Origin: an uncultured Bacteroidia bacterium
GTDB lineage: Bacteria > Bacteroidota > Bacteroidia > Bacteroidales > F082
Length of the DNA: 64,000 nt
Assembly: GCA_902770835.1 (NCBI GenBank)
Contig: CACXUM010000003.1
Coordinates: 1-64,000 of the forward strand
Direction of reading: 5' to 3'
Below are positions 1-64,000 of this stretch, one piece after another (position 1 is the first letter of the stretch; each line of letters opens with the position of its first letter). The notes below the pieces were generated by a model. That model searched no databases. It had not been told where the DNA came from and saw only the letters and a program-made list of their open reading frames with translations. The position numbers and the translations under genes are program-made.

Positions 1-1
1 G

Positions 2-217
2 TCGGAAAGCAAGACGGTGGCTGAAGCATTGGCCGGCTTCGAACCTTCCAATGGCGACAACATCAAGACACAAGGCGGATCGGCTGTTTATAGGAACGGT
101 AATTGGCTGCCCAACACCTTTACCTTTGAACCGGGGAAGGGCTACACCTATAAATCTATGGCAACCCAGCCCAAAACCCTGATTTTCCAGACGGGAAGCA
201 AGAAGCAAGTCGATTAA
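2..217 (+). CDS. C-terminal end of a surface or secreted protein (5' truncated by window)
   Basis: Only the last 71 codons are present; the frame is open to the window edge, so the gene starts upstream. The visible tail has the pattern GDNIKTQGG...W...FEPGKGYTYKS, which resembles the repeat module found near the C-terminus of large Bacteroidales surface proteins. In that module a GD-I-K-Q segment is followed by an aromatic stretch and a LEPGKGY-like motif. No catalytic residues are visible and the function is unknown. A strong terminator follows directly. The family resemblance is from memory and is moderate; that this is a real coding end is well supported by its open frame, composition and terminator. 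Confidence 0.6.
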   Translation, partial: SESKTVAEALAGFEPSNGDNIKTQGGSAVYRNGNWLPNTFTFEPGKGYTYKSMATQPKTLIFQTGSKKQVD

Positions 218-247
218 TAAAGGGAATCGACAGACTTTTTTTCGACG

Positions 248-285
248 AAAAAGACGGTGTCCTTCGTTGGGCATCGTCTTTTTTT
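248..285 (+). terminator. Rho-independent terminator
   Basis: A 13-bp stem (250-262 with 269-281, including G-U pairs) closes a 6-base loop and is followed by a run of T. It ends the upstream surface-protein gene and lies just before the promoter of the RNase R gene. Confidence 0.8.
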
Positions 286-297
286 CATGGATTTTCC

Positions 298-305
298 TAT
301 CTTTG
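298..305 (+). promoter_or_regulatory. Bacteroidota -7 box (TATCTTTG) for rnr
   Basis: The TAnnTTTG consensus lies 21 bases before the chosen rnr start codon at 327. It argues against the longer open frame that begins at 267, because that start would lie upstream of the transcription start. Confidence 0.65.
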
Positions 306-326
306 CGCCCAACAAATCGAATCATT

Positions 327-2525
327 ATGCCGAAAAAGAAGAAAATTGAGAATAAACTGAGCACTTTTACGAGTGTGATTTTGGGCATTTTCGCCGACCA
401 ACCGTTCCGCCCGAAGAACTACAAACAGGTCTGCAAAATCATGGGCATCAAGGACCAAGCGGGCAAGGATGTGGTCTACAACTTGCTTATCGACCTGAAT
501 GACAAAGGCTTGCTGCGCGAGGAACGGCCTTTCAGTTATGTGATGAGCGCGGAAGGCATGGCGCAGTTTGGGCCTAAGACGAAATATGTGGAAGGCACGG
601 TGGAAATGAAATCGACGGGCAAGGCCTACGTTATTCGCGACGACAAAGACGGCGAGGACATTTTCATCGCCGCCAACAACACTTACAAGGCACTGCATGG
701 CGACCGCGTACGTGTGGCCATGTTCCCGAAAAGGAATAATTCTAAGCCCGAAGGCGAAATCGTGGAGGTGTTGGAACGCCGCCACACCGACTTCGTGGGC
801 GTGTTGAGCATTTCGCATGGCTATGTTTATGTCCGCCCCGATGTGGATTGGATGCCAGTTGATATTTTCATTCCGCGAGGCGACCTGCACGGCGCGAAAG
901 ACGGCCAAAAGGTCATCGCCCACCTTGTGGATTGGCCCGATGGCTCGGGCAATCCTTTCGGCGAAATCACACGTGTGCTGGGCAAGCCCGGCGAGAACGA
1001 TGTGGAAATGGAAAGCATCTTGGCCGCCCATGAGTACCCGATAGAATTTCCAGAAGAGGTTGAAAAAGAGGCAAGTAAGATTCCCTCCAAAATCAGCAGG
1101 GACGAGACAAAAAAACGCCGCGACTTCCGCACAGTGTTCACCGTCACCATCGACCCCGCCGATGCCAAGGACTTCGACGATGCCATCAGTTTGCAGAAAC
1201 TGCCCAACGGCCATTGGGAGGTGGGCGTGCATATCGCCGACGTGTCGCACTATGTCCGTCCCGGCTCGGCCATCGACAAGGAAGCCTTGGATCGTGGCAC
1301 TTCAGTTTATCTGGTCGACCGCACCATCCCCATGCTGCCCGAAAAACTCTGCAACAACGTCTGTTCGCTCCGTCCTGATGAGGAAAAACTGACCTTCAGC
1401 GTGGTCTTCGAGATGGACGACGAAGCCAAGATTTACGACCGCTGGATTGGCAAGACCATCATCAAGTCGTGCCGCAGATACACATACGAGGAGGTGCAAA
1501 CCATGATTGAGGGCGGCGAAGGCGACTACAAGAACGAAATCCTGACTTTCCACAACTTGGCCACCAAATTGCGTGAGCAACGCATGGCCTTGGGCAGCAT
1601 CAACTTCCATTCGGAGGAGGTGAAGTTCATCTTGGACGAGAACAAGAAACCCATCGATACCTACGTCCGCGTGCAAAACGAAAGCCACGAATTGATTGAG
1701 GATTTCATGCTGTTGGCCAACCGCACCGTTGCCGAAACCTTCGGCAAGCCCGACAGCAAATGGCACAACAACACTTTCGTCTACCGCATCCACGACGAAC
1801 CCAACCCAGAGAAACTCAACAAGTTCATGCTGTTGATTTCGCGCCTTGGTTACTCAATGGACCTCAGCAACCGCAGCACCTTGGTAAGGTCGTACAACAA
1901 ACTTTTTGAAGACGTGGAAGGCAAGGGCGAGAAAAACCTCATCCAAACCGTGGCACTCCGCACCATGGCCAAGGCCATCTACAGCACCGACAACATCGGG
2001 CACTACGGCCTCTCATTCGACTACTACACCCACTTCACCTCCCCCATCCGACGCTATCCCGACCTGATGGTGCATCGCCTGATTGAAAGGTATCTCATTG
2101 AGGGTCAAGGCTCGGCTGACAAGAAACACTACGAGGACATGTGCGTCCATTCCAGCGAAATGGAAAAGCAGGCCGAAGACATGGAACGCCAGTCCATCAA
2201 ATACAAGCAGGCTGAATATCTGCAAGACAAAATCGGGAGTGTGTTTGAGGGCTTGGTTTCGGGCGTGAGCAAATGGGGGCTTTTCGTCGAACTGAAGGAC
2301 AACAAATGTGAAGGCTTGGTGCGCTATGAAGACCTTCCCGGCGACTATTATTACCTCGACGACGACAACTTCCGCGTCATCGGGCAGGAAACAGGGCGCG
2401 TCATCCAACTCGGCGACGAGGTGCGCATCCGCGTGAAAGCCGTCGACCTCTTCAAGCACAAGATGGACTTTGAGATGCTGGCCGACACACCCAAGAAAAC
2501 TAAGCAAAAACGGCTCGGAAAATAA
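327..2525 (+). CDS. rnr: Ribonuclease R (RNB-family 3'-5' exoribonuclease)
   Basis: This 732-residue protein degrades structured RNA processively from the 3' end in the cytoplasm. The domain order is that of RNase R: an N-terminal helical and cold-shock part (GTVEMKSTGKAYV near residue 89), the RNB catalytic core with the metal-binding Asp cluster DPADAKDFDDAI (residues 276-287), and a C-terminal S1 RNA-binding domain (about 636-715), followed by a basic tail (KKTKQKRLGK). The start at 327 (MPKKKK) is preferred over 267 because a -7 promoter box sits at 298-305. The length is normal for the family and no key residue is missing. It stands alone between a terminator and the promoter of the next gene. 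Confidence 0.96.
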   Translation: MPKKKKIENKLSTFTSVILGIFADQPFRPKNYKQVCKIMGIKDQAGKDVVYNLLIDLNDKGLLREERPFSYVMSAEGMAQFGPKTKYVEGTVEMKSTGKAYVIRDDKDGEDIFIAANNTYKALHGDRVRVAMFPKRNNSKPEGEIVEVLERRHTDFVGVLSISHGYVYVRPDVDWMPVDIFIPRGDLHGAKDGQKVIAHLVDWPDGSGNPFGEITRVLGKPGENDVEMESILAAHEYPIEFPEEVEKEASKIPSKISRDETKKRRDFRTVFTVTIDPADAKDFDDAISLQKLPNGHWEVGVHIADVSHYVRPGSAIDKEALDRGTSVYLVDRTIPMLPEKLCNNVCSLRPDEEKLTFSVVFEMDDEAKIYDRWIGKTIIKSCRRYTYEEVQTMIEGGEGDYKNEILTFHNLATKLREQRMALGSINFHSEEVKFILDENKKPIDTYVRVQNESHELIEDFMLLANRTVAETFGKPDSKWHNNTFVYRIHDEPNPEKLNKFMLLISRLGYSMDLSNRSTLVRSYNKLFEDVEGKGEKNLIQTVALRTMAKAIYSTDNIGHYGLSFDYYTHFTSPIRRYPDLMVHRLIERYLIEGQGSADKKHYEDMCVHSSEMEKQAEDMERQSIKYKQAEYLQDKIGSVFEGLVSGVSKWGLFVELKDNKCEGLVRYEDLPGDYYYLDDDNFRVIGQETGRVIQLGDEVRIRVKAVDLFKHKMDFEMLADTPKKTKQKRLGK

Positions 2526-2533
2526 AAAATGTG

Positions 2534-2541
2534 TACTTTTG
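2534..2541 (+). promoter_or_regulatory. -7 box (TACTTTTG) for the lipoprotein operon
   Basis: The box matches TAnnTTTG, 20 bases upstream of the ATG at 2562 and only 9 bases after the rnr stop codon. Confidence 0.6.
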
Positions 2542-2561
2542 CGCCCTAAATCACAAGCAAT

Positions 2562-3374
2562 ATGAATATGAAACAGACAACCAAACTTTTGACATTGGCC
2601 TTGATGGTCGTGGCAGCCACATTCACGAGTTGCCGAGAGGAAGATATAATCAGAGTGTCGACGCAAAACCTCTGGTTTGGCCTTGATGCCCAAACGGATA
2701 CCCTCGACATCACCTCCAATTGCGATTGGACAGTGATTCGCAACGACACCGCCAGCTGGTACACCATCACGCCCCTTGAGGGAACGAAAAACGGCTCCCT
2801 CCTCGTGACCGTGACCGCCTTGGAGGATGCCGACTACAGAGGCTCGACATTTGTCATCTCCTCGCCCGGAGGACACGTCAGACGCACCATTTTCGTTTCG
2901 CAAAACAAACTCGATTTCGACGGCATGATAAACAAAGTGTTCGGCGTGATGGAACTGGAGCACTGGAACACCGACTATTTTGAACAAATCATCGAAGACT
3001 CCTACAAGCACAAAATCTACGACCCTTACGACACCTCGACGGGCTATCTCATGTATTTCCTCGCCGACGGCACGGGGGTGCAACGCGACCACCACAACGA
3101 CACGGCGGTGTATTACGCTTTTGTCTACGACTACAACCCCATCACACAAATCTTGCATGTCGAATTTGAAACCATCAACGACGAGGAAGAGAAATACGAT
3201 GCCAATGTGCTGACTGCCAGCGATTCACTCTATCGTTTCATGCACGAATACAGGGCACACTGGTGGGAACGCGCCGACATGCGCAAGATAGGCACCATTC
3301 AGCCCAACGAAAGGGCCTTCTTGCGTCGCGCCGCCACCAAGCGCAAAGGACAAGGAGGCATATTCCAATTCTGA
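2562..3374 (+). CDS. BACON-domain lipoprotein (first of tandem pair)
   Basis: This 270-residue protein has a hydrophobic signal with a lipobox ending in FTSC, so Cys24 is the likely lipidated residue. Residues about 30-115 look like a BACON domain (Ig-like; W-F-G---D-L-I-SNCDWTV, then G---VTV-AL---YR-STF-I---GG--R-I-V-Q). BACON domains are common in Bacteroidota envelope proteins, where carbohydrate or mucin binding has been proposed. The C-terminal half (about 130-270) has no family I recognise, but it is shared with the next gene, including GIM-LEHWNTDYF-like, YDPYDT and WWERADMRKI segments. The pair and the following membrane glycosyltransferase probably form one transcript. Envelope location is well supported; the ligand is unknown. 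Confidence 0.85.
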   Translation: MNMKQTTKLLTLALMVVAATFTSCREEDIIRVSTQNLWFGLDAQTDTLDITSNCDWTVIRNDTASWYTITPLEGTKNGSLLVTVTALEDADYRGSTFVISSPGGHVRRTIFVSQNKLDFDGMINKVFGVMELEHWNTDYFEQIIEDSYKHKIYDPYDTSTGYLMYFLADGTGVQRDHHNDTAVYYAFVYDYNPITQILHVEFETINDEEEKYDANVLTASDSLYRFMHEYRAHWWERADMRKIGTIQPNERAFLRRAATKRKGQGGIFQF

Positions 3375-3390
3375 CAACACAAAATCCAAA

Positions 3391-4197
3391 ATGAAAAAGA
3401 CCATTATCCTATTGGCTTTAGTCGCCATAGCTTTGACAAGCCTCGTGTCGTGTGAAGAAGAGCATATCTGGGTTTCAAAACAAGAAATCTGGTTTCCCGA
3501 GCAAGCCTCTTCCGACACCATCATCGTCCGTGCAAACTGCAAATGGAACATCACCCGCAGCAATGATGCCGACTGGTACGAAATTTCGCCCATGTCGGGC
3601 AGGGCAAGCGACAGCATCCTGATCGTGAGCGTGAAACCCTACGATGGCGAAACCTTCAGAAGCGCAACTTTCACAGTCGATTCGAGGCACGGTCATGTCA
3701 GGCGTTCCATGTTCCTCTCGCAAAACATCCTCGAAATCCAGAGTTTGACCAACTGCGTTTTCGGATTGAGTAGACTGACGCATTGGAACACCGACTACTA
3801 CGACCAAATCATCGAAGACACATACAAAGACAGCACATACAACCCTTACGACACCACACGTGGCCAACTGATGTATTTCCTCGAAAACGGCAAGGGCATA
3901 CAACGGAGAAGGAAAAGGACGGGGGCCATCTATTACCCGTTCACCTACGAATACAACCCCTCGCTGCGCATCCTCCATTGCGAGTTTGAAACCGTGTTCG
4001 ATACCACCGAGAAATACGATGTCAATGTGCTGACCGCCACCGACTCGCTTTTCCGTTTCATCCACGAGTTTGTCCCTCACTGGTGGGAACGCGCCGACAT
4101 GCGCAAGATAAGCACCTTCCAACCAGAGGAAAAGTCAGAACTCCTGCGCAAGGCCACCCAAAAACGCGACAGCGGCGGTGGCGTATTCCAGTTTTAG
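3391..4197 (+). CDS. BACON-domain lipoprotein (second of tandem pair)
   Basis: This 268-residue paralogue of the preceding protein is aligned over its whole length. The signal peptide ends in LVSC with Cys21 as lipidation site, followed by an EEE stretch. A BACON-like domain (about 28-112) precedes the same unknown C-terminal half (LTHWNTDYYDQIIEDTYKD, YNPYDTT, HWWERADMRKIS) and an identical style of ending (GGVFQF, against GGIFQF). It begins 16 bases after the first copy. The copies are clearly diverged, so the duplication is not recent. Its stop codon is directly followed by the ATG of the next gene, which suggests coupled translation. Confidence 0.85.
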   Translation: MKKTIILLALVAIALTSLVSCEEEHIWVSKQEIWFPEQASSDTIIVRANCKWNITRSNDADWYEISPMSGRASDSILIVSVKPYDGETFRSATFTVDSRHGHVRRSMFLSQNILEIQSLTNCVFGLSRLTHWNTDYYDQIIEDTYKDSTYNPYDTTRGQLMYFLENGKGIQRRRKRTGAIYYPFTYEYNPSLRILHCEFETVFDTTEKYDVNVLTATDSLFRFIHEFVPHWWERADMRKISTFQPEEKSELLRKATQKRDSGGGVFQF

Positions 4198-5607
4198 ATG
4201 GGAAGCAAGCTGCTCCGACATATCAGCCTCATTGGCATAGGTCTTTATTTGTTGGCCCTCGTCACCATTAGTCTGGTATTCAGGAGTCATGCCTTGCAAC
4301 TGAAATGGATGCTGTGGGGCATCGGCGAAGTGTTGTTTTTCTTCGTTTTGGTTGTCGTTTTCTATCCCCGATGGAAAAACGACGACACGAAACGCTTCAA
4401 ATGGAAAGTCTTTTTGTTGGCCTTTGTCATCCGAGGGCTATATGCCTTCCTGATGTGCTACTATTACTATTACCAAACGGGCAAGGCCTTTGAATACAAC
4501 GCCGGCGACAGTCTTTGGTACCACCAAACGGGCTTGTATCTGTCGAGATGCGTGCGGTATGGCTACATTTCATACATCTTCAAGTATCTGAACGCCTACA
4601 CGATGGGCTATTCCGACCAAGTCTACACGCTTTGGCTGACTTTGATTTACACCATTTTTGGCCGCAACATATTGACACCGAGGATTTTCAAGGCTTTGAT
4701 GAGCGCGTATCTCTGCATCGTGGTTTACAAATTGGGCAAACGAACCTTCAGCGAGCGAGTAGGCCGATTAGCCGCCGTGATGTGCGTGTTCATGCCCATC
4801 CTGATTCAAAGTTGCGGCCTCCACACCAAGGAAACGGAAATGATTTTCCTCTCCATCCTTGCCCTCGAGCGCATGGATAACCTCATCCGAAGCAAAAAAT
4901 ACACCTTTTGGAACATTTTTGCCCCTATCCTCTTCACCGCCTTGACTTTTGGCTTCCGCACCATCATCGGCATGTGCCTGATTTTTGCTTTCATAGTATT
5001 CGCGTCGGTGTCCGACAAGGACTTGATGGGGCGTAAAGGCAAAATCATCATTCTTGCAGCCACGGTGGTCTTGTTTTTTGCCTTCCTCCTCTCCCCTATC
5101 GGTCACGAAATGAAATTCATCTATCGATTGAAATTCTCTGATTTAAAGTACCATTCAGAAAAATACGAAGCCCAAGGGCTGAAGCATGGCGAACTGGCCC
5201 AAAACTGGATAATGGCTCCCGGGGCTTTTGTTTTGCCGCTTGCGCCAATGGTGGAAACATCGCCCGAACACAACAAAATGATTCACGGCAGCACCTATGT
5301 GAACAACTTCCTTGCCTTCTTTGCCATGCTGTCCATCGCCATCGCCTTCCGACAGAAAAAATGGCGCGATTTCAGCCTGATTGGAGCATACGAGTTGTCA
5401 TATTTGATTATCGTTGCGTTTTCGTTTGCCGCCAATTCCGAGCGTTACCACGAGCCAGCCATCCCTTTAATCATTCTCATGTCGGCTTATGCCATGACCC
5501 GTTTACGACATAAAGAATTGAAAATCTTTTATTTATATTGTTGTTTGCTATTCGTTGCCCTTTTCGTTTGGAACTGGTTGAAACTGTCGGCGCGAGGTTT
5601 GATTTAA
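4198..5607 (+). CDS. Multi-spanning membrane glycosyltransferase, GT39/GT-C type
   Basis: This 469-residue protein has roughly ten or more hydrophobic segments. The first extracytoplasmic loop region (about 95-135) carries NAGDSLWYHQTGLYL, the acidic-loop arrangement of GT-C enzymes that use polyprenyl-phosphate sugars. The HTKETEMIFLSILALERMD segment (about 203-222) resembles the corresponding loop of GT39-like family members. The ATG follows the preceding lipoprotein stop with no gap, so the three genes are very likely cotranscribed. A role in glycosylating an envelope component is inferred; donor and acceptor cannot be named. Confidence 0.75.
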   Translation: MGSKLLRHISLIGIGLYLLALVTISLVFRSHALQLKWMLWGIGEVLFFFVLVVVFYPRWKNDDTKRFKWKVFLLAFVIRGLYAFLMCYYYYYQTGKAFEYNAGDSLWYHQTGLYLSRCVRYGYISYIFKYLNAYTMGYSDQVYTLWLTLIYTIFGRNILTPRIFKALMSAYLCIVVYKLGKRTFSERVGRLAAVMCVFMPILIQSCGLHTKETEMIFLSILALERMDNLIRSKKYTFWNIFAPILFTALTFGFRTIIGMCLIFAFIVFASVSDKDLMGRKGKIIILAATVVLFFAFLLSPIGHEMKFIYRLKFSDLKYHSEKYEAQGLKHGELAQNWIMAPGAFVLPLAPMVETSPEHNKMIHGSTYVNNFLAFFAMLSIAIAFRQKKWRDFSLIGAYELSYLIIVAFSFAANSERYHEPAIPLIILMSAYAMTRLRHKELKIFYLYCCLLFVALFVWNWLKLSARGLI

Positions 5608-5626
5608 AAAATTTTCTTGAAAAGTG

Positions 5627-5655
5627 TTGCGGTTCGCCAAAAAGTTGTATTTTTG
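5627..5655 (+). promoter_or_regulatory. Promoter of tRNA-Cys (-33 TTG, -7 TATTTTTG)
   Basis: TTG at 5627-5629 and TATTTTTG at 5648-5655 are separated by 18 bases, close to the Bacteroidota consensus spacing, and lie 36 bases before the tRNA. Confidence 0.6.
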
Positions 5656-5690
5656 CAACCGCAAATCGTTAGATTCAACGTAGTTAAAAG

Positions 5691-5761
5691 GGTACCTTGC
5701 CCGAGTGGTTAGGGATCGGTCTGCAAAACCGGGGACGGCGGTTCGAATCCGCCAGGTACCT
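5691..5761 (+). tRNA. tRNA-Cys (GCA anticodon)
   Basis: A 71-base cloverleaf can be drawn. The acceptor stem GGTACCT pairs with AGGTACC. The anticodon loop CTGCAAA has GCA at 5723-5725. The T arm has GGCGGTTCGAATCCGCC. The discriminator base is T, as expected for tRNA-Cys. No CCA is encoded. Confidence 0.95.
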
Positions 5762-5769
5762 CAAGACAA

Positions 5770-5797
5770 AGCCTGCTGGTTTCAGCGGGCTTTTTTC
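5770..5797 (+). terminator. Rho-independent terminator after tRNA-Cys
   Basis: GCCTGCTG (5771-5778) pairs with CAGCGGGC (5783-5790) with one G-U pair, followed by six T. Confidence 0.8.
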
Positions 5798-5819
5798 GTT
5801 TCAATTGGTAGAATTTTTG

Positions 5820-5827
5820 TATTTTTG
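5820..5827 (+). promoter_or_regulatory. -7 box (TATTTTTG) for the MBOAT gene
   Basis: The box matches TAnnTTTG, 23 bases before the ATG at 5851 and just after the tRNA terminator. Confidence 0.55.
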
Positions 5828-5850
5828 CCGCCGCAAAACCCAAGCCTAAT

Positions 5851-7365
5851 ATGCTCTTCAACTCCATCCAATTTGCTCTGTTCTTTCCAATAGTCTTTTT
5901 GCTCTATTGGTTTGTCTTCGACCGCTTCATCAGCAAGTCGAAGTGGCAGTTGTGGTTGCAGAACGCATTCGTGGTCGTGGCGAGTTATGTGTTCTACGGC
6001 TGGTGGGATTGGCGTTTTTTGCTGCTCATAGCCTTTACCTCGTTTTGCTCTTGGGGCAGCGGAATGTTGATGCAAAGGGTTGAGAACCAGCAAATTGACC
6101 CGAATTTAACGGGGGGATGTAAGTCGTTAGAAATCAATAAGTTACAAAGGCGGAAGAAGCTGATAACCACGGCCAACATCGTCTTGAACCTCTTGATTTT
6201 GGCCGTTTTCAAGTATTACGACTTTTTTGTCACCGAGTTTGCGCAATTGTTCCACATTTCCACAGATGGACTATTGCTAAAGGTTATACTTCCCGTAGGC
6301 ATTTCGTTCTACACCTTCCAAGCCTTGAGTTATTCCATTGACGTTTACCGAGGAAAGATAGAGCCGACCAAGGACATTGTTGCTTTTTTCGCCTTCATCT
6401 CGTTTTTCCCGCAGCTGGTGGCCGGCCCCATCGAGCGGGCGACCAACCTTTTGCCGCAATTTCTGAAGAAAAGGGAATTTAACTACGATACCGCCGTTGA
6501 CGGAATGAGGCAGATACTTTGGGGCTTGTTCAAGAAGATAGTGGTGGCAGACAATTGTGCCGTGTATGTGGACCAAGTATTCTCGACTTACACAGAGCAA
6601 ACGGGAAGCACCCTGCTTCTTGCCGCCATCTTTTTCACCTTCCAAATCTACGGCGATTTCTCGGGCTATTCCGACATTGCCATAGGAACGGCCAAGTTGT
6701 TTGGCATAAAGTTGATGCGGAATTTCAACGTGCCGTATTTCAGCCGCGACATTGCGGAGTTTTGGCGCCGTTGGCACATCTCCTTGACGACTTGGTTTAG
6801 GGATTATGTTTATATTCCGTTGGGCGGCAGCCGTGTATCAAAGACAAAAGTCATTAGGAACACTTTCATCATTTTCCTATTGAGCGGTTTCTGGCACGGC
6901 GCGAATTGGACTTTCATTGCTTGGGGCGCATACCACGCCATTTTGTTCTTGCCCCTGATATTGACGGGCAAGAACCGCAAGTACACGAACCAAGTAGCCG
7001 AAGGACGGTTTCTGCCGACATTGAAAGAAACTGGACAGATGCTTTTGACGTTTTTCTTGGCGGTGTTTGGGTGGATTATCTTCCGAGCCCCTGGAATGCC
7101 TACTGTTCTACATTACCTGCAAGGCATGTGCCAATTAGATACTTTGCGGGCGAGTTACCGTTTCTTCACTTTGCCAGAGATGTGGCCGACGAATTTGTTC
7201 ATTGTTGTTATGCTTGTGGTGGAGTGGTTGCAGCGAAGGGAGGCGCATGGACTATCAATAGAAAACTACAACATAGTGCTTCGATGGGCATTTTATTGTG
7301 TCATAGTATTGATAATTGTGTTCGAAGGTGGTCAGTCTGTACCATTTGTATATTTCCAATTCTGA
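5851..7365 (+). CDS. MBOAT family O-acyltransferase (AlgI/PatB/DltB-like)
   Basis: This 504-residue membrane protein has the MBOAT signature. The invariant His is residue 349 in GFWHGANWTF. Upstream are the conserved QLVAGPIERATNLLPQ segment (about 187-202) and the GDFSGYSDIAIG segment. Family members move acyl (often acetyl) groups across the membrane onto extracellular polysaccharides or peptidoglycan. The next gene encodes a membrane-anchored SGNH-like protein 12 bases downstream, the usual partner that completes acyl transfer outside the membrane. The acceptor is not indicated by the sequence. Family assignment is firm; substrate is unknown. Confidence 0.92.
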   Translation: MLFNSIQFALFFPIVFLLYWFVFDRFISKSKWQLWLQNAFVVVASYVFYGWWDWRFLLLIAFTSFCSWGSGMLMQRVENQQIDPNLTGGCKSLEINKLQRRKKLITTANIVLNLLILAVFKYYDFFVTEFAQLFHISTDGLLLKVILPVGISFYTFQALSYSIDVYRGKIEPTKDIVAFFAFISFFPQLVAGPIERATNLLPQFLKKREFNYDTAVDGMRQILWGLFKKIVVADNCAVYVDQVFSTYTEQTGSTLLLAAIFFTFQIYGDFSGYSDIAIGTAKLFGIKLMRNFNVPYFSRDIAEFWRRWHISLTTWFRDYVYIPLGGSRVSKTKVIRNTFIIFLLSGFWHGANWTFIAWGAYHAILFLPLILTGKNRKYTNQVAEGRFLPTLKETGQMLLTFFLAVFGWIIFRAPGMPTVLHYLQGMCQLDTLRASYRFFTLPEMWPTNLFIVVMLVVEWLQRREAHGLSIENYNIVLRWAFYCVIVLIIVFEGGQSVPFVYFQF

Positions 7366-7377
7366 TAATATTAGAAT

Positions 7378-8253
7378 ATGAGAAGGTTTTTGAAGAAGAT
7401 ATTGATGGCATCCTTACTTTTATCCTTGCTTGTTGTAGTAGTATATTTGTTATTACATTACTTAACTGTAAAAACAAACATCTACAATAAAAATAATGTG
7501 TTTGTTTGGGGTGATTCACAGATGTATCAGGGCTTTGATGTGAAATTATTTGGTGAGAAAACAAGCAAGCAGGTTTTAACTTCGGCACGACATGGTTCGG
7601 GAATATATGATTTTTTGGTGAGTGAGAAGAGCATTCCAAATAATGCTACGAGTGTTGTGGCTTTTCCCGAATGTGCTTTGTATAGGAATCCGTTGTCTGA
7701 TAATAACAGAATTGGGTTTGAAATTGAATGTTTAAAAGAAGTGTTTTTGTCAGGATGTTCTGTAAATGAATGTATTAGGATTTTTAATTTGAACAAGAAA
7801 TCGTTCCGATACAAGGCATTTTCAAACTCACCTCATTCGATGTATTCTTTTGCAGATAGTTTAGTATATCCAGAGCCTCTTCCTTTGTGGCACTCTCTGT
7901 TTGAAGAGCCTAAAGATTGGTTCTCGTGGAAAGCAAAGGCATATGCAAAGGGACTTCAACATCTTTATGACAAACATTCCCAGATGATTTTGATTCAATT
8001 TCCTTTTGACGAACAAGTTGAGTCGTTTGCAAAAAACTCTATCAATCGCCATTTGTCTGATTCATTGAAGAGAGTGCTAATTGATGAATACGCATTGAAA
8101 TATGATTCCATCGTTTTGCATAGTGACAGCCTGCTTATGCATGATTTGTCACACATGAACGAAGTCGGGGCAAGGTTGTTTACGCTTGAAATTGCCGAAA
8201 TTCTTTGTTCAGATACAGTGAATAATTATTTTATTGAGGTGATGATTCAATAG
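7378..8253 (+). CDS. Membrane-anchored SGNH-like protein, probable MBOAT partner
   Basis: This 291-residue protein has one N-terminal membrane segment (about 8-29) and an extracytoplasmic domain. A GDSQ motif (Ser47) and a DLSH motif (Asp256 and His259) match the Ser and Asp-x-x-His blocks of SGNH hydrolases and of AlgJ/AlgX/DltD-type partners. I do not recognise a precise family. It lies 12 bases after the MBOAT gene, so joint function in O-acylation of a surface glycan is inferred. The gene is AT-richer than the MBOAT gene, suggesting faster divergence or separate acquisition. The catalytic assignment should be treated as a motif-level proposal. Confidence 0.65.
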   Translation: MRRFLKKILMASLLLSLLVVVVYLLLHYLTVKTNIYNKNNVFVWGDSQMYQGFDVKLFGEKTSKQVLTSARHGSGIYDFLVSEKSIPNNATSVVAFPECALYRNPLSDNNRIGFEIECLKEVFLSGCSVNECIRIFNLNKKSFRYKAFSNSPHSMYSFADSLVYPEPLPLWHSLFEEPKDWFSWKAKAYAKGLQHLYDKHSQMILIQFPFDEQVESFAKNSINRHLSDSLKRVLIDEYALKYDSIVLHSDSLLMHDLSHMNEVGARLFTLEIAEILCSDTVNNYFIEVMIQ

Positions 8254-8355
8254 TGGCATCTTTTGAGGAAATCCCCCTTTTTCAAGCATATTTCCTCAGA
8301 GTCAAATTTCCAAGTCATTTAAACAAGCAATTGTCTTACAATTATTTACAGCGTT

Positions 8356-8475
8356 TTATTCCGTCGCATTTCTGAACAAATCCTCCATCGTAACTTTGTT
8401 TTGGATGTCGTTGGAATAGCCGCCTTGGGTGAGGCTGTAGGTGGTAATCAGGGTGAGTTGTTTAATAAAAACATT
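8356..8475 (-). pseudogene. C-terminal remnant of an AAA ATPase
   Basis: Read on the minus strand, this stretch encodes a tail with LTLITTY, GGYSND and VTMEDLF followed by a stop. This is the characteristic ending of a common Bacteroidales ATP-binding protein family (TTYG...YS---Q--VT-DDLF). The frame meets a stop upstream at about 8476, so only some 40 codons survive. It shows that another ATPase gene once stood here. Identification rests on remembered family endings and is fairly specific. Confidence 0.6.
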
Positions 8476-8537
8476 GGATTATATTCCAAAAAAGTTACGA
8501 CTTTTAAGGATTACATTCCAAAAAAGTTATATCTTTG
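8476..8537 (+). repeat. Direct repeat, period 32, carrying the -7 box
   Basis: GGATTATATTCCAAAAAAGT at 8476 is repeated as GGATTACATTCCAAAAAAGT at 8508 with the following bases partly conserved. The second copy runs into TATCTTTG (8530-8537), a consensus -7 box. The first has the degenerate TACGACTTTT. It looks like a duplicated promoter region. Confidence 0.7.
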
Positions 8538-8558
8538 CGGCGCAAAATGAAATGAGTT

Positions 8559-9680
8559 ATGATCAAAAGAAGGCTTGAAGAAGTATTCAAGGACAAACTG
8601 TTTTCGGGTAAGGCACTGATATTGATAGGGGCAAGGCAGGTGGGAAAAACAACACTATTGAATGATTTGGTGGATGGGCAGGCGGATTGCCTTTGGCTGA
8701 ATGGCGACGAATTGGATGTCCAGAAAATGTTTGAGAACACCTCGGCGGACAGGCTGAAAGCGCAGTTTGGCAACAATAAAATCGTTGTCATCGACGAGGC
8801 GCAACGCATCAAGGACATTGGATTGAGGCTGAAACTGATTACCGACCAAATGAAAGACATTCAACTGATTGCCACAGGCAGTTCGGCTTTTGAACTGGCC
8901 AACAAGGTCAATGAGCCGCTGACGGGACGGAAATGGCAGTATCAGATGTTTCCTCTTTCGTTCTCGGAAATGGTTCAGCATCACGGACTTATCAAGGAAA
9001 AGAGGCTCTTGCCCCAACGCCTCATCTATGGCTATTATCCCGAGGTGGTGACAAGCAACGGAAATGAGAAGCAAGTGCTGAAACAATTGACCGATGCCTA
9101 CTTTTACAAGGACATTCTCGCGTGGGAAAACATCAAACATCCCGACAAACTGCTCACCTTGCTTAGGGCTTTGGCCTATCAGGTCGGCTCGCAAGTGTCT
9201 TTCAATGAGCTGGGAAACACTTGCTCATTGGACGCGAAAACGGTGGAAAAGTACATTATGCTTTTGGAACAATGCTTTGTCATTTTCCGTTTGCCCTCAT
9301 TCGCCAGAAATCTTCGTAACGAACTGAAAACCAGCAGGAAGATATTCTTCTACGACAATGGCATCCGAAATGCGCTGATTGCAGATTTCACGCTTCCCGA
9401 GATGCGACAAGACATCGGGCAATTATGGGAAAACTTTGTCGTTTCCGATCGAATGAAACACTTGGCATACAATGAGATATGGGCAAACGCTTACTTCTGG
9501 CGCACCAAACAACAGCAGGAAATTGACTATTTGGAAGAATCTGATGGCAAAATTCTCGCTTGCGAGATAAAGTGGAATCCGAAAGTGAAAGCGAAAATGC
9601 CTGAAACATTCAAGAAAGCCTACCCCAATGCGGATTTTAGGGTGATTAATCAAGTGAATGTAGAAGATTTTGTCATGTGA
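8559..9680 (+). CDS. AAA ATPase with DUF4143 domain
   Basis: This 373-residue protein has an AAA_14-type N-terminal domain with Walker [10 protein letters not shown] (24-32), Walker B VVIDEAQ (about 74-80) and ATGSSAFEL (about 106-114). A DUF4143 C-terminal domain follows, ending in a restriction-enzyme-like [11 protein letters not shown] segment (about 331-341). The family is abundant and patchily distributed in Bacteroidales; its physiological role is not established. The start at 8559 follows a promoter box by 21 bases. The gene sits between core genes beside the remnant of a different ATPase, suggesting that this is a site of repeated gain and loss. Confidence 0.9.
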
Positions 9681-9691
9681 GTTGTTTTTCC

Positions 9692-9699
9692 TATTTTTG
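9692..9699 (+). promoter_or_regulatory. -7 box (TATTTTTG) for gltX
   Basis: The box lies 12 bases after the ATPase stop and about 100 bases before the gltX start at 9800. It implies a leader of roughly 90 bases with no obvious riboswitch. Confidence 0.55.
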
Positions 9700-9799
9700 C
9701 CGCCGCAAAACCAAACCGATTTACTCATCTTATAGCGAAGTTTTTGTTCGCATTGCCAAGGTGAGTTTTTGGGTTCAGCAAAACATAATCATCATCACA

Positions 9800-11317
9800 A
9801 TGAACGAAGTAAGAGTAAGATTTGCCCCCAGCCCGACAGGACCTTTGCACATCGGGGGCGTGAGAACGGCCTTATATAACTACCTGTTTGCCAAGAAGAA
9901 CGGTGGCAAAATGATTCTCCGCATCGAGGACACCGACCAGACGCGATTCGTGCCGGGTGCCGAGGAATACATCGTACAGTCCTTGGACTGGTGCGGCATC
10001 AAGTTCGACGAAAGTGACTATGTGGGCGGCGAATATGGCCCCTACAAGCAGAGCAACCGCAAGCACCTCTATAAGCAATACAGCGACGATCTTTTGGTCA
10101 AAGGCTGCGCCTACATCGCCTTCGACACCGCCGAGGAGTTGGACAAATACCGCAAGGAAGCCGAAGCCAACAAGCAGAATTTCATCTATAACTGCCAGAC
10201 ACGCAAAAACCTACGCAATAGTTTGACAATGAGCAAGGAAGAGGTCGATAGGCTCATTGCCGACGGCACGCCATACACTGTGCGTTTTATGATTCCCGAA
10301 GACCGCGAAATCGTTATGCACGACCTGATTCGCGGCGAGGTGCGTGTGCAAACCAATACCTTGGACGACAAGGTTTTGTTCAAGAGCGACGGAATGCCGA
10401 CCTACCACTTGGCAAACATCGTCGACGACCATTTGATGAAGATCAGCCACGTCATCCGAGGTGAGGAATGGCTGCCTTCGATGCCCTTGCACGTGATGCT
10501 TTACGAGGCTTTCGGCTGGGAAGCCCCGCAATTCGCACACCTGCCTCTGTTGCTCAAGCCCGACGGAAATGGTAAGTTGAGCAAGCGCGATGGCGACCGC
10601 CTCGGTTTCCCCGTTTTCCCTATGTTCTGGCAAGACCCGAAAACCGGCGACACGGCTATGGGCTACAAGCAGTCGGGCTACTACCCCGAGGCGTTCATCA
10701 ATATGTTGGCACTTCTCGGTTGGAATCCCGGAACGGAGCAGGAAATCTTCACGATGGACGAACTTATTCAGGCCTTCTCGCTTGAGCGTTGCAGCAAGAG
10801 CGGGGCAAAGTTCAACGTGGAGAAAACGAAATGGTTCAACCACGAATGGCTGATGCGCAAGTCGAATGAGGAAGTCGGCAAGGACTATCAGGCTTGGCTG
10901 AAAGACGAAAAAGGCATCGAAACTTCACTTGATTTCGCCGTGAAAGTGGCTGGTTTGGTGAAAGATAGGGTCAATTTCGTGAAAGAAATCTGGGATCAGA
11001 GTTTCTTCTTCTTCGAGGCTCCGACGGAGTACGACCCCGTGACCGTCAAGAAACGTTGGAAGGAAAATTCGGCTGAAACGATGCTCAAAGTGAAAGAGGT
11101 CATCAACGGCATAGAGCCTTTCAGTTTGGCCAATATTGACGAAACGCTAAACAATTGGATTGCAGGCAATGAACTCAATATGGGCTTGGTGATGAACGGT
11201 CTCCGCCTGATGGTGGTCGGTGCCGGCAAAGGCCCACACATCGGCGAAATCCTCGAACTTTTGGGCAAGGAAGAAACTCTCAAGCGCATTGATGCCGGAG
11301 TGAAGGCTTTGGGTTGA
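9800..11317 (+). CDS. gltX: Glutamyl-tRNA synthetase
   Basis: This 505-residue class I synthetase charges tRNA-Glu. It begins [14 protein letters not shown] with the HIGH-type motif HIGG at 17-20. The KMSKS-type motif is KLSKR (about 259-263). The anticodon-binding C-terminal region follows. An in-frame extension back to 9677 exists but would overlap the preceding ATPase gene and include the promoter, so the start at 9800 is used. An insertion around residues 265-285 ([13 protein letters not shown]) after KLSKR is typical of Bacteroidota GltX. The gene converges with the M28 peptidase gene, with only 11 bases between the two stop codons. Confidence 0.97.
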
Positions 11318-11328
11318 AAAACAAACTT

Positions 11329-12573
11329 TTATTCAATCACCAACCGCTTCATCGCGACACCATTTTCCGTGGCGAGATGAACCAAGTAAATCCCTGAAGG
11401 ATAATCGTTTGTGTTGATGACACATCTGTTTTTGCCTTTCAGGGTTTTTGTTTCCATTTGCTGACCCAAAAGGTTGTAAATGGTGACTTGCTGCAAGCCA
11501 ACCTCAGCCATAATATTGACAGATTCTCTTGCTGGATTGGGATAAATGGCCACCGCACAGGCTTCGCTTTCGGTCACCGAAACATCGGTGAGTCCAGCCA
11601 AATGGGCCACCGCCGCCAAATTGATTTCGGCAAAGCGTTTTGACTGCTCCAAGTTGTTGACACTCAATCCTAAAACATCCTGTCGCGTGTGAATGTACGG
11701 CGAACTGGCATGTACATCCTCGAAGGGATGAAGTGCGGGATAGCCACTGCGGTTGAACGAGGAAAAATCGCTGTCGCCGTGGGGCATCCAGTTTTGACGC
11801 ACTGGCATATCGGGAAAATAGGTGTGGCACACATCGAAAAACATGTTGGCCAAGAGCGAATCCTGGTTCACATAGACCACATGCATGTGAATATCAGTAC
11901 CTTCCTTCAGATAGCCGTTCATGTCCATATTGAAATAACCGACAATGTCCATGCGTTTCTCGGCACATTCCTTGGCATAGGCCTCGCTTCCAATGAGTCC
12001 GATTTCCTCGGCACACCAATTACAATAAATGATGGTACGATGGAACTTGTATCGACTGAGCAAACGCGCTGTCTCCCAGATACCTGCAACACCTGTGGCA
12101 TTGTCGTCGGCACCGGGGGCGCGGACGGTATCGGGGTCGGCAGTATCGCCGTTCCACGAGTCGTAATGCGCACCGCAAATCACGTATTCTTCGGGTTTTG
12201 TCAGGCCCCATTGAATGGCGAGAATGTTGTCGGCAGTTTCTTCAGGGAAGCCCTCTTTGTTGACTTTGAAGTCGTGAAGCATCACCGTGTCGAGACCTTC
12301 AAGGCTATTGTAACGCGCTGCAAGCCAATCTTGTACATCATAAATATGGCGACTGTCGCAACGACGGTTTTGGTACGAGCAAAGGTGCGAAATCGTGGCC
12401 TCGATGCTGTCGATGGAAACCGAATCCATCAAGGCGCGGATGGTTGGGTTTTCCGTTGCAATGACGGGATAGTCGTGCTCAAAAAGGTGAGGCGATTCCG
12501 AAACGCTTTTGTTTTGGGCAAAAATGCAGATTCCCGACAAGAGGAGAAGGACGAGTAAAGCATTGTGTTTCAT
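11329..12573 (-). CDS. Secreted M28-family zinc peptidase with type IX sorting domain
   Basis: This 414-residue protein has a signal peptide (about 1-19, ending IFAQ). The M28 aminopeptidase core contains the expected metal-ligand blocks: GAHYDSW, GADDNATGVA, AEEIGLIGS, NMDMNG and LHPFEDVHA. The last ~73 residues (from AIYPNPARESV) form a type A T9SS C-terminal domain, with YNLLGQ, YPSGIYLVHL and KRLVIE motifs. The peptidase is therefore exported through the outer membrane and probably anchored at the surface. It follows tsaB by 2 bases on the minus strand and is likely cotranscribed with it, although the functions are unrelated. Peptide specificity is unknown. Confidence 0.93.
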   Translation of the reverse strand: MKHNALLVLLLLSGICIFAQNKSVSESPHLFEHDYPVIATENPTIRALMDSVSIDSIEATISHLCSYQNRRCDSRHIYDVQDWLAARYNSLEGLDTVMLHDFKVNKEGFPEETADNILAIQWGLTKPEEYVICGAHYDSWNGDTADPDTVRAPGADDNATGVAGIWETARLLSRYKFHRTIIYCNWCAEEIGLIGSEAYAKECAEKRMDIVGYFNMDMNGYLKEGTDIHMHVVYVNQDSLLANMFFDVCHTYFPDMPVRQNWMPHGDSDFSSFNRSGYPALHPFEDVHASSPYIHTRQDVLGLSVNNLEQSKRFAEINLAAVAHLAGLTDVSVTESEACAVAIYPNPARESVNIMAEVGLQQVTIYNLLGQQMETKTLKGKNRCVINTNDYPSGIYLVHLATENGVAMKRLVIE

Positions 12574-12575
12574 CT

Positions 12576-13271
12576 TTATAACCCTTTCACATGCGGTTTT
12601 CCCGCGATAAAATCCTTCAAATAAAACGGTTCAAAATAAGCCACATCGACAAATTCTTGGGCTTTCAAAGCCTTTTCTGCCAAAGGACGCATAAAGGCGG
12701 CAGAAGGCTTGAAACCGTCGATGATGCTGACATTAGGTTGGTTTTCAAAGAGTTTGCTTAATTTTGGCGCACCATCACCAAAAAGCCAAAGGTGATGGTC
12801 TTTTCGTAAATCCTCAAATGAGTTTTCGTCAATGACCAAAGCCGCCGTGTCGTTGATTTTGTTCAAGTTGGCATCGAAAATGGCGGCATACACTTCCATT
12901 CTTCGCGCGTCAATCATAGGGATAAGCAAATCATTTTCAGCGATTTGGCTTCCAAGTTTCATCTTCATCCCGTAGGCCATTGCCTCCAAAGTGTCCACAG
13001 CCATCAGCGGCAAGTCGGAGGCGTAGCAAATGCCTTTGGCCGTGCTCACGCCGATGCGCAATCCCGTGTAAGACCCCGGCCCCTTGCTGACCGCAACTGC
13101 ATCCAATTGTCGATAATCTATTTTGGCCACTTCCATCACTTCATGAATGAAGTTTGTAATCTTCTCTGAATGAGCGTTTTGCCCTTCCGTTTCGCGCAAG
13201 GCTATCGTGCAGCAACCATCGTTGAGCGCGACCGAGCAAACCGGCGTGGCCGTTTCCAAACAAAGTATCAT
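12576..13271 (-). CDS. tsaB: tRNA threonylcarbamoyladenosine biosynthesis protein TsaB
   Basis: This 231-residue ASKHA-fold protein is the partner of TsaD in forming t6A37 on ANN-decoding tRNAs. It begins MILCLETATPVCSVAL and has the conserved GPGSYTGLRIG block (about 65-75). The start at 13271 is chosen because a -7 box (minus strand, 13293-13300) lies just upstream; the frame extends to 13295 but that would precede transcription. The C-terminus (YLKDFIAGKPHVKG) is typical of Bacteroidota TsaB. The M28 peptidase gene follows 2 bases downstream. Confidence 0.93.
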   Translation of the reverse strand: MILCLETATPVCSVALNDGCCTIALRETEGQNAHSEKITNFIHEVMEVAKIDYRQLDAVAVSKGPGSYTGLRIGVSTAKGICYASDLPLMAVDTLEAMAYGMKMKLGSQIAENDLLIPMIDARRMEVYAAIFDANLNKINDTAALVIDENSFEDLRKDHHLWLFGDGAPKLSKLFENQPNVSIIDGFKPSAAFMRPLAEKALKAQEFVDVAYFEPFYLKDFIAGKPHVKGL

Positions 13272-13292
13272 AGTCGTCCGTTTTTGTGCGGG

Positions 13293-13300
13293 CAAAATTA
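13293..13300 (-). promoter_or_regulatory. -7 box (TAATTTTG, minus strand) for tsaB
   Basis: The reverse complement reads TAATTTTG, 21 bases before the tsaB start at 13271. Confidence 0.55.
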
Positions 13301-13362
13301 GGAAAAATGTCGGTTTACGATAGTTTTTATTATTAAAAACAATTACAAAGCAAAAAATTCCC

Positions 13363-13370
13363 TACTTTTG
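13363..13370 (+). promoter_or_regulatory. -7 box (TACTTTTG) for the methyltransferase gene
   Basis: The TAnnTTTG match lies about 100 bases before the methyltransferase start, inside the AT-rich divergent interval between tsaB and this gene. Confidence 0.5.
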
Positions 13371-13467
13371 CAAAAATTTTATCATGCCTTATTGGGCAGT
13401 TTTTGTAAATAATTGACAAACAGTTCCTTAAACCAAATTAATGGGACTTAGAAGGCGAAGCCGTATA

Positions 13468-15204
13468 ATGACGGAACCTAACTTTTTCATTTCGGATGCT
13501 ACCCAACGCAATTGGGACAAGTTGCGGCTTGACGGCAACGACCGCCTGACGCGGCGTGCCAACAAGAGCCGCTCGCAGAAAATCATCACGCCCGAAGGCT
13601 ATGTGATGGCAGCCAGTTTGCCTCGTTTTGTGGAAGACTTAAAAGAGTCGAATTATCCCATTAACGACTTGATTTTCAGCCTCTGCGCCTTGTATTTAGA
13701 ACACAATCGGGTCAATGAGGTCAACAAGAGCCGTTTTTTTGAGGAACACGCGCAGTATCATCGACTTGACATTGCCGTTCCGCGACAAATCCTGAAAAAC
13801 CGTCAGGACGATTGGATTGGCTTCGTCTATCAGTCGCTGACGGCAGAAGGACAACGTATCTTGAAGGGCTTGTATTACACCAAGCCAGTGATTGTCAACG
13901 AGATGCTTTCCGATATTCGGGTGAGGCAAGGTGAACGCTTCCTCGACCCCTGCTGCGGTAGCGGCATCTTTTTGCTGAAGGCGGACCATGCCCAAATGGA
14001 GCAACTTTATGGCATTGACAATGACCCTTTGGCCGTGATGATAGCCAAGGCCAATTTGATTGTAAAATACAATGAATCAAATGTTTATCCTCAGATTTAT
14101 CTGATGGACTTTTTGCTTCACGCCGAATCGGCTTTGGGCGATTTGAGGTTCGATTACATCCTCACCAATCCGCCTTGGGGCACCGAGAAAGGCAAACTGC
14201 ACACTTCTGAAGTCATCCAATCGAAGGAAAAGGCTTCGTTGTTTTTCACAGAATCGTATAAATTCTTGAAAAACAACGGAATAATGCACTTTTTGCTGCC
14301 TACTTCCGTGCTGAAAATCAAGGTTCACGCCGACCTGCGCCGCTTCATCACACGCGAAACTCGCATGGAAAGCCTGAAATGCTATCGCGAGCGTTTCAAA
14401 GGGGTTTTTACGGACTTCATTAGCCTGAAAGTCAGCAAGAAACCCGTGTTTGACAGCCAGAATTACTTGGTTTATGGCGCGAACAATGAGGTGTCAAGGA
14501 AAGAATTTGTGCCGCGCGAGGACGACTTTTGCGCCATTCCGATACTCAACAATCGCGACGAGGCTATCATCAGCATAGCTGAGCGGATGCGCCACGATGA
14601 CCTCTCCCATAGCCGCTGGGCTTTGGGCATCATCACTGGCAACAATGCCAAAGTGCTGAAAGACAGGCCTAAAAAAGACTTGGAACCTATCTTTACAGGC
14701 AAGGACATTGGCAAATACAGCCTGAAACCAGCAAGTCGTTATATCAAATTTAATCGCGCTGATTTTCAGCAATGTGCAAAAGACGAGTTCTATCGTGCCA
14801 AGGAGAAGTTGGTTTATAAGTTCGTTTCAAGTCGACTTTGTTTCACCTACGACGACACGCAAAGCCTCTTCCTCAACAGCGCCAACATCCTCATCCCCGA
14901 AGTGGACGGTATGAGCACCAAGACGGTGTTAGCCTTCCTCAATTCATCGCTGTTCAACTTCCTGTATGTCAAGCGTTTCGGAGACTTGAAGATTCTGAGA
15001 GGCAACCTTTCTGCATTGCCTTTTCCAAAAATTACGCCCGAAGAGGATGAAAAACTATCAGCCTTGGTAGACCGAACCTTGAAAGGTGAAGGAGAAGCTG
15101 GAAAAGAAATCGATACGATAATTTTAGGCTTGTATCAATTCAATAAAGAACAAATTGAGTTGATTAATAAGGATTTTGAAGTAGTTGATGTTTTCGGAAA
15201 ATGA
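13468..15204 (+). CDS. TaqI-like N6-adenine DNA methyltransferase, orphan
   Basis: This 578-residue protein has methyltransferase motif I DPCCGSGIF (160-168) for AdoMet binding and the catalytic NPPW motif (234-237) of N6-adenine enzymes. The C-terminal half has the GKDIGKYSLKPASRYIKF and ANILIPEVDG segments, resembling the TaqI-type target-recognition domain. An upstream in-frame ATG at 13441 would add nine residues (MGLRRRSRI); 13468 is preferred as it gives the usual start. No restriction endonuclease gene is adjacent, so it is an orphan methyltransferase. It ends 1 base before the next gene's start, so it may be cotranscribed with the polysaccharide genes. The recognition site is unknown. 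Confidence 0.85.
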   Translation: MTEPNFFISDATQRNWDKLRLDGNDRLTRRANKSRSQKIITPEGYVMAASLPRFVEDLKESNYPINDLIFSLCALYLEHNRVNEVNKSRFFEEHAQYHRLDIAVPRQILKNRQDDWIGFVYQSLTAEGQRILKGLYYTKPVIVNEMLSDIRVRQGERFLDPCCGSGIFLLKADHAQMEQLYGIDNDPLAVMIAKANLIVKYNESNVYPQIYLMDFLLHAESALGDLRFDYILTNPPWGTEKGKLHTSEVIQSKEKASLFFTESYKFLKNNGIMHFLLPTSVLKIKVHADLRRFITRETRMESLKCYRERFKGVFTDFISLKVSKKPVFDSQNYLVYGANNEVSRKEFVPREDDFCAIPILNNRDEAIISIAERMRHDDLSHSRWALGIITGNNAKVLKDRPKKDLEPIFTGKDIGKYSLKPASRYIKFNRADFQQCAKDEFYRAKEKLVYKFVSSRLCFTYDDTQSLFLNSANILIPEVDGMSTKTVLAFLNSSLFNFLYVKRFGDLKILRGNLSALPFPKITPEEDEKLSALVDRTLKGEGEAGKEIDTIILGLYQFNKEQIELINKDFEVVDVFGK

Positions 15205-15205
15205 A

Positions 15206-16141
15206 ATGAAAGAGCATATCCATATTTCAATAGTATCCCCCGTCTATCGCGGTGAAAAGATGGTTGCCGAACTGGTGCGCCGCAATGTGGAAAGTGTGAG
15301 TGCCATTACGGATGACTACGAGATTATTTTGGTGAACGACGCTTCGCCCGACAATTCTTGGGATGAGATTGTGAAGCAATGTGCACAAAATCCTAAAGTG
15401 AAAGGCATTAACCTTTCGCGTAACTTCGGTCAGCATTATGCCATCACGGCAGGCCTGCATTACGCCAAGGGCGAATGGGTGGTGGTGATGGATTGTGACT
15501 TGCAGGACAGGCCGGAAGAGATTCCGAACTTGTATAAGAAGGCGCAGGAAGGGTTTGATATTGTTTATGCGCGGAGGGTGGCTCGCAAGGACAAGTTTTT
15601 CAAGAGATTATCTTCGACGCTGTTTCATTGGGTCTATAATTGGCTGAGCGGTTTGGAGGCTGACAAGACCATCGCTAACTTCGGCATTTACAAGCAATGC
15701 GTGATAGCGGAGTTCAACAAGATGCCCGAAAGGGCGCGTTCTTTCCCTTCGTTGGTGAAATATTTGGGATTCAAGGATACCGCTATTGACGTGGAACACG
15801 CTGAACGTGCCGAGGGGAAAAGTTCATATAACCTTTACAAATTGTTCAAGCTCAGTTTCGATGTTATCATCGCAAACAGCAACAAGCCTTTGCGGATGGC
15901 AGTGGGATTTGGCTTTGGAATGGCGGTCATATCGTTCTTGTTGGCGTTGTATAATGTGATTGCCAAATGGATAGGAATCATTCAGGTTGATGGTTTTACA
16001 ACTACAATCTTTTCTATCTGGTTTGTCGGTGGTTTGATGCTTTTTGTGATGGGTATTCTCGGTCTTTACATTGGAAAGATTTTCGACCAAGTGAAAGGGA
16101 GGCAGTTGTTTGTTGTAAAGGATAAAGTGAATGTGGTATGA
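15206..16141 (+). CDS. GT2 polyprenyl-phosphate glycosyltransferase (GtrB/ArnC/DPM1-like)
   Basis: This 311-residue protein has a GT-A domain with VNDASPDNSWD (about 44-54) and the metal-binding MDCDLQDRPEE block (about 96-106). Two C-terminal membrane helices follow (about 230-255 and 265-290). This architecture belongs to enzymes that load a sugar from a nucleotide donor onto undecaprenyl phosphate at the cytoplasmic face. The start at 15206 lies just after the methyltransferase stop; an ATG at 15185 would overlap it. It overlaps the next gene by 4 bases (ATGA). With the WecD-like, EmrE-like, WecE-like and GT-C genes downstream it makes a complete lipid-linked sugar module. Confidence 0.88.
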   Translation: MKEHIHISIVSPVYRGEKMVAELVRRNVESVSAITDDYEIILVNDASPDNSWDEIVKQCAQNPKVKGINLSRNFGQHYAITAGLHYAKGEWVVVMDCDLQDRPEEIPNLYKKAQEGFDIVYARRVARKDKFFKRLSSTLFHWVYNWLSGLEADKTIANFGIYKQCVIAEFNKMPERARSFPSLVKYLGFKDTAIDVEHAERAEGKSSYNLYKLFKLSFDVIIANSNKPLRMAVGFGFGMAVISFLLALYNVIAKWIGIIQVDGFTTTIFSIWFVGGLMLFVMGILGLYIGKIFDQVKGRQLFVVKDKVNVV

Positions 16142-16833
16142 GTGTTGAGAAACTGGCATGGGATAGCGATTTTTTCAATTTGCGCATTGGACGTGCTGAT
16201 ATTGTCTCAAAAGAGGATCGCAAGGTTTTGGTGAGTCAAAAAGAAGCGCTGAAAGAAGATTTTGATTTGGTGTACGTCTTTTCAAGTCACGGTCTTGGCT
16301 TTCCAGCTGCAAATGCCAAACTGATGGATGAAAAAGTGGTTTATGCATTGCTAGATATGTCCCATTCTAAACCGAACCAGAATGTGACGTTATGGGATTG
16401 TGGCGAAGGAACTACTGATGACATTTTACATTTGGCTTTGGTGAGTGGCCAGTATTCTCGTTTCAAATTGGATGAAAGTTTGCCTACTGGCAGTTATGAG
16501 CGGCTGTATTCCCGTTGGATAGAGCAGTCTGTTAATGGAATCTTGGCCACCGAGGTTTTTTGTTATATGGTTGATGAGATTCCGAGAGGTTTGGTTACGC
16601 TTGACATTAAAAATGGTATTGGTGTAATTGGCTTGGTGGCCATCCATGAAGATTTTCAGCATAGAGGTATTGGAATGACCATGATGCAACATGTAATTCA
16701 TTATGCGTGGATGAAGCAGTGCTTGCAATTGTCTGTTGCCACCCAGCTTGACAATATTCCCGCTTGCCGATTATATGAGAAAAGTGGCTTTCTCGTTGAA
16801 TCTATAACAGATGTTTGGCATTGGTGGCTGTAA
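16138..16833 (+). CDS. GNAT acetyltransferase, WecD-like (amino-sugar N-acetyltransferase)
   Basis: This 231-residue protein starts with SVEKLAWDSDFFNLRIGRADI, the N-terminal pattern of dTDP-fucosamine (Fuc4N) acetyltransferases and their relatives. The GNAT acetyl-CoA motif HEDFQHRGIGMTMM lies near residues 173-186. A C-terminal KSGFLVESITDVWHWWL segment fits the same group. WecD acetylates the 4-amino group of the sugar made by WecE, and a WecE-like gene lies about 5 kb downstream in the same orientation. The overlap of 4 bases with the GT2 gene shows coupling. Acetylation of a 4-amino-4,6-dideoxy sugar is the best inference; the exact sugar is not proven. Confidence 0.8.
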   Translation: MSVEKLAWDSDFFNLRIGRADIVSKEDRKVLVSQKEALKEDFDLVYVFSSHGLGFPAANAKLMDEKVVYALLDMSHSKPNQNVTLWDCGEGTTDDILHLALVSGQYSRFKLDESLPTGSYERLYSRWIEQSVNGILATEVFCYMVDEIPRGLVTLDIKNGIGVIGLVAIHEDFQHRGIGMTMMQHVIHYAWMKQCLQLSVATQLDNIPACRLYEKSGFLVESITDVWHWWL

Positions 16834-16843
16834 AACTGCAAAT

Positions 16844-16876
16844 CTGTCATTGTATGACAGAACCAATGCTTTTTTT
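16844..16876 (+). terminator. Hairpin with downstream T-run after the WecD-like gene
   Basis: CTGTCA (16844-16849) pairs with TGACAG (16855-16860). A run of T follows about ten bases later. It is a weak terminator candidate that may mark the original end of insertion-derived sequence. Confidence 0.4.
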
Positions 16877-16965
16877 AAAAATTGCAGATTTTCTGATGAA
16901 GAATCGCAGATTTTTGGTAATATATATAGTTAAGGCTTCAATGTTATCTCAAGCACATATTTGGG

Positions 16966-17505
16966 ATGTTCCGCAAGGGCGAAAAAGTCACTCTCGAATG
17001 TATGAGGGCAAGATAGAAGTTGCCCAATAGCGTTTGGGAAACCTATTCGGCTATGGCCAATACTTATGGTGGGATTATTCTGCTTGGCGTTGACTATGAG
17101 GCACGTAATCCGCACATCCAAGACCTGTTGCGTATGATAAGCTATGGCGATAATCTTGGTACAGGATTTCCCGAAATGGTCGAGATTTGGGAGAATGCGT
17201 GGGGCGAAAGGCCAGTGCTTAATGAACGCTACGAGTTGCAGTTGGTAGAGTTGACATTCAGCGGAATGAAGAGAGAAATATCATCTTCTGAAAATCTGCC
17301 TGAAAATCTGCCTGAAAATCTGGGAGAGTTGGATAGGAGGATATTGGCGGAAATAGTTGCCAATCCGACCGTAACATACGATGGTTTGGCAAAAACAAGG
17401 GAAACGATAAGGGTGCATTTGAAGTATTTGAGAGAGAAAGGCCTTGCCGACCGTATAGGCCCGGCCAAAGGTGGCCGCTGGGTAGTAGTGGCATCGGAAT
17501 CGTAG
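16966..17505 (+). pseudogene. Decayed AlbA_2/ATP-binding (Schlafen-like) transcriptional regulator
   Basis: The frame begins MFRKGEKVTLEC, meets a TAG at 17014-17016, then continues LPNSVWETYSAMANTYGG and IILLGV, the AlbA_2 signature. It then jumps directly to NPHIQDLLRMI and GTGFPEM, which normally occur some 200 or more residues later. The C-terminal end (GELDRRILAEIVANP...YDGLAKT) is a winged-helix. So the gene has both an internal deletion and a premature stop. A 12-base tandem repeat (17290-17325) encodes an ENLP linker. A downstream reading from a non-ATG codon is open but unlikely to be functional. Confidence 0.75.
17290..17325 (+). repeat. Three 12-base tandem units encoding ENLP
   Basis: GAAAATCTGCCT at 17290 and 17302, and GAAAATCTGGGA at 17314, lie in the linker before the winged-helix of the decayed AlbA_2 gene. 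Confidence 0.85.
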
Positions 17506-17526
17506 GTCTCATAATGTCAGTACAGT

Positions 17527-17619
17527 ATGACCAAATCCAATAAGACCTACCTCGCCTTCATCGGTGTGAACCTCATTTACGCCTGCACGAGCATCTTCAC
17601 TAAGATGGCTTCAAAATGA
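17527..17619 (+). pseudogene. Truncated 5' copy of the EmrE/ArnE-like gene
   Basis: A 30-codon frame runs from ATG (17527) to TGA (17617). It aligns without gaps to the first 30 residues of the intact small transporter at 19288. About 23 of 30 residues are identical, including GVNLIYACTSIFTKMAS. At the DNA level the two have many synonymous differences, so this is not a recent direct duplication. The similarity stops at codon 30, where sequence leading to the AAA-nuclease gene begins. It marks the left boundary of the interruption in the module. Confidence 0.85.
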
Positions 17620-17656
17620 TTTGTTTTTTGGTTTGAAAGACATATAAACGTATTTT

Positions 17657-19258
17657 ATGGAACGGTTTTTCAACACGGCAGGCCCGATAAAGCCTGAATT
17701 GCACTACAATATCGACCCGTTGAAGCGTTTCGACTTGGAGGAGCTTTTGCTGCTTGTTCGGCAGCAGAAATACTTCGTGTTGCACGCTCCGAGGCAAACG
17801 GGTAAGACCTCGTGCTTGCTGGCTCTGCGCGATTATTTGAACGCGCGTGACGAGTTTGTTGCCGTGTATGCCAATGTGGAAGGGGGACAGGCACTGCGTA
17901 ATGATGTGGAAGGTGTAGTGAGTGGGGTCTGTTCTGTCATTGCCGGAGCTTTCGATTCGGTGATGAATACCAAACGTTATTCCGCTTTGGCTTTGGAAAA
18001 CGATCAGGTTCCGGCATCGAACCGGCTATCGAGTTTTCTTACACTATTGTCGGAAGATGTGCAAAAGCCTATCGTGTTGTTCATAGACGAGATTGACGCT
18101 TTGGTGGGCGACAGTTTGGTGAGCCTGCTGCGCCAGATCCGCTCGGGTTATACCTCTCGCCCTCAGCAGTTTCCACAATCAATTGTTTTGTGTGGTGTGC
18201 GCGATGTCCGCGATTATCGTATCGTGCTTTCCAATCAGGACATTGTTGCCGGAGGTTCGGCTTTCAACATCAAGGCAGAATCGTTGCGCTTGGGCAATTT
18301 TTCTAAAGAGGAAATCCGTGAGTTGTATTTGGAACACACCAAGGCGACGGGTCAGGTATTTGACGAAGCCTGCTTCCCGATGGTTTGGGAGGCGACCGAA
18401 GGCCAACCCTGGTTGGTGAACGCTTTGGGTTACGAGGTGACGATGAAGATGAAGGAGAACCGCGACCGCAGCATAAGGATTATCCCAGAGATGATATACA
18501 AGGCCCAAGAGAACATCATCTACCGCAGGGAAACCCACATCGACATACTGATTGACAAGCTGCGCGAGGAGCGTGTGCGTCGCGTGATTGGCCCGATATT
18601 GGCCAACGACACGGAGGTTGACGATGCCCTGTTTCCGCAGGACGACATGCAATATGTGATTGATATGGGACTCATCAAGCGAGAGAAAGGCAAACCCATC
18701 CGTGTCGCCAACGGGATTTATAGGGAAATCATCCCAAGAGAACTGACATGGACTACGCAAGAGAGTCTTGTTCAGCAGTCGGCATGGTACATTAACGATG
18801 ACAACAGCATCAATATGGAGAAACTATTGCTTGACTTCCAGCAGTTTTTCCGCCAGAACGCGGATGCTTGGATAGAGAAGTTCGACTATAAGGAGAGCGG
18901 CCCGCAGTTGCTGTTGCAGGCTTTCTTGCAACGAGTGGTGAACGGCGGCGGCTACATCGACCGTGAGTACGGTTTGGGCCGAGGCCGCACAGACCTGCTC
19001 ATCCGCAAACCCCTGACCGACCATTACGGCGGTCCGATACAGCGCATCGTATTGGAGCTGAAAATCAAGCGCAACAGCCTTGAGAAGACCATTGACGACG
19101 GCTTGCGTCAGACGTGGGAATATATGGATAGGGCTGGCGCGATAGACGAAGGCCATTTCATCATCTTCGACCGTACACCTGGCAAGCCTTGGGAGGAGAA
19201 AATCTGGCACGAGGAGCGGGAATACGAAGGTAGGAAGATTATGGTTTGGGGAATGTAA
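17657..19258 (+). CDS. AAA ATPase fused to a PD-(D/E)XK-like nuclease domain
   Basis: This 533-residue protein has Walker A APRQTGKTS (44-52) and Walker B VLFIDEIDAL (about 139-148). The C-terminal region (about 435-500) has GRTDLL with Asp446 and LELKIK with Glu467 and Lys469, the spacing of a PD-(D/E)XK nuclease core. A following SLEKTIDDGLRQTWEYMD segment is also typical of this family. Such ATPases recur as accessory genes in Bacteroidota; a defence or mobile role is often supposed but unproven. It sits between a truncated and an intact copy of the same small transporter gene, so it arrived by insertion or recombination into the sugar module. It has no visible transposase or terminal repeats. 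Confidence 0.85.
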   Translation: MERFFNTAGPIKPELHYNIDPLKRFDLEELLLLVRQQKYFVLHAPRQTGKTSCLLALRDYLNARDEFVAVYANVEGGQALRNDVEGVVSGVCSVIAGAFDSVMNTKRYSALALENDQVPASNRLSSFLTLLSEDVQKPIVLFIDEIDALVGDSLVSLLRQIRSGYTSRPQQFPQSIVLCGVRDVRDYRIVLSNQDIVAGGSAFNIKAESLRLGNFSKEEIRELYLEHTKATGQVFDEACFPMVWEATEGQPWLVNALGYEVTMKMKENRDRSIRIIPEMIYKAQENIIYRRETHIDILIDKLREERVRRVIGPILANDTEVDDALFPQDDMQYVIDMGLIKREKGKPIRVANGIYREIIPRELTWTTQESLVQQSAWYINDDNSINMEKLLLDFQQFFRQNADAWIEKFDYKESGPQLLLQAFLQRVVNGGGYIDREYGLGRGRTDLLIRKPLTDHYGGPIQRIVLELKIKRNSLEKTIDDGLRQTWEYMDRAGAIDEGHFIIFDRTPGKPWEEKIWHEEREYEGRKIMVWGM

Positions 19259-19287
19259 GCGGCAAGTTTTGGAATAACGCTCTGCAA

Positions 19288-19626
19288 ATGTTTAAATCTT
19301 TTCGAGTCTATGCTGCCCTCATTGGCGTGAACCTCATCTACGCTTGTACGTCCATTTTCACCAAGATGGCTTCGAGGCAGGAAATGCTGTCGTGGCCTTA
19401 TCTGCTGTGGATTGCGGGCGCGGTAGGAGTGATGGGTGTTTATGCTCTGTTGTGGCAGCAGGTGCTGAAACGCATTGAGCTTTCCACCGCATATATGTTC
19501 AAAGGGACAGGGCTGATTTTCGGATTGCTCATCGCTTGGGCGTTGCTTGGCGAGCAAATCACGCCGAACAACATCATTGGTGCGGCAATCATCATCATAG
19601 GGATAGCCTTGTTCGCCAAGGCATAA
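19288..19626 (+). CDS. EmrE/ArnE-like small membrane transporter subunit
   Basis: This 112-residue protein has four predicted membrane segments (about 8-26, 34-54, 62-82 and 90-110). It shows the small EamA/SMR-like pattern used by ArnE/ArnF, which flip undecaprenyl-phosphate-linked aminoarabinose. The start at 19288 matches the start of the truncated copy at 17527. An in-frame upstream extension to 19246 would overlap the ATPase gene. It is joined by a 1-base overlap (TAATG) to a second small transporter, as expected of a heterodimeric flippase. Its likely job is to flip the sugar-lipid made by the GT2 enzyme; this is inferred from context. Confidence 0.8.
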   Translation: MFKSFRVYAALIGVNLIYACTSIFTKMASRQEMLSWPYLLWIAGAVGVMGVYALLWQQVLKRIELSTAYMFKGTGLIFGLLIAWALLGEQITPNNIIGAAIIIIGIALFAKA

Positions 19627-19973
19627 TGAAAACAGGTATGTTGTACTATTTTCTTTGTGTTTGTTCGGTATTGGCTGCCGCTGGAGCGCAGATGCTGCTG
19701 AAAAAAGGAGCTACGGTATCCTATCCTAACATCATCAGGCAATACCTTAACCCCTGGGTGATGGGCGGTTATGCTATTATGGGTGTCTCTTTGTTGCTCA
19801 ACATCTTCTGCCTGAGCCGAGGCGTTCAAGTGAAAGAGATTGGCGGCATCGAATCTTTGAGTTATCTTTTTGTACCTGTGCTTTCGTGGGTGTTCTTCAA
19901 GGAGAGAATCACATGGCGGAAGGCAGGGGCGATTGTGGTGATTCTATTCGGAATAATGGTTTTTTATGTATAA
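19626..19973 (+). CDS. Second EmrE/ArnF-like small membrane transporter subunit
   Basis: This 115-residue protein starts at 19626 (MKTGMLYYFLCVCS), sharing one base with the stop of the preceding gene. Four hydrophobic segments are visible (about 5-21, 38-56, 67-85 and 95-115). GAQMLLKKGA near residues 20-29 and the SYLFVPVLSWVFFKERI ending near residue 90 are typical of EamA-like half transporters. A pair of unequal four-helix subunits next to a polyprenyl-phosphate glycosyltransferase matches the ArnC-ArnE/F arrangement. Confidence 0.8.
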   Translation: MKTGMLYYFLCVCSVLAAAGAQMLLKKGATVSYPNIIRQYLNPWVMGGYAIMGVSLLLNIFCLSRGVQVKEIGGIESLSYLFVPVLSWVFFKERITWRKAGAIVVILFGIMVFYV

Positions 19974-19990
19974 AGTTATTCTTTGTTTGT

Positions 19991-21724
19991 ATGAAAAAAA
20001 TAATTCAATTAAATGTATGGCTAAACAGAATGCCCGAATGGTTATTCTGTATTTTGATGCTTTTGATGGTGTTCTTGTATAATATGGCAATAGGCATTTC
20101 GGGTATTGATATGACGGATGAAGGATACTTGCTTTCTTCATATCAGCAGCTTTTCAAACATCCCGAAAGTGCATCTATGTTTTCTATGTACAATACAATG
20201 CTAATTGGAGGCTTGTGGGAGAGTGCTTTTGGAAATTTAGGTATTTTGGGCTTTCGGTTACTGGCAGCATTATGTGTTACATTAATCTCAATAGTTGTTT
20301 ATCTCCTTTGCCGGAATATTATTAGTCGTTTATGGTTTCTTGTCGGTTTGGGTATTGTCTTTTTGAGTAGGCATTATATCTTTGTTTTTCATTATAATCA
20401 AACATCTGCATTGGTGGCTTTGTTGACAGCATTATTTATTTTTATAGCATTAACAAAAAGCCATCTGCTCTCAATGTTCATTGCTGGTGTTATCCTCGGT
20501 TTGGGGGTATTCTTCCGTATTCCAAATGTATGTCTGACAGGGCTTATATTGACACTTGTCCCATACTATATTCATACTTCCGATTTAGCAGGAACTTTGA
20601 AGTTTTTTTGCATAGCTGTAGTAGGCTTTTTTGTTGGAGTTGCAACGAATGTGGGAGTTATATTTTTGTTTCATCATCAAGAGTTTTTTATGGCATCAAT
20701 AGATTCTTTGTTGAATTTGGCCACAACGACAGGTAACACACACAATATGAATTCGTTATTCTCTACTTGCTATGGGCAATATGGAGAGTTGTTTATATAC
20801 GGTTCCAAATTGGTGACACTCTCGTTGGTGATGTGGCTCTTTCTTAAAAACGAAAAACATTGTTGGGTAAAATGGAGCGGAATTGCTTTATGTTATGGAG
20901 GCATATTCCGTGTTGTGTATAATGTAAGATATAATTCATGTATTTACATTCTATATGCAATCTGCAGTATCGTCTTTTTGGGAATGTTCTTACATCGGCA
21001 TTCCATCGGTATCAAGACACACTATGTAGCAATCATGGCTTTCCTAATTATGTTTCTTCTTCCTTTTGGAAGTGATGGTTATATTGGGAACGTCGGGATG
21101 TACAGTATCTATTTGGCTATGCCTTTAGCTCTTGGATTGTTGTGGAAATCTATCGAGACTACCCCTCGATTGTTCAGATATTTGACTGTATCCTGCTTGT
21201 CAATTATTATCATTGTAGGTGCTTATGGGACGACACATCTTTGCTATCGTGACACAGGGTCAAGATTAAAAAAAACTGCATTTGTGACCGAAAGCGAATT
21301 AATAACAACACTAACCAATCCTCATAAAGCACAAATCCTTAACAGTGTGCTTGAACATATTAGGCCATACAAAGATGCTGAAACCGAATTACTTGCATAC
21401 CCATCTATTCCGATGATTAATTACATGACCAATACTAGACCTTTTGTAGGAAACAGCTGGGTTGGTGTTATGTCGTACGATTCTTTTAAAAGAAAACTAT
21501 TATACGGAGAACAACATAATTCACTGCCCATCATAGTTATTTCAAAGGCTTCCTACATATACTGGTTTAACACCAATGAGTGGCATAATATTTTAGATTG
21601 TGGAGATTGGCATCCAAACATCGAAAAGAAAAATATCCTTTTAAATGATTTTATAAATAGACACTCTTATAGAATCGAATATGATGATAATTGTTTCCAA
21701 ATACTCATCCCTGAAGAAAAATGA
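19991..21724 (+). CDS. GT-C-type membrane glycosyltransferase or polymer-modifying membrane protein
   Basis: This 577-residue protein has about twelve hydrophobic segments. Early in the protein, ISGIDMTDEGYLLSSYQQLF (about 34-53) places acidic residues after the first membrane helix, the position of the catalytic loop in GT-C enzymes. The last ~130 residues (about 440-577) are soluble, probably extracytoplasmic. The start at 19991 (MKKIIQ) is chosen because the longer frame from 19886 overlaps the transporter gene. It overlaps the next gene by 4 bases. In this context it may be the transferase that uses the flipped lipid-linked sugar. The exact family is not recognised. Confidence 0.7.
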   Translation: MKKIIQLNVWLNRMPEWLFCILMLLMVFLYNMAIGISGIDMTDEGYLLSSYQQLFKHPESASMFSMYNTMLIGGLWESAFGNLGILGFRLLAALCVTLISIVVYLLCRNIISRLWFLVGLGIVFLSRHYIFVFHYNQTSALVALLTALFIFIALTKSHLLSMFIAGVILGLGVFFRIPNVCLTGLILTLVPYYIHTSDLAGTLKFFCIAVVGFFVGVATNVGVIFLFHHQEFFMASIDSLLNLATTTGNTHNMNSLFSTCYGQYGELFIYGSKLVTLSLVMWLFLKNEKHCWVKWSGIALCYGGIFRVVYNVRYNSCIYILYAICSIVFLGMFLHRHSIGIKTHYVAIMAFLIMFLLPFGSDGYIGNVGMYSIYLAMPLALGLLWKSIETTPRLFRYLTVSCLSIIIIVGAYGTTHLCYRDTGSRLKKTAFVTESELITTLTNPHKAQILNSVLEHIRPYKDAETELLAYPSIPMINYMTNTRPFVGNSWVGVMSYDSFKRKLLYGEQHNSLPIIVISKASYIYWFNTNEWHNILDCGDWHPNIEKKNILLNDFINRHSYRIEYDDNCFQILIPEEK

Positions 21725-22845
21725 ACCTTCAAATTCCCTTCAATAAACCCCATCTCACAGGCAAGGAAGCCCACTATATGTATCAGGCCGTGTATAACGG
21801 CAAATTGAGCGGCAATGGCGAGTTCACCAAATGTTGCCAGCGTTTCTTTGAGGAGAAATACGGTTTCAAGAAGTGCCTGCTCACCACAAGTTGCACCGAT
21901 GCACTCGAAATGGCTGCCATCTTGTGCGGCATCCAGCCGGGCGATGAGGTCATTGTGCCGAGCTACACTTTCGTGTCATCGGCACTGGCTTTTGTGCGGC
22001 AGGGAGCGAAGATTGTCTTTGCCGACAGTATGAAGCGCAACCCAAACATTGATGCGGAGCAAATCGAGGCATTGATTACACCGCGCACAAAAGTCATCGT
22101 TCCAGTGCATTACGCTGGTGTGGCCTGCGATATGGACCGCATTATGGAAATCGCGGAAAAGCACCATCTTTTGGTTGTGGAAGACGCGGCTCAAGCCATA
22201 GATTCATACTACAAGGGCAGACCCTTGGGGACAATAGGCCACTTGTCGGCCTTCTCTTTCCACGAGACCAAGAACATCATTTCGGGTGAGGGCGGTATGC
22301 TGGGCATCAACGACGATCGTTTTATCCGTCGTGCCGAAATCATTTGGGAGAAAGGCACGAACCGAGCCGAGTTCTTCCGTGGCGAAGTGAACAAATATGG
22401 TTGGTGCGACATCGGTTCCTCATTTCTTCCGAGCGAGGTTGTGGCGGCATTCCTTTGGGCGCAGTTGGAACACCTCGACGACATCCAAAGCAAGCGAAAG
22501 CAATTGTGGAACAAGTATTATGAGCTGTTGAAACCTTTGGCTGATGAAGGCCGATTTCACTTGCCTGACATCCCAGATTATGCTACCAATAACGCTCATA
22601 TGTTCTATTTGGTTTGCAACAGCCTTCAGGAACGCACAGCCTTGATAAAGAAGTTGAAAGAAAATGACATTTTGGCTGTCTTTCATTATTTGAGTTTGCA
22701 TAGTAGTGAGTATTACAAGGACAAGCACGACGGGCGCGAACTTCCTGAATGTGACAGGTATGCGGATTGCTTGGTGAGATTGCCGATGTATTATGAACTA
22801 AATGAAGATGATTTGGAAAAGATTAGTAAGTTATTGGCTTTGTAA
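21721..22845 (+). CDS. wecE: dTDP-4-amino-4,6-dideoxygalactose transaminase (WecE-like, DegT/DnrJ family)
   Basis: This 374-residue PLP enzyme begins IPFNKPHLTGKEAHYMYQA with NGKLSGNGEFTKCCQ, closely following the WecE/RffA pattern. Lys184 in HETKNIISGEGGML is the Schiff-base lysine. VVEDAAQAID (about 158-167) is the conserved PLP-contact block. WecE converts dTDP-4-keto-6-deoxyglucose, the product of RfbB, to dTDP-4-amino-4,6-dideoxygalactose. RfbB is encoded at 26957 and a WecD-like acetyltransferase at 16138, so the pathway to dTDP-Fuc4NAc is plausible. It overlaps the preceding gene by 4 bases. Confidence 0.88.
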   Translation: MNLQIPFNKPHLTGKEAHYMYQAVYNGKLSGNGEFTKCCQRFFEEKYGFKKCLLTTSCTDALEMAAILCGIQPGDEVIVPSYTFVSSALAFVRQGAKIVFADSMKRNPNIDAEQIEALITPRTKVIVPVHYAGVACDMDRIMEIAEKHHLLVVEDAAQAIDSYYKGRPLGTIGHLSAFSFHETKNIISGEGGMLGINDDRFIRRAEIIWEKGTNRAEFFRGEVNKYGWCDIGSSFLPSEVVAAFLWAQLEHLDDIQSKRKQLWNKYYELLKPLADEGRFHLPDIPDYATNNAHMFYLVCNSLQERTALIKKLKENDILAVFHYLSLHSSEYYKDKHDGRELPECDRYADCLVRLPMYYELNEDDLEKISKLLAL

Positions 22846-22849
22846 TAAT

Positions 22850-24367
22850 ATGGTTATGAAGGTGAACAAGCTATTTCACAATATATGGTTTTGGCTTATT
22901 TTCAACACGCTTGCATTTGCTTTGATGGCGTGGTTGCTTCCGATTCATTTCGAAGAGAATGACGATATTGCAATGTGTATGATTGCGAACGGGCAAAGTT
23001 CGGGCACGCCAGACGGACATTTGGTGTTCATTAATGCATTGTATGGATGGATAATTGCTGGTTTATATATGCTTACTAGAGCCGTAGAATGGTATACGTT
23101 GGTGTTTTGTGCCCTGCATATTCTTTCCGTAACAGGAATTTGCTATATGGTGATGAATGATGACATTCGACCTATACTTAAGTGCTTGTTTTTGATATCC
23201 TTATATGTTATTTGGGTTAGAATTATCATTGCTTTTCAATTTACGACCACGGCAGGATTACTTTGTTTCAGTGGATGTTTGGCTTTGCGTCGTTCATCAA
23301 ATAAATGGAGAATAATGGGCTTATGTGCAATTTTTGTAGCTTCGTTGGTTAGATTTTCTGCTTCGGCATTGGTCAGTGTTATTTGTGCCCCTATGTTGAT
23401 AGCTGGTTTCATAAAGGAACGGTATCTTGTCTATTGGTTGGTTGGGGTGATTATATTGGTATTATTCGGCAAAAGTGCTGATGCTTTTTTTTACAAGAGT
23501 CCCGATTGGGCGGCATATAAGACATACAATTCCGTTCGAGGTTTTATCAATGACAATCCTAATATGGAATTGGCATTAGGCAATTTACCTGAGGGAATAG
23601 ATGAAAAAGATTATCAACTGTTTTGCTCTTTTGAAGGAGACCCCAAGGTAATGACCTTGTCACGAATACAAATGATAAAGTCTGAAATTAAAAGAGGTCT
23701 GACTTTAAGAAAAGCATTTGCTAATATGTCTCAATTGCAATTATATAGAATTCCTATAGTTTTGATTTTTATAGGAATGTTGCTCTTTTTTGATGAATAA
23801 TAAAACAGTTGATTTACCGCAATTACATAAGCCCACCGTTGTGTTCAGTTCTTTTGTATTGGTTTTGCTTGTAATGGTTTATATTGGTATGACAGGAAGT
23901 TTAAAGAATCGCGTTTTTTGTGTATGCTTTTGCCAATGACCTATCTTTTGGTTTACGATTTTCGCATAGTTAATGGCAAACGAGGTAAGAGTATCATAAT
24001 AGGATTGTCAATGGTTCTGTTGGGGTTGATTCTGAAATATGGCTATCAAGACAAAAAAGTGATAAGTCTTGTTCGTTCACATCAAAAGGAATTTGATGTA
24101 TTGCAGTATCCATTGGTCGAAGACTATTTTGGCACACTTTATACAGGTGAGTTTCAATCGGAATACCTATCTCCTTTCGAAGTTTGCAGAATGAATTATC
24201 ATCCTGTTGGCTTAGGTTGGATGACTTGTATCCCTTTCCAAAAAGGCATTTTGGAATGTCATCGCGATTTTGTTGATTCTGATATGCTTATTATGGGCAA
24301 GTGGACAATCCGCCAATTCATATTTTGGAAAGAATCCATAAAAACTATGGAATTTCTGCACGATTAA
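22850..24367 (+). pseudogene. GT-C-like membrane protein gene split by two frameshifts
   Basis: Three consecutive open frames read as one membrane protein of about 505 residues. The first (22850-23800, 316 residues) ends in FIGMLLFF then DE and a stop. Continuity shifts to the frame starting MNNKTVDL at 23793. It then returns to the original frame at LCMLLPMTYLLVYDF from 23918 to the stop at 24367. Both shifts fall on six-T runs (23786-23791 and 23914-23919). Removing a T in the first and adding one in the second restores a single frame. The N-terminal HFEENDDIAMCMIANG (about 41-56) is an acidic GT-C-like loop. Either the gene is inactive, or slippage or read errors are involved. Confidence 0.75.
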
Positions 24368-24416
24368 TAACCATTGACCGAAACGAAAAATACGCGTTAT
24401 ACAAGCTTATTTCAGA

Positions 24417-25895
24417 ATGAACACTATGAAAAAAACACAACTTGATAAAACAATATTAGTTTGTTTATTGGTACTTAATACTCTTTTCCTAATTTATTGG
24501 AGTATTTTAGCTTATTATTCTCATCTTCACTATGACGATTTGCATTTTTTATGGAAGATGCGCGAAATGTCTGTCTTTGAATATGTCAAGGAGATGTATT
24601 ATACCCGTTCTGGGCGATTTGTTGGATATGCAATAAATGGAGTAGTTTCTAATATTACTGATTTGTTGGGCTTTCATCAGTTTTGGGCTATTTTATACTA
24701 TATATTAGGATTAAGTATTTGTTGGTTGGTGATAAAAGATTTCAAGTTGAACATTTCCCGGTCAACTTTATTTATGGAGATGTGTTTTGTATATAATCTT
24801 TACATTCTTACCAACATTGATTTCCCTGTTTTCTTTTGGCATTGTGCAATGAGTTACTATTTGTTTTTACCAATGGCTTGTTTGTTGTTGAAATATTTGA
24901 ACATGAAGAAATTGAATGGATGGCAATGGACAGCACTGCTAATTATGACGGTATTGATAGGAGGAGGTAATGAGGCTTTTTCTCCAATTGTTTTACTATT
25001 GATGTTTGTTTGTGGAATGTATTGGTGGCGTTCGAAAGGATGGAAAGTGAAAGAGACTTGGGATGTGCCTCAGGTTCGCCGTATTGTTTGGACGGCCATA
25101 TTCATGTTATTATTGTTTTCTGTCGTTTTAATAGCTCCTGGCAACTATGAAAGAATGAGCGACACAACACAATTTGTACATCCCGAAGGAATAGTTGGTT
25201 GGATTATGGCTATTAGCAACGCTATCATAATGTTTTTCTATTTTATGGTTTTTTATATTCCATATTATTCAATTGCTTTTAGTTTAGCATTTTATGTTGG
25301 AAATAAGATAAACTTGGAATTACCTAAATCGAAAATGCAATTATCTGTAAGAATAGTTTTTGTTTTCCTTGTTTATTTGGTTGTTTCTGCATTGCCTAAT
25401 GTATATCTTTATGGAGGATTTGGTATCCAGAGATCATATACTCATATTGTATTTGTTTTTTTGCTTTCTGTGATGGCAATTGGTTTTATTTTAGGGATTA
25501 ATAAAAAAACTATAATTTCAGGTTGGTGCGCTGTAGGAGGAATGGCATTACTTTCCGTGATCATGTGTGTGAATATTATCAAAGATACACCAACAGCGAG
25601 AAAATATGGGAAGGCTGTAGATGAAAGGATTGAGTATTTGTGTGAGTTAAGAGACAATGGACAGAAAGAAGCCATAGAGGTTCAACCTTTACCAATTCCT
25701 TATACGGAAGACCCAAAACACCTTATTCTGCACCTATTAGGGAAAGAAACACCTCGGTCAGTATTATATTATTATTCAGAAACAGGTACAGAACCAAACG
25801 AATATGAATATCACATGAAACGGGTTTTGAATTTGGACTTTGATTTTGTACTTCCTAATAATACTCAAGATATTGAAATTGAAGAAAGAATGTAG
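24417..25895 (+). CDS. DUF6056-like multi-spanning membrane protein (putative GT-C)
   Basis: This 492-residue protein has about eleven hydrophobic segments. Near residues 35-70 it reads HYDDLHFLWKMREM then YYTRSGRFVGY, matching the DD...SGRF pattern of DUF6056-type membrane proteins, which look like GT-C glycosyltransferases. The C-terminal ~100 residues are hydrophilic. The gene is AT-rich compared with galE just downstream. It is the last gene of the lipid-linked sugar region. An acceptor or donor cannot be named from sequence. Confidence 0.7.
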   Translation: MNTMKKTQLDKTILVCLLVLNTLFLIYWSILAYYSHLHYDDLHFLWKMREMSVFEYVKEMYYTRSGRFVGYAINGVVSNITDLLGFHQFWAILYYILGLSICWLVIKDFKLNISRSTLFMEMCFVYNLYILTNIDFPVFFWHCAMSYYLFLPMACLLLKYLNMKKLNGWQWTALLIMTVLIGGGNEAFSPIVLLLMFVCGMYWWRSKGWKVKETWDVPQVRRIVWTAIFMLLLFSVVLIAPGNYERMSDTTQFVHPEGIVGWIMAISNAIIMFFYFMVFYIPYYSIAFSLAFYVGNKINLELPKSKMQLSVRIVFVFLVYLVVSALPNVYLYGGFGIQRSYTHIVFVFLLSVMAIGFILGINKKTIISGWCAVGGMALLSVIMCVNIIKDTPTARKYGKAVDERIEYLCELRDNGQKEAIEVQPLPIPYTEDPKHLILHLLGKETPRSVLYYYSETGTEPNEYEYHMKRVLNLDFDFVLPNNTQDIEIEERM

Positions 25896-25922
25896 TCCTA
25901 GTATTAATTATTAGAAAGAAAA

Positions 25923-26933
25923 ATGAATATCCTAGTCACAGGCGGTGCCGGTTTCATCGGATCGCATACTTTGGTGGAACTGAACGCTGCGGGATATGAG
26001 ACCGTCGTCATCGATAATCTCTGCAACTCGAACAAAAAATCTTTAGAGCGTGTGGCGGAACTGACGGGAAAGGAGATTCCTTTCTTTGAAGTCGACATCC
26101 GCGACCGCGAAGGCCTCAACCGCGTGATGGAAGCCCATCGTTTTGATGCTTGCATCCATTTCGCCGGACTGAAAGCCGTGGGCGAAAGCGTTGAAAAGCC
26201 GTGGGAATACTACGAAAACAACATCGGCGGGACTTTAACTTTGCTTGATGTGATGCGCAAGCATGGCTGCAAGAACATCATTTTCTCATCGTCGGCGACT
26301 GTTTACGGCGACCCTGCCATCATCCCAATTACTGAGGAATGTCCCAAAGGACATTGCACCAACCCTTACGGCCAAACCAAGAGCATGTTGGAGGAAATCC
26401 TGATGGACATGCAAAAGGCTGACAACGAATGGAATATCGTGCTGTTGCGTTATTTTAATCCCATCGGTGCGCATCCTAGCGGTCGCATTGGGGAGAACCC
26501 GAATGGCATTCCCAACAACCTGATGCCTTACGTCACGCAGGTGGCTGTGGGCAAACGTCCTGAACTTGGTGTTTTCGGCAATGATTATCCGACACATGAC
26601 GGCACCGGAGTCCGCGATTATATCCATGTCGTGGATTTGGCCCGAGGTCATGTGGCGGCTTTGCAGGCCATCGAGAAGAACTGTGGCTGTGCGATATACA
26701 ACCTTGGCACGGGACAAGGTTACTCTGTGCTGGATGTGGTGAATACCTTCGAGAAGGTCAATGGCATCAAGATTCCGTACAGCATCAAGCCACGCCGTGC
26801 GGGCGACATTGCCACCTGTTATTCCGACCCTGCAAAAGCGGAAAAAGAACTAGGTTGGAAGGCTCAATACGGCCTCGAAGAGATGTGCCGCGACTCGTGG
26901 AATTGGCAAAAGAACAATCCTAACGGATATTAA
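25923..26933 (+). CDS. galE: UDP-glucose 4-epimerase
   Basis: This 336-residue extended SDR has a GGAGFIGSH nucleotide-binding motif (residues 7-15). The catalytic Tyr149 and Lys153 lie in YGQTK, with the [10 protein letters not shown] strand upstream. It interconverts UDP-Glc and UDP-Gal, and in polysaccharide loci often their N-acetyl forms. The C-terminal [25 protein letters not shown] ending is typical of GalE. It lies 23 bases before rfbB and opens the nucleotide-sugar part of the polysaccharide locus. Confidence 0.96.
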
Positions 26934-26956
26934 TACAAACATAAAACATACATACC

Positions 26957-28099
26957 ATGAACTTCAAAAGAACAATCATCATCACCGGCGGTGCTGGTTT
27001 CATCGGAAACCATGTCGTGCGCCTTTTCGTGAACAAGTATCCCGAATACAAAATCATTAACCTCGACAAGCTGACCTACGCCGGCAACTTGGCCAACCTG
27101 AAAGACATCGAGGACAAGCCGAACTATAAGTTCGTCAAAGCCGATATTTGCGACTTTGAAACGATTTACAAGTTGATGCAGGACGAGCATGTGGACGGCA
27201 TCATCCACCTTGCCGCTGAGAGTCATGTGGACAGGTCGATTAAAGACCCGTTCACCTTTGCCCAAACCAATGTGATGGGAACTCTGAGTCTGTTGCAAGC
27301 CGCGAAGTTGTATTGGGAAAGCCTACCTGAGAAATGGGAAGGCAAACGTTTCTACCACATCTCCACCGACGAAGTCTACGGTGCCCTTGAACTGACCGAC
27401 CCCGAAGGCATCATGCCTCCGTTCAGCACTAAGGCCAGCAGTAGCAAACACCATTTGGCCTACGGCAGCAAGTTCTTCACTGAGGATTTGAAATATCAGC
27501 CGCACAGTCCTTATAGTGCGGCCAAAGCGAGTAGCGACCACTTCGTGAGAGCCTTCCACGACACCTACGGCTTGCCGACGGTGGTCACCAATTGCTCAAA
27601 CAACTACGGCCCGTACCAGTTCCCCGAGAAGTTGATACCTTTGTTTATTAATAACATTCGCCATCGCAAGCCGTTGCCCGTCTATGGCAAGGGCGAGAAC
27701 GTGCGCGACTGGCTCTATGTGGAAGACCACGCACGTGCCATCGACCTGATTTTCCACGAAGGCAAGATTGCCGAAACCTACAACATCGGCGGCTTCAACG
27801 AGTGGAAGAACATCGACCTCATCAAGGTTTTAATCAACACTGTTGACCGCTTGCTTGGTCGTCCCGAAGGTGCCGACATGGATTTGATTACATACGTCAC
27901 AGACCGTGCTGGCCACGATTTGCGCTATGCCATCGATTCCACGAAACTCCAAAAGGAATTGGGTTGGGAACCGAGCCTCCAGTTCGAGGAGGGCATCGAG
28001 AAGACTGTCCGCTGGTATCTTGACAACCAAGAATGGATGGACAATGTGACCTCTGGCGACTACCAGAAGTATTACGACGACATGTATAAAAACAGATAA
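26957..28099 (+). CDS. rfbB: dTDP-glucose 4,6-dehydratase
   Basis: This 380-residue extended SDR has GGAGFIGNH (about 11-19), ISTDEVYG, and the active-site YSAAK with Tyr186 and Lys190. It also has NCSNNYGPYQFPEKLIPL and GKGENVRDWLYVEDH, all hallmarks of RfbB/RmlB. It converts dTDP-glucose to dTDP-4-keto-6-deoxyglucose, which feeds both the WecE-like transaminase and the FdtA/FdtB-like enzymes of this window. An insertion of about 25 residues around 145-170 (DPEGIMPPFSTKASSSKHHL) is seen in Bacteroidota versions. RfbA, which makes the substrate, is 7.7 kb downstream; rfbC and rfbD are not in the window, so no rhamnose route is visible here. Confidence 0.96.
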   Translation: MNFKRTIIITGGAGFIGNHVVRLFVNKYPEYKIINLDKLTYAGNLANLKDIEDKPNYKFVKADICDFETIYKLMQDEHVDGIIHLAAESHVDRSIKDPFTFAQTNVMGTLSLLQAAKLYWESLPEKWEGKRFYHISTDEVYGALELTDPEGIMPPFSTKASSSKHHLAYGSKFFTEDLKYQPHSPYSAAKASSDHFVRAFHDTYGLPTVVTNCSNNYGPYQFPEKLIPLFINNIRHRKPLPVYGKGENVRDWLYVEDHARAIDLIFHEGKIAETYNIGGFNEWKNIDLIKVLINTVDRLLGRPEGADMDLITYVTDRAGHDLRYAIDSTKLQKELGWEPSLQFEEGIEKTVRWYLDNQEWMDNVTSGDYQKYYDDMYKNR

Positions 28100-28282
28100 A
28101 CCAATCTCATGTTCGTAGCAATTTATCCATCGGTTTTCAGAAAAAACGGCATTCGCTACGGTGTCGTGGTTAGTCCATTTCCGTAATTTCAGACTGGGAC
28201 GACGGGCATAACCCGAACTCAGTCGAAACATTATTGTAAACAACTAATCTATTGAAAACTAAATAAATACCAAATTACATTA
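28100..28282. other. Intergenic region with a stem-loop
   Basis: These 183 bases separate rfbB from the DUF4954 gene. A nested stem-loop is visible at 28192-28224: GACTG pairs with CAGTC, and inside it CGGG pairs with CCCG. On the minus strand a short frame encodes a basic peptide containing SSGYARRPSLKLRKWT. I could not decide between a small RNA, a leader and a repeat remnant. Confidence 0.35.
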
Positions 28283-30493
28283 ATGGATAAAGTAACTATC
28301 ATTGACTACGACCGGATATACAAAAACTTCATTGATGAGAAGTATTTGCATGACGGTCACGACGAATACTACTACCGCAATTTGCAGGTGGGGAAACCCC
28401 TTGACAGTTGGCGGCATCTGCGTTCCGACGAGATTGAACGCCTCGTGAAGAACAGCAACTCTGCCACCAATTGGGATGACATTTGGGTCACCGACGAGTT
28501 TGATACCAACATGGTGCGCAACAACCACTTCTTCGGCATGGTGCGCATCGGAAGGGTGAACAACAAAGTGCTGCAATACCACGACTTGCGCATGCCCATT
28601 GGTATCACCGACAGCAGCATCATTTCGTGCGACATTGGTGACGATGTGGCCATCCACGATGTGCATTATATGGCCAACTACATCATCGGCGACAGAAGCA
28701 TCCTTTTCAATATCCACGAACTTTCCACCACTGACCACTCCAAATTCGGCAACGGCACCATCAAGGAGGGTGAGGATGAAAAAGTGCGCGTGTGGTTGGA
28801 AGTGATGAACGAAATCGGGACGCGCAAAATCATGCCTTTTGACGGCATGACTACCGCCGACGCTTACCTTTGGGCAAAATACATCGACGACACCAAGTTA
28901 CAGGAACGTCTTGCCGAAATCACTCAGGCCAGCGTCGACTTCCACCGTGGCTACTACGGCACCATCGGCGAGTCGTGCGTCATCAAAAACTGTTGGATTC
29001 TGAAGGATGCCAAAGTCGGACCGTACTGTTATATTAAAGGTGCGAGCAAACTGAAAAACGTCACCATCAACTCATCGGAAAAAGAGCCTTCGCAAATCGG
29101 AGAAGGTGTTATTTTGGTGAACGGCGTAACAGGCTACGGCTGCCGCATTTTCTATTCTGTTGTAGCCACGCGCTTCGTGCTGGGCGACAACTGCAACCTA
29201 AAATACGGTGCCCGTCTGATTCATTCCGTGATGGGCGACAACTCCACCATCTCATGCTGCGAGGTGTTGAACAACCTTATTTTCCCCTCACACGAGCAGC
29301 ATCACAACAACTCGTTCCTGATTTCCGCATGCGTGATGGGTCAAAGCAACATGGCTGCTGGTGCGACCATAGGTTCTAACCACAACAGTCGCGCCACAGA
29401 TGGTGAAATAGTGGCCTCGCGCGGTTTCTGGCCTGGACTTTGCTCCAGCGTGAAGCACTCCTCCAAGTTTGCTTCGTTCACATTGCTCTCCAAGGCCGAT
29501 TATCCGAGCGAACTCAACATTATGTTGCCGTTCTGCTTGGTGAACAACAATGTATCAAAGGACGAGTTGGAGGTCATGCCGGCCTATTGGTGGATGTACA
29601 ACATGTACGCTATCGCCCGCAACACCTCGAAATACCAGAGTCGTGACAAGCGTTTGCGCAAGGTACAAAACATTGAGTTTGAGACCCTTGCCCCTGATAC
29701 AGTTGAGGAAATCATCGAAGGCCGCAAGTTGCTTGAGGTTTGGGTGGCCAAGGCCTATCTCCGCAAAAAAGGCGAAAATCCCGAGAAATACGAGTATTAC
29801 GACCTTCGCGACTGTGGTAAGAACCTCCTTGACAATGAATCCGAAACGGTGAAAAAGTTGGAGGTTTTTGGTGAACACATGGAGAAAGGAGAACGTAAAG
29901 TGCGTATCCTCAAGCCATTGGAGGCCTATCACGCCTACGGCGACATGATTACTTATTATGCCGTCAATACCTTGATGCGCTATTTGGAAGCCCATCCCGA
30001 ATTGGATATGGAAGCCATCGTGAACTCCATGAGAGGCAAGCGACTCCGCAAATGGATTAACCTTGGCGGACAGACCATGCCAGAGGAAGATGTTGACCAA
30101 CTGCGTGCCGACATCCGCGACGGCAAACTCAACACTTGGGACGAAATCCACCATCGTTACGATGAACTTTGGAAGAATTATCAGGCCGAGAAATTGCATC
30201 ATGCCTACTTCGCGCTGATGTTCCTCTACAAAGACGAAACCGATGTGCTTACCAAGGAAATGTGGCACGAGAATTTGGACAAGGCCATCCGCATCCAGCA
30301 TTTCATCTGCGACCAAGTCTACGAAAGTCGCAAGAAAGACTATGAAAACGAGTTCCGCACCGCTACCTTCCGCAATGAGGACGAGAAAATCGCCGTCATC
30401 GGCAAGATTGAGGATGTGAAATTTGTCAAGCAAATCCGTGAGGAAACGGAGAAATTCGTAGCCTTAATCCAAAAATACAAAAACACGCATTAA
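28283..30493 (+). CDS. DUF4954 protein with left-handed beta-helix core
   Basis: This 736-residue protein matches DUF4954, a Bacteroidota family with hexapeptide-like repeats similar to sugar-nucleotidyl and acyltransferase beta-helices. Short repeating turns are visible in about 85-150 (IGITDSSIISCDIGDDVAIHD) and 225-370 (IGESCVIKNCWILKDAKVGPY). The C-terminal third (about 450-736) is helical and charged. No nucleotidyltransferase GG-GTR motif is present. It is followed closely by nagB, suggesting a link to hexosamine metabolism. The biochemical function is not established. Confidence 0.85.
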   Translation: MDKVTIIDYDRIYKNFIDEKYLHDGHDEYYYRNLQVGKPLDSWRHLRSDEIERLVKNSNSATNWDDIWVTDEFDTNMVRNNHFFGMVRIGRVNNKVLQYHDLRMPIGITDSSIISCDIGDDVAIHDVHYMANYIIGDRSILFNIHELSTTDHSKFGNGTIKEGEDEKVRVWLEVMNEIGTRKIMPFDGMTTADAYLWAKYIDDTKLQERLAEITQASVDFHRGYYGTIGESCVIKNCWILKDAKVGPYCYIKGASKLKNVTINSSEKEPSQIGEGVILVNGVTGYGCRIFYSVVATRFVLGDNCNLKYGARLIHSVMGDNSTISCCEVLNNLIFPSHEQHHNNSFLISACVMGQSNMAAGATIGSNHNSRATDGEIVASRGFWPGLCSSVKHSSKFASFTLLSKADYPSELNIMLPFCLVNNNVSKDELEVMPAYWWMYNMYAIARNTSKYQSRDKRLRKVQNIEFETLAPDTVEEIIEGRKLLEVWVAKAYLRKKGENPEKYEYYDLRDCGKNLLDNESETVKKLEVFGEHMEKGERKVRILKPLEAYHAYGDMITYYAVNTLMRYLEAHPELDMEAIVNSMRGKRLRKWINLGGQTMPEEDVDQLRADIRDGKLNTWDEIHHRYDELWKNYQAEKLHHAYFALMFLYKDETDVLTKEMWHENLDKAIRIQHFICDQVYESRKKDYENEFRTATFRNEDEKIAVIGKIEDVKFVKQIREETEKFVALIQKYKNTH

Positions 30494-30541
30494 TAAATCA
30501 ATTCAACAGTTAAACAAACAACACTTAAACAACATACAACC

Positions 30542-31333
30542 ATGAGAGTAATCATCGAACAAAACTACGATGCTATGTCGCGTTGGGCAGCCAATCATAT
30601 CGTTGAACGCATCAATGCTTTCAAGCCAACTGCTGAAAAACCCTTCATTTTGGGTTTGCCTACAGGATCGACACCCATTGGCACTTATAAAGAACTCGTC
30701 CGCCTCCACAAGGAAGGCAAGATTTCCTTCCAGAATGTGGTCACTTTCAACATGGACGAATATGTGAAGATTCCGGAGAACCACCCCGAGAGTTACCACA
30801 GCTTCATGTGGAACAACTTCTTCAGCCACATCGACATCAAGAAGGAAAATGTCAACATCCTGAACGGCAACGCCGAAGACCTTGAGGCCGAGTGTGCCCG
30901 CTACGAAGCCAAAATCAAGAGCTACGGCGGAATCGACCTCTTCATGGGTGGCATTGGTCCCGATGGTCACATCGCCTTCAATGAACCTGGCAGCAGCCTC
31001 ACATCGCGCACTCGCGTAAAGACCCTTACCACCGACACCATTATCGCTAATTCACGCTTCTTCGACAACGATATTAATAAGGTGCCGAAGACAGCCCTCA
31101 CCGTGGGCGTGGGTACCGTGATGGACAGCCGCGAAGTGATGATTTTGGCCAACGGTCATAACAAGGCCCGCGCTTTGGCACACGCCATTGAGGGTGCAGT
31201 CAGCCAAATGTGGACCGTCAGTGTGCTGCAAATGCACCCCAAAGGCATCATCGTTTGCGACGATGCGGCCTGCGACGAGATGACTTACGGAACGGTGAAG
31301 TATTTCAAGGACATTGAGAAGAACAACTTATAA
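30542..31333 (+). CDS. nagB: Glucosamine-6-phosphate deaminase
   Basis: This 263-residue enzyme converts GlcN-6-P to Fru-6-P and ammonia, controlling amino-sugar supply. It has [15 protein letters not shown] (about 37-51), FNMDEYV with the general-base Asp (about 71-77), and the [18 protein letters not shown] active-site block (about 138-155). Its length is that of single-domain NagB. The wlbA-like gene follows after 3 bases. A separate PIG-L domain protein, which is fused to NagB in some Bacteroidota, is encoded about 2.3 kb downstream. Confidence 0.95.
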
Positions 31334-32305
<972 letters not shown>

Positions 32306-32325
32306 AAATAATTAATTACAGGAAT

Positions 32326-33624
32326 ATGAACATTGCAGTAGCAGGCACAGGCTACGTGGGTCTGAGCATCGCCACATTGTTGGCGCAACACCATCATGTC
32401 ACAGCCGTGGATGTGATTCCCGAAAAGGTGGAACTCATCAACCAAAGGAAATCGCCTATTCAGGATGAATACATTGAGAAGTATTTGACGGAAAAGGAGT
32501 TAGACCTTACTGCTACTTTGGACGGCGCATCAGCATACAAAAATGCCGAGTTTGTTGTCATCGCCGCCCCGACCAACTACGACCCGCAAAAGAATTTCTT
32601 CGACACGAGCCATGTTGAGGAAGTTATTGACTTGGTTCTCAGTGTCAATCCCGATGCGGTGATGGTTATTAAAAGCACTGTGCCTGTTGGGTATTCAAGA
32701 AATCAATATGTAAAGTGTGCCGCCAAAGGTGTGAAGAAGTTCAACTTGCTTTTCTCACCAGAATTTTTGCGCGAAAGCAAGGCCTTGTATGACAACCTTT
32801 ATCCGAGTCGCATCATAGTGGGGTATCCTAAACCCATTGCGGGCTATGACAAGGAAAACGAGGCCATCATGTCATTAGTGCGTCCCGACATCGAGGAAAA
32901 AGCCCATCAATTTGCAGCCATGCTTCGGGAAGGTGCCATCAAGCAGGATGTGCCTACCCTTTTTATGGGCATGAAGGAAGCCGAGGCTGTGAAACTCTTT
33001 GCCAACACCTATTTGGCTCTTCGTGTGAGCTATTTCAATGAGTTGGACACTTATGCCGAAGTGAAAGGCCTTGACACCCAAGCCATTATCGACGGCATTT
33101 GCCTCGACCCAAGAATCGGTTCACATTACAATAATCCGAGTTTCGGTTATGGCGGCTATTGTCTGCCCAAGGATACCAAACAACTTTTGGCCAACTATGA
33201 AGATGTGCCGGAAGACCTTATTCGGGCTATTGTGGAGAGCAACCGCACCCGCAAAGATTTCATCGCCGACCAAGTGTTAAAGAAAGCGGGCTATTACGAC
33301 TACTACGACCAAGGCCAATACAATGCCGCCAATGAGCATCGTTGCGTCATCGGTGTGTATCGCCTGACGATGAAGTCGAACAGCGACAATTTCCGCCAAT
33401 CGAGCATCCAAGGTGTGATGAAGCGCATCAAGGCGAAGGGTGCCGAGGTCATCATTTACGAGCCGACTTTGCAAGACGGCACGACTTTCTTCGGCAGCCT
33501 CGTGGTCAACGACATGGCAAAGTTCAAGGCGCAAAGCCAAGCCATCATCGCCAACCGATACGATTCCTGTTTGGATGATGTAAAAGATAAAGTCTATACC
33601 CGCGATATTTTCAAGCGGGATTGA
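32326..33624 (+). CDS. ugd: UDP-glucose 6-dehydrogenase (or related UDP-sugar dehydrogenase)
   Basis: This 432-residue enzyme begins [21 protein letters not shown]. It contains [12 protein letters not shown] and the catalytic Cys279 in [11 protein letters not shown] full C-terminal UDP-binding domain (about 315-432) is present, unlike in the shorter homologue at 37655. UDP-Glc is the most likely substrate by resemblance to Klebsiella-type Ugd; UDP-GlcNAc cannot be excluded given the neighbouring WlbA-like gene. The start at 32326 is chosen over 32296, which would overlap the upstream gene. Confidence 0.92.
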
Positions 33625-33629
33625 GTTAT

Positions 33630-34985
33630 ATGTTCAACAAAACCAACCCTTCCTATTTTGACGAAGGCCCGTGGACCTTCGAAAAGACCGAACATGCAGT
33701 CATAGGCCTTTGCAAAATCCTTGACCGCTATGCCCATAAACTGACGCTTGACGACTTGCAAAACGACATCCGCTGCGCCAAGATTCCCAACTTGAGTCTC
33801 AATACCGTGCAGCATGTCATTGACGACACGGAAGCCAAACTTCGTCGCGGCATCAAGCCCATCGAAAACGAGGTCATTTACCATACCGGGCCGCACCACG
33901 ACGACATCATGCTTGGCATCATGCCCTTCATAAACAGGCAGATGCGTAGCCCGTCGAACCAAGTGCATTTCGCCATTATGACTTCGGGCTACCATTCCGT
34001 GACCGACGAGTTCCTGCTCAAGGCTTTGGAAGATACATTGAATTTCTTGAAGCAAGGCCTTATCCAAATGGTCAATTATCCCGACTTTTTCGAGAAAGGC
34101 TATCGTTTCAAGCAAGAAAAGGATGTCCACCATTACCTTGACAATGTGGCCAAAAAGAATCCCACCGAAATGCGACGCGGCTTTTGCCACCGTATTTTGC
34201 GTGATGCTGTCGAGTTGTGGCAATTGAAGAGCGTGAACGAGGTTGAAAACAGATTCAAGACCGAAATAGAAAACCTTCGCAATGGTAAAGCCAACAGTCA
34301 AGAAATCAATAAGTTGAAGGGTGAAGTCCGCGAGTTTGAAGAAGAACTCGTTTGGGCCTATGGCGGAACCTCGTTGAGCCATGTACACCACTTGCGCTTG
34401 GGACTTTATAATGAAACAAAGACCCCAGAGCCAGCCGAAGGGCCAACCATCTGGACCCCAGACCGCGAGCGTGATGTCATGCCTATCCTCAAGCAATTGC
34501 GCGAACTGAAGCCCACCGTCATTACCGTGGCCATTGATTATGAGGGCTTGGGGCCCAACACGCACTACAAAGTGATGCAATCCATCGCCGAGGCGGTCAG
34601 GCTTTGGAACGAGGAAACCAACCTCATGGATTTGAGGATTTTCGGCTACCGCAATGTTTGGTCTACATTTCATCCTGTCGAGGCCAACGTTTATGTGCCG
34701 GTGTCGCTCAATGCCATCGCGGTGTTCGAGAAAGCCTTCAACGACAGTTACTTGACCCAGGTCAAGGCCGAGTTTCCCAACCCCGACTTTGACGGGCCGT
34801 TCAGCGAATTGGCGGAGCAGATTTGGGTGAAGCAACTGAAAGACATACAGTTAGTTCTTGGCAAGAACTATTTCTACGAAAACCAGCATCCGCTCATTCG
34901 CGCCACACATGGGCTGCTTTTCCTGAAGCAGATGACGGCAAGCGAATTTGTGGCCTATGCCGATGCCATGAAGAGCAACATGTAA
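33630..34985 (+). CDS. PIG-L/LmbE-like deacetylase-family protein
   Basis: This 451-residue protein has TGPHHDDIMLGIMP near residues 86-99, the zinc-binding HxDD-type motif of PIG-L N-acetylglucosaminyl deacetylases. The layout resembles the C-terminal half of the large NagB fusion protein of Bacteroidota, here encoded separately. A later segment has LSHVHHLRLGLYNE (about 249-262), which could supply the third metal ligand. It starts 5 bases after the ugd stop. Its substrate may be a hexosamine derivative, but this is inference. A frame open on the opposite strand of the same stretch is a shadow. Confidence 0.75.
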   Translation: MFNKTNPSYFDEGPWTFEKTEHAVIGLCKILDRYAHKLTLDDLQNDIRCAKIPNLSLNTVQHVIDDTEAKLRRGIKPIENEVIYHTGPHHDDIMLGIMPFINRQMRSPSNQVHFAIMTSGYHSVTDEFLLKALEDTLNFLKQGLIQMVNYPDFFEKGYRFKQEKDVHHYLDNVAKKNPTEMRRGFCHRILRDAVELWQLKSVNEVENRFKTEIENLRNGKANSQEINKLKGEVREFEEELVWAYGGTSLSHVHHLRLGLYNETKTPEPAEGPTIWTPDRERDVMPILKQLRELKPTVITVAIDYEGLGPNTHYKVMQSIAEAVRLWNEETNLMDLRIFGYRNVWSTFHPVEANVYVPVSLNAIAVFEKAFNDSYLTQVKAEFPNPDFDGPFSELAEQIWVKQLKDIQLVLGKNYFYENQHPLIRATHGLLFLKQMTASEFVAYADAMKSNM

Positions 34986-34986
34986 C

Positions 34987-35583
34987 ATGGATTTCCTTGC
35001 CGCCCATTGGTTAGACATTACCACCACAGCCCTCGGCTTGGCCTATATTCTATTGGAATACAAAGCCAGCGTGTGGATGTGGGTTGTCGGCTTCGTCATG
35101 CAGTCGTTAGGCATCGTATTGTACTATCAGAAAGGACTTTACGCCGACTGCGGCATGGAGTTTTACTATTTGGCCATGACCGTCTATGGCTTCATTGCAT
35201 GGATGCGCCACAAGCAGAAAGCCGCCGATTTGCCCATCCGTCATATGCCCAAGAAATTGGCTTTTATGTGGATAGGTCTTGCCGTGGCGATTTGGGCGGC
35301 CATTTATTTTCTGTTGTCAAGGTTCACCAACTCCAATGTTCCCGTGGCCGATGCTTTCACCACCGCCTTGAGCATTGTCGGCATTTGGGCTTTGGCGCGT
35401 AAGTATCTGGAACAGTGGTTTGTATGGATAGTGGTCGATGTGGTCACTTGTGCGCTGTATTTCTACAAGGACATCCCCTTCAAGGCAAGTCTTTACGGCC
35501 TTTATGTCATCATCGCCGTGTTCGGCTATTTCAAGTGGAAAAAGATGATGGAAATTAAAAATTATAAATTTTCGATTTTTTGA
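34987..35583 (+). CDS. pnuC: Nicotinamide riboside transporter PnuC
   Basis: This 198-residue membrane protein has seven hydrophobic segments. The family signatures are visible in WLDITTTALGLAYILLEYKA (about 8-27), YYLAMTVYGFIAW (about 62-74), and WFVWIVVDVVTCALYFYKDI near residues 144-163. PnuC imports nicotinamide riboside for NAD synthesis. It begins 1 base after the PIG-L gene, so it shares a transcript with nucleotide-sugar genes, although its role is different. No NAD riboswitch is visible upstream. Confidence 0.9.
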   Translation: MDFLAAHWLDITTTALGLAYILLEYKASVWMWVVGFVMQSLGIVLYYQKGLYADCGMEFYYLAMTVYGFIAWMRHKQKAADLPIRHMPKKLAFMWIGLAVAIWAAIYFLLSRFTNSNVPVADAFTTALSIVGIWALARKYLEQWFVWIVVDVVTCALYFYKDIPFKASLYGLYVIIAVFGYFKWKKMMEIKNYKFSIF

Positions 35584-35826
35584 GCGAAGGTATTGATTTA
35601 TTTAATAATATTGCAAGTTGTATAATTAGGCAGACGAAGATAATGCTTCATGCGTTTCTTTGTCTTGCAACTTGCACAAAACCATTAGTTTGTCAACACA
35701 AAATGTGACTGACTGGGCGAAGCTGTCGAAACAACATGACAGCTATGTCAACATAAATGAGTTTCATACAGGTAGATTATACAATCCTTCCCAAGGTTGA
35801 AAGAATATCACTTAAAATCAAAAACA
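35584..35826. other. Intergenic region with inverted repeats
   Basis: These 243 bases contain a 9-bp inverted repeat (TGCAAGTTG at 35612-35620 and CAACTTGCA at 35668-35676). They also contain TGACA/TGTCA around a 4-base loop (35737-35750). Either could form a stem-loop. No clear TAnnTTTG box or open frame is present. Confidence 0.45.
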
Positions 35827-36741
35827 ATGAAAGGCATCGTACTCGCCGGCGGTTCCGGCACAAGATTGTACCCCATTACCAAAGGTGTCAGCAAACAGTT
35901 ATTGCCCATTTATGATAAGCCGATGGTGTATTATCCCATTTCGGCTTTGTTGTTGGCTGGAATCCGCGACATCCTGATCATCAGCACCCCTTACGACCTG
36001 CCTGGCTTTAAACGCTTGTTGGGTGACGGTTCCGACTACGGTGTTCACTTTGAATATGCCGAGCAACCGAGTCCAGACGGATTGGCACAGGCTTTCATCA
36101 TCGGTGAGAAGTTTATCGGTGACGATTGTGCTTGCCTGGTGCTTGGTGACAACATTTTCTATGGTTCTGGTTTCACCACCCTCCTCCGCAATGCCGTGAA
36201 AGATGCTGAGGAAAACAAGAAAGCCACAGTCTTTGGCTATTGGGTTTCGGATCCCGAGCGTTATGGCGTGGCTGAATTTGATAAGAATGGCAACTGCCTG
36301 AGTATTGAGGAGAAACCAAAAGAGCCAAAAAGCAATTACGCTGTTGTCGGTTTGTATTTCTATCCCAACAAAGTAGTGAACATTGCCAAAACCATCAAAC
36401 CTTCCGCCCGTGGCGAACTGGAAATTACCACCGTTAACCAAGAGTTCCTAAAAGATGGTGAACTAAAAGTTCAGGTTTTTGGCCGGGGCTTTGCATGGCT
36501 CGACACCGGTACTCACGATAGCCTCAGTGAAGCCTCCACTTTTGTAGAAGTGATAGAAAAACGCCAGGGCTTAAAAGTGGCCTGCCTCGAAGGTATTGCC
36601 TATCGCAACGGCTGGATTTCCGAGGAAAAAATGCGTGAATTGGCCAAGCCGATGCTGAAGAACCAGTATGGACAGTATTTGCTGAAAGTGATTGATGAAA
36701 TGAAGGAACAGGTGAACAGCAGTACTTTGACACATGTTTAA
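35827..36741 (+). CDS. rfbA: Glucose-1-phosphate thymidylyltransferase
   Basis: This 304-residue enzyme makes dTDP-glucose from Glc-1-P and dTTP. The nucleotidyltransferase motif GGSGTRLYP is at 8-16, followed by [15 protein letters not shown] and LGDNIFYG. It supplies RfbB (encoded at 26957) and so the FdtA/B-like and WecE-like steps. The start at 35827 is at the canonical MKGIVLAGG; a frame open from 35797 is not supported. It precedes the two FdtA-like genes by 11 bases. Confidence 0.96.
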
Positions 36742-36752
36742 TTGATTGCAAG

Positions 36753-37172
36753 ATGGTTACAATAAACGATGTAAAGATAATAGAACTACCCAAAATCTTG
36801 GATGCAAGGGGAAATTTATCGTTTGCCGAAAACTTCAAGCAGATTCCTTTTGAAATCAAGCGGACATATTGGCTTTACGATGTCCCAGGTGGCGAATGTC
36901 GTGGTGGCCATGCCTATCGTGCCAATGAGGAATTCATCATCGCCATAAGCGGCAGTTTCGATGTTGTGCTTGACGATGGCAAAGATCGTAAGGTGTTCTC
37001 GCTCAACCGCTCATACTATGGATTGTATGTCCCGAAAGGTCTATGGCGCGATATGGAGAATTTCTCCACTAATGCCTTTGCTTTGGAGTTCGCTTCCACG
37101 CATTACGATGAAGGCGATTACATCTATGATTACGACCTATTCAAAAAGATGAAGTACAATGGAGAAATATAA
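36753..37172 (+). CDS. FdtA/WxcM-like sugar 3,4-ketoisomerase paralogue (His-to-Tyr variant)
   Basis: This 139-residue cupin resembles FdtA/QdtA dTDP-4-keto-6-deoxyglucose 3,4-ketoisomerases. It has KRTYWLYDVPGGE (36-48), ISGSFDVVLDDG and YYGLYVPKGLWRDMENFS. The active-site HAH motif of these enzymes is here HAY (His53, Tyr55), so the second His is lost. Its tandem neighbour keeps HAH. This copy may have a shifted specificity, be a partner in a heterodimer, or be inactive. It overlaps the next gene by 14 bases. Confidence 0.82.
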   Translation: MVTINDVKIIELPKILDARGNLSFAENFKQIPFEIKRTYWLYDVPGGECRGGHAYRANEEFIIAISGSFDVVLDDGKDRKVFSLNRSYYGLYVPKGLWRDMENFSTNAFALEFASTHYDEGDYIYDYDLFKKMKYNGEI

Positions 37173-37578
37173 TGTTTTCGACTGTACAATGGTCGAATTG
37201 GATAGACATCATAGTGACCGAAAAGGCAACCTCTCTGTTGTGGAAAATGGTATAACTTTGCCTTTCGATGTGAAACGAGTGTATTATCTATACGATGTAC
37301 CTGGTGGTGAAAACCGAGGTTCCCATGCCCATAAGGAACTAAGCCAGTTGATTATTGCAGCGAGTGGTTCTTTTACGGTGACATTGGACGACGGCAATTG
37401 TAAACGCACTTTCTTCCTTAATAGACCATACCAAGGTTTGTATGTGAAACCTGGCATGTGGCGTGACTTGGAGGATTTCTCGTCGGGTGCCGTTTGCATG
37501 GTGCTGGCATCAGATGTTTACAAAGCAGAAGATTATATTCGTGATTATCAAGAGTTTTTGAGATTTAGAAAAAAATAA
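37159..37578 (+). CDS. fdtA: dTDP-4-keto-6-deoxyhexose 3,4-ketoisomerase (FdtA-like)
   Basis: This 139-residue cupin retains the active-site HAH motif (His56 and His58 in GSHAHKEL). It also has the conserved KRVYYLYDVPGGE, IIAASGSFTVTLDDG and YQGLYVKPGMWRDLEDFS blocks. FdtA moves the keto group from C4 to C3 of dTDP-4-keto-6-deoxyglucose; the resulting 3-keto sugar is aminated by FdtB to give dTDP-Fuc3N (QdtA/QdtB give Qui3N). A matching transaminase is encoded at 48802. Whether the product is the galacto (Fuc3N) or gluco (Qui3N) form cannot be seen. Confidence 0.85.
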   Translation: MEKYNVFDCTMVELDRHHSDRKGNLSVVENGITLPFDVKRVYYLYDVPGGENRGSHAHKELSQLIIAASGSFTVTLDDGNCKRTFFLNRPYQGLYVKPGMWRDLEDFSSGAVCMVLASDVYKAEDYIRDYQEFLRFRKK

Positions 37579-37654
37579 TTGCGTCCCGAAAAAACCATCA
37601 TCAAACATATTACAATCAATCAATATAGAATAAAACAAATTAAATATTTACAAA

Positions 37655-38410
37655 ATGATTAACGTTGGAATTATCGGATGTGGCTTCGTAGGCGGAGCCT
37701 TGAAAGATTGGTTGGAACACAACAACCCTGAATGCAAACTCTTCATTAGTGACCCGCCAAAGGGTTATAATGATGATTTGAGCAATATTGACATTGCTTT
37801 CTTGCAGATACATGTCCCTACAGAAGACGATGGTACACAGGATTTGAAACTTATGAAAAAGTTAATCACAAACCTTCCTGATGTGCCTGTGTTTGTTCGT
37901 ACCACCATTCTTCCGGGCACTAGTGAAATGCTCTCACGCGAAACGGGTCATCAAGTATGCTATATGCCAGAGTTCCTTACCGAGCGCACTCATATCGAGG
38001 ATTTCAAGAAGCAGACAATGGTGTTCACCGGTGCGCACGAATTGCTTACCAAAATCTTTGTCGGTAAGAAGTACACCGTAATGACCCCGTTGGAAGCCGA
38101 ACTGACTAAATACATGCATAATGTGTTCGGTGCCTATAAAGTCACCTACTTTAATGCTTGCCGTGAGTATTGTGAGCAGATGGGAGCCGACTGGCGCAAG
38201 GTGCATACTGGCGTGCTTCTCTCCGGCTATATCAACGACACTCATACTTATGTTCCGGGTCCCGACGGCAAGTACGGCTACGGCGGCAAGTGCTTCCCCA
38301 AGGATGTGAATGCTTTTGCCAAGATGACGGAAGGCACGCCTCTCGGAACGCTATTGGAGCATCTGCATGAGCTTAATGTGCATTTCAGGGGGGTGGAGGA
38401 ACATATATAA
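37655..38410 (+). CDS. Short UDP-sugar dehydrogenase-like protein lacking the C-terminal domain
   Basis: This 251-residue protein begins INVGIIGCGFVGGAL. It contains PEFLTERTHIEDF and the catalytic-type Cys213 in GYGGKCFPKDVNAFAK. It thus has the N-terminal and central domains of UDP-glucose/UDP-ManNAc dehydrogenases, but stops soon after, with no UDP-binding C-terminal domain of about 100 residues. It may act on a differently bound substrate or together with another protein. No downstream frame continues the missing domain. A full-length homologue is present at 32326. Confidence 0.8.
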   Translation: MINVGIIGCGFVGGALKDWLEHNNPECKLFISDPPKGYNDDLSNIDIAFLQIHVPTEDDGTQDLKLMKKLITNLPDVPVFVRTTILPGTSEMLSRETGHQVCYMPEFLTERTHIEDFKKQTMVFTGAHELLTKIFVGKKYTVMTPLEAELTKYMHNVFGAYKVTYFNACREYCEQMGADWRKVHTGVLLSGYINDTHTYVPGPDGKYGYGGKCFPKDVNAFAKMTEGTPLGTLLEHLHELNVHFRGVEEHI

Positions 38411-38418
38411 ATACTCCG

Positions 38419-38817
38419 ATGCTCTTAACCACCACACTTTTAGATCAACTCTCTTGCGAAGCCAGCACCAGTCCTCGCCTTCGCAAGAACTATAATTTGC
38501 ACGATAGCCTTGATGCTCCATCGCAGCGGCTTTTCAATGCTTTGCAACCAGGCACGAAGATGGAGATACATCGTCATTGTCATACATCGGAAACATGTCT
38601 TGTTATTCGTGGCAGCGTTAGGTACACCATCTATTCCGACGATGGGAGTGTAAAAGAGTTGTGTGTCCTTAAAGCTGGTTCTGATAGTTTCGGTTTTAAT
38701 GTGCCAGCTGGAGTTTGGCATACAATGGAACCATTGGAACCTAACACAGTGATTTTTGGATGCAAAGACGGGCCATATATTCCGTTATCCGAAAAAGACA
38801 TTCTGAAAATGAACTAA
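38419..38817 (+). CDS. wbuC: WbuC-family cupin
   Basis: This 132-residue protein has the WbuC layout: a short helical start (LLTTTLLDQLSCEAS), RKNYNLH then QRLFNALQPGTKMEIHRH (about 36-53), SETCLVIRGSVRYTIYSDDG, and PAGVWHTMEPLEP. His and Glu residues in HRHCHTSET can bind a metal. WbuC is common in O-antigen loci, where its function is unknown, though an epimerase or isomerase role has been proposed. It starts 9 bases after the short dehydrogenase gene. Confidence 0.85.
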   Translation: MLLTTTLLDQLSCEASTSPRLRKNYNLHDSLDAPSQRLFNALQPGTKMEIHRHCHTSETCLVIRGSVRYTIYSDDGSVKELCVLKAGSDSFGFNVPAGVWHTMEPLEPNTVIFGCKDGPYIPLSEKDILKMN

Positions 38818-38849
38818 TTCTTTAGTGCATATAATTAATAAGTTTATAT

Positions 38850-40373
38850 ATGGATAATTCAAGTAGAGTCGCGGTCAATACAATCATTTTATACACTAGG
38901 TTGGTGATTACTGCATTGATTGCATTGTACTCTGTTAGAATCATTTTGGCCGCATTAGGAGCCGAGGATTATGGAATCTATAATGTTGTTGCCGGTGTTA
39001 TAGCAATGTTGGGATTTTTAAAAACATCATTATCATCAACAACTATTCGTTTTATCTCTGTAAATCAAGGAACCCATGATGTTGCAAAAGTGAGGGATGC
39101 GTTTAGAAAATGTTACCATTTGCATTTTATTATGGGTCTTCTTTTATCAATAATCTTGGCTATCGTTGGATTGTTTTTATTTGATGGATTCCTTAACATA
39201 CCAGAGAACAGGGTACACTCAGCAAAGATAGTGTATTATTTCATGTGTTGCACGGTGTTTCTGAGTGTTGTTGTCACCCCATTTTCCGCATTGATTATAT
39301 CACATGAAAAATTTATATATACTGCATTTATTTCTGTACTTGATGCAGTACTAAAGCTTGGCATAGCCTTTTATATTACATACACATCTCATGATAAACT
39401 CATCGCATACGGGTTGCTAATGGCTTTAGTTACGGTACTGAATGTTGTTCTGTATTTGATCTATGTTTTGAAAAACTACAGAGACGAAGTTGAAGTAAGC
39501 AATTTTTCGGTAAAAGGGCTGGGAGAGGTTACACAATTTGCAGGATGGACTATGCTTGTTACTGTGGGGTTCACATTGTCTCGCCAAGGTTTTGTTATTC
39601 TGCTGAATAAGTTTTTCGGTGCAATTGTTAATGCCGCTTATGCACTTGCAGGTCAGATCGAAGGTTATTTAGATATGATTGCCTCCACGGTAGGTGCTGC
39701 CATAAAGCCTCAAATTATGAAAAGCTATGGCGAAGGCGATTTGAATAGAATGTTCCGCCTTTCTTTCACATCGGGTAAGATTGGGGTTTCCATGATGTGT
39801 CTTTTAGCCTTGCCGATGATAGTCTTGATGCCCGATATTTTAGATTTGTGGTTAAAGGAAATTCCAGAAGGTACAGTGTTGTTTGCTCGTTTGATTATCG
39901 TTGCATGTATGGCAAACCAACTGACTGCAGGTGTTTCTAACGCGAATAGTGCAATAGGAAAGATTAAAGTGTTTTCCATTGTCGTTTCGGTTTCGAGAAC
40001 CTTGGCATTACCCGTTGCTTGGGTTTTCTTAAGGTTGGGTTATTCTGCTTATGTTGCCGTTGGTATTTATGCTGTTTTCGAAGTGATAACCTCTCTTTGT
40101 AGGGTAGTTGTTTTGGTTAAACAAAATGGATTAAACTACAATCTATTTTTCAGGGATGTTTTCTTTAGGATGGCACCACCCGTTTTGGTTTCTTTGTTAG
40201 TTGGTGTTATATTGGCAAGATTTATACATCATAATCTTATAGGGTTGTGCATCATTACGGTTACAATGTTAGTGGCTTATATAGCATTAATGTATCTTAT
40301 GGGGCTTTCAGAATATGAAAAAGACATTATTAAAGGAATGATTGGAAAGTTTAAATCGAGATTCAAAAAATGA
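38850..40373 (+). CDS. Wzx-like polysaccharide flippase
   Basis: This 507-residue protein has about twelve to fourteen membrane segments and the MATE/MOP-type pattern. It begins SSRVAVNTIILYTRLVITALIA then AALGAEDYGIYNVVAG, typical of Bacteroidota Wzx. It would flip undecaprenyl-diphosphate-linked repeat units to the periplasm. It overlaps the Wzy-like gene by 4 bases (ATGA), a common Wzx-Wzy arrangement. Codon usage is AT-rich compared with the preceding nucleotide-sugar genes. Confidence 0.88.
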   Translation: MDNSSRVAVNTIILYTRLVITALIALYSVRIILAALGAEDYGIYNVVAGVIAMLGFLKTSLSSTTIRFISVNQGTHDVAKVRDAFRKCYHLHFIMGLLLSIILAIVGLFLFDGFLNIPENRVHSAKIVYYFMCCTVFLSVVVTPFSALIISHEKFIYTAFISVLDAVLKLGIAFYITYTSHDKLIAYGLLMALVTVLNVVLYLIYVLKNYRDEVEVSNFSVKGLGEVTQFAGWTMLVTVGFTLSRQGFVILLNKFFGAIVNAAYALAGQIEGYLDMIASTVGAAIKPQIMKSYGEGDLNRMFRLSFTSGKIGVSMMCLLALPMIVLMPDILDLWLKEIPEGTVLFARLIIVACMANQLTAGVSNANSAIGKIKVFSIVVSVSRTLALPVAWVFLRLGYSAYVAVGIYAVFEVITSLCRVVVLVKQNGLNYNLFFRDVFFRMAPPVLVSLLVGVILARFIHHNLIGLCIITVTMLVAYIALMYLMGLSEYEKDIIKGMIGKFKSRFKK

Positions 40374-41569
40374 AAAAACTTACTCTTTTAGATGTTTTTC
40401 GCTTCTTGTTATTATTGTTTTTATTGAGTTTGGTTTGTCTTTATAACCACCCATTTTTCAATGATATGACAGAAGAATCTGATATTGAAAAAGGTTCTGT
40501 GCTTTCCCCGTTCATTTTTGCGTCGTTTGCCGTACTATTCTTGTTGTCGTTTCGCATAAAAGATTTGCAACATTGTTATGTTTTGCGCAGGTTTGCGATA
40601 TTTATTTTGCTTATAGCTTTTTCATTATTATTGGCGTCTCTTTTTTTTAAGGTTTCGCCCATTAGTGAAGTTAGGATGTTCCTTATTCCTTTTGGGGCTT
40701 TAGTAATCGGCTATGTAATAAAACTAACAAATGCTCAGTATAGAATCTTCACATTATTATTTCTAATTCTCATATCTTATGTTGCGTTTATGCAGATAAC
40801 CACAAATATTGGTGCGTTTGTAATCGTAGATCAATATCTAGTTGACAATAAAAATTCATTGGGTTTAATAATTGGGACAGGTGTAATACTTGCTTTTATT
40901 CTTGCTTTAGAGAAAGACAATAACATTTGGTTAAAAGTCTTTTATTTTGTTGTTGCCGTTTTCTTGTTGTATTGCGATTTGACGATTAGGGCTAGAGCCG
41001 CTACACTACTTGCTGTGTTTTTGTGTTTTTATGTTGTTTATCTTCGTAATGGGAGCAAAAGAATGATATATACTATTGCTGTAATGGCAGTTTTGTTTTT
41101 GGTGGTATTAGTGTTTGCTCCTTCAGTGTTTGATTATTTTCATGCGTCTATTTTTAGTGGATACGAAGGCGAAGATGTTACGTCTGATAGATTTGCCCGA
41201 AATGCTGGTGCCATTTCAGCGATTATGGATGAACCATTTTTCTGTAAACTTGCACATGACTATGGTGTTCATCAGGTTCACAATTTTTTTCTCAAGACAT
41301 GGTACGAAAAGGGTTTGTTTTTCGGTTGGCCTATTTTAGTAATGTATGTGTCTCAGTTTTTTGATATTGTGAAATGCTCAATAAAAAAATGCGATATTAA
41401 TAATCATTTTAGTATCGGGTTTTTGATAGGTTTATATCCGTTTTTGAATTCTCTTGTAGAGACCACATTGCCTTATGGACCGGGAACAGATTCCGTAATC
41501 AACTTCATCTTTTGGGGTATGGCTTGTCGATATATGGTTGATAATAAAGAAATTGTACTCAGCCCTTGA
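40370..41569 (+). CDS. Wzy-like polymerase or O-antigen ligase-family membrane protein
   Basis: This 399-residue protein has about ten hydrophobic segments. A large extracytoplasmic stretch (about 255-310) has RFARNAGAISAIMDEPF and HDYGVHQVHNFFLKTWYEKG, which fits Wzy/WaaL-type proteins with an Arg-containing periplasmic loop. It overlaps the flippase gene. Polymerisation of the repeat units is the expected role; sequence alone does not separate Wzy from a ligase. Confidence 0.75.
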   Translation: MKKLTLLDVFRFLLLLFLLSLVCLYNHPFFNDMTEESDIEKGSVLSPFIFASFAVLFLLSFRIKDLQHCYVLRRFAIFILLIAFSLLLASLFFKVSPISEVRMFLIPFGALVIGYVIKLTNAQYRIFTLLFLILISYVAFMQITTNIGAFVIVDQYLVDNKNSLGLIIGTGVILAFILALEKDNNIWLKVFYFVVAVFLLYCDLTIRARAATLLAVFLCFYVVYLRNGSKRMIYTIAVMAVLFLVVLVFAPSVFDYFHASIFSGYEGEDVTSDRFARNAGAISAIMDEPFFCKLAHDYGVHQVHNFFLKTWYEKGLFFGWPILVMYVSQFFDIVKCSIKKCDINNHFSIGFLIGLYPFLNSLVETTLPYGPGTDSVINFIFWGMACRYMVDNKEIVLSP

Positions 41570-41745
41570 AATCATATACGATAGACGCAAAGGTTTGTTT
41601 AACGCCTTTTCAGGGACACTGATACAAATGTGCAAGTTCTATCAACAGAAGATAGTAATCACGCGGACTATCATAACAAAGAAAGGACAGAAAATCTTTG
41701 CCGAAATCATCGATAAAACATGTGAAACAAAAAAATACAAAAAAT
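41570..41745. other. AT-rich intergenic spacer
   Basis: These 176 bases lie between the Wzy-like gene and the ATP-grasp gene. A continuous frame runs through them from inside the Wzy-like gene (41538-41753) and encodes a basic peptide, but it overlaps both neighbours and has no recognisable motif. No promoter box is evident. Confidence 0.4.
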
Positions 41746-42843
41746 ATGAATGATAGTTTAAAATACAAAATCAGATGGGGAATGAAATACTTCTTAAAAG
41801 ATAATATTGTATTACCTTATAGGATGCATACTCATAACAAGTTTATTCCCATGGAAAATAGTGCAAAGCTCACTTCTGATGAAATAAGATGTTTGAAACA
41901 GTTTTGGGGTAAGGATTATAATCAAGGAAAAAAACGCTGTTACGAATTCTATAAAGGTACTTGTGGCGTTTTTGACGAAAAATTTATCCCAAATGATTAT
42001 TATTTTCTTGTTGAATGTATCGCCAATAAATCTTGGAGTTCTACTTTTCTACAACATAAGTGTTGTTTAAAATATTTTATTTCAGAGCAATATAGGCCTA
42101 CTACGATATTACAAGGAATCAATGGATATCTGTTAGATAATAATGACAATTATCTAACACCAAACGATGCTATTGAGCTTTTGTGTGGTTATGAAAGTTT
42201 TGTATATAAACCTTCCCTAAACACAGGTGGTGGCGATGGTGTGAAGAAGATTAATCTTAATGAAACAAATAAAAAAAATACTCAATTTTGGAAAGAATTA
42301 TTTTCGAAAAAGGATTTTATTATTCAAGAAATCATCAAACAAAGTGATGAAATGTCGAGTTATAATCCGGATTCGGTTAATACCATCAGAATGCTCACTC
42401 TTAATCTAAACAATCACCAAACTTTATTAAGTTCTTTTATACGAATGGGGCAAAAAGGTTCTTTCACTGATAATGTAAGTGGAAATGGTTGTTTGGTTGG
42501 AATAAACCATGAAGGAATTCTTTATCCTTATGGTTTAACCGAAAATTATGAGAAAATACTTCAATCGCCTAATGGTTATAAATTTGAGAGAAAGAAATTT
42601 ATTCATTATGATGCGATAAAAAGTACTGTCTTAAAGTTGCATACAAATTTCCCTTCTGCCGCTTTAATTGCATGGGATATTGCATTAAATGAAGCAAATG
42701 CGCCCATTGTTATTGAGATAAATTTAGGGATGGGGAGGGTATCTACACACCAAATACTAAATGGTCCTGTTTTTGGCGAACGGACATTGGAAGTCATGGA
42801 CTATATCCGGGCTAATATAAAAAACTACCATATTGGAATATAA
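41746..42843 (+). CDS. Sugar-transfer-associated ATP-grasp protein
   Basis: This 365-residue protein has the pattern of the ATPgrasp_ST family. WSSTFLQHKC (about 91-100), CGYESFVYKPSLNTGGGDGVKKIN (about 145-168) and the phosphate-binding acidic block WDIALNEANAPIVIEINLGMG (about 308-328) are visible. The family occurs in surface-glycan loci. It is presumed to link amino acids or other carboxylates using ATP. The start at 41746 is chosen; an in-frame ATG at 41698 lies in the intergenic spacer. It is followed by a FemAB-like protein, which is consistent with amino-acid transfer. Confidence 0.82.
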   Translation: MNDSLKYKIRWGMKYFLKDNIVLPYRMHTHNKFIPMENSAKLTSDEIRCLKQFWGKDYNQGKKRCYEFYKGTCGVFDEKFIPNDYYFLVECIANKSWSSTFLQHKCCLKYFISEQYRPTTILQGINGYLLDNNDNYLTPNDAIELLCGYESFVYKPSLNTGGGDGVKKINLNETNKKNTQFWKELFSKKDFIIQEIIKQSDEMSSYNPDSVNTIRMLTLNLNNHQTLLSSFIRMGQKGSFTDNVSGNGCLVGINHEGILYPYGLTENYEKILQSPNGYKFERKKFIHYDAIKSTVLKLHTNFPSAALIAWDIALNEANAPIVIEINLGMGRVSTHQILNGPVFGERTLEVMDYIRANIKNYHIGI

Positions 42844-42869
42844 TCTAAACCACAATACTTTTTTATTTT

Positions 42870-43592
42870 ATGATTATTGCAAAAGAAAAGATTTATACAC
42901 TCAAAATCAATGCAAGAAAAATATCTTTTTGGGATAGATTCAAAGTGGTGAATTATAGTGACTATCGGGGTGAAGAATCCTCCATACCGTCTGGTTACAA
43001 AAAACTAAAAGGTACCACAGCTACTATTAATTTAACCCAAAGTATGGACGAACTACTTGCCAATATGCACAGTACAACTCGTAATGAGGTAAGACGTGCT
43101 CAAAAAGAGGGTATTATTGTAGAACAAGTCCATGACAAAAAGGCGTTTGTGGATTATTATAATGCTTTCGCTAAAGAAAAAGGACTTTCAACCATCAATG
43201 TGACGCATTTGACCAAATATGGGAAAAACCTTATGCTGGCACAAGCCAGATTCAACGAACATATTTTGTCAATGCACGCCACGATGATTGATGATGAAGA
43301 AAAAATTGCCGGACTGCTTTATTCTTGTTCGACGAGGCTAGATGAAAGCGTAGACAAAAAAATGGTTGGCTGGGCCAATCGTTATCTTCATTATAAAGAG
43401 TTTGAAATGCTTAAGGAAATGGGAATGACACAATATGAATGGTGTGGGGTATGCATGGATCCCAATAAGCCCGAGCGATATAGCATTGGGCAGTTCAAAT
43501 TAAAGATTGGTGGGGAAATCCGTGAGGATCTAACATTACGTTCGCCGTTGTTCTCTTTGTTGTTGAGATTAAAAGGGAAACTTAACGGATAA
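42870..43592 (+). CDS. FemAB/GNAT-fold transferase-like protein
   Basis: This 240-residue protein contains MHSTTRNEVRRAQKEGI (about 67-83), the Arg-rich helix of the FemAB/Acetyltransf_6 group, and later MVGWANRYLHYKEFEMLKEMGM and YSIGQFKLKIGG. The family includes peptidoglycan amino-acid transferases and exopolysaccharide N-acyltransferases. Its place after an ATP-grasp protein suggests it transfers an aminoacyl or acyl group to the glycan. It overlaps the following deacetylase by 1 base. Confidence 0.72.
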   Translation: MIIAKEKIYTLKINARKISFWDRFKVVNYSDYRGEESSIPSGYKKLKGTTATINLTQSMDELLANMHSTTRNEVRRAQKEGIIVEQVHDKKAFVDYYNAFAKEKGLSTINVTHLTKYGKNLMLAQARFNEHILSMHATMIDDEEKIAGLLYSCSTRLDESVDKKMVGWANRYLHYKEFEMLKEMGMTQYEWCGVCMDPNKPERYSIGQFKLKIGGEIREDLTLRSPLFSLLLRLKGKLNG

Positions 43593-44365
43593 TGAATAAC
43601 CAAATCATAATAAATGCAGATGACTGTGGACGTTCAAAGGTGGTTAATTCTGCCATAGAAGAGTGTATCCAAGCAGGTTGCATTACCAGCACGACAGTTA
43701 TGGCTAATATGGATGACCTTGAAGGTGCGGTTGGTTTGTACAATACGTACAAAAATAGTATTTCTTTTGGCTGTCATCTGAATCTTACCCAAGGTCAACC
43801 TCTATTGAAGAGCCAAATACTTCAGGACATAGGTTTTACCTCTATTTCCGATGACGGCATGATAGAGTTGAATGGCATGCATCTAAGAAATAGTAGAATT
43901 CCAAGGGCAGCAAAAGTGGCAATTTTTGAGGAATTGGATGCACAAATCCAAAAAGTATTAGACAGTGGAATTGTAATATCTCATATTGACAGCCATCACC
44001 ATATACATAATGGACTTTCAATACTTCCGATTGTTGTGGAAGTTGCGAAGAAATACAATATTTCCAAAATAAGAATTCTCAGAAACTATCTTCCTTCTTC
44101 ATGTAGTCTTTGGGCACGTAAAGCATGGCGCGCTTATCTTGGTTGTTTATATTCTGGAATAAAGACAACAGAATGGTTTAGTTCGCCAAATGAATTTTAT
44201 AGTTTAACAAAATCTAAGCAAGTAATCAAGAAAAACACTACTATCGAATTAATGTGTCATCCTGGTGGCGCAAGTGATTCGGAAAGGAAAGAAATAGACT
44301 TGTTGAAATCCATTGATTTTAACAAGGAGTATGGCGACATTCTTATCAATTACAACCAATTATAA
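43592..44365 (+). CDS. YdjC/ChbG-family carbohydrate deacetylase
   Basis: This 257-residue protein has the metal-binding pattern of the family: NADDCGRS with Asp10 and Asp11, ISHIDSHHHIHN (about 130-141) and LMCHPGGASDS (about 221-231). YdjC enzymes remove acetyl groups from N-acetylated sugars. Here it may expose an amino group of a repeat-unit sugar for later acylation. It is coupled to the preceding gene by a TAATG overlap. Confidence 0.85.
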   Translation: MNNQIIINADDCGRSKVVNSAIEECIQAGCITSTTVMANMDDLEGAVGLYNTYKNSISFGCHLNLTQGQPLLKSQILQDIGFTSISDDGMIELNGMHLRNSRIPRAAKVAIFEELDAQIQKVLDSGIVISHIDSHHHIHNGLSILPIVVEVAKKYNISKIRILRNYLPSSCSLWARKAWRAYLGCLYSGIKTTEWFSSPNEFYSLTKSKQVIKKNTTIELMCHPGGASDSERKEIDLLKSIDFNKEYGDILINYNQL

Positions 44366-44395
44366 GACGACAAAATTAAACATAATACTGTAAAA

Positions 44396-45271
44396 ATGGA
44401 CACATCAAAAATCAGAAAAAGGCTTATCCTTTCTGGATTTGGCGTTTGGGTAAACAGAGTTTCTTATTATAAGGCTACGAAAAAATGGCTTAATTTGAAA
44501 AACCCCAAGACGTGGTCGGAAAAACTATTTTGGTTGAACAAATATTGGCAACCAGAACTGAAATCAATCTGTGCCGACAAATATAGAGTGAGAGAATGGG
44601 TGGCGCAAAAAGGTTATTCCGATATTCTTATCCCAATGTTGGGCGTTTATGATAAGTCGGAGGATATTGTATTCAAAGACTTGCCCAACAGATTTGTCCT
44701 AAAATGCAACCATGGTTGTGCATGTAACGTTATTGTGGAGGATAAATCGAAGTTAGATATTCCCGAGGCCAAGAGGAAGTTGGATGGCTGGCTTAAACGT
44801 GATTTTAGTCTTGACTACAATGAGACCCATTATCATAATATTCCTCCAAAAATTATCTGCGAACAGTTTCTCCCTGTGAAGTCAAGTGCAGATATTGTTG
44901 ATTATAAAATCCATTGTTTTGAGGGAATACCCAAGTTTATCGCTGCCAACTTTGACAGAGATCCTATCACTCTGCATCCTCACGCGATGGTTTTTTCGCC
45001 TCGTTGGGAGAGAATGAACTGTCTCAAAGAAGAAGAGAGTGTTCCGGAAATGAAGTGTCCTCAAAACTTAGATGATTTATTGAGAACAGCAAGAACTTTG
45101 TCAGAAGGAATGCCTTACGTGAGGGTGGATTTGTATTCCATTGGCGAGAAGTTGTTTTTTGGAGAACTAACATTCACACCTAGTGGTAATATGATAATGG
45201 TGGATTACAAGCCTGAATTTGATGCCGAAATGGGTCAATATATTGATATCTCAAAAATCAAGAAACAATAA
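44396..45271 (+). CDS. TupA-like ATP-grasp protein
   Basis: This 291-residue protein matches the ATPgrasp_TupA family, named for teichuronopeptide synthesis. It has NPKTWSEKLFWLN (about 35-47), CADKYRVREWV, RFVLKCNHGCACN, and a late acidic block (VRVDLYSIGEKLFFGELTFTP). The family couples carboxylates, probably amino acids, to cell-surface polymers. It is the second of six ATP-grasp proteins in this locus. The next gene encodes an amino-acid dehydrogenase-like protein. Confidence 0.85.
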   Translation: MDTSKIRKRLILSGFGVWVNRVSYYKATKKWLNLKNPKTWSEKLFWLNKYWQPELKSICADKYRVREWVAQKGYSDILIPMLGVYDKSEDIVFKDLPNRFVLKCNHGCACNVIVEDKSKLDIPEAKRKLDGWLKRDFSLDYNETHYHNIPPKIICEQFLPVKSSADIVDYKIHCFEGIPKFIAANFDRDPITLHPHAMVFSPRWERMNCLKEEESVPEMKCPQNLDDLLRTARTLSEGMPYVRVDLYSIGEKLFFGELTFTPSGNMIMVDYKPEFDAEMGQYIDISKIKKQ

Positions 45272-45293
45272 TAATTAAATAGACAAAACTAAT

Positions 45294-46229
45294 ATGAAAC
45301 TTGGATTTATCAAGCCCACCTATCCGGGCGAAAAAAGAGTAGCATTGCTGCCAGAGCACATCACACCAGATTTTGAAAATGAATTAATCATCGAAACGGG
45401 TTATGGATCGAATTTAGGAATTGACGATACTGTTTACGCAGCAAAAGGTTGTAAAATTGATACGAGAGACAACATTTTCAATACCTGTGACACTGTTTTC
45501 TGTTTGAAACTCATCCAACCCGAAGATTACGCGAAGTTGCGTGATGGTCAGATGATTATTGGTTGGACTCATCCTACCGGTTCTGGAATAGAGTTCTATC
45601 AAAGTGTAGCACGTAAAAAGGGTCTGTTTATCATAGATCTTGACAATATTTATCCTACGGCACATATTGGCGACAAGCACATCCCTGTTCCATTTATAAA
45701 GAAAAATTTTATTTGGAAGAATAGTTTCTACGCAGGCATTGCGAGTGTACAACACGCATTGCTACACTTTGGTTTCTATCCAGATTCGAATCATAAGATT
45801 GCTGTGCTAGCCAGCGGCAGCTGCTCTCAAGGCGCTTATAATTATATCTCTAAATACAATGCCGATGTTCGTATGTTCTATCGCAAAACGATGAACGAAT
45901 TTTATGAAACCATAGGAGAGTATGATGTGATCATTAATGGTATAGAGGTTGATTCAACAGTAAAGCACATAATTACAAAAGATGATTTAAAGCGCGTAAA
46001 GAAAGGTTGTCTAATCATCGACTCGGCAGCCGATGCAGGCAATGCTATTGAGGGTACTCGATACATGTCAATTGCCAATCCAATGTACGAAGAAGACGGA
46101 TTGTATTTTTATGAAGTCAATAATGCGCCGTCTCTTCTATATCGTAGAACCAGTTTTGAAATCAGCAAATCGTTTTCGGAATGGGTATATAGAAAGGATG
46201 TGAAACGGTTTTGGGATTTATTCAAATAA
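45294..46229 (+). CDS. N5-(carboxyethyl)ornithine synthase-like / alanine-dehydrogenase-superfamily protein
   Basis: This 311-residue protein opens LGFIKPTYPGEKRVALLPEHI, the start of the AlaDH/PNT superfamily, followed by a GYGSNLGIDD segment. The later HKIAVLASGSCSQGAYNYI (about 168-186) occupies the nucleotide-binding position, although the classical GxGxxG is replaced by ASGSCSQG. The length of about 310 matches N5-(carboxyethyl)ornithine synthase rather than alanine dehydrogenase (~370). Reductive coupling of an amino acid with pyruvate or a related keto acid is the suggested reaction. Given neighbouring ATP-grasp genes, an opine-type substituent is plausible. Confident superfamily, tentative reaction. 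Confidence 0.65.
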   Translation: MKLGFIKPTYPGEKRVALLPEHITPDFENELIIETGYGSNLGIDDTVYAAKGCKIDTRDNIFNTCDTVFCLKLIQPEDYAKLRDGQMIIGWTHPTGSGIEFYQSVARKKGLFIIDLDNIYPTAHIGDKHIPVPFIKKNFIWKNSFYAGIASVQHALLHFGFYPDSNHKIAVLASGSCSQGAYNYISKYNADVRMFYRKTMNEFYETIGEYDVIINGIEVDSTVKHIITKDDLKRVKKGCLIIDSAADAGNAIEGTRYMSIANPMYEEDGLYFYEVNNAPSLLYRRTSFEISKSFSEWVYRKDVKRFWDLFK

Positions 46230-46351
46230 GACAATTCGAGTTTCTAAACGAGCCGGCAAAAAGAGTTATCCCTAGTTTAGTTAATAGAGGATAGTATGGG
46301 CAGAATTTAGGGCGGATATAACAATTCTAGTAAGAATTCCTTTGTGTTAGA

Positions 46352-47557
46352 ATGAATAATATCCTTTTAATCACCAACATTTACCCCAACAACGACCCTG
46401 AGTATGGTGGCACGGCTGTATGCCATTCCTTCACCACCGAATGGGTCAAGTTAGGTTATAATGTGCGAGTGGTTCATTTTGACTCGCTTTTTCCACGTCC
46501 TTATTACTGGGTTGGGAAATTGTTCAACGAGCGCATTCAAGCCAAGACGGGTTCGGTGGCTTACACAAAAACCCCACGTAAGCCAACCCGCTATACAGTG
46601 GATGAGATACCCGTCATCTTTGTGCCGCTCCGCAAGTTTGTGCCTCATAAAGCGCCATCGCAAAGACAGACAGAGAAGGCTTTCCGTTATGTGGTAAGCG
46701 AGCTAGAGAAAGATGGCTTCAAGCCGGATGTTGTGACCGCTCATTTTGTATTGCCCCAGTTGCAGTTTATGCCTTTGTTCAAGAAGCAGTATCCCAAGGC
46801 AAGAACCTGCTTGGTACTGCATGGTCCAAGTGGTTTGTTCCAGCAATTTTATCCTCAAAACTATAAAGAGTTGATGCCTGCTGTAGATGTGTGGGGATTC
46901 CGTTCTTTGGCCTTCCAGCAAAGTTTTGAGAAACAGTTTGGCAACGAAAAGCCTATGTTCCTTTGTTATTCTGGCATCCCGGAGAAATATATTGAACCTG
47001 TCAATAAAGATTTCACTAATGGTGTGAAACGCTTTGCCTTTGTTGGCAGCCTCTATGAGTTGAAGAATGTAGACATTACTCTTCGTGCTTTGCACAAGGC
47101 CATGGCCAGTAAGGAATACACTTTCGATATTGTAGGCAGCGGGGCGGAGAATGAAAACCTACATCATTTGGTTGAAGAGTTGGGCATGAAAGACCATGTG
47201 GTGTTTCATGGGCAGATGAAGCGTGATGAGGCTCAAAACATAATCAGAAATGCCGATTGCTTTGTGATGGTAAGCTCGCGAGAAGCTTTTGGTTTGGTGT
47301 ATGTTGAGGCTATGGCCAAAGGTTGTATTGTCGTTGGCACAAAAGGACAGGGCATTGATGGTATAGTGAAACATGGTGAGAATGGATTCCATTGCAAAGC
47401 CCGTGATGTGGATGGTCTTGCAAAGGTGATCAACCAAATAGTTTCTCTGGCACCTAGAGAATTACAACAAATTTCACTAAAAGCAGTTACTACGGCTACT
47501 GAGTTGACGGATAGAAAAGTCGCAGAACATTATCTTGAAGCAATCGTAAATAATTAG
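46352..47557 (+). CDS. GT4-family glycosyltransferase
   Basis: This 401-residue GT-B enzyme has an N-terminal acceptor domain (NIYPNNDPEYGGTAVCHSF) and a C-terminal donor domain. Residues about 223-232 read RFAFVGSLYE, and the conserved EAFGLVYVEAMAKG block is near 309-322. It probably adds a sugar to the lipid-linked repeat unit on the cytoplasmic face. It begins after a 122-base spacer that has a small inverted repeat (AATTCT/AGAATT at 46323-46338). The specific linkage is unknown. Confidence 0.88.
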   Translation: MNNILLITNIYPNNDPEYGGTAVCHSFTTEWVKLGYNVRVVHFDSLFPRPYYWVGKLFNERIQAKTGSVAYTKTPRKPTRYTVDEIPVIFVPLRKFVPHKAPSQRQTEKAFRYVVSELEKDGFKPDVVTAHFVLPQLQFMPLFKKQYPKARTCLVLHGPSGLFQQFYPQNYKELMPAVDVWGFRSLAFQQSFEKQFGNEKPMFLCYSGIPEKYIEPVNKDFTNGVKRFAFVGSLYELKNVDITLRALHKAMASKEYTFDIVGSGAENENLHHLVEELGMKDHVVFHGQMKRDEAQNIIRNADCFVMVSSREAFGLVYVEAMAKGCIVVGTKGQGIDGIVKHGENGFHCKARDVDGLAKVINQIVSLAPRELQQISLKAVTTATELTDRKVAEHYLEAIVNN

Positions 47558-47560
47558 GAA

Positions 47561-48796
47561 ATGGAACAGTATTTTGTACTATTAGGTGAAAACCCACTCC
47601 TATGGGGTCAGGTTTGTCACCTTCGTGAGTTAGGTTATAAAGTTATCCTGGTGGCTTGGAGTGAACAACCTCGCATAAAGGGTGACATGTATATACAAAA
47701 AGATATCAAGGATGCTAAGGCTATCATTGTCGAATTGGAAGCCCGTGGCTTGAAAGGCAAGGTGGGTGGTGCCCTGTCGAGCATCGATCTGGCTGCGCCT
47801 ACGGTGAATGCCATCAACGCTTGGTGTGGCAATAAGACTATGCCTGAAAAGTTCAACTCAGTGCTCACCAAGGAAGAAATGCGCGATGCTTGGATAAAGG
47901 CGGGTGTATTTAACCGTATTTCCAAAATGGATGATGAATTTTCTTTGGATGAAATCTTTGAAACTTCTCAAAAGATGAAACTGATTTGCAAACCTGATGT
48001 GGCCGCAAGTTCACGTGGCATCACCATTCTTGAAAAAGGACAAACTAAAGAAGTTTTGCAAGAAGCTCTATCAAAAGCCAAGGCCACATCTTTCAACGGA
48101 CGCTGTCTTATTGAAGAGTTTGTTGAAGGTGAGGAATTCACAGTTGATTTGCTTGGTGATGCTTACGGAAATGTCAATTGTTATTCCAGTTCCATACAAC
48201 ATCACTCTTTGTATGCTCTTCATAACAGAGTAACCGTTATTCATCATTGGAATTCAAGAAAATATGACGATGCCACATGGATTCGTATTGCAGAATTTGG
48301 CATTGCTTGTTACAAGGCATTGGGACTCAATAGCATGTTCGGCCATTTGGAAATCATCATGAAAGAAGATGGTAGTTTTACTCCTGTTGAGATGGGTGCC
48401 CGCAGCAGTGGTTTCATTTGCAGCCACACCGTGTGGAAAGCCTCGGGTCACGATTACTTGGGCGACTATGTGAGGATGCTTCATGGCGAAGCCATCACAC
48501 CCGGCAACTACATGAATGGCCCAGATGCCTCCATGTGGTTCGGCTATGACATACCATCCAATAGCCATTCAGTTGCTGAAACCAACATCACCGAGTTCCT
48601 CGACCCACGCATCACCGTTCTGTTCGAGAACCACGATGGCCTGAAAGTGGGTGTTGATTATGGTGACTATATCAATGATGGCGACCGCGACAAGTTTGGC
48701 TATGCAATTCTTTGTGGTCCTCGCGATGTGATGACATACGAAAGTGTGCAGAAATCGAATGAGTGGTTCTTGGATAAATTCTTAGGAAGAAAATAA
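47561..48796 (+). CDS. ATP-grasp carboxylate-amine ligase-like protein
   Basis: This 411-residue protein begins [21 protein letters not shown], then has an ATP-grasp core: [18 protein letters not shown] (about 144-161), [19 protein letters not shown] (about 182-200), and [21 protein letters not shown] (about 263-283). The VEMGAR block supplies the metal-binding Glu/Asn-type residues. The architecture resembles D-Ala-D-Ala ligase-like or PurK-like carboxylate-amine ligases. It lies between a GT4 gene and the FdtB-like gene. It may ligate an amino acid to the 3-amino sugar. Confidence 0.8.
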
Positions 48797-48801
48797 AAAC
48801 T

Positions 48802-49953
48802 ATGATACCCTTTTTGTCATTAAAAGATGTCACCGCCCTTCATGGTGACGAAATCAACGCAGCCGTCACCCGCGTGGTGAGCAGCGGCTGGTATCTCCAG
48901 GGCGAGGAGAACAAACGTTTCGAAGAAAATTACGCCAACTTCATCGGCACAAAGCATTGCATTGGCTGTGCCAATGGCTTGGATGCTTTGATTTGGATTT
49001 TTCGGGCCTATATCGAATTGGGCGTGATGCAGCCGGGCGATGAGGTGGTTGTTCCAGCTAATACCTATATCGCTACCATCCTGACTATTACGGAAAATGG
49101 CTTGAAGCCTGTTTTGGTAGAGCCGAAACTAAATACTTTGGAGATTGATGATGACCTCATAGAGGCAGCCATCACACCCCGCACCAAAGCCATTTGCATC
49201 GTTCATCTCTATGGCCGCAACGCCTACACCACACGGATAGGTGATCTTTGCAAGAAGTATAATCTGAAACTGATTGAGGATAATGCGCAGGCGCATGGGT
49301 GCTATGCTCCAGTGAAAGGTCACACAGAAAACACGGAAAGCACAGAAAATGTCCGCTTAATGCTGACGGGCAGCATCGGGGATGCTGCTGGGCATTCGTT
49401 CTATCCAGGAAAAAACTTGGGAGCTTTGGGTGATGGTGGTGCAGTGACTACCAACGATGATGCGCTGGCAGAGGCTGTTCGTACTCTTGCCAACTATGGC
49501 TCTTCTAAAAAATATGTGTTCAAATACACCGGGCGTAACAGCCGTTTGGATGAAATTCAGGCGGCGGTGTTGGACGTGAAGTTGAAGTATTTGGTGGAGG
49601 ACAACGCCCATCGCAAGCAGGTTGCGAATTTTTACTATGACTATATCAGCAATCCGTTGATTACCTTGCCAGACCGTTTGCCCGACGAACAGAATGCCTA
49701 CCATCTCTTCCCAATCCTTGTTGGCAAAGGTAAACGTGATGCCATGCATGACTATTTGGAGAAAAATGGCGTGGGAACAGTTATCCATTATCCTATTGCT
49801 CCGCACAAACAGGAGTGCTATAAGGAATGGAATGGAATGAGCTTGCCAATAACAGAATACATTGCTAACCATGAATTGAGCCTTCCAATCGGCCCTAGCG
49901 TCTCGCTTGATGAAGTAGCTCAAGTAGTTGAACTGATTAACAGATTTAAGTAA
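48802..49953 (+). CDS. dTDP-3-amino-3,6-dideoxyhexose transaminase (FdtB/QdtB-like) with repeat-encoded insert
   Basis: This 383-residue DegT/DnrJ PLP enzyme has [19 protein letters not shown], the [22 protein letters not shown] stretch split over family blocks, and Lys204 in [13 protein letters not shown]. This pattern matches FdtB/QdtB. It would aminate the 3-keto sugar made by the FdtA-like enzyme. Between [11 protein letters not shown] and TGSIGDAAG the protein has an extra stretch that includes [10 protein letters not shown]. This is encoded by a copy of the 30-base repeat (49320-49349) that also flanks the GxxExxY gene. Family members I know have no such insert. The repeat keeps the frame, so the enzyme may still work. 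Confidence 0.85.
49320..49349 (+). repeat. In-gene copy of the 30-base CACRGAAAN repeat
   Basis: The sequence starts TCACACAGAAAACACGGAAA and ends with CACAGAAAA. It is in frame within the FdtB-like gene and encodes [10 protein letters not shown]. It matches the repeats at 52042, 52850 and, inverted, 53403. Confidence 0.85.
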
Positions 49954-51179
49954 TGGGAAAACGGGTTTGGATAGTCAATTCACAAACAGGTTCGCCTGAA
50001 AAGGCAGCCAATCCTCGTTATTTGGAGTTGGCCAAATATTTCATGGAAGCAGGTTATGAGGTGATAACTTTCAACTCATCTCAGCGTGAAGGCATTACCA
50101 TTCCTAATGGAAAATATTTGGAAAAACAATATGGCAACTACAAATTTGTGCATGTTTATGCTCCCGATTTCGTAGGCAATGGCATAAAACGAATGTTGTC
50201 GCTTCACAAATTCGCCAAGAATGTTTACCAAATTAGTAAGTGTTTCGAAAAACCTGATGTGATTCTGCAAAACATCCATCCCCCTTTCGACTACCCCATT
50301 GTCCGTTTGGCAAAAAAATTGAAGGCTAAGTACATTGCCGAAGCATGGGATTTGTGGCCTGCCGATTTTGTGACTTTCGGGCTTGTCAAGGAAAACAATC
50401 CCGCTTTGAAATTGGCCTACGCCATTGAAAAACAATATTATTATCATGCCGATGAAATTATTTTTACTTTTGAAGGGGCATTGGATTATTTGAAAAAGAA
50501 GGGCTGGACACAGGAAACTGGTGGTAAGATTGATATGAACCATGTCCATTATATCAACAATGGCATTGATTTGGCGAAATTTGACGAAGACAAGGCAAAC
50601 CATCCTCGTCCTGATAATGACATAAATGCCCAAGACACCTATAAGATTGTCTATTTGGGTTCCATCAACAAAGCCAACCATGTGCAAACTTTGATTGACG
50701 CTGCCGTTTTGTTGAAAAACAATCCAAAATACAGATTTTTCATTTATGGCAACGGGGCACATCGCGAATACTTAGAGCAATATGTGAAAGACAAACATAT
50801 TGACAATGTGACATTCAAGGAGAAACGCATTCCATATGAAGAATGTGCTTGGGTAGTGTCTCAAGCCACGGTCAATATTATGAACTATGAGAAAAATTTT
50901 GGTTGGATGGGGGTCAGTTCTGGTAAGATGTTCCAGTATTTGGCTGCGGGAAAACCTATAGTTTGCAACATCAATATAGCCTATGATGATGTCATCACCA
51001 TGAACAACCTTGGTGTGGCTCGTGATATAGAAACTCCACAAGAGTTTGCTGATGCTATCTGTAACATAGCCGAGTTGCCAAAAGAGGAATATGGAGCCAT
51101 GTGCAAACGTGTCCGCGAAGTTGCCAAAAAGTTTGACTATAAAGTGCTTGCTGCTCGTGAAATTGAATTATTAGGATAA
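49953..51179 (+). CDS. GT4-family glycosyltransferase (WbuB-like)
   Basis: This 408-residue GT-B enzyme begins KRVWIVNSQTGSPEKAANPRYLELAKYF, similar to WbuB-type transferases. It has YIAEAWDLWPADFV (about 129-142), the IVYLGSINKANHVQTLIDA donor-domain start (about 232-250), and a late GVSSGKMFQYLAAGKPIV (about 321-338). It is joined to the FdtB-like gene by a TAATG overlap. It likely adds an N-acetyl or amino sugar early in the repeat unit. Specificity is not readable from sequence. Confidence 0.87.
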   Translation: MGKRVWIVNSQTGSPEKAANPRYLELAKYFMEAGYEVITFNSSQREGITIPNGKYLEKQYGNYKFVHVYAPDFVGNGIKRMLSLHKFAKNVYQISKCFEKPDVILQNIHPPFDYPIVRLAKKLKAKYIAEAWDLWPADFVTFGLVKENNPALKLAYAIEKQYYYHADEIIFTFEGALDYLKKKGWTQETGGKIDMNHVHYINNGIDLAKFDEDKANHPRPDNDINAQDTYKIVYLGSINKANHVQTLIDAAVLLKNNPKYRFFIYGNGAHREYLEQYVKDKHIDNVTFKEKRIPYEECAWVVSQATVNIMNYEKNFGWMGVSSGKMFQYLAAGKPIVCNINIAYDDVITMNNLGVARDIETPQEFADAICNIAELPKEEYGAMCKRVREVAKKFDYKVLAAREIELLG

Positions 51180-51182
51180 ACC

Positions 51183-51818
51183 ATGTATACCCATTTTCTA
51201 AAACGTGTTATAGGCTTCTTTGGAGCTTTAGTGGCGTTGATTCTATTGTCACCGCTTTTTATATTTGTTACGCTGTGGCTACACTTTGCCAACAAAGGTG
51301 CAGGAGCGTTTTTCTATCAAACACGTATCGGTAAGGGGGAAAATCCTTTCCGTATTATCAAGTTCAAGTCGATGACCGATGAACGGGATGACAATGGAGA
51401 GTTGCTACCCGATGCACAGCGTTTGACCAAGGCTGGAAAGTTCGTGCGTAGTACCTCTATTGATGAGTTACCTCAGTTGATCAATATTCTTAAAGGAGAT
51501 ATGGCTTTTATTGGCCCAAGGCCGTTGCCACCTTCTTATCTTCCTTATTATTCTAACGAAGAAGCCCACCGTCATGATGTGCGTCCGGGCATCTCGGGCT
51601 GGGCTCAGGTGAATGGCAGAAAGAATATCACATGGCAGCATAAGTTAGAGTGCGATGTGTATTATGTGCAGCACCTTACGATGTGGCTCGACATCAAGAT
51701 ATTCTTTATGACAGTGATGAATGTCTTTAAACGCGAGGGTGTGGGTGTGGAAAATAGCGGTGTGGTGAGCCTCTACGACACCCGTGATGTGCAACGTCCT
51801 CAATATCTCCAGAAATGA
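51183..51818 (+). CDS. Initiating phosphosugar transferase (PglC/WcaJ C-terminal-like)
   Basis: This 211-residue monotopic membrane protein has one N-terminal hydrophobic hairpin (about 9-32), then FFYQTRIGKGENPFRIIKFKSM with the conserved positively charged block. STSIDELPQLINILKGDMAFIGPRPLP (about 96-122) contains the catalytic DE pair, and RPGISGWAQVNGRK follows. It transfers a sugar-1-phosphate to undecaprenyl phosphate and so starts the repeat unit. It is the small, single-domain type like PglC. It overlaps the following DegT-like gene by 4 bases. Confidence 0.92.
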   Translation: MYTHFLKRVIGFFGALVALILLSPLFIFVTLWLHFANKGAGAFFYQTRIGKGENPFRIIKFKSMTDERDDNGELLPDAQRLTKAGKFVRSTSIDELPQLINILKGDMAFIGPRPLPPSYLPYYSNEEAHRHDVRPGISGWAQVNGRKNITWQHKLECDVYYVQHLTMWLDIKIFFMTVMNVFKREGVGVENSGVVSLYDTRDVQRPQYLQK

Positions 51819-52846
51819 GAGAAATCGGAAGTGAGTTTTGGCTGGAGAGAGAGTCTAAGACGCTTTCTTGCAATAGGGACGGCATCTATGTCCTCTCTGG
51901 GAGAACGGCAATTGATTTGATAATTCAAGACATCCTCAAAACGAGGAAGATTCGGAATGTCTATATGCCTGCCTGGTGTTGTGACTCGATGCTTGCACCG
52001 TTCGTGGCACACGGCACACAGATAAAGTTTTATGATATTTGTCACACAGAAAGCACGGAAAGCACAGAAATTATTTGTCACACAGATGGCACAGATTACA
52101 CAGATGTTTTCTATGTGACCAATTACTTTGGTTACGAGAATGCGCTACCAATAGAAACGGTAAAAAAGTTTAAGGAACAAGGTGCAACTATCCTTTATGA
52201 TAGGACGCATTCGTTTTTGATGGAAAATGACCCATATTTGGCTTTGGATGACTATAGTTTTGCTAGTATACGCAAGTGGATGGGGGTGATTGGTGGTGCT
52301 GTGGTGAAGGGTGTGCATGATTGTAATTTAATGCCATATCCTTTCCTCGCTTGCAAAGAGGAGGCCATGCGGGTGAAGAAAGCCTTCATCGAAGGTGACA
52401 CGAGCATCGACAAGCAAGACTTCTTGAACCTATATTCTGAGTTTGGGCATCATTTGGCTGAGGATTACCAAAATTATGAGATGGATGATTTGTCGTATGC
52501 CATATTTAAGACAGAAGACCTGTCGGCCATACGCCTCAAACGTAGAGAGAACGCACATTTTCTGCACGAGAACCTTCAAGGTGTAAAGTTTATTGGTGAA
52601 TTAACTGAAAACGTTGTACCTCTTTTTGTACCTGTCTTCTTCGAGACCACCGAGCAACGCAATGCCGTCCGAAAGAAGCTGATAGAAGCACAAATCTATT
52701 GCCCCATCCATTGGCCGAAGCCCGAGCTGATTCCAGCTGATTTTGAAGCCAACAAGATATACGACACTGAACTCTCGCTGATATGTGACCAGAGATATGA
52801 CCTCACCGATATGGAACGGATGGTCACACTGATAAATAGTATTTAA
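51815..52846 (+). CDS. DegT/DnrJ-like aminotransferase-fold protein with repeat-encoded insert
   Basis: This 343-residue protein has the overall fold of DegT-family transaminases: LSGRTAIDLIIQDIL (about 27-41), VYMPAWCCDSML, ILYDRTHSFLM and FASIRKWMGVIGGAVV, where Lys154 could hold PLP. The N-terminal part is shorter than usual. Between KFYDI and VFYVTNYFG it carries an extra stretch with HTESTESTE and HTDGTDYTD, encoded by two tandem copies of the 30-base repeat (52042-52107). Its substrate is unknown; it may be a second sugar aminotransferase. A damaged function cannot be excluded. Confidence 0.7.
   Translation: MREIGSEFWLERESKTLSCNRDGIYVLSGRTAIDLIIQDILKTRKIRNVYMPAWCCDSMLAPFVAHGTQIKFYDICHTESTESTEIICHTDGTDYTDVFYVTNYFGYENALPIETVKKFKEQGATILYDRTHSFLMENDPYLALDDYSFASIRKWMGVIGGAVVKGVHDCNLMPYPFLACKEEAMRVKKAFIEGDTSIDKQDFLNLYSEFGHHLAEDYQNYEMDDLSYAIFKTEDLSAIRLKRRENAHFLHENLQGVKFIGELTENVVPLFVPVFFETTEQRNAVRKKLIEAQIYCPIHWPKPELIPADFEANKIYDTELSLICDQRYDLTDMERMVTLINSI
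52042..52107 (+). repeat. Two tandem in-gene copies of the 30-base repeat
   Basis: Copy one (52042-52071) starts TCACACAGAAAGCACGGAAA. Copy two (52078-52107) is degenerate and starts TCACACAGATGGCACAGATT. They are separated by TATTTG and both are preceded by ATTTG. Together they insert about 22 codons in frame in the DegT-like gene. Confidence 0.8.
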
Positions 52847-52849
52847 ATG

Positions 52850-52958
52850 TCACACAGAAAGCTCGGAAAGCACGGAAAGACTTGCCTTCGGCAAGGGGCT
52901 GACGCATAATGGCGCTGTTACTAAATATAATTCAGTGAGTTCAGTGATTTCTGTGTGA
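52850..52958 (+). repeat. 109-base palindromic unit upstream of the GxxExxY gene
   Basis: The left end (52850-52879) starts TCACACAGAAAGCTCGGAAA. The right end (52931-52958) finishes in TTTCTGTGTGA, an exact 11-base inverted match to the left end. Between them is a hairpin (CTTGCC 52881-52886, loop TTC, GGCAAG 52890-52895). It resembles a small non-coding terminal-inverted-repeat element. Confidence 0.75.
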
Positions 52959-52968
52959 AAACAAAATA

Positions 52969-53340
52969 ATGACAGACAACGAGATTACATACGAGATTCG
53001 TGGAGCCATCTATGATGTATATAAAGACCTTGGCCCTGGTTTATTAGAGTCTGTCTATGAGGAAGCTCTGTGTTTTGAGTTGGAACAACGAGGTTTGGAA
53101 GTGGAACGACAGGTTCAGGTACCCATTATATACAAAGGTAATGTATTGAAAACAGAGCTGCGACTTGACATCATTGTAGAAGATAAAGTTATAGTTGAAC
53201 TTAAATCGGTCGAGGAGATGAAGAAAGTATTTGCAAAACAACTTCTCACATATCTTCGGCTAATGGATAAGAGGGTGGGAATTCTTGTGAATTTCAACAC
53301 CGACGACATCCTCAAATCCATGCAACGCATAGTTAATTAA
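52969..53340 (+). CDS. GxxExxY family protein
   Basis: This 123-residue protein has the signature GLLESVY at about 24-30 in LGPGLLESVYEEALCFEL. RLDIIVEDKVIVELKSVE (about 65-82) follows, in which Asp66 and the ELK triplet resemble a PD-(D/E)XK core. The C-terminal GILVNFN (about 105-111) is also typical. The family is very common in Bacteroidota and related phyla; its function is not known, though a nuclease-like activity is suggested by the motifs. It lies between inverted copies of the 30-base repeat, inside a polysaccharide locus with which it has no obvious functional link. Confidence 0.85.
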   Translation: MTDNEITYEIRGAIYDVYKDLGPGLLESVYEEALCFELEQRGLEVERQVQVPIIYKGNVLKTELRLDIIVEDKVIVELKSVEEMKKVFAKQLLTYLRLMDKRVGILVNFNTDDILKSMQRIVN

Positions 53341-53387
53341 AGACACTTAGAAAAACTGGAAGACACAAAATAAAGACTGCGATAGCC

Positions 53388-53400
53388 GCGCCAAAGGCGC
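53388..53400 (+). repeat. Hairpin GCGCC-AAA-GGCGC
   Basis: A perfect 5-bp stem with a 3-base loop lies just downstream of the GxxExxY gene, next to the inverted 30-base repeat. There is no T-run directly after it. Confidence 0.5.
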
Positions 53401-53402
53401 AA

Positions 53403-53432
53403 TTTTCTGTGATTTCCGTGATTTCTGTGTGA
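53403..53432 (-). repeat. Inverted copy of the 30-base repeat downstream of the GxxExxY gene
   Basis: On the minus strand it starts TCACACAGAAATCACGGAAA and continues TCACAGAAAA, a match to the copies at 49320, 52042 and 52850. With the left unit it brackets the GxxExxY gene in inverted orientation (52850-53432). Confidence 0.8.
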
Positions 53433-53470
53433 AAAACTACTCTTTCCGTGAGAAATCAAACGAAACATAT

Positions 53471-54556
53471 ATGAAAACTCTTCTAATAACAGGTATCGGT
53501 GGGCTGACGCCGCGAAGCATAGCCACCGTCATTCGTGAGAAATACCCCGACTACCACGTCATAGGCATCGACACCGACAAAAAAGCCATGGGGTTTTTTA
53601 TGTACACCAAAGGTCGCAAGCTGGTGGATGAATACTTTGTTTGTCCTCAGTGTGATAATCCAGACTACTTCCCGTTCATTGAGAAGTTGGTGGCTGAGAA
53701 GCATATCGACTATGCCTTTGTTCAGCCCGAAGCCGAGATTGTGGTGTGGGGCGACTATTACGAGAAGCACGGCAAGCATCCAGTCACTACCTTCATGGGC
53801 TGCAAATTGCTTAGTGAATCGTTGCGCGATAAGGCCATAATGGCCTCGCTGCTCGAAGGTACCGACTTCATCCCCAAGACCATCAAGGTGACACAGAAGG
53901 AACCAAAGTTTGAGGAAGTGGAAAAAGAAATCGGTTTCCCTTGCTGGATACGTGCTACGGAAGGCACTGGTGGACTAGGTTCATTGAGACTCGACAATCT
54001 GGACAGCTACAAATCCTGGCTTTTTATCAATAGTCGTATCGAGGAGTTCACGGTCAGTGAGTTCCTCACGGGTCGACACTTGGCCAACCAAATGCTGTAT
54101 TACAATAACGAGTATGTGAAAGGTGCCGCTTTGGAGTGTGCCGAATATGTGATGGCCAACACCGCACCAAGCCACGTGACAGGCAATACACACTTTGCCC
54201 GTTTCTTGAACGAGGATAAGATTAACAAGTTCTGTGACGACTGTATCAAATATCTCTGCAACAAGTTGAACGTACCCGCCCATGGAATCCTTAGTTTCGA
54301 CTTAAAGGAGGACAAGAATGGTAACTTGAAAGTGACTGAGGTGAATATCCGTCACATGGCCTACACTGGTGTGATGACCCGCGTGGGCTTCGACTTGATT
54401 GGCGACACCATGACCATCTTTGAGGACGGCAATGCCGACCGTATAGTGCGCGACCTGTACCACCACTATGACAAGCCCTATATCTTCCTCCGTGATGTGG
54501 ATGTGGAGCCTATAGTGTTGGAGAGTGAAGAGGTTTTTGAAAACATGAAAGGATAA
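53471..54556 (+). CDS. ATP-grasp domain protein (carbamoyl-phosphate-synthase-like)
   Basis: This 361-residue protein begins MKTLLITGIGGLTPRSIATVI, a Rossmann-like first domain, and then has an ATP-grasp core: EIGFPCWIRATEGTGGLGSLR (about 153-173), EFLTGRHLANQMLYYNN and FDLKEDKNGNLKVTEVNIRHM (about 276-296). The acidic VTEVN block fits the metal site. The start at 53471 is preferred; an upstream frame to 53429 runs into the repeat. It is paired with another ATP-grasp gene 6 bases downstream. The substrate is unknown. Confidence 0.8.
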   Translation: MKTLLITGIGGLTPRSIATVIREKYPDYHVIGIDTDKKAMGFFMYTKGRKLVDEYFVCPQCDNPDYFPFIEKLVAEKHIDYAFVQPEAEIVVWGDYYEKHGKHPVTTFMGCKLLSESLRDKAIMASLLEGTDFIPKTIKVTQKEPKFEEVEKEIGFPCWIRATEGTGGLGSLRLDNLDSYKSWLFINSRIEEFTVSEFLTGRHLANQMLYYNNEYVKGAALECAEYVMANTAPSHVTGNTHFARFLNEDKINKFCDDCIKYLCNKLNVPAHGILSFDLKEDKNGNLKVTEVNIRHMAYTGVMTRVGFDLIGDTMTIFEDGNADRIVRDLYHHYDKPYIFLRDVDVEPIVLESEEVFENMKG

Positions 54557-54562
54557 TATATC

Positions 54563-55837
54563 ATGAAAGAACTAGAAGGTAAAAAACTACTTATAATAGG
54601 TGCTTCGAATGCAGAAGTAGACGTTGTAATAATAGCCCAATCGTTAGGTTGTTATGTGATTGTTTCCGACATGAGGTCTGGAAGTGCCTTTCCTGCAAAA
54701 ATGGTTGCAGATGAAGCTTGGGACATCAGTTGGACAGATTACGATGCGTTGGAAAAACAATGTCGCGAAAGTGGTGTGTCTGGTGTAATGGCAGGTTTTA
54801 GCGAAATCCGCGTTGAGGCCATGATAGAGATGTGCGAACGCCTTGGTCTGCCCTGTTACATTAATCGTGAACAACTTGAGATCACGCGTGACAAAAACAA
54901 GTTCAAGCACATGTGCAGACAGTATGGAGTACCGATTGTTAATGAATATGATCCCAACGATACTAATATACAATTCCCAGTTATTATAAAGCCCACTGAC
55001 CGAGGTGGAAGCATTGGTATCAATGTGGCCTACAATGCAGAGGAATACAAAAAGTATTTGGCATACGCCTATGAGATGTCGCTCACTAAAAGTGTCGTGG
55101 TGGAAGATTTCATTGGCGATGGTGTGAAATTTGATTGCACATACTATATCAATGGTAAGGAAGCCATTTTGATTGAAACTTGTGACACCACAATGCTTGC
55201 TCCAGAAAAAGGCTATGAAACCATGCAGAAAGCATGGTCGTTTCCTTCGAGATATGAGAGTGAGTATATTAAACAGGTTGACAACAATATGAAAGCCATG
55301 CTTGGCGATTTGGGTATGGAATGTGGTGTTGCAAACATATCATTTTTCTACCGTAATGGCAAGTTCTATGTGTTTGAAACGGGTTTCCGTCTAGGTGGTG
55401 GTCATTCTTTCGACTATCAACGCGCCAGTGGAGGAATTGATTTTTTGACTTTGATGATCAAGTATGCCTTTGGCGTGCCTTTCAAAGTGGATACTGAATT
55501 GCCAGCTGACAGAGGATATGCTTTGACATATAGCCCCTATTTCAAACCAGAAGATGGAAGTGTGGTAGAGCAGATTATCGGTTACGAGGAGGTGCAGAAT
55601 ATGAAAGAAATAATCACTTTTATGCCGATAGTCTATGAAGGTTTTGCCATAGAAGGTAATAATCCGAGGAAAATAATGATGATAACATTGTACGCCAAAG
55701 ACTTAGATACAATAATAAACGATATTAACTGTATCAATAACACATTGAAAGTAAAGACCAATAAGGGCGTTTATCCTATTTATGCCGAATTAACCACGGC
55801 TGATATTCTCACCGCATTAAAACCCAATAGAATATGA
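54563..55837 (+). CDS. ATP-grasp domain protein (second of a pair)
   Basis: This 424-residue protein begins MKELEGKKLLIIGASNAEVDVVIIAQSLG. It has FPVIIKPTDRGGSIGINVAYN (about 137-157), VVVEDFIGDGVKFDCTYYING (about 178-198) and FYRNGKFYVFETGFRLGGGHS (about 260-280), the expected ATP-grasp order. It overlaps the saccharopine-dehydrogenase-like gene by 4 bases, so the products probably act on the same amino-acid-derived compound. Confidence 0.82.
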   Translation: MKELEGKKLLIIGASNAEVDVVIIAQSLGCYVIVSDMRSGSAFPAKMVADEAWDISWTDYDALEKQCRESGVSGVMAGFSEIRVEAMIEMCERLGLPCYINREQLEITRDKNKFKHMCRQYGVPIVNEYDPNDTNIQFPVIIKPTDRGGSIGINVAYNAEEYKKYLAYAYEMSLTKSVVVEDFIGDGVKFDCTYYINGKEAILIETCDTTMLAPEKGYETMQKAWSFPSRYESEYIKQVDNNMKAMLGDLGMECGVANISFFYRNGKFYVFETGFRLGGGHSFDYQRASGGIDFLTLMIKYAFGVPFKVDTELPADRGYALTYSPYFKPEDGSVVEQIIGYEEVQNMKEIITFMPIVYEGFAIEGNNPRKIMMITLYAKDLDTIINDINCINNTLKVKTNKGVYPIYAELTTADILTALKPNRI

Positions 55838-57042
55838 AGATAGCTCTAATCAAAGAAACCAAGACCCCGGTGGACAATCGCGTGGCCTTGGCCCCAAAGC
55901 AGGTGGCCGCATTGAACAAACAATATCCCCAGCATCAGATTGTGGTGCAGGCCAGCGACATCCGTACTTTTTCAGATGATGAGTATCGGGCGGAAGGTGT
56001 TGAGGTGGTGAATGATGTCAGCGATGCCGATATCCTCTTTGGTATAAAGGAAGCCAAAATTGAGAGCCTAATTCCAAACAAGCACTATTTCTTCTTCGGT
56101 CATATTGCCAAAATGCAAGAATACAACCGTCCGCTGTTGCAGACTTTCATGCAGAAGCACATCACCTTCTGTGATTATGAATACCTTGTTGATGACAACA
56201 ATATTCGTGTCTGCGCATTTGGATGGTGGGCTGGCGTAGTGGGAGTTTATTACACCCTACGTGGTTTTGGATTAAAGCATAAGTTGTATGAGTTGCCTAA
56301 ACCTGACCGTCGCTTTACACTTGACCAGTTGTTTGATGCGCTGAAGAGTAGTGAGCTGCCCAAGGTAAAATTGATGGTGACGGGAGCAGGACGTGTTTCG
56401 CAAGGTGCGCAGCATGTGTTGGATAGTATTGGAGCCAAAAAAATGACAGAAGAGGATTATTTTGTGACAGATAAGGTAGAGAACCTGTCATATTGCGTAG
56501 CTGATGTGGACCGTTTGGTGAAACGCAAGGATGGAAGTGCTTTCTCTTGGAACGACTTCACGCACAACGCAAAGGAATATGAAAGCGACTTCATGCGCTG
56601 GTCAAAACAAACTGATGTGTTGATTTGCGCCCATTTCTGGGGACCAGATGCACCTGTCTATCTCAGTGAAAATGATTTGCGGAAACCAGATATGCGCATC
56701 AGAATGATAGGTGATGTCACCTGTGACATTAAGGGAAGCATCAAATCGACGGTGAGACCCGCCACGCATGATGCCCCATATTATGATTATAATCCTGTGA
56801 CAGAGCAAGACGAACCTGCTTTTTCTTCTGAAAAAAACATCACCGTAATGGCTGTGGACACTTGCCCGAATGCTTTGGCGATGGACACTAGTGCCTATTT
56901 CGGTGAAATGTTGACGAAACATGTGTTTGAACCATTATTGAAGGGAGAACATTCCGAGGTGATACAGCGTTCAATGATTTTGAAAAATGGCGATCTTACT
57001 CCGAGATTTGGCTATCTTTCTGATTTCGCAAGGTCGAAATAA
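55834..57042 (+). CDS. Saccharopine dehydrogenase (lysine-forming type)-like protein
   Basis: This 402-residue protein opens KIALIKETKTPVDNRVALAPKQVAALNK, the N-terminal pattern of the AlaDH/PNT superfamily. KHYFFFGHIAKMQEYNRPLL then TFCDYEYLVDDNNIRVCAFGWWAGVVG resemble LYS1-type saccharopine dehydrogenase. VKLMVTGAGRVSQGAQHVL is the nucleotide-binding motif (about 179-197), and IRMIGDVTCDIKGSI is conserved as well. LYS1 belongs to lysine metabolism, but here the gene sits between ATP-grasp and SDR genes of a polysaccharide locus. I infer formation or use of an N-substituted amino acid. The true substrates are unknown. Confidence 0.75.
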   Translation: MKIALIKETKTPVDNRVALAPKQVAALNKQYPQHQIVVQASDIRTFSDDEYRAEGVEVVNDVSDADILFGIKEAKIESLIPNKHYFFFGHIAKMQEYNRPLLQTFMQKHITFCDYEYLVDDNNIRVCAFGWWAGVVGVYYTLRGFGLKHKLYELPKPDRRFTLDQLFDALKSSELPKVKLMVTGAGRVSQGAQHVLDSIGAKKMTEEDYFVTDKVENLSYCVADVDRLVKRKDGSAFSWNDFTHNAKEYESDFMRWSKQTDVLICAHFWGPDAPVYLSENDLRKPDMRIRMIGDVTCDIKGSIKSTVRPATHDAPYYDYNPVTEQDEPAFSSEKNITVMAVDTCPNALAMDTSAYFGEMLTKHVFEPLLKGEHSEVIQRSMILKNGDLTPRFGYLSDFARSK

Positions 57043-57079
57043 AGGTACATTTTGGTGTACAATTTATTAAAAAATTATT

Positions 57080-57910
57080 ATGATTTTAAAATCTTTTGCG
57101 GCTCGTTTTTTCAAATATCTGAAGTTTTGTAGCGGTGGTGGTTATACCAATTTGTTGGTTTCATGGGTAAACTACGAGGAAATCCTGAAAGGCAAAAAAG
57201 CGATTGTGACCGGTGGTAGTGATGGTATTGGACTTGCGATAGCAAAAAAACTATTGTCATTGGGAGCTGAGGTGGTTATTACCGGAAGAGACGAACAGAA
57301 ATTGCAAAGGGCAAAACAACAAGTGAATAGTGGTCATTTGAGTACTTATCAGTGGGATGTGTCTGATATTGCAAAACTGGAGGAGAATTTTCTTGCTGTG
57401 GTTGACAGGCTGGGAGGCGTGGATTTATTTGTGAACAATGCAGCAATGGTTTCGTTTCACACCATTTCCAATATGGATGAATCATATTATGACAAGATGC
57501 ATACCACAAATGTAAAGTCGGTTTACTTTCTATGCAGGATGGTCGCCGAATGGTATAAAAAGCATAATGGTGAGGCTGGAGGTAAAATCATCAACATATC
57601 CTCGATGAATGCTTTTATTAATGATGAGTATTTGTATTCGATGACAAAGAATGATATCAATCGGATAACCGCTTCGTTCGGCAAAAGGTATGCTCCATAC
57701 AATGTACAGATTAATGCAATAGCGCCAGGGGTGGTTTCTGCCAGTGTTAATAAGACTGATTGGGAGAGCAATGCATACTGCTCTAGTAATCAAATCAAGA
57801 GGGTTATTCCACCAGAAGAGATAGCTGAGATTTGTGCTTTTCTTGCCTCAAACTCTGCCAATTGCATTGTTGGCCAAACAATATCTGCCGATGGTGGCGA
57901 AACCTTATGA
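57080..57910 (+). CDS. Short-chain dehydrogenase/reductase
   Basis: This 276-residue SDR has an N-terminal extension of about 35 residues (MILKSFAARFFKYLKF) before the core. Core motifs are TGGSDGIG (about 45-52), NNAAMVSF, ISSMNAF and the catalytic YSMTK (about 195-199). The C-terminal ending GQTISADGGETL is typical. It overlaps the AKR gene by 4 bases. The reaction may reduce or oxidise a keto-sugar or a keto acid. Gene content nearby is AT-rich. Confidence 0.85.
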   Translation: MILKSFAARFFKYLKFCSGGGYTNLLVSWVNYEEILKGKKAIVTGGSDGIGLAIAKKLLSLGAEVVITGRDEQKLQRAKQQVNSGHLSTYQWDVSDIAKLEENFLAVVDRLGGVDLFVNNAAMVSFHTISNMDESYYDKMHTTNVKSVYFLCRMVAEWYKKHNGEAGGKIINISSMNAFINDEYLYSMTKNDINRITASFGKRYAPYNVQINAIAPGVVSASVNKTDWESNAYCSSNQIKRVIPPEEIAEICAFLASNSANCIVGQTISADGGETL

Positions 57911-58755
57911 TTATGGAATGTATTGATTGTAATGGCATAGAATTACCTCTTTTGGGCTTGGGGATTTATTCCATGCACAATGGGATTTTGAAAGGTGTAG
58001 TTGAGCAATGTATCAATAACGGATATCGCTTGTTTGATACGGCTCAATTGTATGAGAACGAAGAAGAGTTGTGGGATTCCTTGAAACGACAAAAAGCTAA
58101 AGGTAAAAAGATATTCTATCAAACCAAAATACCAGGAAAACTCTTACAAGGAAGCAAACGATGGTTGTATTTGAACAAAAAGAGTGTGAAGCAACAGTGC
58201 GTGAACAAATATTCTTACATGGAAGGTTCGTTGCCTGATATTTATCTGCTTCACTCTACTTTTCTAGGGTTTGAACGACAGTATGCAAAGATGCTTGATT
58301 TCCAACAGAAATATTGTGTACCTCTTATTGGCATTTGTAATGTGAATGTCGATGAAATAAAATCATTGTACAGTGTTACTGGAAAATATCCACAAGTGGT
58401 TCAAGTTGAAATACATCCATATCATTCAAATCAAATACTAGTTGATTTCTGCAAGGAGAAAGGAATATTAGTAGAAGCGAGATCACCTTTTGCTCATGGT
58501 GATGCTTTGGCTGACTGGCAGTGTGAAGCTATTCTGACTGATTTGGCTCGAACTTATAATAAAACAGTTCCTCAGATTATTCTTCGTTGGATTACGCAAC
58601 AAAAGATAATAGCTATTATCCGGTCGACAAATCCACAGCATATCCAAGAGAATATCGGTATTTTCGGTTTTCATTTGTCCAATCAAGAAATGGAAATGAT
58701 TTCTACTCTGAACAAAGACGAGTCATACGGCGTAAAATCAAAAAATAACAAATAA
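57907..58755 (+). CDS. Aldo/keto reductase
   Basis: This 282-residue protein has the AKR core: LPLLGLGIYSMH near residue 12, FDTAQLYENEEE with the catalytic Asp and Tyr (about 42-53), YQTKIPGK with the catalytic Lys, and YLLHSTF with His. QVEIHPYHSNQIL and IPLIGICNV-like strands follow. The start at 57907 gives a 4-base overlap with the SDR gene; a second ATG at 57913 is also possible. It probably acts with the SDR on the same carbonyl compound. Confidence 0.85.
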   Translation: MIMECIDCNGIELPLLGLGIYSMHNGILKGVVEQCINNGYRLFDTAQLYENEEELWDSLKRQKAKGKKIFYQTKIPGKLLQGSKRWLYLNKKSVKQQCVNKYSYMEGSLPDIYLLHSTFLGFERQYAKMLDFQQKYCVPLIGICNVNVDEIKSLYSVTGKYPQVVQVEIHPYHSNQILVDFCKEKGILVEARSPFAHGDALADWQCEAILTDLARTYNKTVPQIILRWITQQKIIAIIRSTNPQHIQENIGIFGFHLSNQEMEMISTLNKDESYGVKSKNNK

Positions 58756-58767
58756 AACACTTTTCTT

Positions 58768-59925
58768 ATGAATATTCAATCTGTTTATTCGAATATCTAT
58801 GACAAGCTCTGGATAAAAAAGAAATATGGATTGTACATTAACATGTACACCAAAAATCCCAAAAGACTGGCACTTCAAAAGCAATTTCCCCTGAGTGATA
58901 GTCAGAAGAAAGAAATTGATGAGTATTATATGACTTACTATGGAGAGAAGATTCCTTACGAATGCCATCAAAACTTCGCTGTTCATACAGGCGTATTTAG
59001 ACCAGACTATTTCGCTGATTTCCTTTATGTGCCCTATTTTGAACATTTTATTAATGATAAAAGGAATTATGCAAGTGCTTTGTCTGACAAAAGTGTGCTT
59101 CCATACGTTGCTTTAGCAGCAAATGTAAAGATGCCAAAGCACTTACTGACAAATGCTTATGGTGTTTTTCGTGATACAGATAATCGTTATTTAAATAAAG
59201 AGGAAGTAAAAAGAACGCTCTACAATTCAGGTCGGATTTTTGTAAAACCTACAATTGAAAGCGGTTCTGCGAAAGGTGTATTCACGGCGAATATCAAGGA
59301 CGGAGTTGACAAAAAGACTGGCAAGAAATTGGAGGAATTATTTGATTTTGATAAGAAACAAAACTATGTTGTACAAGAGTTCTTGAAGTGTAATGATGAA
59401 ATAGCATCATTATATGACAAAAGTGTGAATACATTCAGAATAATGACATACAGATGGAAAGACCATTTTTATGCTATGCCGGGTGTGTTCCGAATTGGGA
59501 GTGGTGGAGGAGAAGTCGACAATGCCCATGCAGGCGGAATGTTTATTGCGATTGATGATGATGGCATATTGAAAGGTAAGGCGATGACCGAGTTTATGAC
59601 AGTCTATGAAAAGCATCCTGATAGTGGGATACTATTTGATGGATATAGGATAAGCAAATATCCCAAAGTTGTGGAAGCTGCTCTTAGAATGCATGCTATG
59701 ATTCCTGCTTTAGGGTCGGTAGCTTGGGACATGACTATTGATGACACAGGCAACCCTATCTTAATTGAAGCTAATTTTATTTTGAGCGGCTTTTGGATTA
59801 TTCAGTGTGCGCATCCTTGTGCACCATTTGGTGAAAGACAACCAGAGGTATTGCAGTGGATAAAGAAACTAAAAAGTCTGCCATACAGCAAACGTGGCAA
59901 TTATGCATTTGGTTTTGGCCTATAA
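58768..59925 (+). CDS. Sugar-transfer-associated ATP-grasp protein (second copy)
   Basis: This 385-residue protein matches the same ATPgrasp_ST pattern as the gene at 41746. It has a FVKPTIESGSAKGVFTAN (about 158-175) nucleotide-binding loop, NYVVQEFLKCNDEIASLYD, RIMTYRWKDH, and the acidic SVAWDMTIDDTGNPILIEANF (about 315-335). It is therefore likely to form amide or ester bonds between a carboxylate and the glycan. It starts 12 bases after the AKR gene. Confidence 0.82.
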   Translation: MNIQSVYSNIYDKLWIKKKYGLYINMYTKNPKRLALQKQFPLSDSQKKEIDEYYMTYYGEKIPYECHQNFAVHTGVFRPDYFADFLYVPYFEHFINDKRNYASALSDKSVLPYVALAANVKMPKHLLTNAYGVFRDTDNRYLNKEEVKRTLYNSGRIFVKPTIESGSAKGVFTANIKDGVDKKTGKKLEELFDFDKKQNYVVQEFLKCNDEIASLYDKSVNTFRIMTYRWKDHFYAMPGVFRIGSGGGEVDNAHAGGMFIAIDDDGILKGKAMTEFMTVYEKHPDSGILFDGYRISKYPKVVEAALRMHAMIPALGSVAWDMTIDDTGNPILIEANFILSGFWIIQCAHPCAPFGERQPEVLQWIKKLKSLPYSKRGNYAFGFGL

Positions 59926-59943
59926 ATATAAATATGATAATAA

Positions 59944-61038
59944 ATGCCAGATTTAAAGATTAAGAAAATCTCGTATGCAGAGCTACGAGAAAAACCAATA
60001 GAAGTCAAGGACGACAGGTACGATATTGCTGCATATTTTACTGAATCTGTTCGTCAAACATTTTTGGCCTGCCCATGTATTCAAGATGATTCAGAATGTG
60101 CTGTGATATTACTAATGGATGGTGATATTGTCATTGGGCGTGACATTTGTTTCATGACACGTTTAAAAATTGGTGATGAAATAGTGCCTGTACATACAGG
60201 TTGCTCTCAAATGGTATGTGAGGAATATAGGAAAATTGGTGCAGGAGTTTTATTATTTACAGCCAATAGTAATATAGAAGATAAAGTCAATTTTGGAGCT
60301 TCATACACTCCCATAAGGGTAAAAATGTTAAAGAAACAGAAAAGGGTCATTTTTGATATACCACAATATACTAAAATTGTAAATACCCGTCCTGTTTTCG
60401 AGTCTTTATTTGGTTTGAAAGGCGTTATGTTGAAGGTGGCAACACGAGGAGGTAACTTTCTGTTGGCATTGATAGATATTCCCAATAAAATTAAAACCAA
60501 CAAATTGTTGAAGAAATATTCCATCAAAAAAGAAACTATTGTTCCCGAATGGGCGGGAAAAATGGCCACCAATGATGGGCATAAGTATATGGAATACCAT
60601 GACACCCAATGGTTGCAATGGAATCTTGATTATAACATAAATGGACATCCTGAGGATATACAATCGTTCTATTCTGTTTGGGATAAAAAAGGCAACCCTA
60701 ATGGTTTCTTTATGACAAAGGAGAGGTTTGAAGAGGAAGCAGGTAAATACAGAAAAATTGTCAGGGGTTCCATAGTCGAATGGGCAACTGCCGATAATGA
60801 AAAGCTGTCAGAGGCGGATTTAAACCTTCTTGCCATATCAACGTTCTCACCAAAAGTATCAAATATTACTTCAGTAGCAGTTGACAAGCAAACCCAGAAA
60901 GCATTTAAAAAGATGTATTTTCGTTACAACTATGATTTCAAGATGAGTTTCAAAGACAAAACAGGTGAATATTCAGATGGTGCAGACATCTCCAATTGGC
61001 GCATACGTTTTGGCTGTAGTAATTCTATTATATATTGA
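59944..61038 (+). CDS. GNAT-fold acyltransferase-like protein
   Basis: This 364-residue protein contains GCSQMVCEEYRKIGAGVLLFTA (about 84-105), a GNAT-like acetyl-CoA-binding segment. Its C-terminal half (about 200-364) may be a second GNAT-like domain, as in FemAB-type double-domain proteins, but I do not recognise the family precisely. It is preceded by an ATP-grasp and followed by an adenylation enzyme, so aminoacyl or acyl transfer to a sugar is the likely job. Confidence 0.6.
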   Translation: MPDLKIKKISYAELREKPIEVKDDRYDIAAYFTESVRQTFLACPCIQDDSECAVILLMDGDIVIGRDICFMTRLKIGDEIVPVHTGCSQMVCEEYRKIGAGVLLFTANSNIEDKVNFGASYTPIRVKMLKKQKRVIFDIPQYTKIVNTRPVFESLFGLKGVMLKVATRGGNFLLALIDIPNKIKTNKLLKKYSIKKETIVPEWAGKMATNDGHKYMEYHDTQWLQWNLDYNINGHPEDIQSFYSVWDKKGNPNGFFMTKERFEEEAGKYRKIVRGSIVEWATADNEKLSEADLNLLAISTFSPKVSNITSVAVDKQTQKAFKKMYFRYNYDFKMSFKDKTGEYSDGADISNWRIRFGCSNSIIY

Positions 61039-61046
61039 AAGCAAAA

Positions 61047-62573
61047 ATGATTACAAATATTCTTGAATACTTAGAACAAACCGCCAAACGACTTCCAGAA
61101 AAGACAGCGTTGACTGACGACAAACTGAGTCTCACTTTCGGCCAATGGCTGCAACAAGCCGAAAGCATTGGTACAGCCATAGCCCAAGCCTCTAACAGCA
61201 CCATCCATCGTGCAGTGTTAGTCTTCGTTGACCGTCGTATTGAAGGGCTCGTAGGGGCAATGGGTGTCGTGGAAAGCGGCAACTTCTATGTGCCTATCGA
61301 CTGCAAGATGCCTTTCGAGCGTGTACGGCTGATTGCCGACGTGTGCAAACCCATAGCGGCAGTGGCCACTACGGAGGCCGACTTAAAAACCCTGGATCAA
61401 ATTGAGTTTGATGGACCACGTTTTCTCTACAATGAAGTAAAGGAACATCCTGCCGACAAACATGTGCTGGCTAAGATTCGTGAGCAGATTATAGATCTCG
61501 ACCCCGTTTACAGCATCTTCACCAGTGGCTCTACAGGCGTACCTAAAGGAGTGGTCATCAGTCACCGAGGCATGATTGATTTGGCCGACTGGTTGGTGGA
61601 AACGTTTGATTTTACCGACCAAGACGCATTGGGCAACCAAACGCCTTTTTATTTTGACGGGTCAGTCAAGGATATTTGTATCTGTTTGAAGATCGGTGCC
61701 ACACTCAATGTGATAGGAAAGAAGTATTTCACCTTCACCAAACATTTGATGCCTCTACTCAATGAACGTCATATCACAGCCATTCTTTGGGCCACGTCTG
61801 CTATTGTGATGGTGGGCAACAGCGACATCCTGAATATTGCCTTACCTGAGCATCTGCGCCTTGTTACCTTTGCGGGCGAGGCTATGCCTGCAAAACAGCT
61901 TCGTACCTGGCAGGAGAAACTACCCAACGTTCGCTTTGTTAATCTTTATGGCCCTACGGAAATCACGGTGGACTGCACTTACTTTGATGTCACTCGACAA
62001 TATGCTGACGACGAATATATCCCGATTGGCAAGGCTTGTCGCAATATGCAAGTGTTGGTATTGAAAGATGATGACACAAAAGCGGCAGTTGGCGAGGTGG
62101 GTGAACTTTGTGTTCGGGGCAGTGGTGTGGCCTTAGGTTACTATGGAAATCGTGCAAAGACAGATGAGGTGTTTGTGCAGAACCCACTCAATCCGCTCTA
62201 TAACGACATCATTTATCGCACTGGTGACCTGGTGAAACCAGATGCCGATGGCAACTTGGTGTTCGTCTCGCGCAAGGACTTCCAAGTAAAGCATAAGGGA
62301 AATCGCATTGAGTTGGGTGAGATTGAGGTGGCGGTGAATGCCATTGAAGGTGTGACCAATGCCGCCTGTATCTTCGACCAAGAACAGGACAAATTGGTGC
62401 TCTATTACACCACTGCCGACGGACAGCCTATGGACATCATTAACCTTGTCAAGGAACGTATCCCTGTTTATATGTTCCCTGAGGTGGTGAACCACTTGGC
62501 TCAGATGCCTTACAACCTCAATGGCAAGATTGATAGAATTGAATTGAAAAAAGCATACGAAAATGGAAAATAA
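61047..62573 (+). CDS. Amino-acid-type adenylation enzyme (DltA/NRPS A-domain-like)
   Basis: This 508-residue ANL-family enzyme has the ATP-binding FTSGSTGVPKG motif (about 158-168) and LYGPTEI (about 300-306). It also has YRTGDLV, and the C-terminal catalytic Lys in NLNGKIDRIEL. In the substrate pocket PFYFDGSVKDI, Asp204 matches the Asp that binds the amino group in amino-acid-activating A-domains. It therefore most likely activates an amino acid and loads the carrier protein at 63350. The ATG at 61047 is used; an upstream TTG at 61035 overlaps the previous stop. It overlaps the following GNAT gene by 11 bases. Confidence 0.87.
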   Translation: MITNILEYLEQTAKRLPEKTALTDDKLSLTFGQWLQQAESIGTAIAQASNSTIHRAVLVFVDRRIEGLVGAMGVVESGNFYVPIDCKMPFERVRLIADVCKPIAAVATTEADLKTLDQIEFDGPRFLYNEVKEHPADKHVLAKIREQIIDLDPVYSIFTSGSTGVPKGVVISHRGMIDLADWLVETFDFTDQDALGNQTPFYFDGSVKDICICLKIGATLNVIGKKYFTFTKHLMPLLNERHITAILWATSAIVMVGNSDILNIALPEHLRLVTFAGEAMPAKQLRTWQEKLPNVRFVNLYGPTEITVDCTYFDVTRQYADDEYIPIGKACRNMQVLVLKDDDTKAAVGEVGELCVRGSGVALGYYGNRAKTDEVFVQNPLNPLYNDIIYRTGDLVKPDADGNLVFVSRKDFQVKHKGNRIELGEIEVAVNAIEGVTNAACIFDQEQDKLVLYYTTADGQPMDIINLVKERIPVYMFPEVVNHLAQMPYNLNGKIDRIELKKAYENGK

Positions 62574-63342
62574 ATTTATAAAAGAAAGCAAAGAAGCGAT
62601 AGAGAAATTGATTGATGACTGGAAGGCGGAACACAAACCGATTCTTTCTAATTATTTTGGACTTGCCACGGGATTTGATTACGACTATCAAATAGTGGAT
62701 GGTACCATTGTTGTCAGAAAAAAAGAAGGGGATTTCTATCGTTTGTTTGTTCTTTCTACAGATGCTGCTGTGTTGACAACAATTCTCAGTTCTCTTCAAG
62801 AAGAGCATGTTATCAACATACCTTCCAGAAAACCCATTGATGATTGGCAGGCTGTCATGAAAGATAGTGGCTTTGAGTATTATTCAACATATAGTAGATA
62901 TTGCAATACCAAAATTGCAACAATGAAGAAACACAAAACCACTCTGAATATTCATGCCACTGTTGAAAATACTGATGAGATATACCAATTACTAACGGAA
63001 ACTTTTTCACCTTATACAGGACATCTGCCTTCGAAAAAGGAGTTGGAAGAAATGATCTTGAACCAACAGGTATTGGTTGACAAATACTCTAATGGTCGTG
63101 TATGTGGTGTGAACATCCATACCATTACAGGAGTTACTGGATATGGCAATGCTTGGGTTGATAAAGGAGAACGTGCTGTGGAATTGCTTTTGGACATGTA
63201 CAATGAGATGATTGAAAAGGGTGTTAAACGTCATGTCTTTTGGGTTAATGATTCCAATATTGGAGTTGCCAAGATGCATATTAAAATGGGTGCTAAACCC
63301 GATGGTTTGAAAGATTACACATATATTAAAAACAAAAAATAG
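62563..63342 (+). CDS. GNAT-fold acyltransferase
   Basis: This 259-residue protein has a GNAT C-terminal part. GVTGYGNAWVDKGERAVELLLDMYNEM (split over about 189-215) and the terminal VAKMHIKMGAKPDGL segment follow the beta4-alpha-beta5 order. The N-terminal ~120 residues are not recognised. It lies between the adenylation enzyme and the carrier protein, so it may use the aminoacyl or acyl carrier protein as a donor. It starts inside the previous gene by 11 bases. Confidence 0.7.
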   Translation: MENKFIKESKEAIEKLIDDWKAEHKPILSNYFGLATGFDYDYQIVDGTIVVRKKEGDFYRLFVLSTDAAVLTTILSSLQEEHVINIPSRKPIDDWQAVMKDSGFEYYSTYSRYCNTKIATMKKHKTTLNIHATVENTDEIYQLLTETFSPYTGHLPSKKELEEMILNQQVLVDKYSNGRVCGVNIHTITGVTGYGNAWVDKGERAVELLLDMYNEMIEKGVKRHVFWVNDSNIGVAKMHIKMGAKPDGLKDYTYIKNKK

Positions 63343-63349
63343 CAGTGTT

Positions 63350-63577
63350 ATGACAATCAACAAATTTATCGAAAAATTTGCGGAAGCAGTTGAAGTGGAA
63401 GATGCTTCTACATTGAGCGCAAACACCGAGTTTAGAAATCTCGAAGAATGGAGTTCTTTGGCTTATCTTTCTGTCATTGCTCTTATGGATGAAGAGTTTG
63501 ATGTGCAGATTGAGATGGAGGATTTCAAAAAGCTCAAAACTATTCAAGAGGTTTTTGACGCTTGCACAAAGGAATAA
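63350..63577 (+). CDS. Acyl/peptidyl carrier protein
   Basis: This 75-residue acidic protein has the carrier-protein helix pattern. Ser36 in EEWSSLAYL is the likely 4'-phosphopantetheine site (the usual Asp-Ser is here Ser-Ser). The following VIALMDEEFDVQIEMEDF is typical. It probably carries the group activated by the adenylation enzyme for use by the GNAT or KAS III proteins. It lies 7 bases after the GNAT gene and 3 bases before the KAS III gene. Confidence 0.87.
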   Translation: MTINKFIEKFAEAVEVEDASTLSANTEFRNLEEWSSLAYLSVIALMDEEFDVQIEMEDFKKLKTIQEVFDACTKE

Positions 63578-63580
63578 GTT

Positions 63581-64000
63581 ATGGCGTATATACAATATGA
63601 TGGTGTCGGCATCACCGCCATGGCGGCAGCTGTGCCTAAACGCGTTATCGTGAATAGGGAATACACGGAAGTGTTTTCCAAGGCAGAGGCCGATGAGATT
63701 GTAGATAAGACAGGCATCGAACAACGCCGCTTTGCCGACGAGAACACCTGTTCGTCCGACCTTTGTTTGGCAGCGGCAGAGAAGCTGATTGCCGACAACA
63801 GCATCGACAAGGAAGACATTGAGCTATTGGTGTTCATCTCACAGACACCTGACTATAGAATGCCTGCCACATCTGTAACTTTGCAGCACCGTTTGGGCCT
63901 GCCCAACAAGACTATCGCTTTCGACATCAATCTTGGATGCTCGGCATTCATTTACGGATTGTCGGTGGTGTATGGCATGATGGAGCGCAGCAACCTAAAA
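63581..64000 (+). CDS. 3-oxoacyl-ACP synthase III-like protein (3' truncated by window)
   Basis: The first 140 codons are present and run off the window. The start MAYIQYDGVGITAMAAAVPK, TGIEQRRFAD (about 44-53), SDLCLAAAEKLI, and DINLGCSAFIYGLS with catalytic Cys120 match the KAS III/FabH family. Such enzymes in polysaccharide loci can build short acyl chains, such as 3-hydroxybutyryl, on a dedicated carrier protein. It is adjacent to that carrier protein here. The His and Asn of the catalytic triad lie past the window. Confidence 0.88.
   Translation, partial: MAYIQYDGVGITAMAAAVPKRVIVNREYTEVFSKAEADEIVDKTGIEQRRFADENTCSSDLCLAAAEKLIADNSIDKEDIELLVFISQTPDYRMPATSVTLQHRLGLPNKTIAFDINLGCSAFIYGLSVVYGMMERSNLK

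Follow-up and report, generated by a model that had tools for sequence, protein, structure and literature searches.

Gene Content of the Run

The window analyzed here is a 64,000-nucleotide stretch of DNA from an uncultured Bacteroidia bacterium (Bacteroidales, F082; contig CACXUM010000003.1, positions 1 to 64,000 of the forward strand). Its last part carries a run of 11 named genes, all of them open frames on the + strand, in which neighbors overlap or nearly abut, with spacings inside the window of -11 to +37 bases. The run begins with an ATP-grasp protein (53471..54556; CPSase_L_D2, PRK12767-like), a copy of which, 78% identical, was found in G127. A second ATP-grasp, akin to the C domain of D-Ala-D-Ala ligase (54563..55837), overlaps by 4 bases a LYS1-like saccharopine-type enzyme (55834..57042). 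These genes are followed by a short-chain dehydrogenase (SDR) with YxxxK and GxxxGxG motifs (57080..57910), an aldo-keto reductase (AKR) whose start codon lies just inside 57904 (57904..58755), a third ATP-grasp of the "sugar-transfer associated" family PF14397 (58768..59925; 144.3 bits against a cut-off of 31.4), and a possible GNAT, designated GNATa (59944..61038). The last four genes encode a stand-alone amino-acid adenylation enzyme (A-domain, 61035..62573), a GNAT-fold cap enzyme (GNATb, 62563..63342), an acyl carrier protein whose best models were generic acyl carriers and not DltC (ACP1, 63350..63577), and a KASIII enzyme (KAS1) that occupies 63581..64000 of the window and ends at 64657.

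This gene list agreed with the original prediction, as did the family labels ATP-grasp, LYS1-like, SDR, AKR, AMP-binding enzyme, carrier, and KASIII; the label GNAT is tentative for 59944-61038. The pathway had also been called complete-looking. However, it was not whole within the window, as the dense run extended past 64000 on the continuation of the contig to about 69951. Beyond the window, as read in L002, the rest of KAS1 was followed by SDR2 (64635-65414), KAS2 (65440-66537), a DltC-like carrier (66557-66787), SDR3 (66790-67485), SDR4 (67482-68240), ACP2 (68273-68491), a metallo-hydrolase (68491-69072), and a FabD-family protein (69082-69951). Related genes elsewhere were inspected in surrounding stretches of up to 29 kb, some of which were ended by contig edges.

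Surface-Glycan Setting

Upstream of the run, a DegT sugar aminotransferase (48802..49953, +) had counterparts of 86-87% identity in G070 and G134, each close to a different acyl cassette and accompanied by a related glycosyltransferase and PssY. This enzyme is the likely source of the amino group that would be acylated. Two tandem FdtA-family proteins of the ketoisomerase type (36753..37578, +) suggest a 3-amino-3,6-dideoxyhexose. A nucleotide-sugar dehydrogenase (32296..33624, +) scored over the cut-off of TIGR03026; its best model was UDP-glucose 6-dehydrogenase, with a score below that model's cut-off, and it could supply a uronic acid carrying an amide.

The A-domain genes were likewise surrounded by PssY, DegT aminotransferases, PglD, and glycosyltransferases, both in the window and in most relatives read. 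Because the A-domain, carrier, and KAS resemble parts of NRPS and PKS systems, the product might be a released small molecule, that is, a secondary metabolite. The position of these genes amid glycan genes, a feature shared by most relatives read, argues against this explanation, which we regard as improbable.

Separate Inheritance of the LYS1-Like and A-Domain Genes

The original prediction joined all these genes into a single route, in which the opine made by the LYS1-like enzyme would be the substrate of the A-domain and would then be attached to a sugar. In favor of such a route, the genes form one tight run, and opines occur on amino sugars, an example in the accessible part of PMC10609480 being the carboxyethyl-alanyl group of Providencia alcalifaciens O35. 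In addition, 4 of 27 LYS1 loci hold an AMP-ligase, although a distant one (24-27% identity to the A-domain), and 6 of 27 hold a KAS, which speaks in part for a link. However, LYS1 was found in none of the 15 other A-domain loci in the stretches read, and an A-domain of at least 35% identity in none of the 27 LYS1 loci. Among 99 genomes of the genus, only that of the window contained both LYS1 and the close A-domain family. Furthermore, the pocket code of the A-domain, DGKLTALVDK, recurred in G070, G095, G126, and G525, and the first three, which belong to the genus, had no LYS1 genome-wide at E 1e-20. The single route was rejected on the basis of this separate inheritance, and we consider it very improbable.

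The run is instead two cassettes that are inherited separately: cassette A, with the LYS1-type opine enzyme and ATP-grasps, and cassette B, built around the amino-acid A-domain. What stood of the earlier reading were the surface-glycan locus, the amino-acid type of the A-domain, and an active-looking LYS1; activation of the opine by the A-domain did not. The gene content thus supports separate amino-acid and opine decorations, the products and sugar attachment of which are predicted.

The A-Domain Cassette

The A-domain scored 341.5 against a cut-off of 317.4 with TIGR01733, the model for amino-acid A-domains. Its D208, presumably equivalent by motif to the amine-binding Asp235 of GrsA, was kept in 17/17 homologues, and the pocket code, read by motif offsets, was shared by 5 of the 17. 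A search at E 1e-40 matched 30 of the 99 genus genomes; the seven whose matches reached about E 1e-100 were taken as the close family, and the other matches were at 1e-52 and weaker, many of them to large NRPS frames. The cassette itself occurs across Bacteroidales.

The order A-domain, cap enzyme, DltC-like carrier was conserved in all 15 other readable loci (G184, where the contig ends after the A-domain, was left out). The carrier in these loci lay 2.3-2.4 kb after the start of the A-domain. A KASIII-like gene was present in 15 of them, an SDR in 14, a metallo-hydrolase in 8, and a PglD-type acyltransferase in 9, with none shown in 6. At the locus studied here, the DltC-like carrier is displaced by a further 3 kb, with ACP1-KAS1-SDR2-KAS2 ahead of it. 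The A-domain had been paired with the adjoining carrier at 63350; this assignment was rejected because each of the 15 other loci retains a DltC-like carrier, and its counterpart here is at 66557. Judging by gene order, the conserved partner is probably the carrier at 66557-66787 and not ACP1.

A cap gene was present in 16/16 readable loci, including the window. In the 15 other loci, the cap position was occupied by a GNAT (by Pfam) in 12 and by a formyltransferase bearing N-x-H and D motifs in 3 (G070, G523, and G232). This exchange of a GNAT for a formyltransferase points to N-capping of the carrier-bound amino acid before KAS extension. GNATb had no Pfam match of its own; its AlphaFold model (pLDDT 86) matched solved GNATs with E values down to 1.4e-12 and TM scores of 0.5-0.66 for the first ten structure matches. 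It was 18-23% identical to five aligned GNAT caps, all of which retain a glycine in the presumed CoA loop; GNATb lacks this residue. By sequence at E 1e-8, it was matched in 1 of 173 family genomes, its own. Of the two GNATs originally predicted, 62563-63342 is therefore upheld by its fold model and by the Pfam GNATs at the same place in 12 of 15 loci, and 59944-61038 stays a possible GNAT.

KAS1 and KAS2 are FabH-like and carry the Cys, His, and Asn motifs. Cassette B has three carriers; SDR2 and SDR4 retain YxxxK, and SDR3 has lost the catalytic tyrosine. The view of FabD as a lone housekeeping gene was rejected, three family members scoring over the cut-off in the genome. A tblastn search of 58001-72000 with two PglD proteins revealed no PglD acyltransferase close to the A-domain. 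The three closest A-domains of the genus adjoin its three closest KAS2 relatives. KAS2 relatives at E 1e-40, perhaps not all of the same kind, were found in 43 of the 99 genomes, and KAS cassettes lacking an A-domain in the stretches read occurred in G134, G098, and G104; KAS could therefore serve another substituent. A link between KAS and LYS1 was set aside as tentative: a KAS accompanied LYS1 at 6 of the 27 loci, in a genus where relatives of KAS2 are this frequent.

These observations bear on the possibility that the products of cassette B are two simple groups: the A-domain and cap would give an N-acetyl- or N-formyl-aminoacyl, and KAS and SDR a separate 3-hydroxyacyl. The two would sit on separate amino groups, or one would carry the other, as in 3-hydroxybutyryl-alanyl. 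Both kinds of group are known on amino sugars (PMC10609480, PMC3210612, as far as the accessible parts extend), and the cassettes without an A-domain fit this possibility. In contrast, KAS accompanied the A-domain in all 15 other loci, including the three with a formyltransferase, where the acyl made by KAS cannot be the cap that the enzyme adds. We regard two separate groups as a doubtful but serious alternative. The product of cassette B is probably a capped amino acid, elongated by chemistry of the fatty-acid type and likely destined for surface sugars.

The LYS1-Like Cassette

The LYS1-like protein (55834-57042) matched AlaDh_PNT_N and AlaDh_PNT_C, both over the cut-off. As alanine dehydrogenase belongs to the same fold family, the enzyme might make no opine and instead be a reductase, such as a dehydrogenase of amino acids, that glycan loci have recruited. 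However, saccharopine enzymes were its nearest solved relatives, the best being alpha-aminoadipic semialdehyde synthase (E 9e-30), and alanine dehydrogenases ranked far lower. Eight positions, which we take to be the catalytic and substrate-binding residues K13, R18, K77, E78, H96, K99, E122, and R131 of yeast Lys1, were mapped through a PDB alignment and were identical in 53/53 LYS1-type sequences. A non-opine role therefore appears unlikely.

LYS9 is the enzyme that would consume saccharopine, and it adjoined LYS1 in 20/20 housekeeping cases examined. LYS1 was present in 10 of the 99 genus genomes, and the LYS9 family Sacchrp_dh_C in none; the same family matched 2 of 14 control genomes. Nor was LYS9 detected in the 27 glycan-locus LYS1 stretches, in the window, or in the 19 kb that continue it. 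Lysine catabolism via LYS9 was therefore rejected for the genus; the genome of the window is 86% complete, so the lack of LYS9 is weaker evidence for that genome alone. Judged by its residues, the LYS1-like enzyme looks active, and its genome yielded no LYS9 partner.

Glycan-locus LYS1 sequences formed a separate clade. The 27 loci counted were those at ≥60% identity, 9 of them on the same contigs as genomes in the 99-genome search; five Flavobacteriales loci (37-40%) entered the residue count only. Wzx, named by reading, was present in 23 of the 27, an ATP-grasp in 22, and a CapA-like protein in 17. Counterparts of the ATP-grasp at 54563..55837 also precede LYS1 in L058 (76%) and L068 (67%). 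A second enzyme of the AlaDH/PNT fold (45294..46229, +), which presumably resembles N5-(carboxyethyl)ornithine synthase, recurs in L058 as an 86% copy immediately downstream of LYS1. GNATa had no Pfam match and no meaningful PDB profile match, two relatives gave sub-threshold GNAT matches, and its structure model was poor (pLDDT 49) and was set aside. Its relatives adjoin LYS1 or ATP-grasps in G053 and L058; another, in G104, lies in a KAS cassette with no A-domain in the stretch read. Cassette A probably makes a saccharopine-like amino acid (opine), likely for surface sugars.

Proposed Pathway

We propose that the surface-polysaccharide locus carries two decoration cassettes, one for an opine and one for a KAS-extended, capped aminoacyl group, and estimate the probability of the whole proposal at about one in two. 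In cassette A (about 54563-61038, perhaps plus 45294-46229), the LYS1-like enzyme would join 2-oxoglutarate with an amino acid, lysine being the simplest candidate, and so form saccharopine or a closely similar opine. The ATP-grasp ligases would then attach this opine through an amide bond, either to another amino acid or to the carboxyl group of a sugar. In cassette B (61035-69951), the A-domain would load an alpha-amino acid onto the DltC-like carrier, and the GNAT-fold enzyme would cap its amino group with acetyl or a similar group, or with formyl in relatives that have the formyltransferase. KASIII and the SDRs would then extend and reduce the capped aminoacyl, with malonyl units supplied by FabD together with the remaining carriers. 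The resulting capped amino-hydroxy acid would be moved by a sugar acyltransferase to an amino sugar, such as 3-amino-3,6-dideoxyhexose.

To our knowledge, many of the non-sugar groups that decorate bacterial surface glycans have yet to be matched with genes. A more tentative idea is that Bacteroidales carry a portable stand-alone NRPS/type-II-PKS hybrid for a new class of glycan substituents, N-acetyl- or N-formyl-capped gamma-amino-beta-hydroxy (statine-like) acyls on amino sugars, to which the lineage of the window might add saccharopine-type opines as glycan building blocks. With the rest of the cassette constant, the swap between GNAT and formyltransferase gives the loose notion of an "A-domain near sugars" a sequence of steps that can be tested. 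LYS1 unaccompanied by LYS9 may serve as a genomic marker of opine-bearing glycans. Both could aid sequence-based prediction of the surface chemistry of gut bacteria.

Comparison with Known Systems

Among the matches listed for the open-access literature, there was no report tying saccharopine to a surface glycan and no description of a cassette of A-domain, cap, carrier, and KAS. The LYS1-like enzyme shares sequence type and catalytic positions with the saccharopine pathway (LYS1 plus LYS9), but differs in the missing LYS9. Opine-bearing O-antigens include those of Providencia rustigianii O14, with carboxyethyl-lysine, and P. alcalifaciens O35; these opines bear a carboxyethyl (pyruvate-type) group, and the accessible part of the source describes no saccharopine-type substituent there (PMC10609480). 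Known substituents of amino sugars include N-acetylglycyl, N-acetyl-threonyl, and 3-hydroxybutyryl-D-alanyl (PMC10609480, PMC3210612, accessible parts).

DltA and DltC were among the best models for the A-domain and the carrier at 66557, respectively, but both scores fell below the curated cut-offs (287.5 against 559.85 and 33.2 against 52.35). The best PDB match of the A-domain was LgrA of linear gramicidin synthase. The initiation module of LgrA is ordered formylation, A-domain, carrier, and the loci in which a formyltransferase accompanies A-domain and carrier resemble it. In contrast to LgrA, cassette B consists of separate small proteins, its cap is mostly a GNAT, and a KASIII-like gene follows; a Pfam scan of the cassette proteins gave no condensation domain.

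The O-polysaccharide R-group genes wfpC-wfpG of Flavobacterium psychrophilum, which vary between strains, encode two ketoacyl synthases, a dedicated carrier, a ketoreductase, and a PglD-type acyltransferase, and are predicted to make 3,5-dihydroxyhexanoyl and attach it to an amino sugar (PMC6519341, accessible part). Cassette B shares the two ketoacyl synthases, dedicated carrier, and ketoreductase; however, it probably starts from a capped amino acid. For F. psychrophilum, the accessible part of that source describes neither an A-domain nor a cap or DltC-like carrier, and the term "adenylation" is absent from its text. Although the lack of a PglD-type acyltransferase by the A-domain of the window keeps us from filing it as a member, cassette B works like this FAS-like R-group pathway.

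Gene Content and Surface-Polysaccharide Setting

Contig C3, of whose 114068 bases the window covers the first 64000, belongs to a genome of 3.26 Mb that is 86% complete. The upstream part of its surface-polysaccharide locus encodes a nucleotide-sugar dehydrogenase, two FdtA-family proteins, WecE- and DegT-type aminotransferases, and three more ATP-grasps; glycosyltransferases and PssY, as well as Wza/Wzc-type export genes downstream, were identified only by reading. A small protein read as GxxExxY-type (52969-53340) precedes the first ATP-grasp, and such a protein occurred in four of the ten loci compared, including the window's. All eleven genes named in the original prediction were found, although the label "GNAT" was weak for the gene at 59944-61038 (GNATa). 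The run is longer than first described, with genes in the same orientation continuing to 69951 at gaps of -23 to +32 bases. KAS1 (63581-64657) is followed by SDR2, KAS2, a DltC-like carrier, SDR3, SDR4, another carrier, a metallo-hydrolase, and a FabD-family gene, one of three in this genome. In SDR3 (66790-67485; 3790-4485 of the contig continuation L002), as in its counterpart in genome G070, FCASK replaces YxxxK and the glycine motif is altered; SDR3 is probably a non-catalytic partner of SDR4.

The LYS1-Like Enzyme

Among solved structures, the LYS1-like protein (55834-57042) was nearest to alpha-aminoadipic semialdehyde synthase (E 9e-30), followed by a lysine-forming saccharopine dehydrogenase (E 4e-13). 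Matches at E 1e-20 occurred in 80 of the 173 family genomes; only 10, all within the window's genus (n = 99), were at least 68% identical, and the remainder were 29-35% alike. LYS9, which would consume saccharopine, was detected by tblastn near the distant LYS1 genes in all 20 surrounding stretches read, and Pfam Sacchrp_dh_C was seen in both LYS9-bearing stretches scanned. In the same comparison, LYS9 was absent from all 27 glycan-locus LYS1 stretches, five Flavobacteriales stretches, and the window with its continuation; Sacchrp_dh_C was found in 0/99 genomes of the genus. In a midpoint-rooted FastTree tree, 28 glycan-locus LYS1 sequences formed one clade (support 0.88) adjoining five Flavobacteriales sequences, with housekeeping LYS1 separate.

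In the named collection, the 27 relatives with at least 60% identity to the window's LYS1-like gene were all metagenome-assembled or uncultured, and most were filed under Bacteroidales; many record titles mention rumen, omasum, abomasum or cecum. Their loci contained Wzx (a cluster named by reading; 23/27, immediately beside LYS1 in 17), an ATP-grasp from three clusters (22/27), a CapA-like protein (17/27, one member verified as PGA_cap), and TupA (8/27). In loci L058 and L068 the same combination recurs as in the window: the ATP-grasp starting at 54563, LYS1, a relative of ATPgrasp_ST (58768-59925), and GNATa. The AlaDH/PNT-fold enzyme starting at 45294 immediately follows LYS1 in L058 (86%); at E 1e-30 it was found in five of the 173 family genomes, four of them, including the window's, at 79% or more, and it occurs without LYS1 in G056, G077, and G099.

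Given the specific clade, the glycan neighbours with ATP-grasps, and the finding that LYS9 was not detected in these stretches, LYS1 most likely forms an opine that is itself the end product and goes into the glycan, the ATP-grasps most likely being its natural ligases. Carboxyethyl-lysine and carboxyethyl-alanyl groups are known substituents (PMC10609480).

Three LYS1 loci (L052, L057, and L069) have CapA-like and ATPgrasp_ST genes alternating twice or more, as if such pairs added successive residues onto a glycan. Reading of L057 and L060 (genomes G127 and G129) identified a split transketolase pair shortly upstream of LYS1, with SDRs on one side of it and an ACP/AMP-ligase/KAS group on the other. 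Locus L055 carries two LYS1-like copies (at 10001 and 14884) 4.9 kb apart, each 86% identical to the window's.

The A-Domain Cassette

Close homologues of the A-domain (61035-62573) were present in 7 of the 99 genus genomes, the six besides the window's at 37-90% identity, and at E 1e-85 in 11 of 393 order-wide genomes, the window's counted. The homologue in G525, from another family, was 90% identical, which suggests transfer of the gene. A-domain matches also lie within frames of 2485 and 1718 residues elsewhere in the window's genome (C6, 94859-99328; C34, 30854-32284), and frames of about 2400 residues with such matches occur in many genus genomes; these are probably NRPS genes.

Seventeen A-domain loci were read; G184 was cut, leaving 15 readable loci besides the window. 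In all 15, first a cap gene and then a DltC-like carrier came after the A-domain (fused in G097); a KAS lay nearby in each, and so did an additional carrier (13 by tblastn, two more by blastp). SDR, PglD, and metallo-hydrolase genes were present in 14, nine, and eight loci, respectively. The window is a rearranged member of this group, with ACP1 (63350-63577), KAS1, SDR2, and KAS2 lying between the cap gene (62563-63342) and the DltC-like carrier.

The cap gene matched Pfam GNAT in 12 of the 15 loci; in the other three it matched Pfam formyltransferase and carried the N-x-H and D motifs. The window's cap has diverged (18-23% identity to the five caps aligned to it), and its predicted structure retains the GNAT fold. 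Amines are common targets of both GNATs and formyltransferases, and in LgrA an amino acid receives its formyl group while bound to a carrier; by this analogy, the cap position is best read as one that would N-cap the aminoacyl-carrier. Because KAS was retained in the three formyltransferase loci, it is not the maker of the cap there, and chain extension is the simplest reading of its role. In a more novel and less likely reading, the product is predicted to be an N-acetyl- or N-formyl-capped gamma-amino-beta-hydroxy (statine-like) acyl group. For the LYS1 part and the A-domain part alike, the sequences directly show which genes are present, their order and conservation, the exchange of cap families, and that LYS9 was not found; we infer the substrates, the direction of the steps, the sugar attachment, and the amino sugar concerned.

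Relation of the Two Parts

A single route from opine to A-domain, as originally proposed, was not supported: LYS1 and the A-domain are inherited separately. LYS1 was present in 10 and the A-domain in seven of the 99 genus genomes, and only the window's genome carried both. Within the stretches read, no A-domain was found in the 27 LYS1 loci and no LYS1 in the 15 other A-domain loci. The separation is nevertheless not complete, since KAS was found in six and a distant AMP-ligase in four of the 27 LYS1 loci, and GNATa occurs both beside LYS1 (G053, L058) and within a KAS cassette (G104). Close copies of the window's aminotransferase (86-87%), together with a related glycosyltransferase (63-68%), are present in G070 and G134, where they lie near other acyl cassettes. 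Likewise, strains of Flavobacterium psychrophilum differ in their R-group genes (PMC6519341).
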